Assembly: GCA_036583965.1 (NCBI GenBank)
Contig: JAZBQD010000019.1
Coordinates: forward strand, 5,278,530-5,342,529
DNA length: 64,000 nt
Origin: Prunella strophiata
Taxonomy: Eukaryota; Chordata; Aves; Passeriformes; Prunellidae
Reading direction: 5' to 3'
Shown: piece after piece, positions 1 through 64,000 of the stretch
Numbering within the stretch: the stretch's first letter is position 1
Layout: the number at the start of each line of letters is the position of its first letter
Position numbers and translations under genes: made by a program
The notes under the pieces: generated by a model
What the model was told of the DNA's origin: nothing
Seen by the model: only the letters and a program-made list of their open reading frames with translations
Databases searched by the model: none

Positions 1-1197
1 ATAAGCTAAAATCTTCTAATCATGAAGTGGCCAGTTTGCCTCTCTAAATAAAATCCTTTCTGTAATAGGGGTGTAGCATTCCCAGACCAGCAACTGGGAA
101 AAGATTTGGGCATTTCCAGAACTTCAAAATCTTTTCCATTTAGGCTGAGTCAAGCAAAGCAGAGAATATCAAGATTATTTTAAGCATGCACAGAGTTCTA
201 CTTGAGACCTTATTTTCCTTCTTACATACAGACTGAAATCTGTAAATACTTGAAAAACATGAAAATTGGGTCTTCATATTTTATGAGAAAACTACTGGCC
301 CAATCAAAAAGGAAACAACCATGTGGCACCACACCTTCCAGATGTTTTCCTAACCATTCTCCATTTTTTCTTCCCAAACCTGAGATTTCTGCATACTCGA
401 AGAATTGCCATGATCCTCTCCTTGTTTATCCATGCCCAGCTTCAGATTTCCAAGCCTGTTATTTCATTCTCTTTTTTCTTCTTAATCTGTCATTCCTTTG
501 GTCAGTGAAGTCTATTCAAAAAAACAATGTTGTGTTTTGGAAAGAATTTGATTTTGATTATGTTTGTTGATCAAGGGGTTGTGGCTGGCTTGGCAGTGTG
601 TTTGAAAGGAGAGTTTGTTAATAATTTAAACCAACACATAGACCAAGGAATTTTGGAAATAACCATGCCACCACAATGAATTTACAACATTCACTTGAGC
701 TGGGAAACAATCATCAGTGTTTGGAATGGTGGAATCATAGCTGGAACAGAAAATGACTGTGTTGTACCTGTGGAGTCACTTTCCAAAGAAATAATCTCAT
801 TTTTGTACTCTATTAAAAAAAAAAAAAAATCTGTAACTTCAGCAAGCAAGTAGGTCAGGAATCCTGGACTGGTGCAACTGTACTGACCTTTACAGTAAAA
901 AAAAAATGAAGATTATTTTTCAATCCAGGCAGGTCATTGACTCTGTCTTACATCAGCATCAGCCTTTGCTGCTAGGCAGAGGGAAGATCACATATGTCAT
1001 GTTTTATATTCATGAAACACAGCTTTAAATCCAATGAAATGGTACTTCAGAGAAGGCTCTCCTGAAATCTGGTGTGGCTGTGTGCTTTAATAGAGTTTTC
1101 AGGAAACACAAAGGTTTTTTTTTCCCCCCCAAACTTAAGAAACAACCTTCCATAAGAAAATTGTCACACAAGCAATGTAGCACAAATGGTAAAAACT

Positions 1198-1267
1198 ACC
1201 CATCTCCTCTAGCTGGAACTAGATGACCTTTGAAGTCCCTTGCAACCCAAGCCTTTCTATGATTTTT
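1198..1267 (+). mobile_element. CR1 LINE 3'-end fragment
   Basis: TAGATGACCTTTGAAGTCCC and CAACCCAAGCCTTTCTATGA are the typical 3' terminus of avian CR1 in sense orientation. It is short and 5'-truncated. Confidence 0.8.
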
Positions 1268-1635
1268 GGAGATCTTTTGATCTCCATTAATGCTGGATAA
1301 GACCCAGAGATGGGCAGAGGATGTGGCACTGGAGCAGCTACATTGGAGCTGCAACACCCACTCTTGTTCTGAGGTGAGAATTGCAGCCACCCTCATGCCC
1401 AGGAGAAACCTGAACACACAAAAACCACAAAAAAACCCCCCAAGATCCCAACTTACAGCAGAGCTAAGAAAGCAAATGGATCAGCTTTTCCTGAAAAGGA
1501 TTCTGACTTCACCTAATAAAATTCCCACATGCTGCTGCCACCCAAGTGTATCTCACAAGTGAATCTTAATGCTATTTTCTTAATTTTGTTACAGGGGAGA
1601 TGATACAGAAATGGTGAAGGGGAGGATTTAAAAGA

Positions 1636-1760
1636 AATGTGGATGTGGCACTTGGGGACATGGGTTAATGGTGGCCTTGGCAGTGCTGAGGGAACAGTTG
1701 GGGTAAATGATCTTAAAACTCTTTTCCAACCTAAATGATTCTGTGATTCTGTGACTCTTT
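1636..1760 (+). mobile_element. CR1 LINE 3'-end fragment
   Basis: Sense CR1 3' end: a block reading GTGGCACTTGGGGACATGG, then TGATCTTAAAACTCTTTTCC and the ATTCTGTG tail repeats. Confidence 0.85.
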
Positions 1761-2394
1761 TGTTCTATTACACACTTTATATTAGCTAAACCCATGCATC
1801 ATTTTTGTTGATACTTGAGAAATGATTTTTTTTCTGGCAAAGAAATGTTTGCCAAGGCCAATGACAAATGTGTTGTGTATCAGCACTGAGAGAAAATGAG
1901 CCCTGAAATTGGCACAATCAAGTGTGGATAAGAGATGTGTTTGCTCATGCTTCCAATCAAGGATCCTCATTAAATAATCATGTGACTCATACAAGAAGCT
2001 ACAATTAAGCAGCACAGCTCACACTTCCAATATTCATGAGCAGTCCACAGAGCCCAAGAATAAAGGGAGTCATTTCAAATTTGACTCACAAGTTGGTCTG
2101 ATGAAATGCTGTTTGCTCACCAATATTAGCACAGTTGGGAAGAGGTGCTACATTTCTCCAAACAATGCTCATTGATTATTTCCTCACCCTTTCAGAAGCA
2201 TGGAAAATTTTTACTTAAAAGAATTGACTGTAAAAATTAATTTCTATAAAACTGAATTATTTTCTTTCTTTCTTTCTTTTTTTTTTTTTTTAATTGAATT
2301 AAAACTGATTCAAAGCAAAGCAAAAACATTGGAACCAAGTGTTAGGTATTGAACAGTTCAACTCTTTTTCTCTGATGTTGCTCTCATTCCTTTC

Positions 2395-2770
2395 ACTGCT
2401 CATCCCAGGTACATAAGGGACACCTTTCCCTATCCCAGGTTGCTCCAGGCCCAATCCAGCCTTGGATATTTCCAGGGATGGGGCAGCCACAGCTTCTCTG
2501 GACAACCCATGCCAGGGTCTCATCAGTTTCACAGTGAAGAATTTCTGCTCAGTATCTAGTCTGAATCTCCTCTCTTTTAGTTTAAACCCATTCTCCCTTG
2601 TACTTTCACTGTCTGCCCATGTACAGAGTCACTGTCCCTCTTTTCTATAAGCTCCCATTAAGTACTGGAAGGTCACCTATGAGGTCACCCTGGAGTCTTC
2701 TCCAGGCTGAAGAACCCCAAATCTCTCAGCCTGTCTCCCCAGCAGAGGTGCTCCAAGCAGTGCTGGGCTT
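2395..2770 (-). mobile_element. CR1 LINE fragment, antisense
   Basis: On the plus strand the run includes ATCCCAGGTTGCTCCAGGCC, GGGGCAGCCACAGCTTCTCT and TCTTCTCCAGGCTGAAGAAC. These are standard antisense CR1 landmarks. The 3' tail is missing, and a T-rich stretch (2262-2292) precedes it. Confidence 0.88.
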
Positions 2771-3721
2771 TAAACTTCCCTGCAAACCTGTCAGAAATCA
2801 ATCAACCTCTTACTGAAATAAACTATCAAGTTTGTCTTCACAGTCCACATTTATAAATCCACTTTTCCCATTTTCCCTTTATGATTGCAACAATACTAAT
2901 TAAATCAGTTTAATGAGACTGTAGTTGCTTCTTTCATTTCCTCCTTCCTTGGATGCAGGCACTGTGCTCTTAGTAACCAACAATCACTGCACACTTTATC
3001 TTCTATAATTTCTCTCTACCAAGCTTGCATTTATTAAAAATCCTTGCTATTATTTTGTACTGAAGTTTGCTGTTTGTCCAACTTACTGAATGCTGAGATT
3101 TGTCTGCAGGAGTCAGTTCACCCATTCCCCCTAAGAAAAGCTGGCTTTTCCCTGTAAAACATACATAAAGCTATTTTTCTTTTTAAAAAATAAATAATTA
3201 CCATAAAAAAAAGACACTGAAACACAAAAATATCAGCCATTCCTACTTATGTGTGACTTGTGGTTGATGCACATTTTCAAGGAGGAAGAGAAGCTGCTGG
3301 TTTGTACCAGGTGGGAACCAAACTAAGATGGGAAAAGAAAAAATTAGTGTATTTCCTGCTGCCACCCCTCACCTCAGCTTATAGATTCACCAAAACAGGG
3401 CCAGAAAGACCTGAAAGATCTGATTCCACCACTGGGCCCAGGCAGCAGCATCACTTCCTTTGCCATCTAGGTGATGTCCCTGTGCACTGCCCACTCCTGC
3501 ACCTGAGCTGCAGCCACCACCCACCCAGCAACCTGGGTTTCTCTGTCCCACAGGTCCACATTCTCCAAAAGTTTTTTCCAAATGTTTAATCTGAATATTG
3601 CAGCTGAAGCCACACATATTCCTGGAGATCAGGCTGACTCAGGCTCTTTGCTTGGGCTTTTATGAACTCAAAGCACTTAGAGACTGCTCTTGTTCTGCAC
3701 CCCAGTGATTCTCACTTTAGC

Positions 3722-4065
3722 TTAAACAGAATTCACAGAATTCACAGAATTCATCACTGGGTTGGAAGAGACCTTAAAGATCATGGAGTCCAACCCAGCC
3801 CCAACAGCTCAACTAAACCCTGGCACCCAGTGCCACATCCAGGCTTTGTTAAACACATCCAGGGATGGTGACTCCACCACCTCCCCAGGCAGCCATTCCA
3901 GAACTTCCAGAACCAGAGCAAACCTGGTTCTTTCAATCTCCCCTCCTAGGCTGTATTTCCCTGGCACCTGATCACTCTGGTCCCTCTCCTCTGGGTTTTC
4001 TGCATTGCTCCTGATGTGTTGTGCTCCAGACTGGACACCACGCTCATCCCCAGGCCATTTCTTGC
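3722..4065 (-). mobile_element. CR1 LINE fragment, antisense, with expanded tail
   Basis: Starts with several ATTCACAG-like 8-bp tail units (about 3730-3755), then GGGTTGGAAGAGACCTTAAA, the CR1 3' end read backwards. Central landmarks such as ACACATCCAGGGATGGTGAC follow. The short tail array is typical of CR1. Confidence 0.9.
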
Positions 4066-5591
4066 ATCTTGCACATCAAAAACTCATCTCAGCCTGGCAT
4101 CTGCTGTTTAACAACAGCAAAACAGCACAAAATTTGCAGCCTGTGGTGGTTTGGGTTTGGCTTGTGACCCTCAACACCCCAGTTCTTCCCTGATGGATTC
4201 ATTTGGGGTTTCCCATCCCATGTTTAGCAAGCTGGCTCTCCCTGCTGAGGAGCCCTGTCCCTGCATGACCTCCTCCTGTTTATTCTGAATGTTTATACAG
4301 GTGACCAAGATCATTCTGCTTTTTCATGGTCTTCCTTGTGGTTTCCCAGTGCTAGATGTAGGAGCTGGGAGAGCTCAGCCAGCCTCCAAGGGTCTGGAGA
4401 GGCAGATCCTGCTGTAGCTCAGCACTCCTCCAGGTACTCCTCACATGGTGAAAGGCTCAACAGATCTGTCTGTGCTTTGAAGAATGGGGATTTCATGTCC
4501 TTTCAATTGACTGAAAGAAATGACTGAGAAACAAAAGTGCATTCAAAAGCTTTTTTTAAAAGCAATTATGTTAATTGCTCCAGCTGAACAAAGGGTGGAG
4601 GGAGATGGTTTTGCAGGCAAACTTCGCCTCCAGATTTTGTGAGCACAGGAGATGTGGACCAAAAGGCATCTGCTGAATTTATAAACTTAACCCCCATCAC
4701 TGCATCCCTTCATAAACTGGTGAGAAATCCATTGCTTGAGAAATCCAAACTCTTGAGAGTAGTTGGGATTTCTTTTCTTGCTATCCATTTCCCCCTCCAT
4801 GCTGACTTCCTCTCCTCCCTGGACTGACACTCCTCTGTAATTTTACCCTTCTGCCTACACTGATTTTTAGTGCAGCTCATTTCTCCTGTCAGTTCCACTG
4901 AGAACCAGGAGCAAACACCCCTTTCCCTCTCAACTTTATGTTGGACAAGGTTAGAAACCAGCTTCTTTAATTAATCTTCTCAGGAAACTGGCTTGTGCCT
5001 GGCACAGCAGAGCAGCTGTGACCAGAAATCTGAAGTGAGCAATTCTGCAGATTCTTTGCTCAACCTAGTTTTTGCTTACATCTGGCTCTTTGTTTCTAAA
5101 AGTTACAAAAGTCCTGGGACCCCTGGTGCTGGAAGCAGGCAGGAGCAGAAGACTCCTGGTAAGATTTGGATTTTTACCTGCTCTAGCAGTTGCTGCCATC
5201 CAGCTGAATGGGACTGAAATTGGTTGAAAACCTCTGGAACAGACTAATTTTTTTATTTTTTATTTATTTTTTTTCCTGAAGAGCTGACTAAAACAAGCAG
5301 CACAGCAAATCTGAGAGAGCAGTTGTTGATGCAGCTCCAAGTCCAGGGTCAGGAAAGGGAACCTGATGGCTCCTAAAGGCTTCACTTCCCTCTCATGGGG
5401 AGCTGCATTCCCTTCCTGCTCACACAGAGTGAGAAGGGGAGGGCTTTTCCAAAAGGAAACTCTTGTACAGAGACTAAGAAGAAAGAGTTTCATTTGCTGC
5501 CTTCCCTCACTTTAATTCCCTTGCTTGGCATCAACAGGCAAGTCACATTTTTAAGTGAGTAAAGAAGGAGCACTATATAATGATGTTGACC

Positions 5592-6057
5592 TGTTGGAAT
5601 GAGTCCAGCAGAGAGCTACCACAGGTCTGGAATAAATCTATAAAGACAGGCTGAGACAGCTGGGGCTGCTCAGACTGGAGGAATGAAGGCTCCAGGGAGA
5701 TCTCAGAGCCCCTTCCAGTGCCTAAAGGGACTCCAAGAGAGCTGCAGAGGGACTTTGGACAAGGGCATGCAGTGATAAGGCAAGGGAGAATGGCCTTCAG
5801 CTGAAGGAGGGTGGGTTTAGGTCAAATATTATGAAGAAATTCTTTGCTGTAAGGGTGTGAGGCCCTGGCACAGGGTGCCCAGAGAAGCTGTGGCTGCCCC
5901 TGGATCCCTGGCAGTGCCCAAGGCCAGGCTGGACAGGGCTTGGAGCAGCCTGGGATGGTGGAAGGTGACCCTGCCATGGCAGAGGGGCTGGAACTGGATG
6001 GGCTTTATGACCCATTCCAAGCCAACCTATTCTATAATTTGTGATTCTATGATAATT
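5592..6057 (+). mobile_element. CR1 LINE fragment, sense, well preserved
   Basis: Contains the usual sense landmarks in order: GGAGAGGGACTTTGGACAAG-like, AAATTCTTTGCTGTAAGGGT, GGTGCCCAGAGAAGCTGTGG and GGCTGGACAGGGCTTGGAGC. It ends in TTTGTGATTCTATGA. Open frames on either strand here are CR1-derived, without a full reverse-transcriptase frame. Confidence 0.93.
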
Positions 6058-9000
6058 GTTTAAATCCAAGGACCCTGGGCAGCTGCTGGCTTAGGGAACA
6101 CTTCATGCCTTCCTCACCACAGTGCTGGCAAAGTCATGTGCCACTAAAATAACCTGCTTGGTGTCACAGCCATGAGATGGGCTGGAGCAGGAGGCAATTT
6201 CATTTCCAGGGATAGAAAACCAAGGTCACAACCCTGTTGGCTGCATTAAATAGATGCTTACAAACCCTGCTGCAGTAGCTCTCAGTTTTAATGGGTATTT
6301 CCAAGCTGAGAATAGTGGGTTTATGTCATTATTCTTCAGACAGAAATGTCAAGGAATAAGTCATAAATGCAGAGTTGAAATTAGGCACACTGATCACAGT
6401 GGTTTGTGTTATTCCTGACATTACCTAGAAGCTGAGCTATTGCAAAAGAAATTCTGTCCTGTGGGAAAATTTCATATTATTTTCAATTTTCTTTTCATCT
6501 CAAATCAAGGGGAAACAGAAAACCATTCTATGGAAGAGAAAGCTCCACAGGAAAAATGTCTGGAAATGTTGAAACACATTGCTTCAACAAATCTACCAAA
6601 GTCAGTAGAGCTGGCAAATAACACAAGGTATTGCCTCTATTTTGTTGAGCTGGAAGGGTGAATGCCTTTGTAAAATATAACTAAGGATCCTCAATATTAA
6701 TTTAAAAGTGATAACATGCAGGGAAAAAAAAATTAACTATCTTCAGGAGCTAAGTAAAAATAACTGCCCTACATTTTTTTCAGGGGAGAGGAATGACTTT
6801 TAGGTGTCTCAGCCTGAGAGGCCCTGTAAACTGAGTCACTGATGATGAAGCCAAAACCTCTTTGGAGAAGCCTGGCACTGCCTGGGCCCCATCAGACCCA
6901 GATCAAGTTCAAATGCAGCTCCTGGGGGCTGTTTGTAAGACCTTCCTCCATCCTGTGGATCAGATGTTCCATCAGGAAAATAGTAATAAATGTATCTTAT
7001 GCCTCCCCAGAAGGCAGCCTGAGGAACAACAGCTTTGTCCTGCCTTCTGTGCTTTTCACCATCTCTTGGAAAGCAAAGGGAGATGTTGGCAGAGAGCTGG
7101 CCAAGGGAAAGAAAAAAAATAGAAACACAGACATTATACAGCAAAACTCCAAGTACAAGGCATGCCAAACTCCTAGTTCCAGTCAATGCTGAGTGGATTA
7201 TGGGCAGGGAAGGGGAAAACTTACTCAGAAAGTGCTGGAAGATGTGGCATTTCCATTTCCAAGATGTTGCTGATATGCTGAAAACTCCCCTTTCTGCTCA
7301 TTTAGCACAGCTGGAACATTGCAAAAATCAAACCCTCCCTGGGATTTTTTTTTTTTTCTTTGTGCAAATCAGCACATTCTGCAGCACAGTTTTCTTTTCA
7401 GAGGTGTCAGGAGTTACCATCCAGCTGTGGTGACACCTTGTAGGAACAGTCAGAAGAAATTCCTGAAAGCTTTATTGCTGGAGCTCAGGCTTTGGCCAGT
7501 GTCTCAGAGGGACTGTGCCCACTCTGACAGCTGCAGGCTGAGGTGGGAAACCATGCACCAGCCTTTATGCAGATGTCAGACAAAGGGAACAAGTAGTAGG
7601 GAAGGGAGTGACTGAAAGCTGCACTTCTGGGATCAATTCACAGAACCATGTAGAAAATTGTTCACCAGTGCAGATCACATCAGAAATTATCTTGATGACA
7701 AAGAAAAAAGAATAAAAAAAAAAGCTATTCTGTACATCTTCCTACTCTTTAGGGTGCAATCAGGGCACATCTTCAGCATTGCTATTAGCATTCCTCCACC
7801 AAAGAAATCCCAGCAAAGCACTGAGCTCTCATTTTCAAAGATGATGCTGGAAAGCTTCCCAGATTATATATTTTCCTCTTTAATTTATACCTCTGAGGAT
7901 AATGCTAATCAAGGATGCAGTGAAAGTGGTGAGACATCTCCAGACCCAGGCTGATTTATTAACAGTGGTTGCATTATTCTCACTTGGAGAACGATGTTAG
8001 CATCCCAAGCTTCCATAAAAAAAGATGCTGCTTGCTGGTAGGTTATCAAATACAAGCTGACAGTGTACTTGCACAGCAGATATGCATAAGTGCAGTGCAC
8101 AGTATGATTCATCTGCAAAACATCCAGCATGCTAGAAGCTCAATTTAAAGTAGGTTAGAAGAACGATTCATTAAAAAGCAACAGCAGAGAGAGGGGGGGA
8201 AAAAAAGAAGTCAAAACTCTAAAATCCCCTCCTGGGAATGGTTTATTTCTCAGTCTTTGTTCTCAGTCCCTTTTCTCACTTCTGAACAGAGTTTGGATGG
8301 CACAGGGAGGGACAAGAAGTAAAAATACATGTAGCTAGACAAATATTACAAGTGCCATCTTCAAGGCCTGGCAGATCCACCAAATATTCCAGGGATTATG
8401 CATGGTCTGCTTGGCACGTTCAGAGAGGAGGGAGACTGCATTTATTTCACACAGCATTCATCCCCAGGCCTGTCTCCTCAGCTCTGACCTGAACTTCTAC
8501 TACACAGCACTGAATTATAAAGGCTAATGTCAAAAGGACTTTAAGGGGGAAAAAAAAAATATTCCCAAAATGGCAACTGGCTTTTACTACAATAACTGCT
8601 CAGATAATCCTCCATAATCTCCAGTGGTATTTTTTAGGGTAGTGGAAAAAAACCAAAAAAAACCAAAAAAAAAACAAACTACAAGAGAAAGAAATGTACA
8701 TGACATGGCAATTCTAAAATAGAATCAAGAACTTTGCAGGCTGGAATTAGTGTTTTTGAAATGGAGTTTATGTATATTTGGAATGAATGTCTTCCTATGA
8801 AAGCAAAGGTAGTTTTCAAAACAATGCTGCCAGCCAAATAAGGTGAAACATTAATTGATCTGAGAATAATTTGAAAATATATGCACTTATTTATAAGATT
8901 TCACTATTTCTATTAATACTATTTTAATCTGTGTATCTCTTGTGGAATTTATTTTTTTGTCTGATAACAAATTTCTAAAAAAAATTAAATTTCAGGAACT

Positions 9001-9340
9001 TCAGTACTTTCTCCTGGCAGCAGAGGTAGGTATGCATTTTCATAGGCAGAGTTGCTATTTCATCCATGTAAAAGTAATCCAGAGTTTACTTAATGACTCC
9101 ACATCTGTCCATGCAATCAATTAATTAATTGCTTGTTTGACTTTTCAGTCCTGTGTGCAATGTATCCCTCATTAAACACTCACAGAACTTTTTATGTAGA
9201 AAAACAAATACCACCTAAAACACTAAGAATGTACAAAAATCCTCTCTTGCAAGCAACAAAGGTGCCACTTAGCAGCCAATTTGCTATAAGGATTTCTTAG
9301 TTAAAGTGATAAACAGAGCTACTGCCCAGAGGTTTCAAAC

Positions 9341-9374
9341 CCATTTTATTTTATTTTATTTTATTTTAATTTTT
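9341..9374. repeat. (ATTTT)n simple repeat
   Basis: Six or so consecutive ATTTT units within RTN1 intron 1. Confidence 0.9.
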
Positions 9375-10618
9375 TTCCATAAATTATTTGTTCAGAGGAG
9401 GTGACTCTTCTGGGATTTTAACTCTCACACATCATCTTGGAGTGCCACCCTTGGGCCCAACACCTTTTCTTCAAGCTAATTAAGCTCTGAGAATCACAAA
9501 TTATAAACAGAGACTTTCAGGGTAACCAGGAAATTCTGAGGAATCAATTCTACATTCCACTCCAGTGATAATTTGCTAGAGCAGTAGAGAAATCAGCAAC
9601 TACATAAATGCTGCATTATGTCTTTTTTTAAAGAACTGCAAAAGCTGCAAGGGAGAGGAATCAGCCTCAGCTTTAGGTTAGCCCTACATCAAAGGCAACT
9701 GTCTCAATTCAAATTTAGTGTACAGCAGTTTAGAGCATTTGCTCAATGTTTACCAAAGCTATAAACCTTTGTAATAAAAGGAAAAAAAAAATACTAAAAA
9801 AACCCCAAACCAGCAAACTGACAAACATGCTACATCCTTAGAGATGAGCACCAAACAGAGGATGAAAAACCTGCAATACACATTTTTGTAACTCTCATAA
9901 GGAGAGGGAGAAAATGTTTCCCAGTTTTCTAAAATCAGTCTGCAAATACCAAATGACTGCTGCTGGTATCACACAGCCACACCTGCCCAGAGCAGCTCAG
10001 CTTCCAGCTCAGCTGAAAGGCACATTTCATTCCCAGCACTCTGCATCGTGCTCCAGTGCTGAACTAAACAGGAATGGAAATATCACCAAATGCAAAACAT
10101 CTCCTGGGCACGTGAGCAGCAAGGGCATCTCTTTCAGCCCTGCACTGAGGACATCAAGGGAAAAAACCAATTAAGGCTGATTGGGATTCAGACCCCTCCA
10201 GCAGGCAGGGGAGAGCTGGGAGCTGTGGAAGCTCATTCCCCCTCCCACAAAGCACATGGAATGCTGCTCCACAGATGGAGCAGAGATGAGACTCTGATCC
10301 CAGCCCTGCCCTGGCCTTGGTGCCTCACACAGGGAGAGGGATGCAGCTGACCTGGATACAGGTGAACACCTGAATGGTGCTGGCAGATTTGGAGCAGCCT
10401 TTAAGCTGTGCTCAGGATCCAGCCTTTGGCTGCCCAGGAGATTGGCATTAAAACAATTTCCAAGCTGAGCTGCTCTGCTGGTTAGGTGTGCACCAAACCC
10501 TGTGTGGGGTGAGGGAGTCCCCACCTTCCTGAGATGCAAAATGATGTTTGTGGGGGGGGTAAGCCCCTCCTTAGGGGATGGATTAGGCCTGTGAATGGCA
10601 GAACTCTCTTGCTGATCA

Positions 10619-11073
10619 TGATTCCTCAGGTTTTAGCTTTTCTATTTTTCAGATTCTGTGCTGCTTTAGTGTGGAGTTCTGAGCTTCATATTAGGGGATG
10701 GTGAGCTCTCTTCACAGAGTAGGGAGACAAAACAATTCCTTCTCCAGCTGGGGACCAGGGTCAAATGATCCAAATCTCAGGCCCAAGAGCATAAACAACG
10801 TGGGCTGAAGAGAGAAAAACAAAAGGATGGGACTTCATAACCTAAAGCTGGAATTGGACAATGAACTCCAAGGTGCAAATGAAGCAGAACTTATAAAAGT
10901 GAGACCCTGTTACCTGTGGTCCATTTTGTGCCCCTTTTGGTTCATCTTGGGTGCAGCCCTGGCTGGGCTCTTGTGCTGCCCAAGGTGGATCCATTGAGGC
11001 CTTTTAATAAATCCCTACTTTATTCTTTAACTCTGTCTAGTCTCTGCTCTAGGTCAGCCTCCTCAAGGCATCA
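10619..11073 (+). mobile_element. Solo LTR (family A, copy 1)
   Basis: Starts TGATTCC and ends GGCATCA, inverted termini of the TG...CA type. It has a TATA-like TTATAAAAG at 10891-10899 and a polyadenylation signal AATAAA at 11006-11011. The immediate flanks share ATCA (10615-10618 and 11074-11077), a possible 4-bp target-site duplication. It is clearly related along its length to 46732-47175. No internal retroviral sequence is attached, so this is a solo LTR, probably formed by LTR-LTR recombination. Confidence 0.8.
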
Positions 11074-14000
11074 ATCAGAACCCTTAAATGCAGTCTGTCC
11101 CTGCAGCAGTTCTTTCACAGGTGCCCCTGAGGGTTTTGGGAGCTGTGGAGGGGCCCAGGCTCAGCAGGAGAAAGAACATCAGCACAAGCTCAGATGGCTC
11201 AGGCTGTCTGCAGCCCTTCTCTGCACAGCTGTGCTGCAGAGCCTGCCCAGGGTGAGGATTTTTGTTTGGTCATGCAGCCAGTGACTAATGCAGTGCAGGG
11301 AAAGCTGGGGATGCCATTTGGATCTGTAACTTCTGCATTTGTGGCTTTGAAATGTCCATGGGGGCTCTGATGGGGTGAGGGATGGCACCCAGGGCTGTGT
11401 TTGGGCTACAAAGCCCTGGCCAGACTTGGTGTTTCCTTCTTCTCAGCCACAGGGGCACCCACATGTGCACCCAAGACATGGACTGACAATCTGGACAGAA
11501 AAAAAAAACCCTCAGAGATGAGAAGCATGAGATCCTGAGGGACTGGAAGCAGCAAAGTTTCCAGCCTGACAAGGCTGCCCTGTGCATTTGCTTTTTACTG
11601 GCAACAGTTAAGTCCCTTCGATGTCTTTAAAGCTACAGGCAATAAATCAGCTGCAGTTAATAAATTCAGCACTGCTGAAAAATAAGACATAACTCATGTC
11701 CTGAGCAGCACAGAAGAGCCTCGAGCTGCCAGAACTCTGCAGGTCTGCAGCCAGCCAGTGCAGAAAGCATCTTCCCTGCCCCATCACCCCCTGCACCCAC
11801 TGCAGCCAGGATGGGAGCACTGCTGAGTGAGGCAGATGCTGGGAATGCTGCAGCTCCTAATGGCAATTGTGTCCAAATCATCTGTGAAGAAGCTTTCCTC
11901 ATAGCAGAGCTCATGACAGCAGGAGGTTGTATCAAGGGCAGGCGACTCACAACAGCAGGGAAAGAAATATGCAAGTAATTCTTTTATCAGCTGTTATTTA
12001 AATAAAGGTGGGAAAGCCCTCTCTTAAGGAATATTAAAGCACAAAGCCAATGTTTATGAGGTAACACCTCAATATTTGAAAGTGACAGGCTTATGAAGGG
12101 TGTAGTCATTTCTAACAATTTTTATTCTCACCTAGAAGCACATGATAGATCCAAATAAACAACAGCAACATGATTATGATTTTCATTCTAAGTTTTTGAT
12201 CTCTTTAAAGGTTAATTTTCACAGTGCTGTAATGAGATGGGTAAGTGCTGGTGCATCCATTTCACATGCAAGTGTCCTGAAGCAGTCTGGTCTAATGGGT
12301 AATAAAGCCAATTTATACATGATATATCTTCTACCTCATTTATCCCTAAATTAAACAAAACTATGCTCACCTCTATGCATATACTTCAGACCATCTTAAT
12401 TTTAATAACAGTTAAGAATGCACTTATGTTCCATAAAATTAGAATCATAAATCCTTCATTGAATCAAGGAGAACTGAAATAGGTGATTAAGGTCCTCTCT
12501 ATTTCAAGCCTTGCCTTGCAGGTGAGTGCCAAGAATTTATTCTCACTCTTGAAGGTAGGAGGTTTCTTGGAGGAATAGACTGACCATAAGTCAGAAATGT
12601 CTTAAAAAACAAGAGCACTAAATGTGAGGTGTGCTCCTGAGTGCTGAATCATGCCAACTCTAGAGCTTCTCCTAAATTAGCAAACTAATTACAAATACTG
12701 CTTCATTATTTGAAACATGGTTTGCTATGTGGAAGCCACCCTCTCTTTTGAAAAAAACCCAAACAAACAACAAACAACCCAAGAAAAACAAGAACCCCCA
12801 GAATTTTGTAACCAGTCCTGATTCAGAAGAGAATAGCACATGAAGAACAGACATAAATGCTACATTAAAAATGAAAAATCTCAGTGCCTACTTGGCCCAT
12901 TTTACAGGTACCGACTACTGAGGAGGGAGAGTGAGGGAAATTCCTAAGAAGTCACCCATTTTAAAAACTCCATTCCCTGCTGATGATGTGGACCTGCAGC
13001 ACAACTCTTTGGTTGTTTCAGGAACTTTGAGCTAAAACTGTTGTGCACAAAATAATTAGGTCTTGGGGCCAACTCTAGGACTGAAAGCAGAGCCTAACTC
13101 TAGTCCTGAGCATCCTGGGCCAGTCCAGGCCATGCAGCTGGGGCAGGATCCCTCATGGGAAGGTGTGTGAATTTAGTTTTTCCTCTGCTTTAGTTTTATA
13201 ACAGATCTGTGGGATCTGCCCAGACTTTTCTGGGAGGATTGAAACAGGTGCAGGCATTTTCTGGGGTTGCTGTCCCCAGACAGAATGATACCTGCACAAT
13301 GCAGGGCTTTTGGTAAAAATAAGGCATAAGATATGTCATTGAGTGGCATTTCCAGAGCTGAAGAAGAAAGGAGACAGATGTGCCTCCTGGGACCCTTGTA
13401 GCAGTGAGAGATAATGAACCACCCAGCCCAGGGGAGATTCACAGCCCAGAAAATACTGCAACTCACAGAACCCAACACCTGCAGTAACTGGGACATCCAA
13501 AGCCTCTCCCCTCCACACCATCCTCCTCCTCCCCAGGCTCTCCCCCTCAGTTCCTCATCTATAAATAAAGCATTTCATTACTGAGTGATGAAGATTAAAA
13601 TAAGGCAGGTGAGTCACCCTCCCTGGTACTACTTTACTCTTTCATCTGCCTCATCCTCTTCCTCAACCCAGTTGCAGCCCTGAAGGCTGAAGGAAATTCA
13701 TCAGTGTGGCAATAAAAGCAGGCAGAACTATCTGCAGCCCTGTGAGGAACAGGGAAAAAACAGCTGCATTTTGATCTGTGAGGAGCTGGGAACTGCACTG
13801 CTGCACAGATTTTATGCCAGGAGTTTTAGGCACCTCTGAGAGCCCCCAAATGCAGAGCACTTCTGGAGAAGCCCAACAGGAGCCACTGCTCCAAATTTAC
13901 CCAAGTGAGAATGAAGGATGGCACTTCAACAGGATTTTTTAAATTTTTTGATGGCTAACTGTGGGCTTAGGCTACTTTTTCCAGCTTCATGAGGATTACA

Positions 14001-17000
14001 AGAACAGAAAGATCCGAGAAGAAATCCGCTTTGTTTCTGTCCCTCTGCAAAATCTGCTTGCACTAACAAAACACCAGGGAATGGGGAGAACCTCCACCAA
14101 ATGACCTCTGTCCCCTTCACTCACAGCAGTAGATGAGAAGTTGTGAGTGGCTAATCCAGACAGCAGAGGAAAAACTAAATTCAGTTCTCTAAATCAGAAA
14201 AGGCTAAAATGTTGAAAGTAGAATTGGCATGAATATATATTCTTCCAAAGGGAGAATAAATCTGGCCTCAGGTGGTTCAATCTGAGCAGGATTGCCTGCC
14301 AGTTCAGGACATATTTCCAAACACCTGCTGAGGCTCCCCTGTGTCATCCTTAGGTCAGTGGATCCACCATATCAAGACTTTTCTACAGCAACTTGAAAAA
14401 TTCAGGTTTGTGCCTTGGCCTTTCCAGTGTGGTGGCTTTGAGCAGCACATTGCTGTGGATGTTTGGGGAGAGGGAGATCTTCCTAAAACAACACCTGGGA
14501 AGGGGTGGGAAGGCCACAGAGAGCCAGTTGTGCAATCTGCTGCATTTGTGCATGATCTGACACCCCAAGAAGTGTCAGTGCCAAACCCAAGCAGTGCAAA
14601 CATTCATGTCCATGCCTACTTCTCTCCACCCAGGTGAACCATGGGGCTCTCAACCTGCCTGAAAACCATCAGAAATCTCTTTCATGCTGAGGTGCAGAGC
14701 TGCCAGGAACTGGAGAGAAACCATAAACTGAGATTCACTGGTGCAGCATTGTCCATGCAAATTGAGGCTCATGGCAGGAGCTCCTCACTGCAGTCCCTTG
14801 CAGGCAGAGGGTTGGGTTGGTGGGTCTCTCATGGTGAGAGCATTTGGGCACACAGCACATGTGTTCAAACCCAGCCTCTACAAACCATGTGAATTAGAAA
14901 GGGGTTTTTAATGGTGTTTACTTAAAGCACTGACATTAGAGATTGTCCTCAGAGGGAGCCAACACCCCTCATGGTCTTCTGTGTCATGCCTGCCCCTATC
15001 AGAGCATGAAACACTCCTGGGATTTGGTCTCCCACTGCTCCTCAGCAGGCAGAGGCTGTTCCTCAACTCACCCAAGCAGCTTTGAGTCCCTCACTGGCAC
15101 ACACCAAATGGGTGCTGTTATTCCCCCAAGCTCCCACACCACTGAGGCACCCCAGGGGATCCCAGCCAAGCCCTGGATGCTGTTCCAGGAGGGTTCCCAC
15201 AGGCCTTATCCACCATCCCATCCTGTCCCTGTAGACATGTCCCAGTTATTCATGCCCTCCTCTCCTTTGGGCAGCTGGACCCCACATGTGACCTGACTTT
15301 GGAGGCAGCTGGAAAGGGGCCAGGATTGCCAGGGGTGTCCTGAGTGCTGGGGCCTGTCTGAAGGCCTGGAGCTGGCAGCTCTCTCAATCTCAGCTGCAAG
15401 GACTTGGGGGCATAACACCACTGACATCACCCTGCAGATACCCACCCATGCACCAGGCTGCATGAAATTTCCCAGATCCTTACACAGGAATCACCATTTG
15501 TAAGAGTTCCTGCCCTATTCCTGCTATTTTTCCCCTGAAGAACACTTCCAGCATGGAGGTACAGTCCATTCTACCATTTTGCCATTTCTCTGGAGGAAAC
15601 CATATGTATTTATCTTGGGGAACTCCTGTTAGCCTGGGTAATGTTTTTGGAAATAATTCCTCTCAAGGGATTTTAATCACTGTTGGTGCATAAAAATAAA
15701 ATAACAGAATCTGTGACCAGATGGTGTGTTGGGTGACATGGGGCTCTCTTCACCAACATGTAATTCCTCACCAGCCCTTCAGGACTGCTTCCTTCACCAG
15801 TCCTTGCAAGAGCTGCCTGCAAGATCCCTCTCACCCTGAACCAAATTCATTTTTGGGAAGGAGGAAAACTTTGAGGCATTTGAAGAAGAGAGATATTTTC
15901 AGCAAAATTCAGGGGCCAAGGAAAAAAAGCAAGAGAAACAGCCTTATCTCTGATCAGAAGCTACTGGAGTTTATCTTTGGAGCTCTGCAAGAGGAGAGGC
16001 TGCTGTGGGATCTGCAGCTCCCTGTTGCCCTGACTTTGCTTGAGAAATCTCTGAGCTTTCCACTCCTCGTGGGAATTTTTTTCTGCAGTCTCAATCATTG
16101 CTGATTTTGGTTGATCCAAAGAATGGGGAGTGAAATCCATTGCTTTTCATCATTCAGAAACCACTCACCAGGTTTTGACACAAAGCCAGCTTGGCTCAAA
16201 GCCGGGCCCACGGCCAGCTTGAAAATATTCCTGAACCTTTCAACAATCCCTGGCTGGTTTTCAAACTTAAAACAAAAGCCAAGATCAGGGAAAGTCTGCA
16301 AAATTTTTAGAAAATATCTGCACAACCTGTGATAAATTCCCCCCATTTGTTTTCAGTTATTTTCATGTTGAGAGACTCTCCCAGACTGCAGACCCTGCTC
16401 TTGCCTCAGAAAACATAACCATGGTTTTCACAAAAAAAAAAAAAGACCGGTCTGACAGGTGTGGAGGAAGACAGAGGATGTGCTGGGAAGCTACCTGAAA
16501 ATTATTCTGTCCAGTTCACTCTGTTTGGATGGATTGCTCCTTGTCTAATGTGTCCCCAGATAGCCCATTGTGTCAGGAGTGTTTGAGTTTATGGCAGACT
16601 ATGGCAGTGTTGTAAAAAAGCTGGAGCTGTGTCTCTCCTGCTGGGTCCGTTCCTATGGCTTAGGAACAGGCAGGAATCTCTCTTTGAGCAGGAGAAATAA
16701 AGAGTTTTCAGAAAAGCTTGACAGTTTCAGATATTCAACAATATGACAGTCTTCTTATTCAGAAACTTATGAATACTTAGTCACACGGAGAGAACAAGGA
16801 AATTATTTACTTCCCCCGGTGAAGGGGGCGGGAGTCGTGGCTCTCTAGGTAGTGTGGAACAGAAATACAGCTGCTGCAGCCACAAACAGAGGGAGACTGC
16901 AGGGCTGCACTGCCTGGGATGCTGCTCTGTCTGCCATGCTTGGCCAGACACGCACACAGCCACACAACGGTTCTTTATTGAACAGGGAAAACAAAATGGG

Positions 17001-18829
17001 AAATGTTTAAAGCACGTTACTACTCTTATGGTGCTGCTGATTTGACAGCCTGACAGTCCACAGCCAGCAAACCAAACCAAAAAAAGATCTGTATCACTCA
17101 CTTTGCCTCCACCTTGCCACAGTTTGACACAAGCAAAACAAACATATCTAAAACCCCTTTGCAGAGGGTTCCAAAAGCTGAAAATTTTCTTTGCATCTCT
17201 TTTTCTTTCCTTCTTCTTTCTTTCATTTTTTTTCTCTTTTCTTTCTGTCTCTCTATTCTGCATTCTCTAAGTGTAAATGTACAGCCATGTCAAGCCTGAA
17301 GAAGCCTTCATTAACTGTAAGCAGTTTCACAGTGATTCCATTTAATGGTGACTTACACAGTTTAAGAGACCACCCCTCTTTGTTCTGTACGCTAAGATTC
17401 AGCATGGCCATATTTTTATCCATCAGTGAACAAAAAAAATCTAACAAGATTTTTTCCCCCCTTCTTTGTGTCATTATAGGGTTGAGGCAGCCCTGCCTGG
17501 AGACCCCAGTCCTGCCCCTCTTCACACACACTCACCCAGCCTGACATTCCCAGCCCTCTGCCTCCAGTAGAAAGTCACGTTTCACAACCCAGCACTCAGC
17601 TCAGCGAATGAGCAGCACATCAGCAGATGAGCTGCCTGCCCAGAGCTACAACACAGCAAAACATTCCCCACATCAGCTGAGGGGTGTTAGATCCTGTTTT
17701 ACCCCTGAGCTTGGTCACATCAGGCAGACAGGCAGGCAGCAGGGGATCATCCATGTCAGGGGCACACACGGGCACCAGAGCACACCCAGACCCCGCGTGT
17801 GGGGATGAGCAGAACAGCACCCACAGCCACACAGGCTGGGCTGCTCCTGGCCAGCTACTCTTTGTGCTGATTGACTGGAGGGGATTAGAAGGGACTCAGC
17901 CCAAAAACGCAGTTCCTAATGCTCCTGCAGCTATTGCATAACACAGATCGATTCCCGTCCCGAGCCCTGACCCTCAACTTACTCAAGACAAGTTTAATGC
18001 TTCAGGCTCTGTAATGGAAACATCTACTTCCCAGTGATGGGATGCATCAGCTCCCCCAGGGCTGGGGTTTCTGGCTGTTTGGGTTCTCTGACAGACAGCA
18101 GTGGGAAAGAAAGTAGGGAATTGTCACCAAGAATGAAAGAGAGTAATTGTTCCCCAAACATTTCTGCCAGAAGCTATGGGGAGCTGAAGCCTCCTGGGGT
18201 TCATTAACACATATACACACCTGCTGTTACTACACCTACTGAAGAAAGCAACCCTAAACCAAGGAAAATTGAACACATCCCAAAAAACAAACTGAAAATC
18301 AATGAACCTGCAGACCCTAAACTGAATGCACCTGAAGTTGAACACACCTCAGTGTTCAAAAGGTGGTAAACACAGCAAGCAAGAAGTCCACAAATAAATG
18401 AACAAGTCCCAAAGCATGCACAAAATGCACAAACACTTCAGAACAGGCACTCCATTAACAGCTGTGTGTTGAAATAATAAAAGTGGCCATGCAGGAATTC
18501 CAGGTGCACAGGGAATAGCTGAAGTAAGTCCATTGAGATCTGTCACTCCAGATGTGAACAGGTGTACGACAAATGGGGACAGATCCACATCAAGTCAGGT
18601 GAAATCAAATGCCTTTCAACATTTGCCTGAAATCTGATTGTCTTGTGCCTAACAAACTGCAAAGAGCTTCAGGGAACTTGGCTGGCTCCTGCGTCCCCCC
18701 TCCCCCACATCAGCAAAAAATAACTGCTTGCAAAGGCCGCAATTCCTCGTTATGTTCTATTTCCCTACATGCGCTCCCTAACTCGTTCGCAGTGTTTCCA
18801 AGCAGCCAGGCTGGGAGGAAAACAGAGCA

Positions 18830-19625
18830 AGCGTCAGGAACGAGACAACCGGGAGACGCCGCTGCCAGGGCCCCTTTGTCGAGCATCCCCGGGTACCCCT
18901 CGCCTTTTACCTGGGGATGCAGTCGCCATGGTGACGGGCGGGTGTTCCCTGCCGGAGCCGAAACCCAGCGGTTCCCGCTGCTGAGCCGCATCTCCATCGC
19001 GCAGCGGAGCCCAGTGCGCCGCGGTGCCCGCCAGCAGCAGGTCCTGCGGGTCCGGCGGGGCTGACATGCTGCCTGCAGGGCGGCCGCTGCTCTCCGGCTC
19101 TCGGGATGCAGCGGGGGCCGGCGGAGGGGCTGGAGCTGCGGCCGCGCTGGGCTCTGCTGCGGGCACCGGGAGCCGCCGCTGCCGTGTCTCCAGCAGCGCT
19201 TGTTACGCAGGTGAAAATGGCTTGTTAGTTGGAGCCTTCCAGCCCTTGCGTCACCCTGTGGCTGGCATATCACAGGGCAGCAATCTGCCAGCCGGGCTGC
19301 TGCTCTCCCCCGTTTAACCGCTTCGGCAGGGTGGGCATCGCCTGGTGCGGGAAAGGGAAGATTTGAGCCCTGGCAGGCGGGCGCACGTCCCCTCCCGCAG
19401 CCCCCTCCTCCGCATCCCTGCGCTCCGGAGCATCCCGCAGGCTCCTCCCGCACCGCCGGGCTCCCAGAGGGGGCACGGAGCTCTCGGAAGCCCAGCCGAA
19501 AATCGTCCCCTTCCTCCCCCTCTCCGCCAGCCCCTCACCCAGCGAGAGGAGCCGCGCTCGGCCCCGGGTTTGTTTACCCGGCTGGCTCCTCTCTGTTTGC
19601 AGCCGCGCTGGAGACATGATCGCAG
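18830..19625. promoter_or_regulatory. RTN1: CpG island over the RTN1 promoter and first exon
   Basis: This is the only stretch of the window that is strongly GC-rich with abundant CpG. The flanks are AT-rich and CpG-depleted. It covers the putative first coding exon and about 550 bp upstream on the minus strand. A minus-strand CCAAT box (ATTGG on the plus strand at 19629-19633) lies at its upstream edge. I see no obvious TATA box, as is usual for CpG-island promoters. The transcription start is probably somewhere in 19100-19600, but the sequence alone does not fix it. The long open frames on both strands here come from high GC content. Confidence 0.8.
18911..19067 (-). CDS. RTN1: RTN1 first coding exon (long isoform, reticulon 1-A type), partial gene
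   Basis: Reticulon 1 is an ER-membrane-shaping protein enriched in neurons. The long isoform adds an acidic, variable N-terminal region before the C-terminal reticulon-homology domain. Reading the minus strand from the ATG at 19067-19065 gives 52 codons plus one base. The product begins MSAPPDPQDLLLAG, which resembles the MxAPPDxQD start I recall for vertebrate RTN1-A. The exon closes with TCCCCAG followed by a good donor, GTAAAA, at 18910-18905. The start has A at -3 (GCAGCATG). The in-frame sequence further upstream offers no ATG before 19166. The exon sits in a CpG island, as expected for a promoter-proximal exon. The reticulon domain itself lies outside the window. Orientation matches the RTN1(minus)/LRRC9(plus) head-to-head arrangement. 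The weak point is that this N-terminus is poorly conserved, so identity rests on a short motif plus synteny. Confidence 0.68.
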
Positions 19626-20387
19626 CTTATTGGCACTTGTCAAAATAAACTCACAGCAGGTGTCTGTGAGCCTTGGTTTGTTTTTTTTTGCTTTCTTTCT
19701 TTTTTTTTTTTTGGTTTTTTTTTTTTTAATATATATTTGCTTGCTTACTGCCTCCCAAAAGTGATGTGTGTGCACCGGGGCGATGAGAAATGTCAGGGAT
19801 TTTTGCTCTCAGCAGCATGAGAGACAGCAAAGGTGAAAGCACAGGGCAGGGTCTGTGCTTTCACAGAATCTGTGCCACTTCTGAGGTGAGCTAGGAACAA
19901 GTTGCCTTGCTGTCCTTTTACAGATGAGGAAATGGACTCAGGTAAAGGGTATGGGATCATTCCTGCATTGCACAGAGCTCTGGCACTGACAGGTCAAGGA
20001 AACAAATTCCCTGCCTTGCAGAAGGGCCTCTCTCATCATGTGACAGGTCAAGCTACAAAGTGGAGCATAACTGCTCCAGGTAGAAGATTCCATTCCCACC
20101 TGGCTCTCTGCCTGTTGCAGCAGAGGCTCTCCAGCTGTGATCTGCAGGTCACAGCATCCCTAGGCAGGCTTCAGACCCTCCCCAGCTACAGCAAGCTCAT
20201 GCTTGGGCTTGAAAACTGAACGTTTCCACTTTTTCCAGACAAGGAGGGAGGAAATCTAGGGTAGGACCACAATGCAAGGTGAAAAGGCTCAAAAGTAGCC
20301 TTGAGGATTTCCATTTGTGTTCTCTTCCCAGGGAATTGCCATCCTTATCCTCACACCGTCCTGCTGCTGCCTGAGAACCCTAGAATT

Positions 20388-20590
20388 ATTTGGGATGAAA
20401 GGAACCTAAGAGACCAAAAACCATCTAGTTCCACCTTCTGCCAAGGGCAGGGACATCTTCCACTATCCCAGGTTGCTCCAAGGCCCCTCCAAGCTGGCCT
20501 GGAGCACTGCCAGGGATCCAGGGGCAGCCACAGCTTCTGTGGGCACCTTCTGTGCCAGGGCCTCAGCAGCCTCCCAGTCAAGAACATGCC
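20388..20590 (-). mobile_element. CR1 LINE fragment, antisense (in duplication copy 1)
   Basis: Plus-strand CTAGTTCCACCTTCTGCCAA, CTATCCCAGGTTGCTCCAAG and GGGGCAGCCACAGCTTCTGT mark an antisense CR1 3' region. The same insertion recurs at 22678-22880, so it predates the duplication. Confidence 0.9.
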
Positions 20591-21179
20591 CAGGCTATTT
20601 AGATTTCCTTTATTTCAAGACAGGACATGTTTGCTGCAGATCTGCAGCAATAATTTAAATCCTCATGGCTGTAATTCCAAATCCCATCCCATACCATCAG
20701 GGCTTACCTCATGAGCAAAGGAGATTGATTTTCTGAATTCATGGTTCCCCCTTTGACATATACAATGATCATGATTTCAGCAAGATTCTGATGGCATCAA
20801 CACTGATATTAATGAAATTACTAATATACAGTATGTTTTGGTTTTAAAAATATGTCTTCCCCTGGTTCTTAATGCACATCCTTGTTTGGGTTTCCCAGTT
20901 TTCTTTTGCATCCACTGCTCTCTGGGATGCCCTGTGAGTCTCTTTGTGTGAGTGTGCAATGGGCTGAAGCTCTCAGGAGAAGGGCTGGGAGAGCACTGAG
21001 CCCCTGGCAGCTCTGCTGTGTGAGCAGTGGGCCAGCACAAAGGCCTTGTGATAACACAGCATCATCAGCATGTGTGCACACAGGCAGGAGCAATGATTCA
21101 TTTCCACAGACCAAAGGGTTATCGTGGGCTCAGCCTGCTGCCATCACCACAGCCAGTGCTGCTACAGTAAAAGACTGAG

Positions 21180-21798
21180 AAGAGAGTGTGGAGTGTGTGC
21201 TCTGCTTGCTGAACAGGAATGGGGACAAGCAGGAGTCAGCAGAGTGCCCAGGTGGTCAAGAAGGCCAATGGCATCTTGGCCTGTGTAAAAAAATGTGGCA
21301 GCAGGACCAGGGAAGATGATTGTCCCTCTGTGCTGGGCACTGGGGAGGCTGCATCTCAAATCCTGGGATGAGTTTTGAGCCCCTCCTGACAAGAAAGACC
21401 TTGAAGGGAACTGGGGCAGAGCCTGGAGAACAAATGTGTTGAGGAGCAGCTGAGGGAGCTGGGAGGGGCTCAGCCTGGAGCAAAGGAGGCTCAGGGGGGA
21501 CCTTGTGGCTCTGCACAACTCCTGACAGGAGGGGACAGCCAGGGGGGATCAGGCTCTGCTCCCAGGGAACAAGGGACAGGACAAGAAGAAATGGCCACAA
21601 GTTGTGCCAGGAGAGGTTCAGGTTGGACATCAGGAATGACTTCAAGGAAAGGGTTCTCAAGCATTGGAAGAGGCTGCCCAGGGAGGTGGTGGAGATGTTC
21701 AAGAAATGTCTGGAGGTGGCACTCCATGGTTTAGTTGACACTGATTGGTCAAAGGTTGGGCTTGATGATCTTGGAGGTCTTTTCCAACTGTAATGAGT
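21180..21798 (+). mobile_element. CR1 LINE fragment, sense (in duplication copy 1)
   Basis: Long sense CR1 fragment with GCCAATGGCATCTTGGCCTG, AGGAGGCTCAGGGGGGACCT, TGCCCAGGGAGGTGGTGGAG and the 3' end TTGGAGGTCTTTTCCAACTG. It is followed by A-rich sequence and the (GTT)n tract. The reading frame is broken. Confidence 0.92.
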
Positions 21799-21862
21799 CT
21801 ACAATGGTATGTAAATAAACAAAACAAAAACAAACAAAGTTGGGAATGTTTGGGTGTTTTTT

Positions 21863-21863
<1 letters not shown>

Positions 21864-21960
<97 letters not shown>
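21864..21960. repeat. (GTT)n microsatellite, about 32 units, followed by poly-T
   Basis: Uninterrupted GTT repeats run to 21960 and are followed by GGTTTTTGGG and a long T run to about 22017. On the minus strand the tract reads as poly-glutamine or poly-asparagine in open frames, which I regard as spurious. Confidence 0.97.
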
Positions 21961-21968
21961 GGTTTTTG

Positions 21969-21999
<31 letters not shown>

Positions 22000-22677
22000 G
22001 GTTTTTTTTTTTTTTAATATATTTGTTGCTTACTGCCTCCCAAAAGTGATGTGTGTGCACCGGGGCAGATTTAGAAATGTCAGGGGATTTTTTGCTCTCA
22101 GCAGCATGAGAGACCACAAGGTGAAAGCACAGGGCAGGGTCTGTGCTTTCACAGAATCTGTGCCCCTTCTGAAGGTGAGCTAGGAACAAGTTGCCTTGCT
22201 GTCCTTTTACAGATGAGGAATGAGTCACTCAGGTAAAGGGTATGGGATCATTCCTGCATTGCACCAGAGCCTGCACGACAGGTCAAGGAAACAATTCCCT
22301 TCCTTTGCAGACAAGGTCCTCTCTCATCAGTGACAGGTCAACTACCAAGTGGAGCATACTGCTCTCCAGGTAGAAGATTCCATTCCCACCTGGCTCTCTG
22401 CCTGTTGCAGCAGAGGCTCTCCAGCTGTGATCTGCAGGTCACAGCATCCCTAGGCAGGCTTCAGACCCTCCCCAGCTACAGCAAGCTCATGCTTGGGCTT
22501 GAAAACTGAACGTTTCCACTTTTTCCAGACAAGGAGGGAGGAAATCCAGGGTAGGACCACAATGCAAGGTGAAAAAGCTCAAAAGTAGCCTTGAGGATTT
22601 CCATTTGTGTTCTCTTCCCAGGGAATTGCCATTCTTATCCTCACACCATCCTGCTGCTGCCTGAGAATCCTAGAATT

Positions 22678-22880
22678 ATTTGGGATGAAAGGAACCTAAG
22701 AGACCAAAAACCATCTAGTTCCACCTTCTGCCAAGGGCAGGGACATCTTCCACTATCCCAGGTTGCTCCAAGGCCCCTCCAAGCTGGCCTGGAGCACTGC
22801 CAGGGATCCAGGGGCAGCCACAGCTTCTGTGGGCACCTTCTGTGCCAGGGCCTCAGCAGCCTCCCAGTCAAGAACATGCC
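22678..22880 (-). mobile_element. CR1 LINE fragment, antisense (in duplication copy 2)
   Basis: Second copy of the 20388-20590 fragment, essentially identical, carried along by the tandem duplication. Confidence 0.9.
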
Positions 22881-23467
22881 CAGGCTATTTAGATTTCCTT
22901 TATTTCAAGACAGGACATGTTTGCTGCAGATCTGCAGCAATAATTTAAATCCTCATGGCTGTAATTCCAAATCCCATCCCATACCATCAGGGCTTACCTC
23001 ATGAGCAAAGGAGATTAATTTTCTGAATTCATGGTTCCCCCTTTGACATATACAATGATCATGATTTCAGCAAGATTCTGATGACATCAACACTGATATT
23101 AATGAAATTACTAATATACAGTATGTTTTGGTTTTAAAAATATGTCTTCCCCTGGTTCTTAATGCACATCCTTGTTTGGGTTTCCCAGTTTTCTTTTGCA
23201 TCCACTGCTCTCTGGGATGCCCTGTGAGTCTCTTTGTGTGAGTGTGCAATGGGCTGAAGCTCTCAGGAGAAGGGCTGGGAGAGCACTGAGCCCCTGGCAG
23301 CTCTGCTGTGTGAGCAGTGGGCCAGCACAAAGGCCTTGTGATAACACAGCATCATCAGCATGTGTGCACACAGGCAGGAGCAATGATTCATTTCCACAGA
23401 CCAAAGGGTTATCGTGGGCTCAGCCTGCTGCCATCACCACAGCCAGTGCTGCTACAGTAAAAGACTG

Positions 23468-24120
23468 AGAAGAGAGTGTGGAGTGTGTGCTCTGCTTGCT
23501 GAACAGGAATGGGGACAAGCAGGAGTCAGCAGAGTGCCCAGGTGGTCAAGAAGGCCAATGGCATCTTGGCCTGTGTAAAAAAATGTGGCAGCAGGACCAG
23601 GGAAGATGATTGTCCCTCTGTGCTGGGCACTGGGGAGGCTGCATCTCAAATCCTGGGATGAGTTTTGAGTCCCCTCCTGACAAGGAAAGCCCTTGAAGGG
23701 AACTGGGGCAGAGCCTGGAGAACAAATGTGTTGAGGAGCAGCTGAGGGAGATGAGGAGGGCTCAGCCTGGAGCAAAGGAGGCTCAGGGGGGACCTTGTGG
23801 CTCTGCACAGCTCCTGACAGGAGGGGACAGCCAGGGGGGATCAGGGCTCTGCTCCCAGGGAACAAGGGACAGGACAAGAAGAAATGGCCACAAGTTGTTG
23901 CCAGGGGTGGGGGTGGGGGGGGAGAGGTTCAGCGGCGTTGGATCTCAGGAACTGTGACCTTCAGGAAGGGTGTTCTCGGAAGGCATTGGTGATTAGAGTG
24001 CCCAGGGAGGTGGTGGAGATGTTCAAGAAATGTCTGGAGGTGGCACTCCATGGTTTAGTTGACATTGATTGGTCAAAGGTTGGGCTCAAAGATTTTGGAG
24101 GTCTTTTCCAACTGTAATGA
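23468..24120 (+). mobile_element. CR1 LINE fragment, sense (in duplication copy 2)
   Basis: Second copy of the 21180-21798 fragment. From about 23660 it diverges by many small indels and a G-rich insertion near 23900-23925. Confidence 0.9.
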
Positions 24121-24239
24121 GTCTACAATTGTATGTAAATAAACAAAGCAAAAAAAAAAAAAAAAAAAAAGTTGGGAATGTTTGGGGGTTTTTTTGTTTG
24201 TTTGGTTGGTGGTTTTTTTTGGGTTTTTTTGGTTTTTTT

Positions 24240-24240
<1 letters not shown>

Positions 24241-24310
<70 letters not shown>
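24241..24310. repeat. (GTT)n microsatellite, about 23 units
   Basis: Counterpart of the 21864-21960 tract at the end of duplication copy 2. It is preceded by a T/G-rich stretch absent from copy 1 (about 24185-24240) and followed by poly-T (to about 24342). Confidence 0.97.
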
Positions 24311-24345
24311 GGTTTTTGGGTTTTTTTTTTTTTTTTTTTTTTGCT

Positions 24346-26230
24346 TCAGGGATCCCACTTGTAGTGCAACCCAGGACTTCATTTCATCATTTCCTGTACA
24401 GTCCTCAGGTGGCCTGGAACAGCCTCATGCAATACAGTCAGCTCTGCTCATCACCATGTAATATTGCAAGGGAAAACCAGAGATCTCAAACCTTGGATAC
24501 AAACCCTGAGCTCCTGCTGGCCATCACAGATGTGGTACATACATTTCTGAGAGCAAAGCTTTGGTTTGCCAGGATGAGTGAAAAAAAAACAAGAGCAACA
24601 AGACAACACTCAAAAATCTTTATTAGTCCATTTTTCATGCTGTGGAGAAAACTTTGAACTTGGCACAACCTGGGCTGTCCTGCATGAAGTTAATTTACAG
24701 GGGGTTTTGTAAGGTCCCCACGGGAAGATCAGGCTGGATGAAGATTTAATCTAATACCTATTTAAGAGAGGTGTGAGTTTTAAGTGGCACAAGGAACAAA
24801 ACTGAATTCTTTCTATTTTCAACACATTTACAAAAGCTCCTGGTAGTTTGTATTGTATTGTGCAGCAAACTGAGCTGCACAGGGCTCATCTATCTCTGCT
24901 TATTGGTATTTAATTATCTTGATCTACCCTTTGGACATTATAAACCTCGGAATGTATGAAGTCTGAGAACACAGACACACAAATTGCTTCTCTTTCCATT
25001 ACAGCCCTTTGTGTTCTGGGGATGCTGCATGATGCTGGGACAAAGTGACTTTGAACCTCGAGGGGATTTGTGGTCTCAGATGTAACATTACCAGCAAAGA
25101 GCACAGGACCTGGCAGGGTATATCAAGGGATTCAGCAATGGAAAAAAAAAAAAAAATCATCTCTTTTTCCTTGAGGATTTATTCTCTAGGTTTTAGAAGA
25201 AATGAATTGCAATAGGAAAAAGAAAAAAAATAATAAAAAAGAAGCTTTTGACTTAAATAGGAAAATGAGGATGAGTAAAAAACTCTCCCCTACCCCACAG
25301 AAAAGATTTCCAACACTGAAGCAGCTACAGTCTCTTTTCCAGTTCACCACATCTGCACTGCAGCCCACCTGCTTTCCACTGTGTCTCACACCCTCACCCT
25401 CACCCAGGCAGAGCTCTGGCAGTGTGTGACAGCTCTGGGCTGGCCAGCAGGCAGGAATTCCCTTCCAGAACCTGCAGTCAGATCCCATTTGGGTACAGGA
25501 AGCCCAGGAGCCCCAGTGCTGTGGGGTTAATCTGGCACACACCCACCTTAGAGAGGTATTGGAACACCCAAAGGGAATCTGGAAACCTGGTGGGAGTAAC
25601 AGCTCCTCCTGGGCAAGCCAAGCACTCAAAATTGTCACTACAGAGAGGCAAAAGGCCTGAGAGAAAAGGTGACCTGGGGGTGCTGCTGGCTCTCCCCACA
25701 GCAGAGGCCACTCATCATCTTTAGAGATCCTTCCCAGGGAGCCCTTTGGGCCTTTGGTCCTCCCACCTTCTCCCTCTCCATCTCCACAAGCTCTGGCAAT
25801 GAAGCAGGGCCAGGCAGCTTCTCCAAGGTCCTTTTCATCTTTTCCTCCCTCTGCCACAACTGTGGCAATGTTTCAGGTCTTTCTGGAAACAGGTACCCCA
25901 AACTCCTGAGCTTCAAGGCATCATCCACCTCCCCACCTTCCCACAGCCCCCCTTGGACCCTGCCACAGGCTCCAGCTCCAGACTGTTCTGGAGTTTGGAG
26001 TGTCTGCACCAGCCAAGGGGTCTTAGACCCAGCTTTGCTCTGAAGGCACAAACATCTCAGTGCCAGGAAAATGGGCCAAGCCCAGGAAAGGCAGAAGGTG
26101 CAGGTGTGATCACACCTTTCCAGCTTTCCCAAACAGCTGTGTGGGGAGTGCTTCCCTTTGCAAAGAACAACTTCAGAGATGAGACAGGTACTGAGTCCAA
26201 AACTGCAGCTCTCTAAAATACAGCTCTCCT
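24346..26230. other. Intergenic, no gene recognised
   Basis: Mostly unique sequence without repeats I can name. It includes a minus-strand open stretch (about 25640-26132) whose 3' part is rich in charged, helix-like residues. I could not match that stretch to a family (see findings). The A/T runs at 25141-25157 and 25216-25240 are simple sequence. Confidence 0.6.
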
Positions 26231-26232
26231 GG

Positions 26233-26910
26233 AATCACAGAATCACAGAATAATGAGGTTGGAAGAGACCTCTGAGACCTCAACTCAGAATCCAGACTAC
26301 AGCACCAAGTGCCATGTCCAGCCTTTTTTTAAACACATCCAGAGATGCTGATTCTACCACCTCTCTGGGAAGAGCATTCCAGTTCTTTATTATTCTTTGG
26401 GTGAAAAATTCTTTCCTAATATCCAACCTCCACCTTCCCTGATGTAGCTTGAGACTGTGTCCTCTGGTTCTGTCATTGCTGCCAGGTGGGAGAGACTGAC
26501 CCCACCTGTGCACAACCTCCCTTCAAGGAGTTGTAGAGAGCAATAAGGTCACCTCTGAGCCTCCTCTTCTCCAGGCTGAACACCCCCAGCTCCCTCAAAC
26601 GTTGCTCACAGGGTTTGTGTTCCCAGCCCCTCCCCAGCCTCGTTGCCTCCTCTGGACACGTTCAAGCATCTCCAGATCCTTTCTGAACTGAGGGCCCAGA
26701 ACTGGACACAGCACTCAAGATGTGTCTCACCAGTGCTGAGCACAGGGGCAGAATGACCTCCCTGCTCCTGCTGGCCACACCATTCCTAATGCAGGCCAGG
26801 AGCCATTGGCCTTCTTGGCCACCAAGGCACATTGCTGGCTCATGTTCAGCTGCTGTCACCAGCACCCCCAGGTCTCTTTCTGCCTGATAGTCCCACTCTT
26901 ACCACAAGCT
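26233..26910 (-). mobile_element. CR1 LINE fragment, antisense, long
   Basis: Begins with GAATCACAGAATCACAGAAT and GAGGTTGGAAGAGACCTCTG (CR1 3' end read backwards). It runs through CTCCTCTTCTCCAGGCTGAA and CAGAACTGGACACAGCACTC to GCCATTGGCCTTCTTGGCCA. At nearly 700 bp it is one of the two longest CR1 fragments in the window. Confidence 0.95.
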
Positions 26911-27678
26911 GTAAAATGGGGAGACTGGTTCACCTTGGATCTTTAGTAAGTGCAATTTCAACAGTACCAGAGTCTAAGTAACAGCATTTTTGCTGCATGT
27001 TGTGTAATTTAACCTCCCTTCACTTTCACTGCTCTGAGGTTTGCTGGGGGTATCACAGCACAGAGACCCTGCCTGGCCTTTAATTCCCACATCATGCAAG
27101 AGCTTTCAGCTCCTCCAGCCCTCCAGCTTGGAATGCAATGTGATTAAAGGTGGTGCTTCCCTGGGTAAGCCTGACTGACTGCTCCATCCTTCATCCCTGC
27201 ACATCAACAGCTGCTCTAGGAGTGCTGAGGATTGCCTCTGTTTCTCTGGAAAGATGGCTTCTGCAAGGAAATCCAGTGAAAGGAGCTCAAACAGCAAAAC
27301 TATCAGACCTGTGGCCTGGCACAGCCATGGGGTGGGTGTTTGTCAGGGGTCAGAGAGGAGGAAGCCAACATGGCCAGTTCTCCCTTCTTCCCAGCTTCAG
27401 CCTCTTTGCAGAGACAGAGCTGAGCAGAGCAGGCAGGTGAGTAGCTGGGACATACAAGACACATGCAGCACTGGCCTAGTTTCAGCAGGGCTTGGCAGCT
27501 GGATTTACCACCCAAGTGTCTGAAGGGCTCTGCACTCCCCTCTAGAACACACAGCTACTGAAATGGCTCCTTGTCCTGGAGGGGGCTGGCCCAGCAGTGT
27601 GGATCTGAAGCCATGGTGTTATCTGAGGTGATGATTTCCAAATGCATCCTCCATGTGCAGCAGGATCTCTGCTTGCCA

Positions 27679-28313
27679 CTGCAATGTTGGAACCCAGGAC
27701 ATCCCTCTGGCTGCCCTGGATGGCTCCAGCCCCTGGCAGGGGGCTCAGAGGCCTTGGCACAGAGCCCAAGACCCCTGTGCCTTTGATCCTGAGCCATGGA
27801 AAAGATTACCAACTTTATATGAAGAGTTGCAAGCCACAAAAATTAAGTAGAGTAATAATAAGTTTCTCACAGTGTGAAACAATAGAATTTTAGGGTTTTT
27901 TAGATAAGGGTTCAGGGGCCAAGATGGAGGAATTTGGGTGTGTTCTGTCCTTCTTTCTCCTTCTTCACAGCCTCCATCTTCTGGGTGATGGTGGCACTTT
28001 TGGATTGGTTCAGAGTAGAGTTGGACTGTGTAACACAGGTGATAGGTATTGGAAAATAACTGTAAATAATGTACAGGTAGTTTTTAGTATAAAAAGACAA
28101 CAGCACCCCAGAGGTGGGCAGTGTGCCTTGGACTGACCTGCTGAACAGACCTGGGCTGGTCAGGGGAAAAATCTGCTAGATAAGAAATAATAAACAACCT
28201 TGAAAACTGCACAAGAAGCTCCTGACTCCTTCTTCGGTTTCTCGGGTCAGAACACAGAGACTCTCTCACTGATCGGGGTCATCTCGAGGTACTGAGAGAC
28301 ACTGACACTGCAA
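27679..28313 (+). mobile_element. Solo LTR (family B, copy 1) with 6-bp target-site duplication
   Basis: The LTR itself is 27685-28307 (623 bp), beginning TGTTGGAACCC and ending GACA. It is flanked by a perfect CTGCAA repeat (27679-27684 and 28308-28313). A 6-bp duplication is typical of avian ERVK-like (alpha/betaretrovirus-related) insertions. A TATA box (TATAAAAAG at 28088) and AATAAA (28189-28194) are in the expected order. It is closely related to the inverted copy at 31329-31956. No internal viral genes are present. The open frames within it are not genes. Confidence 0.93.
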
Positions 28314-31300
28314 GTGCTGCTCAGGAGCATCTTCAGAACAATAATCTTTTCCTCCTTTTGCAGAGCTCATCCTGGGAGCCCAGCCCAGGGATACCAAAAG
28401 AAGAAGCATTAGAATTTGTCCTGTAGAGATTCCCAGCTGCATGGAACAGGACTTCCTCCTCTGGGCCCTGGCAGAGCAGTTTCAGAGGCCAGTCATCACT
28501 GAGGAAAGTGTTCAGACTGACACCACTGGGTCTGGTGCTACTTAATTGCACTGTTAATGATCCAGCTGAAAGGAAAGAATGAGACAAAATAGCCAAGGGG
28601 AGCCCTGAGCAGATCATCCCAGAAGTTGATATGGACAATGGTCTGATACTGGTTAAACAGTGAAAGCAAACAAAAAGATAATTACAATTAAAATATCCAC
28701 AAATTTGCTTAGGGAGAAGCTGAAAAACAGGGAGACAAAGGTCTGGCCAGAATTGTGTCAATCATAGGACAGTTAGGCTGGTACTTGAAAGGTACAGCCA
28801 GAGATGCAGGAACAGATTTTTAATGGATTCTCATTCCCTTGCATTACATCAGGAGGTATTTGTGCACAGAGTGCTCTGTACATTACAGAGCTCCTCAGCA
28901 AGTCCATTAGGGGTTGGCTTCTGAGTCCTGATTTATGCTGATCCATGCCTTTATCAGGCTCTGAGTGTTGATTATGCACCATTTGCACATCTCTGGAAAC
29001 CCATGGATACTAAAGATTACAGCTTGTGAGCTGGAGGAGACTCAAATGGTTTTCATTTCTAATTTGTCATGGCACAGAGGGTACCAGAGACTCAGCCTAT
29101 GGAGATAAAACCTACAACCCCTTCCAAAACCCACAAGAGATTTCTCCTTTTAGTGTAACTGAGAGGCACAATCTCCATTCCTAGGATCCAGAGCTGCTGC
29201 AATATGAAAATATTGACAAAGTGCAGTGAAAGGGAACACATGCTTGGTGAAAACAATGTTCTGTGCCCAGAGATACCTCTAAGCAATTGTCACCTGAGGG
29301 TAACCAGCAGTGCTTCCTAGAGCTGCTGTGAGGATATTGATGTGCAGGACATTGGTTCATCTAAAAATACCATGCTATTGGTAACCTGAGAGATCAAATT
29401 TAATCTAAGGGGTCTAGAGGAGAGGGAAAAACTGAACAATTGCAATTGCTGCCTCGGTGTAACCTTGATAGCTGGGAATCATATTCCCCCAATGAGCTAC
29501 ATATTTGTCTTTCCTCCCATTTTTATAGCACAGGCCTCATTTTCTTGCTTTGTATACAAATGAGAACCAAGAACAGCTTCACAGCATCCATCAGGGCTAA
29601 TCCACAAATCAAAATCCAGCTCAGAACTCCCCACCTCTCACTTTTAATTTGCACATTGCTCATGGGAAGGAGTTATCTGAGGAAGAGGCTGATGCCTGTC
29701 ACCCTGCCAAGCCTGAGCACAGCAACTCTGTCCCAAAATTCTGGATGTGTCCAGCTGCCCCTTGGAGCTGAAGGTTGGGAATTCCCAGAAGATTTGGGAA
29801 TGCTGAACACAACCCTTTGCCAACTGGTGCCCACACACTTCACCTCTGAGATGGGAATTGTGGAGATCAGCAGGGCAATGCCAGACCTGTCCTGCAGGGT
29901 TTGGACACCAGAGACCCACAGGTGGCTGAGCCAGGCAGGAATTGCACTTTGTCAGTGTGAAGCTGAGCTGGAGCTGTTCTGAGATCTATTTTGTATTAAA
30001 TTCATGGAATTAAACTCCAGTCAACAGAAGTGCTGTACAACCAGGCTCTATTTCACACTTGTAATTAGTCCCATTGACTTCAAAGAAGCTGTTTTTGTAC
30101 AATATTTGCAGGGCTGGGATTTGTCTTCCATTTAATTGATATATCATTTGGCACTTGATATCAGCCCTTCAAAGGGAACATTAATGTTTTACATTTCAAA
30201 ATCACTTTGTAGTGCATTCTGTATATCACATTATTCAAACTGGGGACAACAACCTGCAAATTCTCACCAGCTCTACTCATCTGTGGCTTTATTTTGTGAA
30301 TTAAATGCCTGCAATGAACACAAGCCTACATTCCCCAGATTCTAGCTGATGTCAGTGCTGAAAAAGCAAAACCAGGCAGGATTAATCCCTGATATAAATG
30401 ACCTCTAAAATCATCATTTTTTATTCTCTGTGTTTTGCAGTGGAATTGGTAGTTAAGTAAATAAGTCTGATTACTTGTTATTATAACCTGTGCCATGTTC
30501 TTTTCTTAATGTAACTTAACTTTTACCAAAAAAAAATCAAAACCTGAACTGTGTGCAAGGTTCAGCTGGCTTCCTGTGAACAGCTCCATTGTATAAGTAA
30601 AATAATTTTCTAAAAAAAAAAAAAGAAAAGAAGTGAAATCAGATCCAGGGCCCTCTGCTGGATTGTGAGGAAATCCTTATCTTCCTCAAAATGCTGAAAT
30701 TATTTGCTGCCCTGGAAAGTTCAGAGTTTGCATCAACAGAAAACCTTTGGCCTTTAACATTGTCTTCATGAAAACAGAACTGCAGATTACAGCTCATCTC
30801 TGTGACAGCTCCCAAGCAGTGCCACAGGGAAGGTTTCCCAGAGTAAGGCATACAGGATCTGTCCTTTTTGTGTCCAAGAAGAAAAAATAACAATACCCCA
30901 TTCATTGTAGTTTCCTTATCTGAATTCTTATCAACTCATTGCAGCTGAGCATGGCAGAGAAATAGATTAAAAAAAAAAAAAAAAAAAGAGAGAGATCAGA
31001 AGCAGTGAAGATGCTGTAAGAGGAAATGAGCTTTTGACCTTCACACTGCTTGGGGAATTGTTGAGAAAAATTCAAGCAAGTGGAAGGAGTTGAGTATTTT
31101 CTGCAGTTTATACTTGGAAGTCTTATCAACCCTCCCCCAAGATTTCCCCTGCCTTCAGGGGATGGAAAGGCCACATGTCCTCATGGTCCTGTCACCCACC
31201 CCAGGCAGCAGGAGCTTTGAGAGGTCCAGGACCTCAGTCAGCACAGAAAAATGGAGATGGGCTCTGGGGGGAAAACCAGTGAGATAACTGAGCTTGCAGG

Positions 31301-31322
31301 ATAGAAAGGCCAAATCCAGATG
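28314..31322. other. Intergenic, no gene recognised
   Basis: Unique sequence between two inverted solo LTRs. A plus-strand 180-codon open frame (29440-29982) overlaps an open frame on the other strand and shows no motif, signal peptide or splice context. I regard it as chance. A-runs lie at about 30612-30624 and 30968-30987. Confidence 0.6.
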
Positions 31323-31962
31323 GAAGGATGCTGGAGGTCTTTTAGGAGCTCGAGATGGGTTTGATATATGTTTGAGAGTCTTTGTTTTCTAGCTTGAGAA
31401 CTGAAGAAGGAGTCAGGACTCTTCATTTGTAGTTTTCAAGGTTGTTTATTTTTCCTTATCTAACAAATTTTCTCCCTGACCAGCTGAGCTCTGTTCAGCA
31501 GGTCAGTCTGAGGCACACTGCCCATTTCTGGGTGGTGTTGTCTTTTTTTATACTAAAAACTACCTGTACATTATTTACAGTTATTTTCCAATACCTATCA
31601 CCTGTGTTACACAGTCCAACTCTACTCTGAACCAATCCAAAAGTGCCACCATCACCCAGAAGATGGAGGCTGTGAAGAAGGAGAAAGAAGGACAGAACAT
31701 GCCCAAATTCCTCCATCTTGACCCCCGAACCCTCATTCTAAAAAACCCCAAAATTCTACTTTTTCACCCTGTGATAAACTAATTATTACTCTACTTAATT
31801 TTTGTGGCTTGCAACTCTTCATATAAGGTTGGTAATTTTTTCCATGGCTCAAAATCAAAGGCACAGGGGTCTTGGGCTCTGTGCCAAGGCCTCTGAACCC
31901 CCTGCCAGGGGCTGGAGCCATCCAGGGCAGCCAGAGGGATGTCCTGGGTTCTAACAGAAGGA
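31323..31962 (-). mobile_element. Solo LTR (family B, copy 2, inverted) with 6-bp target-site duplication
   Basis: The LTR itself is 31329-31956 (628 bp) on the minus strand, beginning TGTTAGAACCC. It is flanked by a perfect GAAGGA repeat (31323-31328 and 31957-31962). The reverse complement carries the same TATA region and polyadenylation signal (TTTATT on the plus strand at 31445-31450) as the copy at 27685-28307. The different target duplications show that the two copies are independent insertions. Confidence 0.93.
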
Positions 31963-33785
31963 GGGTTGTGATGCTAAAAGGAAACATTTCAGGTCAGCAG
32001 TGTCTCTGTTCAGCTGTTGGTAGGACAGGTTTCACAAGCTCTTTCTGGACAAAATTAGCCTGGATGCCACAACTGAGTCCTTCCTCCATGTCACACCACA
32101 GAATTCCTGTGACATTCCCAAAAATGCTTCTGAAAAATGGCAGAATCTTGGCAAGTCTGTCTCTGCAGCTAGGGATGATGAATCAAAGTGAGATGAACAC
32201 ATCATAAGTGACTACATGATTCAGTTTAGTGTTGAAAACTTAAAAGCTGTGTGATGCTGCTTGAGGCTTGACTCGTGGAAACAGGGAGGAATTATTTGCC
32301 ATTCCATTTTTTATCTGACTTTTCAGAGCTTTCTTAGCATTCCCTACTTGCAGCTGTATCAAACTATCAGATTGGTTACCTTTGTGCTCATTTTTAAATG
32401 TTCACTGTTTTATATACAATAAGTTTGGAAATCATTTTGGTTAATATGAACACTTCTGTGAAAGTTGAATGACACTACCTCAAAGCAGTGGCTTGGATTC
32501 TGGATTTGCATTTCCATCTCCCAGCTGAAGCAGTTAAGCAGAAAATAATTAATAATTCTGAACCTATGTTTTTGGTGGTGAAAGTATTGCTGTCAGAGTT
32601 TTTTCCAGCTCTGGTATTCTCAGTATTGAAAGTTACATCAAGTGAGATCATGAAAAAGAAATGTGAGAACTTGAAGTCTTTTTTTACTTTAATTATTCAT
32701 TTGTCAGTGTTGGACAGAGCCCAGAATCTCAATGCTTTTATCAATTTGATTGTATATTAAGAATAAAGTGTAACTGCCTGGCATCTGGTGAGTGAGTGGG
32801 CATGGTCAGATAATAAATGCTCCCAGAGCATATTTATTTAATCAAGGAATGCAAGTCTCAAGGGGGTAGATTAAAAGATATCTCTGAGAACAATGAAATG
32901 ACCTTGTACAGATATGTATGGAAATGAGTCTTACAATGCAAAGAATCAAAACTTCAGTTTTAATTAAAATCAGAAAACTCATTGGGAGAGCTTAATTTCC
33001 CAAGCATGACTACTTTAACTTTGGCTTATTTTCTATGAAAACAGACAATCAATGAAGTTAGAATCTGCATCTTCACCTTGTTAAAGATCTGTTCTAGCTT
33101 GCTAAAAACACCTCTGTGAAGTCATTACCTTATGACTATTTACCTAAAGCATGCCTTGTCCTAGTGCCACAGTGATAAGCTACAAAGGATCCAGGTTATC
33201 TCAAAAATGCACTACATCTAAGTGACTCTTCTTGCAAGAGAAAAACATTCTGACCTGCTCTTCCATCCAGTTTTCCACATATTCCTGTCTCCACACCATC
33301 ATTTTCACCACTGGGTCTGGAAAGCCCAGTTCCAGCAGCTCTGATCAGAAACCCTCTGCTGTGGTTGTCACTCTGATGACAGAACACCCTCCTGTGTGCC
33401 TGAGAAAGAGGAGAGGGGATCACTGAATGTTTCCAGCATCTTATTTTCCCAAAGTGAAACACACAGTTAAGTGGCAGCTTAATATTAAAAAAAGAAAAAA
33501 AACCACCAAAACACAAGTGATCTCCAGAGAGTAGTAAGCTGTTCAAATATAAAACTACAATTAGTTTAAAAACTAAAAATTAGGAAAGCTAAAATTAGTA
33601 GCTAATTTTGCAGTCTGCACTGGCCAATCCTCATACCTGAGGTCTGATCTTTTAGATACTGACTTTCATGGCTATTGCCTCAGTTTTGTGAACTTTTCAG
33701 GAGCCACGTGGCCCCAGAATCTGAGGTTCTTCTATGACATTTTGAATTATGTAGCTGGAATTGATGGTCCTGAACCCCTTTTGAA
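31963..33785. other. Intergenic, no gene recognised
   Basis: AT-rich unique sequence. The open frames here are short, lack splice signals and have no recognisable domain. Confidence 0.55.
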
Positions 33786-33960
33786 ATCATAGCATCAGAG
33801 AATAGTTAGGACTGGAAAGGACCTTGCAGATCATCTAGCTCCAATCCTCTCCTGCCATGGGCAGTGACATCTTCCTCTAGCCCAGGCTGCTCAGGGTCCA
33901 TGAGCATCCTCCCCATGAAATGTTTCCTCCTGCATCATCCTCTCTAGGATACAGATCTTG
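33786..33960 (-). mobile_element. CR1 LINE 3'-end fragment, antisense
   Basis: AGCATCAGAGAATAGTTAGG then ACTGGAAAGGACCTTGCAGA and CATGGGCAGTGACATCTTCC: a diverged antisense CR1 3' end. Confidence 0.85.
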
Positions 33961-34529
33961 CTCATGCCAACAAAAAGGAAACCAAACACCACTTGTGGTG
34001 AGCAATTAAGAATCCCCAGCCCAACATTCACAACTTTTGGCCACCATCTCCTCCTTTTCAGCAGCTTTCAGAGAATCCTCCTCCCTGTGTTTTGTACTTT
34101 TGCCATTGAGCTCCAGGGTTTGAATCACCAAGGCCCCATGACATGACTCCTGATGAAGAGTGACAATTAATACTGACTTGTTCATCATGCTGGCACATCT
34201 TGAAATTACCTGGATTGCTGCTTTATTCAGCCTTATTTTAGGCAACCCAAATGATGAGTCATCCATGAGTCCCTTTGAGAAAATATTGCATAACCACTCT
34301 CAGAACTTTCTCAAGAAAGTAATTCTCTCACTGCCCTTCAAATGTTTATGATCTCAAATCTACTTTCATCTTATAATACAGAATTGCTTAAAATATAAAG
34401 ATATAAGGGACTTCCTGGCTTGCCAGACACAGTCCTTTTCTATTTCAGGCAACAATGTCATATAAGCTGTTCACTGTCATTTCAAAATAGAGTGATCTGT
34501 CTCTCTTGTTTCTACTAAAAAGCAGTTCC

Positions 34530-34760
34530 AAAAACTCACTCCTTTCAGGGCTAGACAAATTCTTCTAATCTCCAGCCTAAATTTATTCATGGCCAGTTTA
34601 CAGCCATTTGTTCTTGTGCCAACAGTGTACTTCAGCTTAAAGAACTTTTCCCCCTCCTCCGTGTTTTCTTTGCTGATGTATTCATGGCTTTGTTAAAGTC
34701 ATTCCCTATTTTCATTTTGCTGTGGGTTTTAAACTTGGTGCAATTCGTTCTGCTTTTGTT
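34530..34760 (-). mobile_element. Old CR1 LINE fragment, antisense
   Basis: TTCATGGCCAGTTTACAGCC, CCATTTGTTCTTGTGCCAAC and the following TTAAAGAACTTTTCCCCCTC match the older, more diverged CR1 types. No coding potential remains. Confidence 0.75.
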
Positions 34761-35764
34761 ATCAACAGTTTTCTGAATCTAGCTGCAGTGCCACAGGTGT
34801 GCTTTTACCATGGTTGAATCAGGAGGTTTCCTGACACAATGTCCTGTATATGCAGAACAAATCGACCACCCCCATTTCCATTTCAATATATCACTGTCCT
34901 TTCACTTCCCTGCTGCTGTGCACTTAACCTCTGCTTTTCTATGGACCTACTCACATTCCTGCCTCCCCTTGAGAATAGGAATATGGGGAAGAGGAAAGGC
35001 AGATTTATCAGTTTACAAAAGAGGTAATTCTTTAAAACTAATTTCCAGACTCCATTTCCTAGTTGCTCTATTTTTCCCCCCTGGTTGGTGTTTGCATCCT
35101 GTTCCAGAGCTGAATCATTTACACTTTTCTTTTTTTTTTTTTTTTTTTTTTGTGCTTTTAAGTGCTCTTTCAGATAATGGAAATTCATTAGATTTTTTTT
35201 CAGCCCAGCTCAGCTCACAATCATCCCCAGCAGTTAGAACTGAAGCATGGTGTGCCTCAGACATCTGCCCAGTCTTGCCTAGCAGAGTCTTCAAAAACAT
35301 CTCCAGTGTGCATCAAAGGAAATTAATTCTATGGCTCATGCACCCAGGAGTTAATTGAAAATCCTCCCTGCTTTTTCCAGGTGCTGAGCATTAAGACAAG
35401 GCACAGCAAAAACTGTCCAACAACCCCAGAAGTCAAAAAGGGCTGTGAAGTCTGGTCAGACAGCAGCTGTGCTACTGAGAGGTTTTGTTCACCCAATGGC
35501 TTGGTCATAAAAACTGAAGGCAGATAAAGGGAAAGGAGAAATGAAATAAAGTAAGAATTACAAAGAGTCATCATGAGTCCAGCCAAAGGATTGTTCAGGA
35601 TCCTGTGTCTGAGACAATCCAGTTTCAGCTGTCTAGAGAATGTGCACAGGGGAAAAAATCAGGAGCTAAGTGATCCCTTTCACAAGGACTGAAAATCCTC
35701 TGCCCTCCTTCCTCCACAGAGCCTTGCAGATTTCCTGCAATCTTTGCTGAAAGATTTCCTGAGT

Positions 35765-36150
35765 CAGATATTGAAACCACATCCTTCTGTTTAACAGCCT
35801 TTGATGGAGGCAAATCCATAAATTTGTCTAATCTCATTTTTAATTCATTTATGCTTTCAGCTTCCATGGCATCCTGTAGCAATGAGTTTCACAATTTAAT
35901 TATAGACTGCTTGAAGAAATACTTCCTTCTGTTTGTTCAGGACCTGCTGATGATCTCATGGTTGTACAGTAAGAAACAATGGCTATAGTTCCCCCCTTAC
36001 ATCTTCCATGCCAGTGTGGAGCATAATTTATATATTTTACATACCTCTCTTTCCAAGGGGAGCACTTCTATTTAGCCTCTCATCATATGGAAAATATTCC
36101 ATGCTGCTGATCATTTTCAGCACTCTTCCCTGAGATTTTTCTAGCTATCT
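35765..36150 (-). mobile_element. Old CR1 LINE fragment, antisense
   Basis: TTCCATGGCATCCTGTAGCA, ATGAGTTTCACAATTTAATT and AGAAATACTTCCTTCTGTTT are landmarks of an old CR1 subfamily, antisense. Diverged CR1-like sequence may continue to about 36600 after a T-run (36151-36170). Confidence 0.78.
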
Positions 36151-36619
36151 TTTTTTTTTTTTTTTTTTTAATTGACAATGAGGAAGTGGGAAGAGGTCAA
36201 ACTGCTTGCACAATGTAAGGTGTGGGCACACTGGGGATTTGCTGCTGCAGTGTGCTGGATTTTTATCTCACCCTTCAGTGGTTATTAAATTTTTGTCTGT
36301 TTCTTTGGGGTTTTTTTCATTGCTCCCAAACATTTTCCTATTATTTTCATTGAATTATCCACAATGACTCAGATAATTTTTCTTGAGATGTGACAGCTAA
36401 TTTGGAGCTCACTGGTGCACATCTACTCATGCTGGTGTTCCTCCTCCAGCTATCAATGTGGAGTTTGGTATCTACAGTTTCATGATCCAGTCACTCAGAT
36501 TTTATGAAGTCCCTTCTGCAACTCTTTGCAGACAGCTTTAGTTCTTACTAACCTAATTCCACATAATCTGCAGCCCTCGTCACATCACTGTTTGTTGATT
36601 CCTTAACTTCTTTTCTGCC

Positions 36620-37175
36620 TCTGTCAAGGTCAGGATTGAAGTGCTTGAGACAGTATTTCATGTTCAGACTCAGATGTTTATTAATTCTTATTTATAGAAG
36701 TCATGAGTTCTACAGCATTCTACTAACAAGCTACAAAATGGCCAACTAGCTTTCTCTACAAGGCCTTTTAAGGATAAAATTAAGACATTTTGTCCAATTT
36801 AGAAATGACACCTAAATTATTTTCACTTTTAACCCAATAACCAACCACCCATGCCCCGCAATGCAGACTTTTCTGTCCAATTACACAAAACCACCCAAAC
36901 CCATGGAGAAGGTGAAAAAAGAAGGACCAGCCTCCAACCTAAAACCTCCATCTTAGTTTTATATATATTACTATATGTTAAAACCTTAAACTCTAAGTTT
37001 TCCACCATGTGATATTACACGTTCAAATTACACACCCACAATCCCAGTTCTATCATTCAATTTTGGAAGCTTTCTCCATGGCCTCAGGTCAAATGCAGAG
37101 TTCTCTTGAGGGTCTGTGCCTTTCAGCACAGAAAGCCCAAAACTCTCAGTATCCAGGGTTCCAAGCCCTGTTCTC
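36620..37175 (-). mobile_element. Putative LTR, antisense
   Basis: LTR-like unit on the minus strand: an antisense polyadenylation signal (TTTATT, 36677-36682), AT-rich body, and a 5'-end-like block near 37060-37175. It has no internal retroviral genes, and I could not find a convincing target-site duplication, so the ends are approximate. The minisatellite starts about 100 bp beyond it. Confidence 0.5.
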
Positions 37176-37271
37176 TGTTTTCCACATCATTTATGACTAT
37201 GATGAGCAGGACAAAGCCAGCACTGGCTCCCCTGATTGTTACTGGGAGGATCCATCCTTTGAACACTCTGC

Positions 37272-38899
37272 CCTCTCTGCCTCCTCTTTCCAGCCACCAT
37301 TTCCCACTCTTTTCCCCTCTCTGCCTCCTCTTTCCAGCCACCATTTCCCATTCTTTTCCCCTCTCTGCCTCCTCTTTCCAGCCACCATTTCCCACTCTTT
37401 TCCCCTCTCTGCCTCCTCTTTCCAGCCATCATTTCCCATCCTTTCCCCCTCTCTGCCTCCTCTTTCCAGCCATCATTTCCCACTCTTTTCCCCTCTCTGC
37501 CTCCTCTTTCCAGCCATCATTTCCCACCCTTTCCCCCTCTCTGCCTCCTCTTTCCAGCCATCATTTCCCACTCTTTTCTCCTCTCTGCCTCCTCTTTCCA
37601 GCCACCATTTCCCACTCTTTCCCCCTCTCTGCCTCCTCTTTCCAGCCACCATTTCCCACTCTTTCCCCCTCTCTGCCTCCTCTTTCCAGCCATCATTTCC
37701 CATCCTTTCCCCCTCTCTGCCTCCTCTTTCCAGCCACCATTTCCCACTCTTTCCCCCTCTCTGCCTCCTCTTTCCAGCCATCATTTCCCATCCTTTCCCC
37801 CTCTCTGCCTCCTCTTTCCAGCCACCATTTCCCACTCTTTTCTCCTCTCTGCCTCCTCTTTCCAGCCACCATTTCCCACTCTTTCCCCCTCTCTGCCTCC
37901 TCTTTCCAGCCACCATTTCCCACTCTTTCCCCCTCTCTGCCTCCTCTTTCCAGCCATCATTTCCCATCCTTTCCCCCTCTCTGCCTCCTCTTTCCAGCCA
38001 TCATTTCCCATCCTTTCCCCCTCTCTGCCTCCTCTTTCCAGCCACCATTTCCCACTCTTTCCCCCTCTCTGCCTCCTCTTTCCAGCCATCATTTCCCATC
38101 CTTTCCCCCTCTCTGCCTCCTCTTTCCAGCCACCATTTCCCACTCTTTCCCCCTCTCTGCCTCCTCTTTCCAGCCACCATTTCCCACTCTTTTCTCCTCT
38201 CTGCCTCCTCTTTCCAGCCATCATTTCCCATCCTTTCCCCCTCTCTGCCTCCTCTTTCCAGCCACCATTTCCCACTCTTTTCTCCTCTCTGCCTCCTCTT
38301 TCCAGCCATCATTTCCCATCCTTTCCCCCTCTCTGCCTCCTCTTTCCAGCCACCATTTCCCATTCTTTTCCCCTCTCTGCCTCCTCTTTCCAGCCACCAT
38401 TTCCCACTCTTTTCCCCTCTCTGCCTCCTCTTTCCAGCCACCATTTCCCACTCTTTTCCCCTCTCTGCCTCCTCTTTCCAGCCATCATTTCCCATCCTTT
38501 TCCCCTCTCTGCCTCCTCTTTCCAGCCACCATTTCCCACTCTTTTCTCCTCTCTGCCTCCTCTTTCCAGCCATCATTTCCCATCCTTTCCCCCTCTCTGC
38601 CTCCTCTTTCCAGCCATCATTTCCCATCCTTTCCCCCTCTCTGCCTCCTCTTTCCAGCCATCATTTCCCATCCTTTCCCCCTCTCTGCCTCCTCTTTCCA
38701 GCCATCATTTCCCATCCTTTCCCCCTCTCTGCCTCCTCTTTCCAGCCATCATTTCCCATCCTTTCCCCCTCTCTGCCTCCTCTTTCCAGCCACCATTTCC
38801 CACTCTTTTCCCCTCTCTGCCTCCTCTTTCCAGCCATCATTTCCCACTCTTTCCCCCTCTCTGCCTCCTCTTTCCAGCCACCATTTCCCACTCTTTTCC
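37272..38899. repeat. Minisatellite: 37 tandem units of exactly 44 bp
   Basis: Each unit contains CTCTCTGCCTCCTCTTTCC followed by AGCCAYCATTTCCCAYYCTTT and a C/T-rich end. Phase is kept across the array (1628 bp = 37 x 44), so I see no length variants. Two haplotypes dominate: CACC with ACTC, and CATC with ATCC. There is a third variation in the tail (TTTTCCCC, TTTCCCCC or TTTTCTCC). The plus strand is strongly pyrimidine-rich. Because 44 is not a multiple of 3 and the unit lacks stop triplets, the reading frames stay open through the array. The 635- and 661-codon open frames are therefore artefacts. Confidence 0.97.
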
Positions 38900-41800
38900 T
38901 CCCTGCAGCTCACTGAGCCTCCCCCCACTTCCCTCCCTCATGCCCAGCTTGCTGATTCTTCTCACAGCTCTGAATCCTTGCTCCAGCTCTGCTGGGACAG
39001 AGATCCTTTCAGCCACTCGTGTGCTCTGGTTTTGGAGGCTCTGCTCTTCAGGGAGCCTGGAGGCTGCCTGGATTTGTTACACCTGTCTTAACAGGAGCTT
39101 CATCCATCTCCTCCAATCCTGGTGAAAGAACAGACAAAAACAAAAAAAAAAAAAAAAAAAAAAAAAACAAAAAAAAAAAACCCAAAACAGGAGCAGTAGG
39201 ATCTAACCCACATAACCATCTTTTGAATCCAGCTGCAACCCCAAAACTCTAGAGATTAAAATGGTGTGTAAACTAAGGCTAAAAAAAGTTGTTGCTTTCT
39301 GCCTGGCTTCTACCCAGCTTGGACCTCTGGTATCTCCTATGGTGTCTGAGAGTCTAGAGGCATTAAAATCCCACAGAAAGACCAAATTGGTTTTCAAGAG
39401 TATTGTCAGTACCAAACCTCCCTGCAGTCAGTGAGAAGGGAGTGTTGTGACCATTGAACCAGAATTTAGAAGCATGTTGCCCAGTTTGCTGCTTCCCACC
39501 CACACATCACCAGTTTCTGATTTGTCTCTCACACCATGATCTCATAAATAGTCCTCAGGGACACAAGTAGTGCAGGCAGATTAATTTGGCCATAACTTTG
39601 AGTGGAAGAGATCAGGACAGTGTGGGCTGTGTCTGATGTGTCTGGGTGGGGAAATCAGTGTGGCCATTCCTCCCCCTGCAGCAGGAGCAGCTCCAGTGGC
39701 CTCTGTCACTGATTTGATTGAGACAGCACCACACTGCATTTTCACTAACTTCTGTAAAGACATCTGAGTTATCATTGTTTTATTGGAAAGCTGAAGATTT
39801 CACCTGATCACAGCTGGTTTCATTAAAGGGTCTCACACAGGTATTACCAGTCACCCCTCTAAATCCCCTTGAATTAAGTTTTGAGATGTTTCAAATACAT
39901 ATTCCATCAAATACAAGGGAAATTTTGGATTCCCTCTCTCCATTATATTTTATAATTCTATTAAAAAAGCAATCAAATTTCCCTGGCAAGAGAGAATCAG
40001 TCTAACTTGATCCTAGTTCAATATGCAGAGTTTCATTATCATTGCCAAATTTAACATCCTTCTCATCCTTTCTCCTCTATTATTTTTTTTCAGCATGTCC
40101 CTAGAAATATGAGCTAGTTTTGGAAGGGAAAAGCAGACTCCTGAGCCTGTCTTTATTACCTCTGTGGCAGCACAGTCCTAGATCTGTCACACTGCTGGAA
40201 GCTGCTGGGGTGTTGGGTGGCCTTTTGAAAGAATCCTTTGTGGTTGACCTGTACCAACACCAAGCAGCAAATTAATTCACCTCAGTCCTCTGCTTCTGTA
40301 GTCTTGAGGCTCAGAGCTTGTCTTCCAAACATGCTAAGACAGTCAAAAAGGTTTTATTCACTACATGCCACCACCATTGCAGTACAGTGCTTGCACTTCT
40401 TCTGTGGTTTTATTCATGGATGTCATAAATCAGAGAATATTTCAGTATCCTGTTGTTTTTAAATACCTGAGTGTTCCTGAAATCAGACTTAATGCAATAT
40501 TTAGTTCAAGTTTGGCCCTGGCCTAGCATGTCAGCCTCTTTCATGGTTTCCCTAATAGTTTTCAAACATTGATTTAAAATTGCAGACTGGAAGTTCAAAA
40601 GAATTTACTCACCAGTGTGGCTTTGAATTTTTAAAATTACATATTTCATGGTAGCAAATCCAGTGTGCTGGGCTGCAAACAGCAGAGTGCTATGACTCCA
40701 TTTCTTCCAGCACAACTATTTGTCATACTTATCTTTTCCCTCCAAACCTGCAGAGCTTTTATCCTCACAGACAATTGAACCTAAACAGCCAAGTTGCTTT
40801 TTTTGTATATTTCTCTAGATTTCACATTTCTTTCTATCCTTGTTTTCCATTAAATACTTTCTGATTTCTTCCTTCTACATAGAAACTGTAAGAAAGCAAA
40901 CAGATTTTGGGGATTCCTTTTGTCTTTTCTCCTCTTACTGTGTGGTTCCCCTCAGATTCCTCCAGTTCAGTTCTCCCTCAGTTTATTGTCTCACAACCAC
41001 AACTGCTCTCCATCACTCTGGTAAAATGCTCTTATCCACAATTTGCAATCCTTGGTGCTCCCTCTGCCTTCTCTGTCTTGGAGGAATCTATTGTGCTGTT
41101 TAATTCCCCAGAGCTGTAATGAGAGAGGGCCCTCACCATCTATCTAAGTTTATGTAAAATTCATAAATACATAAGTGAGGACCATACAAGTAAATATCCA
41201 CCAATCCAAAACATTTCTCTTCAAACACTGGAAAAACAGGAACATAATCCTTCCATTGGGGAAACAAGCTTCAGCCTAAGCCTTATCTGGAAAGCTAATT
41301 AGATTCTGAAGTAGAGAACTGGTTCATAAAAAAAGCTGCTAATTAGCATGTCTTTCCATCTTTTACTCATCTGTTGGAATTAATTTGGTCCGTGGGAAGC
41401 ACAACCAAGAAAAAAGTCTCATCAGCTGAATTCATTAAGTCTGCTGTCCCCCCTAACCCCTGAAGGCAATTTCTCTGCTCACATGTGAGTGCTGCTGTTG
41501 ACAGCAAACCAGCCTTTGTTACTGTTGCTCCACTGGGTTTTATACAGAGTTTGGTTTAGGGAAATAAACAATTTGAAGCACAGCTGGCCCAAGATGTGCT
41601 CAAGAATGTGATGCTGTGCTACAACCAACATTCTGGGGAGCCACATTTCCCTTCCTCTGCAGGAAGCCAAGCACCTGATGCTGTCAGCATTTGTGTTTCT
41701 GCCAGCAGAGAAATTCTCCTCTTTGTTTCACTGGCTGGAAATTCCCTCCTGAGACACACACCCACGACTTCCCCAGCTCTGGGAATGAAGAGGGTGGGTT

Positions 41801-41924
41801 TTGCTTTTTCTACAAGCTTTTTTTGCTTTTTTTGCTTTTTTGGGGGAGGGGGGTGATGGTGATGATGTTTGGTTTCTGCTCTTTTTCCAATTGCATCTAA
41901 AAGAGCACAAGAGATCCAGGTCTG
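38900..41924. other. Intergenic, no gene recognised
   Basis: Contains a poly-A stretch with few interruptions (about 39141-39180) and unique AT-rich sequence. No supported exon was seen. Confidence 0.55.
39140..39182. repeat. Poly-A tract
   Basis: About 40 As with single C interruptions, downstream of the minisatellite. No retroposon body could be identified upstream. Confidence 0.9.
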
Positions 41925-42165
41925 ATTCTTGACAGTACAAGGGGAAATGGTCTCAAGCTGCACCAAGAGAGGTTCAGGCTGGATATTAAGAAAAAAATTC
42001 TTCATTTGAAGAATGGTTAAGCATTGGAACAGGCTGTCCTGGAAATGATGGAGCCCCCATTGATGGAAGTGTTCACAAAGTGAGTTTATGTGGTCATGAT
42101 ATGGTTTAGTGGGAGTTGAAGCCTGATGATCTTGAAGGTCTTTTCCAATGATTTTTTAATTATTT
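41925..42165 (+). mobile_element. CR1 LINE 3'-end fragment, sense
   Basis: GAGAGGTTCAGGCTGGATAT, TGGAACAGGCTGTCCTGGAA and GATGATCTTGAAGGTCTTTT are sense CR1 3' landmarks. It is followed by AT-rich (TTCTATC)-like sequence. Confidence 0.88.
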
Positions 42166-44534
42166 TATTCTATCACTCTATCATATTCTATCTTTTAATT
42201 GATTTTATTCTATCATTCTTTTCTATTTTCTTATAATAATGAGAGAAGTGGTAAAATGAAGGTGTGGAAAAGTGTGTACATGAACTTTTCAACATCAGAT
42301 GCCACACAAACAACAGAAGCATCCGAGAAAAGCATTTTCTTCACTCCAAAAATGAAACACTGGAGTGTCCTGAGCCCCAATATCTAGTTCCTATATTATG
42401 CCCAGAAAGACTGGTGTATTATATTGCTAAAATAATTTCCCAGAAATGTGAGTGCAGCCTTTCAGCCACACTTTTGAAATCACAATCCCTCTCCCAGAGC
42501 AACTGAGAGAGCTGTCAGGACTCTTGATTCTCAGGGCTGCAGTGGCTGACACCTCTCCTGATGGAATCACTCCACATTTCAGATGGACTCACTCACTTGG
42601 GCTTCTCAAAATTCTCCTTTGCCTTGGCAAAATCAGCACTTCAAGCTTTCAGAGCACAATCATTTCATAGCAGAAACTCATACATAATCCTTTTGTCCTG
42701 GAACATTTTTACCTATGGCTATACAAGAGGGATCAAGGACACGTTTTTGCTGCTCCTTTTCAAAAGAAATACATCAATTGTGGTCCTCAGAACTGGGCTG
42801 GAATTCTTCACTTTCTCTTTTCTTTTTTTTTTCTTCAAATTAACTATAACACAAAGAGAGAGTCTTAATTTCTTCTTTACAAAATGGAAGTTGTTTTATA
42901 GTAATACAAGCTGATCATCTCTCAGTCTTCCTTTGCCTAAAGTACAACATTGTTTAGCAGCTTTCAGGACGTTTCATTAATTTATTCATTCACAATATTA
43001 ACTTAGGTTATTAATTCTATATTTCTAGTAATTTTGAGTTCTTTAGACTGTGTTCTAACTATTTTACAGTGGGGACCTGGTGACAGCTAAATATGATTCC
43101 CTGTTAGATTATTTCAAAAATGGTCTCATGTTTTGGATATTTATATTTTGAAGGGTTCTGATATATTAAGCTGTTCAAAACTCTAAATTGTAGAGGGGGA
43201 AGGTTCTCCTCTATCACAATTATAAGTCAAAAAGCAAATTAATTCCATTTCCTGATATCAATCTTCAGCTCATGACTTTGAACAAGAAATGTATTCCTTG
43301 GGCAACATCAAGGAAAACAAATTTCCACAATTAATTCAGAGAGCTGACACAGTCAAATGAGACTTTGAAACTTCCAGGTTCTTGCTCTCCTACAGAAAAT
43401 CTACAAGTTAATGTAATATCAAGGGGTCATTAAGAATACCACTATTTTCTCTTGCATTCATTAACTTTCTCTGCTCATTGGAATTAAAATTTGCCATTCA
43501 TCTTTGGTTTTGGAATTTCCACTACCAGAGGCTTTTAAAAGCAGATTACAGAAACAGGACAGGGCTATGGTTTGGACAAAGTCCATTCTGCCTTGGAGAG
43601 AAGGGGTTCCTTCCCAAGTGACTTGCTAGCCTTGTTTCTCTGATGCAAGCCAAAAATAGTAATGAAAAAAAAAGAAATACAAGAGAAATAAAAATATTCT
43701 TTTAAAGACTTCCTTAAGCTGGTTATGTAGGGGTCCATTACATGCTCAAAATAATGATTTAAAGCATTCCTGTTCTGCAAATCACATCAGCACTTCTCTT
43801 CATTAAAAGATACAAATAGCTCAAGGAAGATTTGCTGATATCAGATCTCAGGTGCTCTTCTCATCATTTCTGTAAGAATGAGATTACAGGGCTTGGGCAT
43901 TTTTTTTTTTCCTCCATCCAGAAAGAACTATTAAGGTATTATTTCATCCTGGAAAGCTGAGGGCACTCGTTCCAGTCCTGCAGGTTTTCAATTTCCATTG
44001 TGCCTCAGAGAGGCAGGGATGTGCTGCTCACCATGGAGGAATGCAGGAGAAGAATTCCTCAGGTGAGAATTCCTCGAGTGAGAATCCCTCACTGCATTTC
44101 TTTGTTCCTCTCAAGAGCCATTATTTTGTCATGAGTGGTAGACAAAATACTCAATGCTGCTTTTTTTGAGGTTCCCATTTCCTGGAGACCTCTGCTAGCT
44201 GCTGTTGCAGTGTGGCTGCAGCTTTTGCTCAGGAACTCTCCTGACTCCTTTTCTTTGCTCCTCCCTGCCACCCTGGAGCAGGAGGTGTTGATCCTGAGAA
44301 TCCAGGATCTGGGAAAGGTTTGTTCATAAGGATGAACAAGATTGAAATTATTCTTCCACACCTACTCTGACCCTTGGCTTTCATGTCCTGTGTGTAGATA
44401 AAGACAAGACCAGGGAAGAAAACAACCAGAATTCAGCCTTCAGTGAGAACAAAACCTGAATAATTCCATGGGATTCAGTGGAGCTGCAGGAGTGCACAGA
44501 GACTGCAAATGAGGGCCCAAATTAAAGACTTTGG
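42166..44534. other. Intergenic, no gene recognised
   Basis: AT-rich unique sequence. Nothing recognisable apart from short T- and A-runs. Confidence 0.5.
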
Positions 44535-44675
44535 TGGAAGTGTCCAAGGCATGGGTGGATGGGACTTGGAGCAGTTTGGTCTACTGGAAAGTGTCCCTGC
44601 CCATGGCAGGGGTTGGAATGGGATGATCTTCAAGGACCCTTCCAACCCAAACTATTCCATGGTTCTGTGATTCAC
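44535..44675 (+). mobile_element. CR1 LINE 3'-end fragment, sense
   Basis: GGAAGTGTCCAAGGCATGGG, TGCCCATGGCAGGGGTTGG and CTTCCAACCCAAACTATTCC then GGTTCTGTGATTCAC: a recent-looking sense CR1 end. Confidence 0.92.
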
Positions 44676-46731
44676 AAGCCTGAAATGGCTCCAAGTCCCA
44701 TTGAGGATTTACTTTTGTTCCAGTGAAGCTTGTTCAGGCCTTGGATGAAAAGAAACATTAAAAGGATGGAGATAAAGACAGTGATGTTTTTCAAAGTACT
44801 GGTGCAAGCACAGTTTTTTCTTTTATAAAAACTGGAAATATTCTTTACCACTAAGATGAGAAGCACACTCAAATTCCTATATATGCAGATCCTCTTTAGA
44901 AAGCTTGGAGAATTTTCTTTCCCTCCTCTTGGAGAAATTATTTACTTTACTATTCACAGGGTTTGGAAAATAATAATTGTAATTTTTAAAGGGTTAGTGC
45001 ATTGGATATCATTGATAATTTACAAGGAAGGATAAAGCTGGAATTAATGAAAAGCATTACTTTGCACTTCTTTTTCCAGGCTGCCCATGAAAATACCAGG
45101 ATGAAGTTTCACAGGTGCTGATTTCTCAGCTGATCCTGAGATTGATGGTGCAGGAGGATTCAGCACTGACACAGCACAATCCCATTGATGCTGCCAATAC
45201 TCCACATGCATTTACAGTACATTGGCCAGCTCAAAACTGCAGTGGCTGGACATTGCTGCACCTTCCCTTGTCATACTCAAAAGCCCTCTGCTACAGCTGT
45301 AATTTTCTGTAGCTTTTCATATGCTCCTATTCAATTCATTTCAGCATCCATCAGTGAGGGTCTGTCAGCAGTGAACAATCAGGTTTGGTTTCCAGTTCAT
45401 AGCTGAGATTGTGGCCTCCTGTTCTGAATCTCAGACAAAATAAATGAACACACCATCACAGGGGCTGCACACCAAAGAAAAATCCCTTCTTTGGGCCTTT
45501 TCTCTGTCTTCATCTACTTGATAAACCCGTGGATCACGTTGGTTAATTTAAGCAGAGCACCACAGAGGAGCTCAGGCTGAAGCAGTTTGCTGTGGATGGC
45601 CCTTTACCCCTTCTCTGAGAATACCCATGGTGCAGCTGTAGCCCATACACACCTGGTGTGTCACAGCTTTCAGCTCTATTGAAGTGCATATTGCTGACCA
45701 TCAGCTTTTAATGAGGTAATTCAAATAATTTTGTGGGCATAACTTCATTACTTGCTATTCAACAAGTCTGTGCCATTTGCAGATTTAATTGGCAGGGACC
45801 TATGCTCCCATTTGGATGGTCAATGAGATGATTAGATAGCTTTATTAAATTGATCAATAATCATTAAAATTATTTTTCCCCATTTCAAAATATGCTTCTA
45901 AGTCAATTTCTTATACAACTAACTTGTGCCCTGCAAATTCTATTTTGTTCTATACTGCTTATTTTCATACATTTGGGTTCATAATTTGTGTGTGTCTGTA
46001 TTCTTTTCCCCTTGCAGTGATTCCTCTGTAGCTACCTAGCTGATGGTTTCTGAACAATTCCCTGCTTCCATCAACATTTTCCATTTTCAAGCTACTCTCC
46101 CTGTCAAAATTTATGTCAAAAATTGCTATGAGCTCTGGGACAGTGACCCTAACAAAAAACTGGCATGCATCCATTACTGCATAGTGATATTTTTTGTTTG
46201 CATAAAGTGAGCATGCCAAGACCATGAATCACTAGGCAACTGCTAATTTAGAGATCAATGCTGATCTCATTTCTGTCTGTGAGCACAACACCCAGACCAG
46301 AGCTGGCTGAAGAAGTTACTGCAATAATAAAACATTCTGTAAGTGATGTCTTACCTGTTGTTTTTAGAAGCACTAGTGAGGCTTTATTGGTTGGGGTATA
46401 ATCTCCTTACAGACTCCCAACAGCCATACCCAAAGTAATCTGAGATAACTCAGCCTTCCTATGTGATTTGCATGAGAAGCAGCCCCATTCTATACAAGCA
46501 AGTGACAGACCTGACAAAAAAACCACTTTTACCCTGTTGAATGCTGAAGATGAGGCTGTAACTAGGTTGGGATGCTGCCACAGTGCTCCCTAAATAATAT
46601 CTATTTTTGGCAGTGCCAAAGCCAAGCAAGTGCTCTCTGCTCTCCTCCCCTGACCACATCCATGGCTTGTGGGACTCTTGTGAACACACAGTGCATCACC
46701 ACTCCTGCACCAAACCCTCAAAATCTTGTTT
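44676..46731. other. Intergenic, no gene recognised
   Basis: Unique AT-rich sequence. The part 45700-45900 has a cluster of TAAT and ATTA cores without a repeat signature and could be a conserved noncoding element (see findings). Confidence 0.5.
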
Positions 46732-47175
46732 TGATGCCTTAAGATTTCACTTTTATATTTTTCAGATCCTGTACTGCTTTAGGGTGTGACTCTAAAACTC
46801 CACAGTCCGTCAGCTGCTGCTCCCCCATTTTGTTCAGACAAAACAATGTTCGCCCATTTTGTTCAGACAAAACAATTCCTCTCCAGGCCTGAAAGTCAAG
46901 GACACCTCATTGTCTCAGGCCCTGAGAGATGCAAACAGTGAACTGGGGGGGCAAACCTGGAGTAAATTACTTCAATACCTGAAACTGTAATTGGAGGATC
47001 AATCCCTGATGTGTAAATGGACCAAACTTGTAACTGTATGAAAAACTTGTGACTTGTCCATCCTGGGTGTAACCCCTCAGAGGCTTTGACTGCCCCTAGT
47101 GAAGGCCTTCAATAAATACCCACTTTTATTCTATAAATTTTGTCTAGCCTCTGTTTTAGCCACTGCACAGCATCA
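46732..47175 (+). mobile_element. Solo LTR (family A, copy 2)
   Basis: Starts TGATGCCTT and ends GCATCA, with AATAAA at 47111-47116. It aligns along its length with 10619-11073, including the shared TATTTTTCAGATYCTG and CTGCTTTAG blocks. A short internal direct repeat (CCCATTTTGTTCAGACAAAA, about 46826-46873) is present here but not in the other copy. I found no clear target-site duplication. Confidence 0.78.
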
Positions 47176-49861
47176 GCTCCAGTAATAATTTTCTCAGCCT
47201 TAGTGGGAATAAGGACTCTGCCTTGTTAGGTGGAGGCATCAGTGTAAGTAATCAGTTTTCCAACTGTTGCCTGTGCTTATCCTGCTTCCAGTCACAGCTG
47301 AAGGGGTGACATCACCCAGGTAGTGCCTGTAAATCTGTTATTTTAAATGTTTATAAGACATAGGTCCATTTCATATCAAAATATTTTGAATGCTAAAATT
47401 GATAGGAAAAAAACAACCAATCCAAAAACTGTCTCATATATCTTACCTGATGCTAAAGGTTAAATGATAACAGTTCTTGTAAGGCTAAGGCACAGAGAGC
47501 CCAGTTTCAGAAAAGAAATCTGTTAAATATTCACATGAGCTCTATCATGACTGCTTCTTGCCATTTCATCTGACATTTCACCTGAACACACACTGGTTTG
47601 CAGAGATGATTCCAGGAGCACTTGGATTAATAAATGCCACAGTCAGAAATACCCCAGTGATACAAAGCAGAAGCAGACAAAAAGCCACACATAGATTACA
47701 AACATTATTTTTTTAAGGATGGGGGACCCTTCTACAGAAAAATGCAAGGATGACTGTTTAGCAATGTCAGTGAAACCATCAAATACCAACAGCAGTAGAA
47801 GGCAGAGACAGAAACATGTCTGTGACACACAGTGATCCATGAGAATCTGGGCAGCATCAGTTTGAAAAGTTTCCATGGCAGTCAGCAAAAGTGCAAGGAC
47901 AATTCCAAAAGTAAATGTACAGCAGCAAAGCACCATCAGCACTTAAACACTTGCTTTCACTGCTGTGAATGATTTCAAATTATAGTAAAAGGCATTAGGA
48001 GAATTAGAGCAGAATGTGCCACAGCAGAAGGTGAAAGATAACACTCAAAGTGATTAATTCAGTCTGAGATAGGTTTGAAAATCCTTTACATTGAAAGAGA
48101 AATCCAGCATCTGCTGCCAGACATTTAAAAAATCCTGTACATGCAAATATACACTTTAATGGCTTTATAAACCACCACAAGATTATCTAGCAGCAACATT
48201 AGCAAGCTTTTAATGAGCTGAGTTAATTATTAATATTGTAATGCTGCCCTGTATGTTTGCTGCAGCTGAAGAGATTAAGAATATTAGGCACTCAGATTTG
48301 AGGCTGCCAGAGCAGGTCACTCTGAGATGATTCAGTTACCTAGAAAGGACCAAAGTGTTGATTGGTACAATAATTCCCTCCTGGTAAGAGAGGAGCTCTT
48401 TCCAGTCAAGCAGAAATCCCTATACCCAAATTAGATCATTTGGCTTTCCTCTCTGCCAACACTGAGTCATCCCCTCGGACACTCAGGAACAAAAGCAGCT
48501 CCAATTTGCTACTGATAGCACCAAGGAGTCTCTGAATTTGGATGCCATGGCCAGTTTTAATGCTTGTTCATTCAATTACTGTTGAAAAATATCAAACAGA
48601 TCACAAAATGGTATCAGCTGGCCTTGTTGCAGAAACGAATTTACAGAGAAGGTTGTCCCTAAGGTTCTTTGTCAATGAGAAAGGAAACAAAAAAGGAGTA
48701 AATTGCTGTCAAGGAGAAAGGAAAGAAAAGAATCTGCTAGACAAGATCCTCTTTCTTGCAGGAGGTGGTGTAAAGGGAACAGAACACTCACACAAAATTC
48801 CATAAAAATATCTCTAAAGAAAGCTCAGAGTAGATGATTGTTTTGGGGCTTTTTCCTTGAATTAGAAAATGTGCGCAATTTTCAGATGATTACCATCTCT
48901 TTTTTTTAATTTCAAATTGTTTCAGTATGTACTTGCCATGATATGTTAACTCAGGAGAACATATTTGGACTCACAGACTTCTGCTAAAAGAAGCAGTACA
49001 TTTAAATACAAATATATATATATATTTTTTTTTTCTTTGTGTAAGTGAAATGAGGCACCTATAGTTGTGAAGTCCAAGCCAAAACATCTTTTTCAAGGCA
49101 GAAATGTGGAAGGTTCTGCTTTATGTGGACTTAGAGGGACATCTAGTGACAGGAAAACGCAGAGCAAGCAAAGAGCTGCAGACATAGGATCCACCTTAGA
49201 ACAGCAGAATCTGCTTGAGCACTTTTCTCCCTCTCCACTAAAAATGTTTTTAAAAATTAATGCAAAGACTTCAACAAAAATCTTTCCATTTTTCAATAAA
49301 TTTAACCTCCAAACCCACAAACCAGACATCTCTGATGACATTTGTCTCAGTGAGGATCTGATTTTCTGCTGAGCAATCCCACCCCTGGGAAATGTGCAGC
49401 TGGCCTCACTGCAAAATAATGAGGGGAAAAAAAATCCCAACAAAACGTAGTGATTAATTTTAATTGATCTTACATTGATAAAATTATTCCAGTGTAAATG
49501 GCTCAGTGAGCACTTCTTTTTTGGTTTGGCAATTGCCTATTTCAGCTGAGGCTCACATTTGTCACTGATTCCAGCTTCAGTAAACTCCTGCAGCTTGGCA
49601 CAGTTAATCTCCATTTCCCTGCCCACAGACAGGACACCTCCCATGGCACAGGACAGAGGAAAACTCCCTAAATCTGGTTTTTGACACTCCACAACCCAGT
49701 TTATCAGCCCCACTCCCCCACTCTACACATGAACAGAGCAAGAGGAGATGTCACTGCAGCTCAAATGTGCAGCCCAGCAAAGGGATGGGGAAGCTCTCCA
49801 AGGTGTTGCTGTCAAACTTTCAGCCAAGCAGGGCTGAGGAGCTCAAAAAATCCCAATTTCC
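47176..49861. other. Intergenic, upstream of LRRC9, no gene recognised
   Basis: Unique AT-rich sequence. The block 48110-48260 is repeat-free, with several TAAT/ATTA cores. No convincing LRRC9 5' exon was identified. Confidence 0.5.
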
Positions 49862-49940
49862 ACTGTCCCATTAGGGCTGGAGCACTGCTCCCATGGAGAG
49901 AGGCTGGAAGAACTGGAATACTTCAGCCTGGAGAAGAGAA
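49862..49940 (+). mobile_element. CR1 LINE short fragment, sense
   Basis: TTAGGGCTGGAGCACTGCTC and CTTCAGCCTGGAGAAGAGAA are typical CR1 internal blocks. It is truncated at both ends. Confidence 0.75.
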
Positions 49941-49954
49941 GGCAAAATTAATTG

Positions 49955-50060
49955 GCCAATCTGCAAATGTTGGGTAAAACATGGAGTAACCAATCTATGA
50001 AGAGGAAGAATCTGGAAACTGAAAATTTACTTCACGATAATGAAGATACAGTGAACATGT
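49955..50060 (+). repeat. Decayed duplicate of an LRRC9 exon segment
   Basis: Resembles 55485-55585, inside an LRRC9 coding block, with shared ATCTRGAAACTGAAAATT and surrounding matches; I estimate about 70% identity over about 95 bp. Its frame is interrupted by stops. It lies upstream of the first recognised LRRC9 block. A second local duplication (about 50140-50180 versus 50840-50880) is nearby. Confidence 0.5.
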
Positions 50061-50275
50061 GTCCAGAAATGTGAGGCAAGCTTTGAGTACAGTTAACTCT
50101 GAATTATTTACTCTGCTATTTACTGAGTCCAATGGAAGGAGAAGTGCAATTCCTTATCCTTCCTTATGAAAGTGGTCAGAATAACTTATATTATAAAAAG
50201 ATCTAGATGTTTAGACTCTCCCAACCACCAGCCACCATCATACCCAACTGCAGGGAGATCTTAAATAACATTTCA

Positions 50276-50525
50276 GTGTCTCAAGGACTTACAAGAGAGC
50301 TGGAGAGGGACTTTTGACAAAGGCTTGGAGTGACAGGACAAGAGGGAAAGGTTTTAAACTGCCAGAGGGCAGGGTTATATTGGATATTAGCAAGAAATTC
50401 TTTACTGTGAGTGTGGTGAGGCCCTGGCAGAGGCTGCCCAGAGAAGTTGTGGCTGCCCCATCTCTGGAAGTGTCCAAAGCCAGGTTGGGTAGAGCTTGGA
50501 ACAGCCTGATCTAGTGGAAGGTTTA
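50276..50525 (+). mobile_element. CR1 LINE 3' fragment, sense
   Basis: CTGGAGAGGGACTTTTGACA, AAATTCTTTACTGTGAGTGT, GGCTGCCCAGAGAAGTTGTG and GAGCTTGGAACAGCCTGATC are sense CR1 landmarks. The final 3' tail is missing. Confidence 0.92.
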
Positions 50526-51362
50526 TTCAGGGTGTAGTTTTCTGTGTAGTGTGGTTAATACACTGTGTAAGTGGAACAAAATAAAAAAAACTCCTGCAAG
50601 CATCCCACTCTTTGCTAATAAGTGCTAATTCTAAGGATTAATCATAGCAGCTGTGTGATTACCTTCAAAACATTCTGGCAGAGGTTTTTATACTCTCAAT
50701 TATATTCTGGTAGATATTTTTCTACTCATGCAGAGGGGCTTTTATTGAGTGTTTTGGGGGGTTATTTGCTCTTTCTGGTTTGTTTTTACTTCATCTTTAT
50801 GCTTGGTGTAAACACATCTCATTGAGCCCAAGGATAAGTGAGTGCAATTCCTCACCCTTCCTTATGAAGGCAGTCAAAATGGTTTTTACTGTATTCTTTT
50901 CTGGACCTTTGAAAGCTAAGAAAAAAAGTTTATTAAAAAGGCAGTGGAGTATGGAGTATTCCAACCAATTTCAAATTTCTTTTATTGCTATCCCCATTGT
51001 GATTCTCTTAGAAATGCAGATTCTGTAATGCAATAATTGAAAACTATTTTTTGGAAAAATGTTTCAAAACAATTGTAAGATATTTTATTTTAGATGGAAG
51101 GTGCATTTTGGGGTGTGGTATAAAGTACTCCTGTAAGACTTTGCAAATGTGCTTTGGGAGCAGAAAAAGAACTACTTAATTGCTATATACTAAGCAGGGC
51201 CAAAATTGCAAACACTGCAGATTTTAGTGCAGAGAAAGTTTTAAAAGACACATTTGATGTTAATCAGCTCCCTTTGATTGGCTGTAATGGCACTAAAAAT
51301 TTCTACTGCATAATGCATTTTGTACAGCATGGACATAAATAGAATAATATTTGCATTTCCAG

Positions 51363-51567
51363 TACAGATGTAATGGATCATCCTATGAGGATGTTGATCA
51401 AGAGGGACTAAAAAGAGAATTGGTTTTCTCAGATTATCCCAAGTTTGTACATAAAATACTCCTCAAACTTTTTTTTTTTTTTTTTTTTTAATATAACATT
51501 TTCCTTTGATAAAGTATTCAAAAGGTTTCAGACCTGCCTGTTGCTCAAGAAGCTGTGGATTCCACTG
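51363..51567 (+). pseudogene. LRRC9: LRRC9 N-terminal block, interrupted by poly-T
   Basis: After an acceptor AG at 51361-51362 the frame reads CNGSSYEDVDQEG then VFSDYPKFVHKIL. This parallels the CNGxSYExxxxEG...YPRIV segment near the LRRC9 N-terminus. A run of 21 Ts (51469-51489) follows, and this frame meets TAA at 51489-51491. The expected continuation (TCLLLKKLWI, compare PCLxLKELWI) resumes in a different frame at about 51495-51564. No good donor is visible after it. The upstream coding exon with the start codon was not identified. Confidence 0.65.
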
Positions 51568-52128
51568 CTGTTTAATGGGAAGTTAAATATGAGTTTCCTT
51601 TCCAGACAAATTTATACAAATTCCAGTACTTTACAACAATAATCATATTCTTTCACAAGCACTCCTTTCTTCTGCTCAAGGAAGAAGGCAGAGTTCAAAG
51701 CAATCAGGATCTGGCAATTTTTCACTTGAGTATTGAAAAATCCCATTTTATATATGGATCAAATATTACTTATTAGAAGGTTCTGTAATTTAGAACCTAT
51801 TCTTTAGAAGAGGTTCTTCTTAGAACCAATCTCTTTTGGGATTTTTTTCTCTCTCATTTGAAACTATATTAAAAAAAATAATTAAATTGAAGCCTTCTGC
51901 AGGAAACTGGTTAGATACAAGACACTTCAATGAAAATAATACTTTATTTTAAAACATATAATTATTTATCTTGAATTGTGGTAGCTGCTACTACTTTGTT
52001 GCCTTGATTGAAAAGCTTTCTCAGAATTCTGCACAGAGAATGGGATCCCAAATTATTTGGAACTACCTTACAACTTTCTGTGCAAGGTTATTAACATTTT
52101 GATTAAACAAGTGACATTTTGTTTTCAG

Positions 52129-52295
52129 TGCTGCAAAGTAATAGTCCTTCTGAGAAAATAGATGGTCTTCAAAAATGTGTAAATTTGCAAAAGATTTATT
52201 GTTATTGCAATGAAATTTCCAGGATTGAAAATCCAGAAATTTTAAAAAAGTTCACCCTACTTTGGTTGAAAAATAACCTGATGAAGAATTTGGAG
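52129..52295 (+). pseudogene. LRRC9: LRRC9 leucine-rich-repeat exon
   Basis: Acceptor TTGTTTTCAG ends at 52128 and donor GTGAGT starts at 52296. The 167-nt exon has two bases completing a codon, then a frame ending KNLE. The frame reads KIDGLQKCVNLQKIYCYCNE, ISRIENPEILKKFT and LLWLKNNLMKNLE. This is the LRR pattern of LRRC9 (EKIEGLQECRNLEKLY, NKISKIENLEKL, LWLNHNxIKNIE). The frame is intact, but NPEILKKF replaces the usual NLExLxKL, a leucine lost to proline. Confidence 0.8.
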
Positions 52296-53329
52296 GTGAG
52301 TCTTGTGTCCTTTTTAGGATTTCTTTTCTTCTAACTGGTCTAATGTATGGTATTTAAATAATATGGTAAATAAATGATCTAACAAGTAGGGAACTTATAG
52401 AACAAGGAAAAATTGCAGCTTTAATTTATAAGAATTAAGGCTGAAACATTATTTGGATTTCCTTAGCTGTCAAAGTTTTCTGCATATATGTAAGTCATTC
52501 ATTTCCAAATATTTTCTGAGATTCTTTCTAATAAAAAGGGTTTTTTACTTTTCTTATACCTGCAGATTTTTCTCTCAGTTTCAGTACTATGTGAAAGGAT
52601 TCCCATATGGGTTTTTGTTGTTGTTGTTTTCCTTGTTTTGTTTTGTTTTATTTTGTTGTTTTCGGGGGGGGGTTGTTTTATTTTGTTTTGTTTTGGAGTT
52701 TTTTGTAGGGTTTTGTAGTTTTTTGTGTATGTGGAAACTTTTTTAATTCTTGTATAACTTGGAGACATAAACTCCTTTTCAGAAGGAAGTTTTATCCTGT
52801 CTTTTTCTTACGGCTCTTATATATCAAATCACCCCCTATGAAAAATTATTTTCCCCTCATGCTAACCTTTGAATTGGAAGCTGGTCCAGAGCCAGCAAGA
52901 GCTCTGTGATTGAAAATTTGGCAGATAAAGGGAGAAGAAATGTGTGAATTCCTTTTTTCTAGCAGGAGCCCATGTGGCTTTCTGGATCCCCTGACTCTTC
53001 ACACCCTCCAGGGAGATGGAATTGCTGCAGCTTGGTCCAGTTTCCCTTGGGAGAGAATGTGGGAAAAAAGGCAGGGGAGACACTGATACCAAAACAAAAG
53101 CAGCCAGAGCAGGAGATGCTGATAAGGATGAATGAGATCAAATCACTGTGAACCTTCAAACCTGTTAAAAATAAACAAGGAGAGAGAAATTGGATCATGA
53201 TAAGTAAGGAAAGGGAAGGCTGAGAAATTAGAGCTGACAAAGTACAAGTGTAAAGGGAGCAGAGCATTTCCAGAAATGTACTCTTTACTAGCAAGTATCA
53301 TTATTGCTGCTATTAATGGAGGAATGGGA

Positions 53330-53870
53330 CTACTTTTGGGCTAAGAATGATTTATTTCTCAAATAAACATCAGTCTTAGAGGCTGTGAGATTCATGAAAG
53401 TAAGCACCTGGTTATAGCTTAAGAGTAAGTTACAAGTTTTTTTGTTATAAGACAATATATAACTTTCTAGTCTAATGGATAGATGCTACAAAGTTTATTT
53501 TGCTTTTCTAACTTATTGCTTTTACTTAATTTTGCTGCACTGTAGATACTTTTTCCTAATGGTCTTCTGTCACACATATACACATATGCTTCCTACTATA
53601 ACTTCCAAACTCTTAGCTTACTCTATACAACCACATTATAAACTATATATAACTTTACATTAGAAACCCTTCACCACCTTATCAATACAGTTTCTCACTT
53701 ACTTAAGGCATATTCTTACTTATAACTATAGAAACATAAGTTTATGATTTTTCTGCTTAGTGTCTGTGTATTGTGTTTTTACACCAACCTAAACTTCCTC
53801 TAAGGCTGCAGATCAAACCCTTCAGTGTCTGTGGAAGGGTTTTTTTTCCAATTCAAATTCCAATTCCAAT
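53330..53870 (-). mobile_element. Putative LTR, antisense, inside LRRC9
   Basis: Read on the minus strand it begins near a GGGTTTGATCTGCAGCC block (about 53800-53820) and ends after AATAAATCATTC (polyadenylation signal, plus-strand TTTATT 53351-53356). It is AT-rich throughout and related in layout and 5' block to the sense element at about 61343. The ends are approximate and no target duplication was identified. Confidence 0.5.
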
Positions 53871-54320
53871 TCTATTTTTCCAATTCCCATAAGCAAGGAC
53901 ACTAAACAGGAGTGGCACCTCACTGCAAGGAACTGCAGTGTCATGGTGGAGAGAAATGATTGACATCAGTGATTTAGTTCTCATGATTTCCCCCAGGCCA
54001 AGACATGGGCTGCAGCCAAAAGCTAATGAGCACTCCTGACACAAGGCATGATCTCTGAGGTTCCTCATGCCCAGCTGTGAAACTGTTTATTTTCATCTCA
54101 GTATCATTTACAGAGGCTTTCCAAGCTAATCCCCTCTTGGCAAAAAGCATTCTCTCTTTCCATGTCAGAAGAAAGCTACAGTTCACAACAGAGGCCAACA
54201 TTGTTTAGACTCCAGTCAAATTTGTTTTTACATTTGAATGATCTGCCTGTTAGCCTGCAGGCTCTTCAGCATTTGCAGTGCTATATTAGATTAAAACTGT
54301 ATTGTTTAAAACATTCACAG

Positions 54321-54383
54321 GGCTTACATACTCTGCAGAATTTGCAAGAGGTCAACCTCACTGGAAAAATGAAAAATAGGAAG
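54321..54383 (+). pseudogene. LRRC9: LRRC9 leucine-rich-repeat exon, short
   Basis: Acceptor ACATTCACAG ends at 54320 and donor GTAGTA starts at 54384. The 63 nt encode GLHTLQNLQEVNLTG plus KMKNRK. The exon starts in phase 0, exactly following the phase-0 end of the exon at 52295, and matches the expected next LRR (GLQTLKNLKDLNLAGN). The second consensus asparagine is replaced by lysine. Confidence 0.72.
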
Positions 54384-54895
54384 GTAGTACCAGTCTTGCA
54401 TTTTTAACATGATCATTTTCATTATTATCAAGGATTTATGTAAATGGTTTCATTTTACTCTCATTCTAACAAAAATTTCCTACCAGCTTGCACAATTTGA
54501 AGTCATATCCAAAATACACAACCCTGAGCATCCCAAAGTCTGTGTCAAAACTCCCCAGGGCTCATCTTTGTGTACCCCAGAGTCCTTCCCACAAATGAAG
54601 TCATGTCAAAAAGGACAGAAAATACACATCAGTGGGATTTGTTCATATACTTATTTTTAATTTTCAGTGCCTTTAGTATAAAGGGCACTTAATTTAAATG
54701 TAAATCAAGACTGTTCAGTTGTAAATGGAAATAAATAATAACTGCATTTCTAAGCAGATTTTAGAGAATCTAGTATTTTTTCTTGGTTTATCTTTATCTG
54801 TAACAAAAAAAAAAAATCTTCCAAATGCTATTCATACATTTTGAGTGGAAATAGAAAATAATTAATAATTATTACATTTGTGATGTCACTCTTCA

Positions 54896-55117
54896 CTACT
54901 CTTCAGCAAAATCAACAGCCAAGTTCCTAGAACACTTCATGTATTGCAGAGAATCCATTTCCAGTTTCAGTTCTGCTGGGTCCATAACTACTTGAATCAA
55001 ATACCTCAAACCTCTGGTAGGAGCTTTGACCAAAGGGCTCTTAAAAGGGACTGCATCAAACCAGGAGTCTTTGTACATATATCCATAAAATAGAACCAGA
55101 AAATCTTGATTACACAA
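54896..55117 (-). other. Unassigned minus-strand open frame in an LRRC9 intron
   Basis: A 73-codon frame whose second half (GLRYLIQVVMDPAELKLEMD and beyond) has ordinary protein-like composition, with acidic and amphipathic character rather than low complexity. I do not recognise it. There is no clear splice or promoter context. It could be part of an old retrocopy or chance. Confidence 0.25.
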
Positions 55118-55361
55118 ACAGGACCCCTAAAAGTGCTTTGATCAAGAGTCAACAGATTTTTTTTTGAGTGAGGGTGCAGGTTCCTCCCATATGTGGATTA
55201 GGTAATATCTAGGAAGCAGAAATGTTTTTCAGTCACCTCATCTCTTTGTCAGACAGAAAGTGCATATTTGAACATTTCAAATGATATTCACATTGAGAAG
55301 TATAGGCAGAGTGGATTAAGTTGTCTTAAGAATAAATTTATGGAATTTTTCTACTTTTTAG

Positions 55362-55661
55362 TGTGCACACAGAGAGCTTATCTTTTGGAGAGACATAAAC
55401 AAGATCACTTTCCTGCTGTGTTTTAATGTAAACTCGATTCTGGATCCTAATGGGGTTTTTTATCAGCTGGAATGTGAATTGAGCAAGATGTTGGATGTAA
55501 CATCAAATAATAAGTCTCTAAGGAATAATAATCTAGAAACTGAAAATTCAGTTCATGGTAAGGAAAACACTGAAAATGCATTCTTGAAAGGGCAGTCTTA
55601 CAAAAAAAAAAATCCACTAGAGGAAAGAATAACTTCCTGGAAGAGAAAACTGAAATAGTAC
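55362..55661 (+). pseudogene. LRRC9: LRRC9 linker/coiled region block with in-frame stop
   Basis: After AG at 55360-55361 the frame stays open for 98 codons to TAG at 55656-55658. It contains QLECELSKMLD (compare LERELAELK) and near the end PLEERITSWKRKL (compare LNERVTFWNKKL), so the block covers the linker after the LRRs. The stop falls where a glutamate codon is expected, just before the probable exon end. The apparent donor (TACGTTTAG) is poor. Part of the 5' end may be intronic. Confidence 0.62.
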
Positions 55662-56218
55662 GTTTAGTGAGTAGTTATATTGGAGAAATGCTTGGAAGAT
55701 TGGAAGAGTTTTCTGGGCCTTTAAACCACAGAGATCCAGCAAAGTGCTGTGAGTTTGTGGGGGGCTTTTTAAATGTTTTTTGAAGGGGAAGGGTTTCCTG
55801 TAATTCCAATGTGAACTTCATGACTTCTTTTTCTTGTCATTCTCAGTTCTGGCTTAGGACTTCCAAGTCAAATTCATCTAAAATCAATGGCCAGCATGAA
55901 ATCTACACACAGAGAATCCCTCACTAATGGGGCATGTGGAGAGTGTCAGTGATGCCACAGATCCAGGGCTGGACACCAGCAAAGCTTGGAAGCTGATGCA
56001 TCAAATTGAGGCTCAGGGTTGTGGATCAGTATGGGATCAGTATATCCACATTTTAGGATCACTATAACCAGTCACAGTGGATTCATCTATCACTTCCAGA
56101 CTCACAGAACATGAAAAAAAGCAATAAAAAAATCCAGACAACAAACAAACCTTCCTGTAATCATTATTTTCTCCAAATTTGTAGTTTACCAAAAAATCAA
56201 AATTATGTCAATTGTCCA

Positions 56219-56270
56219 TTGTTGTTGTTGTTGTTGTTGTTTGGTGGTGGTGTTGTTGTTGTTGTTGTTC
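56219..56270. repeat. (GTT)n microsatellite, interrupted, at an LRRC9 acceptor
   Basis: Two GTT blocks separated by TTGGTGGTGG directly precede the CAG acceptor of the 56274 block. Confidence 0.9.
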
Positions 56271-56273
56271 CAG

Positions 56274-56400
56274 GCAGAATTTTAAAATATTTCAAAGTGG
56301 AAATGAAGAAAAGTTTTATTTTGGTCGTACAATTCTTGTTGGCATAATTGGAAACAGTGGGAAACACTCACTTTGAAGAAGACTTATTAAATAATCCATG
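56274..56400 (+). pseudogene. LRRC9: LRRC9 exon with nonsense codon TAA
   Basis: Acceptor TTCCAG ends at 56273, preceded by a (GTT)n tract instead of a normal pyrimidine tract. The donor GTAAAC starts at 56401. In the aligned frame it reads ILKYFKVEMKKS then VVQFLLA, a TAA (56345-56347), and LETVGNTHFEEDLLNNPW. I recall the vertebrate protein as FLLTELETVGNIHFEEG here, so a glutamate codon has become TAA. Homology continues on both sides of the stop. Exon end phase (TG|G of Trp) also fits. Confidence 0.78.
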
Positions 56401-56837
56401 GTAAACTTTTACAGATACTTCCAACTAGAAGCTGTTTCTCATGATTCCAAGTTAATAACTTTTAACTGGACAAATTTATTACAAGGATCTGGAGTATTTT
56501 GAAGCATCAGAGCTCCACAGGCTCTATTTAGATACAGCTGGCAAGAAAGGAAACTCTCCCTCTCCTTTCCTTCTCATTGGTGGCAGCTGAAGCTTTGAGC
56601 CCACAGCAACTGATTTTTTGTTACCTTTTTCTTTTCTTTCTATACAGGGAGGTCTTGATTTTAAACAGGAAATATAAAAGAACAATCAAGCTATCCAACT
56701 CCTCTAACAACAGCAATTTGATTATTCTGAGTTGCTACAATCCTTTCTTGCAGGGAAGCACTGGAAGTCACTTACATAACCTTTGTATGAACAACCTTGA
56801 CGCTCGGTGGAGGGGAGATTCAAATTTAGACTGGCAG

Positions 56838-56887
56838 TGTTTCAAGGACTGTTTTCTGCTTGAATACTCCAAGCTTGTCCACCTCAG
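56838..56887 (+). pseudogene. LRRC9: Possible LRRC9 exon remnant
   Basis: Between a CAG acceptor (ends 56837) and a GTGTGC donor (starts 56888) one frame reads FKDCFLLEYSKLVHLR, compared with FKSCYELILSRF after the Trp of the previous exon. However, the phase does not join the end of the 56274-56400 exon without an indel. Weak, and could be chance. Confidence 0.3.
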
Positions 56888-58714
56888 GTGTGCCTTCTTC
56901 CCCTGTTCAGGGATGTTTGTTAGAGCTGCAGGTACTCCTGTGCTTACAGCTTGCATTTGAGGTTGTTTATAAATAGAATTCTGCTTGCTTTTAATGCCAC
57001 TCTCTCTTGAGCCAAGGATCTTTCTGTTCTGGCAAGGAGAAATTAATAAATCAGCCTTGTAGGGATGAAAGCCAAACCAAAGGGTTTTGGATGAGTAATC
57101 TTAGCACATAGCCATTTTTGAGAAAGAACATTTTTAACAGCTGCAGTAATTACTTTGGCTTTCACAGCTCATTCTTTTTAAGAAAACTTTCCATTAATTG
57201 AAAAGCTGGGGAACCTGATTCTTTTCTAGGGTGGTTCTCCTTTTTTAAGGAGTCTGATTATCACAAATTCTTTAAGGAATCTTATACAATCAGGTGGAAG
57301 TATGGGAATTTTTTCTCAAGTTTGACTGTATAAACTATTGTAAGTACTTGCAAACCAAGATTGCTTTAGAAGAATTTAAACAGATTGAAAATATGACACT
57401 GCAAAAATAGAAAAGGAACACTATGTGATTAGATATTGGTATTTGGTGCTTAACTTGGAATGCAGCCATTGAATAAAATAAATTTATTTGGCTCCACTCA
57501 AGAGAGCAAAGTTATAATGAAATGAAACAAGCTAGAGGTAATGCTTGTGAGTCTTTTTTCTGAGTGGGAAAAAGAAGAAAATCATGCAGAAAGAACTGAA
57601 AACCAATTTAGTGCAAAAGGAGAAAAAATACTATTAACTTCTTCTCTGTATGCATTTCTGCACATGGGTTGAGTTCATGTTGAATAATTCAATCATTATT
57701 CTCTACCAGAGAATTCAGAGTAAACAGTATCATGGGAATGAAAATAAAATGCATCTTTAGAGTGCCCAATCAAATTCTTAGGCTGAAATTTAAGAAGTTT
57801 CAAGTATTTCTGTAAAAAGAAGTTTTCAGTGTAGCAGAGTAAGTGCCTAAGTTCTTCAAGGCATTTAATGTAGCATTGGCTACATTAAACTTTACCTTAA
57901 CTTAACTTTATGATTATAAGAACAGAAACATTTTGCAAAGCTGCAAGTAACTGAAGATTATTAAGAAGTTTTACCCAGAAAGAGGTGACTTGAAGTCCCC
58001 TAGAGTCTCCATGGTTGGTGTTTCTATGGCTCTTGGACTTCAGAAATAAATCAAATCCCATGCAGATACTGCATTTCATTGTACCACAGGACAGCATGTG
58101 CATGTCAGCACAGTCACAAGATGGATTTTATCCATGCAAGTAAGTCACAACATTTTCTGGCTAAATCTCAACTTTGAACTTTTCATGATTGCACTCATTT
58201 ATTCAACTGCCTTACAAGAATCATTTTGAGATTGTGATGGAGCCAAGACTTTTGTCATAAGCCCTGCCCTGAGCAGCTCACAGAGCTGTGTCACCAGTGA
58301 TCTGAGGACACCCAGTTGCCCATTTGTACCTCTGAGACAGAACTGGTGAACCCATTTCTTCCTTTGCATATTTGATACTTGTGACTGTATTGTTACAATT
58401 TTAGTAAAGATGGTCCTTTTCATCTTTTTAAAGTGCATTTACCATAAGCATGCAAAAGTTTATTCTATATGTAAGCTGAGAGCTTGAGGGGAGGCAAAAA
58501 GACCTTTTCAATCTTGAAAGAAAAATCTCCTCTCCCTGGGGGACAGCAGGTTCTGAGCTCAGAACATTTCAGCTGCCAAGATCAAAACAAATTCCCTGGG
58601 CTTCAGAACATTCCCATTTGGAGATGCAGTATTTCACTTAATTATGTTAAGTGTTTCACTTAATTATGTTTTGGGACTTTTTTTAGAGGGTTTTCTTTTG
58701 TTTGATTGGGGATT

Positions 58715-58840
58715 TGGGGAGGTAATGCCCTGGCACAGGTTTCCCAGAGAAGTTTTGGCTGCCCCATCCCTGGCAGTGTTCCAGGCCAGGTTGGATGGGG
58801 CTTGGAGCAAGCTGGGATAGTGGAAAAGTGCCCTGAGGAA
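58715..58840 (+). mobile_element. CR1 LINE fragment, sense
   Basis: TGCCCTGGCACAGGTTTCCC, AGAGAAGTTTTGGCTGCCCC and GGCCAGGTTGGATGGGGCTT mark a sense CR1 fragment inside the LRRC9 region. Confidence 0.88.
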
Positions 58841-59711
58841 AATGATTTGGGTATTGTTTTGGGGACTTTTTTTGATAATGCTGAACATGGACACTCCTCC
58901 TACTGACTATAAAGAGGCAAGAGAAAAAAAAAAGTCTTCAAGTGATCTCATGGTGACAGTGAAAAACAGCATTATGGATTTTGTGTTAACCACAGCCTGT
59001 TGTACTTGGTAAATGCTGTGCTCTGTGTAAACTTTAAATGATCAGAATGTCTATTCTTGTCTTTTTCTCCTCATTATCATATTTTCCTACCTTGCCCTTT
59101 CTCTTTTTGTTGGAAATTGTGTCTTCACACTCACTTCTCACCAGTGCCCCCCACTAGTGTTTGGGGGACTGGGGCAGGACTAGATGGAAGCCCCCCACAT
59201 CTGTACCATCTGCAGCACCTGCATTTACTGCCTGTGGGACAGATTGGCTCAGTGGTTTCATGAGCTGCTTTTTAAACTGTTTTCATTTGTATTCACTTGA
59301 GTACAACATCATTTTGCTATTATTGTGTCCTTCCTACCAGCACTACACAGGTGTTAAATGCTAAATGAGTATACAGGAGAAAGATCCTGTTCCCCAGTTA
59401 ATGGTCTGATTTTCTTGCACCTGTCTCTCATTCTGTTGGAATAATGACACCACAAACTGTTTCTTTATTCACTGTTCTTTATTTTCCCTACATGCCATCC
59501 CTTATCATACATTTTTATTGTGTATTTTATATTATTTTATAGTTATGTTTTCTTGCTGCTTAAATTTCCTTAAATGTTTAAGATATGGTCTCAGTCAAAT
59601 AAAGATTCCTGGCCCTTGCTTCAATCTTTGCAGGAGTCCTGACAGGAAAAAAAAAAATAAAAAAAAAGAAAAAAGAAAAAAAAGGAAAAAAAAAATTTTT
59701 ACTCTCTGTAG

Positions 59712-59812
59712 AAGTCTAAGCTTATGTGAATGTCCCAAAACAGAATTTCTGAAACTATACACTAAGGTAGAAGGCAAAACCAACAGGGATCCTGAGAAGT
59801 CCTTCAAGCATG
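59712..59812 (+). pseudogene. LRRC9: LRRC9 central exon with damaged splice donor
   Basis: After the acceptor TCTGTAG (ends 59711) the frame reads SLSLCECPKTEFLKLYTK and later EKSFKHG. This matches the NSLSISECPRIEFLQ...LLKHGK region of LRRC9. By homology the exon should end after CATG, joining GG|AAA of the next block. The following bases are GGGAGT where GTGAGT would be expected. Reading on, the frame meets TAA at 59839-59841. Confidence 0.72.
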
Positions 59813-60539
59813 GGGAGTCAAAATTTGGAGAGATCTTGTAACATATGTGCTGTATGGAATAATTCCTGCTGCAGGAAGGACAGTTTGTAGATACTGTAGA
59901 TGGCCATGGGGTGGCACATGCAGCCTGGAAAGAAGCTCTGAATTCCTGCTGAATTCTTTCTCAGTGGCATTTTGGCATGTCAAAAAACTCCACAAAGGGC
60001 TTTGGCTACTGGGAGTAATTCCCAGACAGGAGTTTGAAGAGTGAGAAATACCTAGATGTGTCTGATCTTTTCATGACACCCATTAGTTGTATGACTCTGT
60101 CACTGCAGTGGCTTAGGATTGGTCAGATTTCAACCAAATTTGAAAAAAAAGTAAGGAGGTCTTAAAGGTAATGAAGTATTTATGACACAAATCCAAAGGA
60201 TACCAGGCCTCACAGGTTCCAGTCTTTATGAAACTACTTGTATTTTGGATTTCACAGGTTTTAAATATTAGCCAGCTACAAATGTCAGATTTCACAGTGC
60301 AATCACTTTTTTTTTTTCCCTGACAAAGTATATTTTTTTAATTAATAAACAATAAACCCAGAATTATGATATAAATAAAATACCTTTTTTTATTAATATG
60401 TACATCTATATTAGAATATTCATTCACCTAGACCAAGAGTCAGCCTGCCTGTTATTACATTGACATCACTGTTGTGTCATCCTATCTGCACTCCCAAGCT
60501 AGAATTAGAACCATTAACTCCTTTTTCTCCCTCACTAAG

Positions 60540-60686
60540 GGAAAGTTAAAATTGCAGAAGTTTTCCTTGGCCACAGCTCTCCAGCTTGTGCAATGAATCA
60601 AATTTATCAAGCCAACTACCCAGGAGCTGATTCAGTATTCAGGCCATGGAAATGCCAAGAAAGTGATGCATCTTCTTCTGGCAATG
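60540..60686 (+). pseudogene. LRRC9: LRRC9 central exon
   Basis: Acceptor CTCACTAAG ends at 60539 and a donor GTGTGT lies at 60687. The frame, entered after two bases, reads KVKIAEVFLGHS, then QIYQANYPGADSVFRPWK. This is a close parallel to KILIAKVFLGQS...KANYPMVNSVFRPRK. The frame is intact for 147 nt. Further downstream exons were not recognised up to 64000. Confidence 0.8.
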
Positions 60687-61342
60687 GTGTGTATTTGCAG
60701 GCACTCATTAGCATAAAGCTAAGGTTAAATTAACATTTGTAATCTAAACTCATCTTTGACTCTGGGCTGTGTCAGAGTTTTCATCCCTCAGAACACAATC
60801 TCTGGTCAGCTGAAGTGCATTTTTTCCAAGACAATAACAGGCAAGAAGATTCCTCCTTGAATCTTCTCTGAAGGTTTGTGCTTGTCTAGTTGACAGAGTG
60901 GATGTGAGAGGGGCTCTCTTTAGCCATGGGTCCCCACTAAAAGCAGCTCCACACCTTCCCTTCATCCACTGGGACTGGCTAAGTGTTACAAAGGGCAATA
61001 TTCAAACATCACAGAGGAAACCTTCACCCTTAAAAGCCACAGTGAGCAAATAACAATGAGAAATAGTTAAAAGTAATCAGATTAAATCATTGTCATGTTT
61101 ATCCTCTGACACCTTCTGCTTTACCCTATTTTTTGCAAGAAAACAGAGTTCACTTCAGTAATAATTTTAACCTGTTCTGATACACCCTCCAAGCTTTTCA
61201 GTGCTAACATTCTCTCTCTCTAAAGGAACTGGGATTCTTTCTGGGTTCTCAGAAGGGAGGAAATGAAAGCTAATTTGGAAGGTGATCACAGCAGAGTATG
61301 TGTTGGAATCCAAAATGCAGGGAACTCTCAGAACTTTGGGCC

Positions 61343-61830
61343 TGTAAAACAAAGCTTAGAATTAAACACAGGATTTGATCTGAGACCTTGGAAGAGGCTT
61401 CCAAACTGAGGTGCTAGAAGTGAGAATGTGGATTTATAGTTTAAAGCAGAGACACTTTAAGTGGAAGAAAGTTTAGAGTTTTAGAGTTTAAAGTATAGAA
61501 AAAATAAAAGTAGTTAGAGAGGTAAACAAGGAGTTTAGAGTGCAGTACTGTAGGCTTGTGTGTCATAACATGATGGGCTAAGAAAGCTTACATTGCAGCA
61601 TGGGTCCATAAGACAAAATATTTAAGGACTGAGTCAAAAACATAAATATCCTTGTTGGCAGTGTTTTATTGGTCAATAAATCCTTAAAAGGTCTCATAAC
61701 TAGAAGTCTTGTGACCTTCTGAGCCATGCAGTAAAGATGTGAGCTGAACTCACCCTTCCTGTCTGTGTAAAAGATAAGAAGAATAAATTGCATCATCTAA
61801 AAACTCAGTGGTCCCATCTCTAACTCATTC
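61343..61830 (+). mobile_element. Putative LTR, sense
   Basis: LTR-like unit beginning about TGTAAAACAAAGC, with GGATTTGATCTGAGACCTTG near its 5' end and AATAAA at 61782-61787. It resembles the antisense element at 53330-53870. Ends are uncertain and no target duplication was found. Confidence 0.5.
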
Positions 61831-64000
61831 AAAATTCCTTCTCAAATCCTCACAAGTATGGAGTAGTTGTGGACAGTGCAGGAAGAGAAGCACTGCAGGA
61901 GAGCTGTCCATGCTCTCAGGATCTAAACCAGACTTTGACAGGCTGAGATCTTCATGCTGGAATCTGACAGCTGTTTATTCTGCACAGGGTATCAGCCAGC
62001 CAAGTTAAACTCCTTTATCAGCCTGTGTGAGCCTGTGTGGCAAAGAACTCCAATGGTGGAAAGGAATTAAACTGATGGATCTTCATGGAAAAAGATACCT
62101 TTGACTTAACATCCTGAAATTATCAGACTTAGTTAAAAACATCAATATATTTACCCTGTTTTGCTCATTTTGGAAATGTGGGCTTCCTGGGATAGGGGAA
62201 TTGGGACTGCAGCCACCTGCATTGTGAGAGGTTTGTGTTTGACCAAGAGCTGCTCCTGCCAGAACACTGCTGGATTTTAGTGTCTTACACTGGCATTTGG
62301 TACACTTTGATTATGAGAAATTAAACCCAGTTTCTAGAAGATCAGTGTTATAGAAAGATGATTTCATGACTTGATTTCTATTCATTTCCTAATCAAACTC
62401 CTCTCATCTCACATTTACATTTATAATTAACATTTATAATTTTTTAATTACATTTATAATTTAATTTAAAATCAGAAATTTTGCAGATTTCAAATGCCTT
62501 TAATTTTATGTAGCTCAAAAAACAGCATCTGTTTTCTATGTTCAATATAATTGTGGGAGAAGAAAAGAAAAACACAGAAAGATTCATTCTGTCTCATGAT
62601 TTGTAATGTGATGATGGTGTTTTGAACATGGAACTGACAGTAAAGGTCAGGCCTCAGACTGCTGAAATGAAAAAAGCCCACAATATTTACAGTGTTTAAG
62701 GCTGTATTTTATTTAGTCAGGTACAAGTGAGATATTTTTGTCAAATTTTCAAATTTGAAAATTTGCATTCATTTGACAGTGAATGCATTATGTAACTGTT
62801 ACTTTGTTATTCAGCTTGGCCCATGACCTAAACCAAACAAAAAAGTTAAAAATTAACATTTTGCATTTATTTAACATAACTAGAACTGGTATCTCTCTGC
62901 ATATCAGTCATTATGCAATGGAAATTATAATTATTGGGCTGAATCCTAATTGCATTTCCTATTGTGTAAAGGACATAAAATTTCAAAGAAAAAATAGTTT
63001 AAAAGAAATGTATCTGAAAATAGGACACAACCTAAACTATCAGCCTGTCCTTTGAATTTTATAAAATACATGACTTGATGTCATTTTGTCTGTTCAGGGA
63101 AATATTTTCTTTTTTGTGAAATCTGACATCACCAGAATGCAGCCTGAGGAGAAAAAAAAAAAAAACACAACAAAAAAACCAGAAATTTTAGAGGCAATGT
63201 TCAGGAAGAGGAGAAAGAGGTGAATAACAATTCTTTTCCTATTTTACCAAGGTGCCAGCTTTCCAGTGATTCTGTGTTTGCAGTGAGATAATAGCAATTC
63301 TCCTCTCTCTTTTCCTAAGGATCTGTTGCCTGTCTCTGCTTGGCTCCACTCTTCCCTTGCTGCTCTTTCACTAATGGAAGAGTTGCCAGTTCCTTCCTGT
63401 CAGCAGCATCTCTCCCCTTCTCCCCATCTTGCCCTGGTCACTTTTATTTCAAGGAGAAGTTAGAGAATAAATAGTCTTCAAATGACTGAAGAAGATTCAC
63501 CATAGCCTTTGTTGACTTTTCACCATTTATTCCAGTGTGTATTCACAAGTTTATAGTCTTTTTATGGTTTAGCAGTAGGACAATATTTTATTAGTACTCC
63601 ACCAGTTGAACTTTACTCATTTTAAAGGCAGCCATGGAGCATTAGAGAATTTGGCTGCATGTCTGGCAAAAATGTAATTTCTGATCTCCTTTTGGCCTGG
63701 GTTCTGAGTTTGAGTAGGAACAGCCTGAGCACACTGCAGAACATCTCTAGACTTAAAAACACTTCTAAAGCTTATCATCAACTAGTCATGAATTCACTTC
63801 CTTAAATAATATGCATGATCTGGTGAGAAATTAAGCTCCAATTCCTTCATAAGGAACATTTAGTAGCAGAAATATTCTTGCTTTGTGAGGTGAGCCCACA
63901 GGACAGGACTGGGCCAGGATGCACACTGGGAAACAGAATTTGGATCATGAATACTGGGACATCAGCAGTAGCCAAAAGCTTTGGTGCCTGTTTATGTGAC
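61831..64000. other. LRRC9 region / intergenic, no exon recognised
   Basis: AT-rich unique sequence with A-runs (about 63152-63166). I looked for the C-terminal LRR exons of LRRC9 and did not find any. They may lie beyond the window. Confidence 0.5.

Follow-up and report, generated by a model that had tools for sequence, protein, structure and literature searches.

Introduction

The product of LRRC9, an LRR-(pseudo-ADP-ribosyltransferase)-LRR protein, is an ancient protein of eukaryotes that is annotated in many mammals in the protein database and that has, to our knowledge, no established function. According to PMC7955679, its ART-like domain is found in all vertebrate classes and carries the conserved motifs PR[IL], [DE]xxxFRHG and D(5)PEY(2)EFEY. 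The closest described parallels to the situation found here are the avian losses of WDR93 and CFAP46, likewise lineage-specific losses of a conserved gene at a conserved locus. WDR93 decayed by stops and exon loss, as LRRC9 does here, and CFAP46 differs in having been lost through a segmental deletion; both are of course other genes, and the main text of the paper describing them makes no mention of “lrrc”. Among the matches listed in our literature search there was no report of an avian loss of LRRC9.

We describe here an LRRC9 locus within a 64,000-nucleotide stretch of bird DNA (the window) and its continuation along the contig. Its sequence, the arrangement of its parts and its neighbours match those of LRRC9 in human and other vertebrates (PMC7955679), whereas the bird copy has stops, a lost donor, missing exons and degraded ART-like motifs.

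Identification and extent of the locus

A tblastn search of 66.3 kb with 8 of the 120 listed database LRRC9 proteins gave 23 clusters at E<=1. Fourteen of them reached E<=0.001, all on the plus strand and collinear, 11 inside the window and three downstream. The nine weaker ones comprised two weak blocks in keeping with the order (at 66523 and 70191) and seven single-query matches (E 0.2-0.99) that were taken as noise, one of which, at 77213, would also fit the order. The reversed sequence, used as a control, gave no LRRC9 match. A frameshift-aware spliced alignment was run with a human LRRC9 protein and scored 884 at the locus vs. 132-187 in eight controls; with a second setting of the same type of alignment the values were 829 vs. 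95-141. Residue numbers are those of database protein P0001, which aligns without gaps to the human query protein up to residue 1426, and some exon limits were taken from mammal LRRC9 isoform rows. The recognisable parts of genes in the window are:

18891..19067, minus strand: RTN1 (upstream neighbour), probable first coding exon (E 0.16, weak alone)
51369..51449, plus strand: LRRC9 remnant, residues 19-48 (E 1.6e-5, 8/8 queries), acceptor tacag at 51367
51511..51567, plus strand: weak continuation, residues 67-85, past a poly-T run (3/8 queries)
52146..52295, plus strand: LRR exon, residues 87-136 (E 2e-12), frame open, donor GGAG/GTGAGT
54321..54377, plus strand: first half of exon 137-181, of which residues 137-155 can be identified (tblastn)
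55467..55652, plus strand: exon, residues 295-358 (E 7e-4, 7/8 queries)
56276..56398, plus strand: residues 360-403 (E 6e-5, 8/8 queries)
57684..57812, plus strand: ART-like domain exon, residues 411-454 (E 1e-6, 8/8 queries)
59686..59811, plus strand: ART-like domain exon, residues 506-546 (E 1e-6, 8/8 queries)
60540..60662, plus strand: exon, residues 547-587, open (E 1e-4, 8/8 queries); aligned part 60542-60652, 3' limit set by eye
62187..62267, plus strand: residues 591-617 (E 0.001, 8/8 queries)
62514..62657, plus strand: residues 627-675, acceptor TGTAG intact (E 8e-8, 8/8 queries)
63710..63822, plus strand: residues 701-737, donor TCTG/GTGAGA (spliced alignment only; no tblastn match at E<=1)

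The preliminary description had placed at least six plus-strand blocks, in LRRC9 order, between 51363 and 60686. Strand and order were borne out, and remnants do lie in that interval; their number is higher (about 12 in the window, 11 by tblastn and one by spliced alignment alone) and their extent larger. The tblastn blocks are collinear from 51369 to 62657, spliced alignment carries the remnant to 63822 in the window, and on the contig it goes on to 78255 (window numbering continued).

The genes around the locus are arranged as RTN1(-) LRRC9(+) PCNX4(+) DHRS7(-) PPM1A(+), with more RTN1 exons upstream of the window. We take RTN1, PCNX4, DHRS7 and PPM1A to flank human LRRC9 in the same order and orientation, and this gene order identifies the locus as the orthologous one. 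In addition, introns lie between the exon blocks (residues 136 and 137, for example, flank GTGAGT...CACAG), indicating that this copy of LRRC9 is not a retrocopy.

State of the exons

The block at 51511..51567 is out of frame with the preceding one, with an alignment frameshift at 51474. The second half of exon 137-181, an exon whose end was set from one mammal isoform row, is unrecognisable and reads into a stop, and no in-phase GT donor was found by alignment at the end of exon 295-358. One of the eight queries carried the block at 59686 through an A-rich stretch as far as residue 486; we retained 506 as its limit. Further frameshifts lie at about 62670, just past the block 62514..62657, and at 63764, inside the last block of the window. 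An open stretch near 56760-56886, matched to LRRC9 by eye, was rejected (it had no tblastn match, and residues 411-454 align at 57684), and the weak spliced-alignment pieces at 54559, 54685, 55228, 56933, 58338 and 61387 and, downstream, at 66955-68597, 70525 and 71285 were judged to be noise and left uncounted.

Downstream of the window, a C-terminal exon at 78061 was seen with the database proteins; the C-terminus of the human query sequence does not contain that part. With that query, targeted alignments of residues 1181-1453 scored little above their reversed controls, both at 70.2-92.2 kb (73 vs. 60) and at 90-111.3 kb (89 vs. 79). Residues of about 156–294, 455–505, 844–1105 and 1190–1427 are unrecognisable; exons 182-242, 243-294 and 844-888 (limits from mammal isoforms) had no accepted tblastn match at the locus, and no convincing start exon was found there. 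Several exons are open, e.g., those of residues 87-136 and 738-800, which counts against reading the locus as a pseudogene.

In-frame stops and other lesions

The remnant contains seven in-frame stops, of which five are better placed (56345 and 62604 in the window; 66565, 69794 and 78097 downstream), with matches on both flanks, and two are ambiguous. The lesions located in the window are:

56345..56347, plus strand: in-frame TAA stop in place of E386 (119/119 mammal rows having the position show E)
57813..57815, plus strand: in-frame stop TAA at residue 455, within mammalian exon 405-463 (8 isoform rows)
59813..59818, plus strand: broken splice donor CATG/GGGAGT at boundary 546/547, GG for the expected GT (boundary from 17/120 mammal isoform rows)
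62193..62195, plus strand: in-frame TAG stop in place of Q593 (103/114 mammal rows having the position show Q)
62604..62606, plus strand: in-frame TAA stop in place of K658 (106/106 mammal rows having the position show K or Q)

The stop at 57813 is ambiguous because the spliced alignment sets the donor at 57812, with a second GT 9 nt upstream, and that at 62193 because its AG is taken as acceptor, the exon then starting at 62196. Among the better-placed stops, 56345 falls in an exon that one human isoform lacks, the block with 66565 is matched only weakly (3/8 queries, tblastn E 0.26), and 78097 is close to the C-terminus. The reading frame across the LRR, ART-like and second LRR regions is not continuous. 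The ART-like motifs are degraded at sites conserved among mammals: in exon 59686..59811 PR[IL] has become PKT and [DE]xxxFRHG reads PEKSFKHG, and in block 62187..62267 D(5)PEY(2)EFEY is reduced to D(5)PEH, with no EFEY.

LRRC9 as a probable unitary pseudogene

We consider it highly probable, from the sequence of the locus, that LRRC9 is here a unitary pseudogene, i.e., the orthologous gene inactivated and decaying. Synteny, introns, the five stops plus two ambiguous ones, the lost donor and the lost exons all support the pseudogene proposed in the preliminary description. Among the lesions, five stops, the GG donor and the lost exons stand, and two stops may be exon edges; the term “unitary” used in that description is supported within the reach of two conserved exon probes, neither of which found a second copy in the 1.05-Gb assembly. 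This bird has very probably lost LRRC9, since the place of the vertebrate gene holds just a broken copy, and it is believable that this was a gene loss of the ordinary kind. Purifying selection would have ceased in some ancestor of this bird, and stops, splice-site loss, indels and exon losses would then have built up over the whole gene, in both LRR arms and in the ART-like domain. A transcript would run into early stops and broken junctions, so that presumably no functional product is made, and the lesions are probably fixed in the species.

It is very improbable that LRRC9 is instead intact and fast-evolving in birds, the lesions being assembly errors combined with the use of a mammalian query on a divergent bird gene. 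The four neighbouring genes do carry three single-base frameshifts in 2,430 codons (two in PCNX4, one in RTN1), likely assembly base errors, a number of LRRC9 exons have open frames, and possible exon edges coincide with two of the seven stops. Given the indels of the neighbours, indels alone prove little here, and the argument for a pseudogene rests on substitution stops, the splice site and lost exons. The neighbours, otherwise intact-looking, have no stop in those codons vs. the five flanked by matches in LRRC9 (one-sided Fisher p 5e-4 for about 670 codons, a hand tally of block lengths, with 624 sense codons from coordinates); the GG donor, the unmatched exons and the degraded ART-like motifs also argue against an intact gene. 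We give as little credence to a reduced gene with a surviving shortened product, encoded for example by the LRR exons of the N-terminal part (residues 19-155) or arising through exon skipping. The exon of residues 87-136 keeps an open frame and a consensus donor, and one human isoform does without the exon that bears stop 56345; against this, exon 137-181 is without its second half, residues 182-294 have no accepted match, the first block goes out of frame over the poly-T run with no convincing start exon, and later exons are stopped too (62604, 66565, 69794).

Least probable of all is a duplicate or processed pseudogene with an intact LRRC9 elsewhere. The genome-wide search covered two exon probes, which leaves this some room, but the introns are kept and the expected flanking genes are present. 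Moreover, the probe for exon 741-800 had the LRRC9 locus as its sole match in 1.05 Gb, and the two-exon LRR probe gave no second copy of exon 87-136 genome-wide, its matches beyond the locus being of only 29-40% identity.

Breadth and age of the probable loss

When the two exons of this bird were compared with the protein database, the LRR exon had 12 candidates and no match (length limits 550-1750 aa) and exon 741-800 no candidate with three shared words (495-1575 aa). That neither exon brought up a close relative is what would be expected if related birds lack LRRC9. That the loss spans a large bird group, tens of millions of years old, rather than one species, seems to us a real possibility, slightly short of an even chance. 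If true, birds would be natural knockouts for a protein that is widespread among eukaryotes and otherwise unexplained, and a vertebrate group without LRRC9 would offer a comparative handle on traits and partner genes that change upon its loss. The lesions are also a warning not to trust automatic annotation should it give this assembly a working LRRC9. From the density of stops, the loss appears to be old, very roughly 20-50 My, if 5-7 stops correspond to about 0.055-0.10 neutral substitutions per site and with assumed substitution rates.

LRRC9 homology and its locus

The search started from the human LRRC9 protein, the length and named residues of which are consistent with the published LRRC9 description (PMC7955679). 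A protein database search gave 697 LRRC9 matches at E≤1e-20, the best 120 of which were all mammalian by name, and eight of these 120 were used as tblastn queries against 66.3 kb. There were 23 clusters at E≤1. Fourteen reached E≤0.001, all on the plus strand, collinear and spanning residues 19 to 1491 (numbering of the database LRRC9 protein P0001). Three lie past the end of the window and 11 inside it, bearing out the at least six plus-strand LRRC9-like blocks that the preliminary description had placed at 51363–60686. Two weak clusters, at 66523 (E 0.26) and 70191 (E 0.11), fitted the LRRC9 order (positions above 64000 continue the window numbering along the contig). Seven single-query clusters (E 0.2–0.99) were taken as noise, although one, at 77213, would also fit the order. 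The reversed sequence gave zero matches with the same eight queries. In a spliced frameshift-tolerant alignment, human LRRC9 scored 884 versus 132–187 for eight controls (reversed DNA, the other strand, two shuffles, three other regions and reversed protein), and 829 versus 95–141 at a second setting. The LRRC9-like blocks are real.

The window occupies positions 5278530–5342529 within the 1.053-Gb assembly, and flanks of 160 kb upstream and 117.6 kb downstream were added.

Genes around the LRRC9 remnant (continued numbering past the window)
Upstream of window, minus strand: RTN1 exons
19067–18891 (in window), minus strand: RTN1 first coding exon, weak candidate
111366, plus strand: PCNX4 start
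125.9–145.3 kb, minus strand: DHRS7
From 178.5 kb, plus strand: PPM1A

Human has the same gene order and orientation around LRRC9 (RTN1, PCNX4, DHRS7, PPM1A). The remnant sits at the orthologous locus, and it keeps introns, which rules out a retrocopy. The exon for residues 741–800 found its sole match in the whole assembly here, and a two-exon LRR probe matched twice at the locus and then at four places with 29–40% identity. Of the unitary pseudogene proposed earlier, the disabled orthologous LRRC9 stands; the word unitary, judged from two exon probes, is well supported but not closed. Upstream of the first recognised exon, a 97-base stretch (49963–50059) is ~72% identical to 55483–55578, part of the exon for residues 295–358, of which it is perhaps an old partial duplicate.

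Lesions in the reading frame

The lesions and missing exons described earlier were recovered as in-frame stops, a lost GT donor and unmatched residue ranges. Seven in-frame stops aligned within the blocks, four in the window and three downstream.

In-frame stops, with conservation among mammal database proteins having the position
56345, window: E386; E in 119/119
57813, window: residue 455; D or E in 111/112
62193, window: Q593; Q in 103/114
62604, window: K658; K or Q in 106/106
66565, downstream: E827; E in 118/120
69794, downstream: Q1125; Q in 115/116
78097, downstream: R1440; R in 102/113

The stops at 57813 and 62193 are ambiguous: they can be read as exon edges because the spliced alignment treats position 57812 as a donor and 62195 as an acceptor, while mammal isoforms put both within exons (residues 405–463 directly for the former; for the latter the exon after 587, from the 547–587 gap). 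The other five are better placed, with one human isoform lacking the exon that holds 56345, the block of 66565 being weak by tblastn and 78097 lying close to the C-terminus. The exon ending at H546 runs from CATG into GGGAGT, with GG in the place of the expected donor GT. This 546/547 boundary is deduced from the 17 mammal isoform rows, out of 120, that lack residues 547–587, and past the lost donor the phase is kept by the acceptor at 60539. The alignment placed frameshifts in the counted blocks at 51474, 62670, 63764, 66522, 66607 and 70284. Residues ~156–294, 455–505, 844–1105 and 1190–1427 had no accepted tblastn match (eight queries, 66.3 kb).

Assembly error was weighed by aligning the neighbouring genes in the same way: PCNX4, DHRS7, RTN1 in three pieces and the greater part of PPM1A. 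All 19 introns placed were GT-AG and 2,430 codons held no stop, but three single-base frameshifts appeared (two in PCNX4, one in RTN1), so that the LRRC9 frameshifts alone are weak evidence and the stops are the stronger sign of decay. Five stops in ~670 codons versus none in 2,430 gives a one-sided Fisher p of 5e-4 (2e-5 with seven stops), values that are indicative, not exact, since the comparison genes were aligned to human sequences and the LRRC9 blocks picked for recognisability. The PCNX4 insertions, at 120816 and 121165, break a frame otherwise intact (9/9 introns GT-AG, zero stops), and are either assembly errors or the mark of a second damaged gene.

Decay of the ART-like domain and estimated age of the probable loss

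To our knowledge LRRC9 has no established function. PMC7955679 argues that LRR arms flank a pseudo-ADP-ribosyltransferase in it; there, mRNA peaks in brain, pituitary and testis, the protein is observed in sperm, and the family motifs of this ART-like domain are PR[IL], [DE]xxxFRHG and D(5)PEY(2)EFEY. In this bird they read PKT, PEKSFKHG and D(5)PEH, with EFEY then lost. The altered positions R523, Y617, E620 and E622 are invariant in 119/119 mammal rows having them, and R545 is R in 118/119 (K in one); P522, P615 and E616 are retained. As read from these residues, the decay extends past the reading frame into the motifs. P0001 has 75 PDB matches, and the best 60 include no chain named LRRC9.

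Stop density (5–7 in 624 sense codons) corresponds to a neutral divergence since the loss of ~0.055–0.10 substitutions/site and, with avian substitution rates of 1.9–3.0e-9, to an age of 18–54 My, which may be an underestimate because recognisable exons skew to the least decayed. Against a protein database including vertebrate NCBI and UniRef proteins, the bird's LRR exon gave 12 candidates, none significant, and its exon 741–800 no candidate with three shared words. This lack of close relatives would fit LRRC9 loss, or absent annotation, in related birds, but it could also arise if the probes themselves are strongly decayed. Our literature searches on LRRC9 loss in birds found no paper. WDR93 and CFAP46, given in PMC10445033 as conserved genes lost in birds, are comparable, and the LRRC9 case is therefore sound and of a familiar kind.

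Repeats in the window

A 2.3-kb tandem duplication (19673–21992 / 21959–24342, 94% identity) adjoins the probable RTN1 first exon, together with a TGT triplet array at 21855–21961. In the minisatellite at 37271–38896 a pyrimidine-rich unit of 44 bases is repeated 37 times (94% matches), which leaves long frames open by chance. An inverted 0.58-kb pair (27685–28265 / 31374–31956, 92% identity) is perhaps a recent repeat element. Dispersed copies with 74–86% identity (50248–50522, 58727–58825 and others, one within an LRRC9 intron) resemble the 3' end of an avian CR1 LINE.
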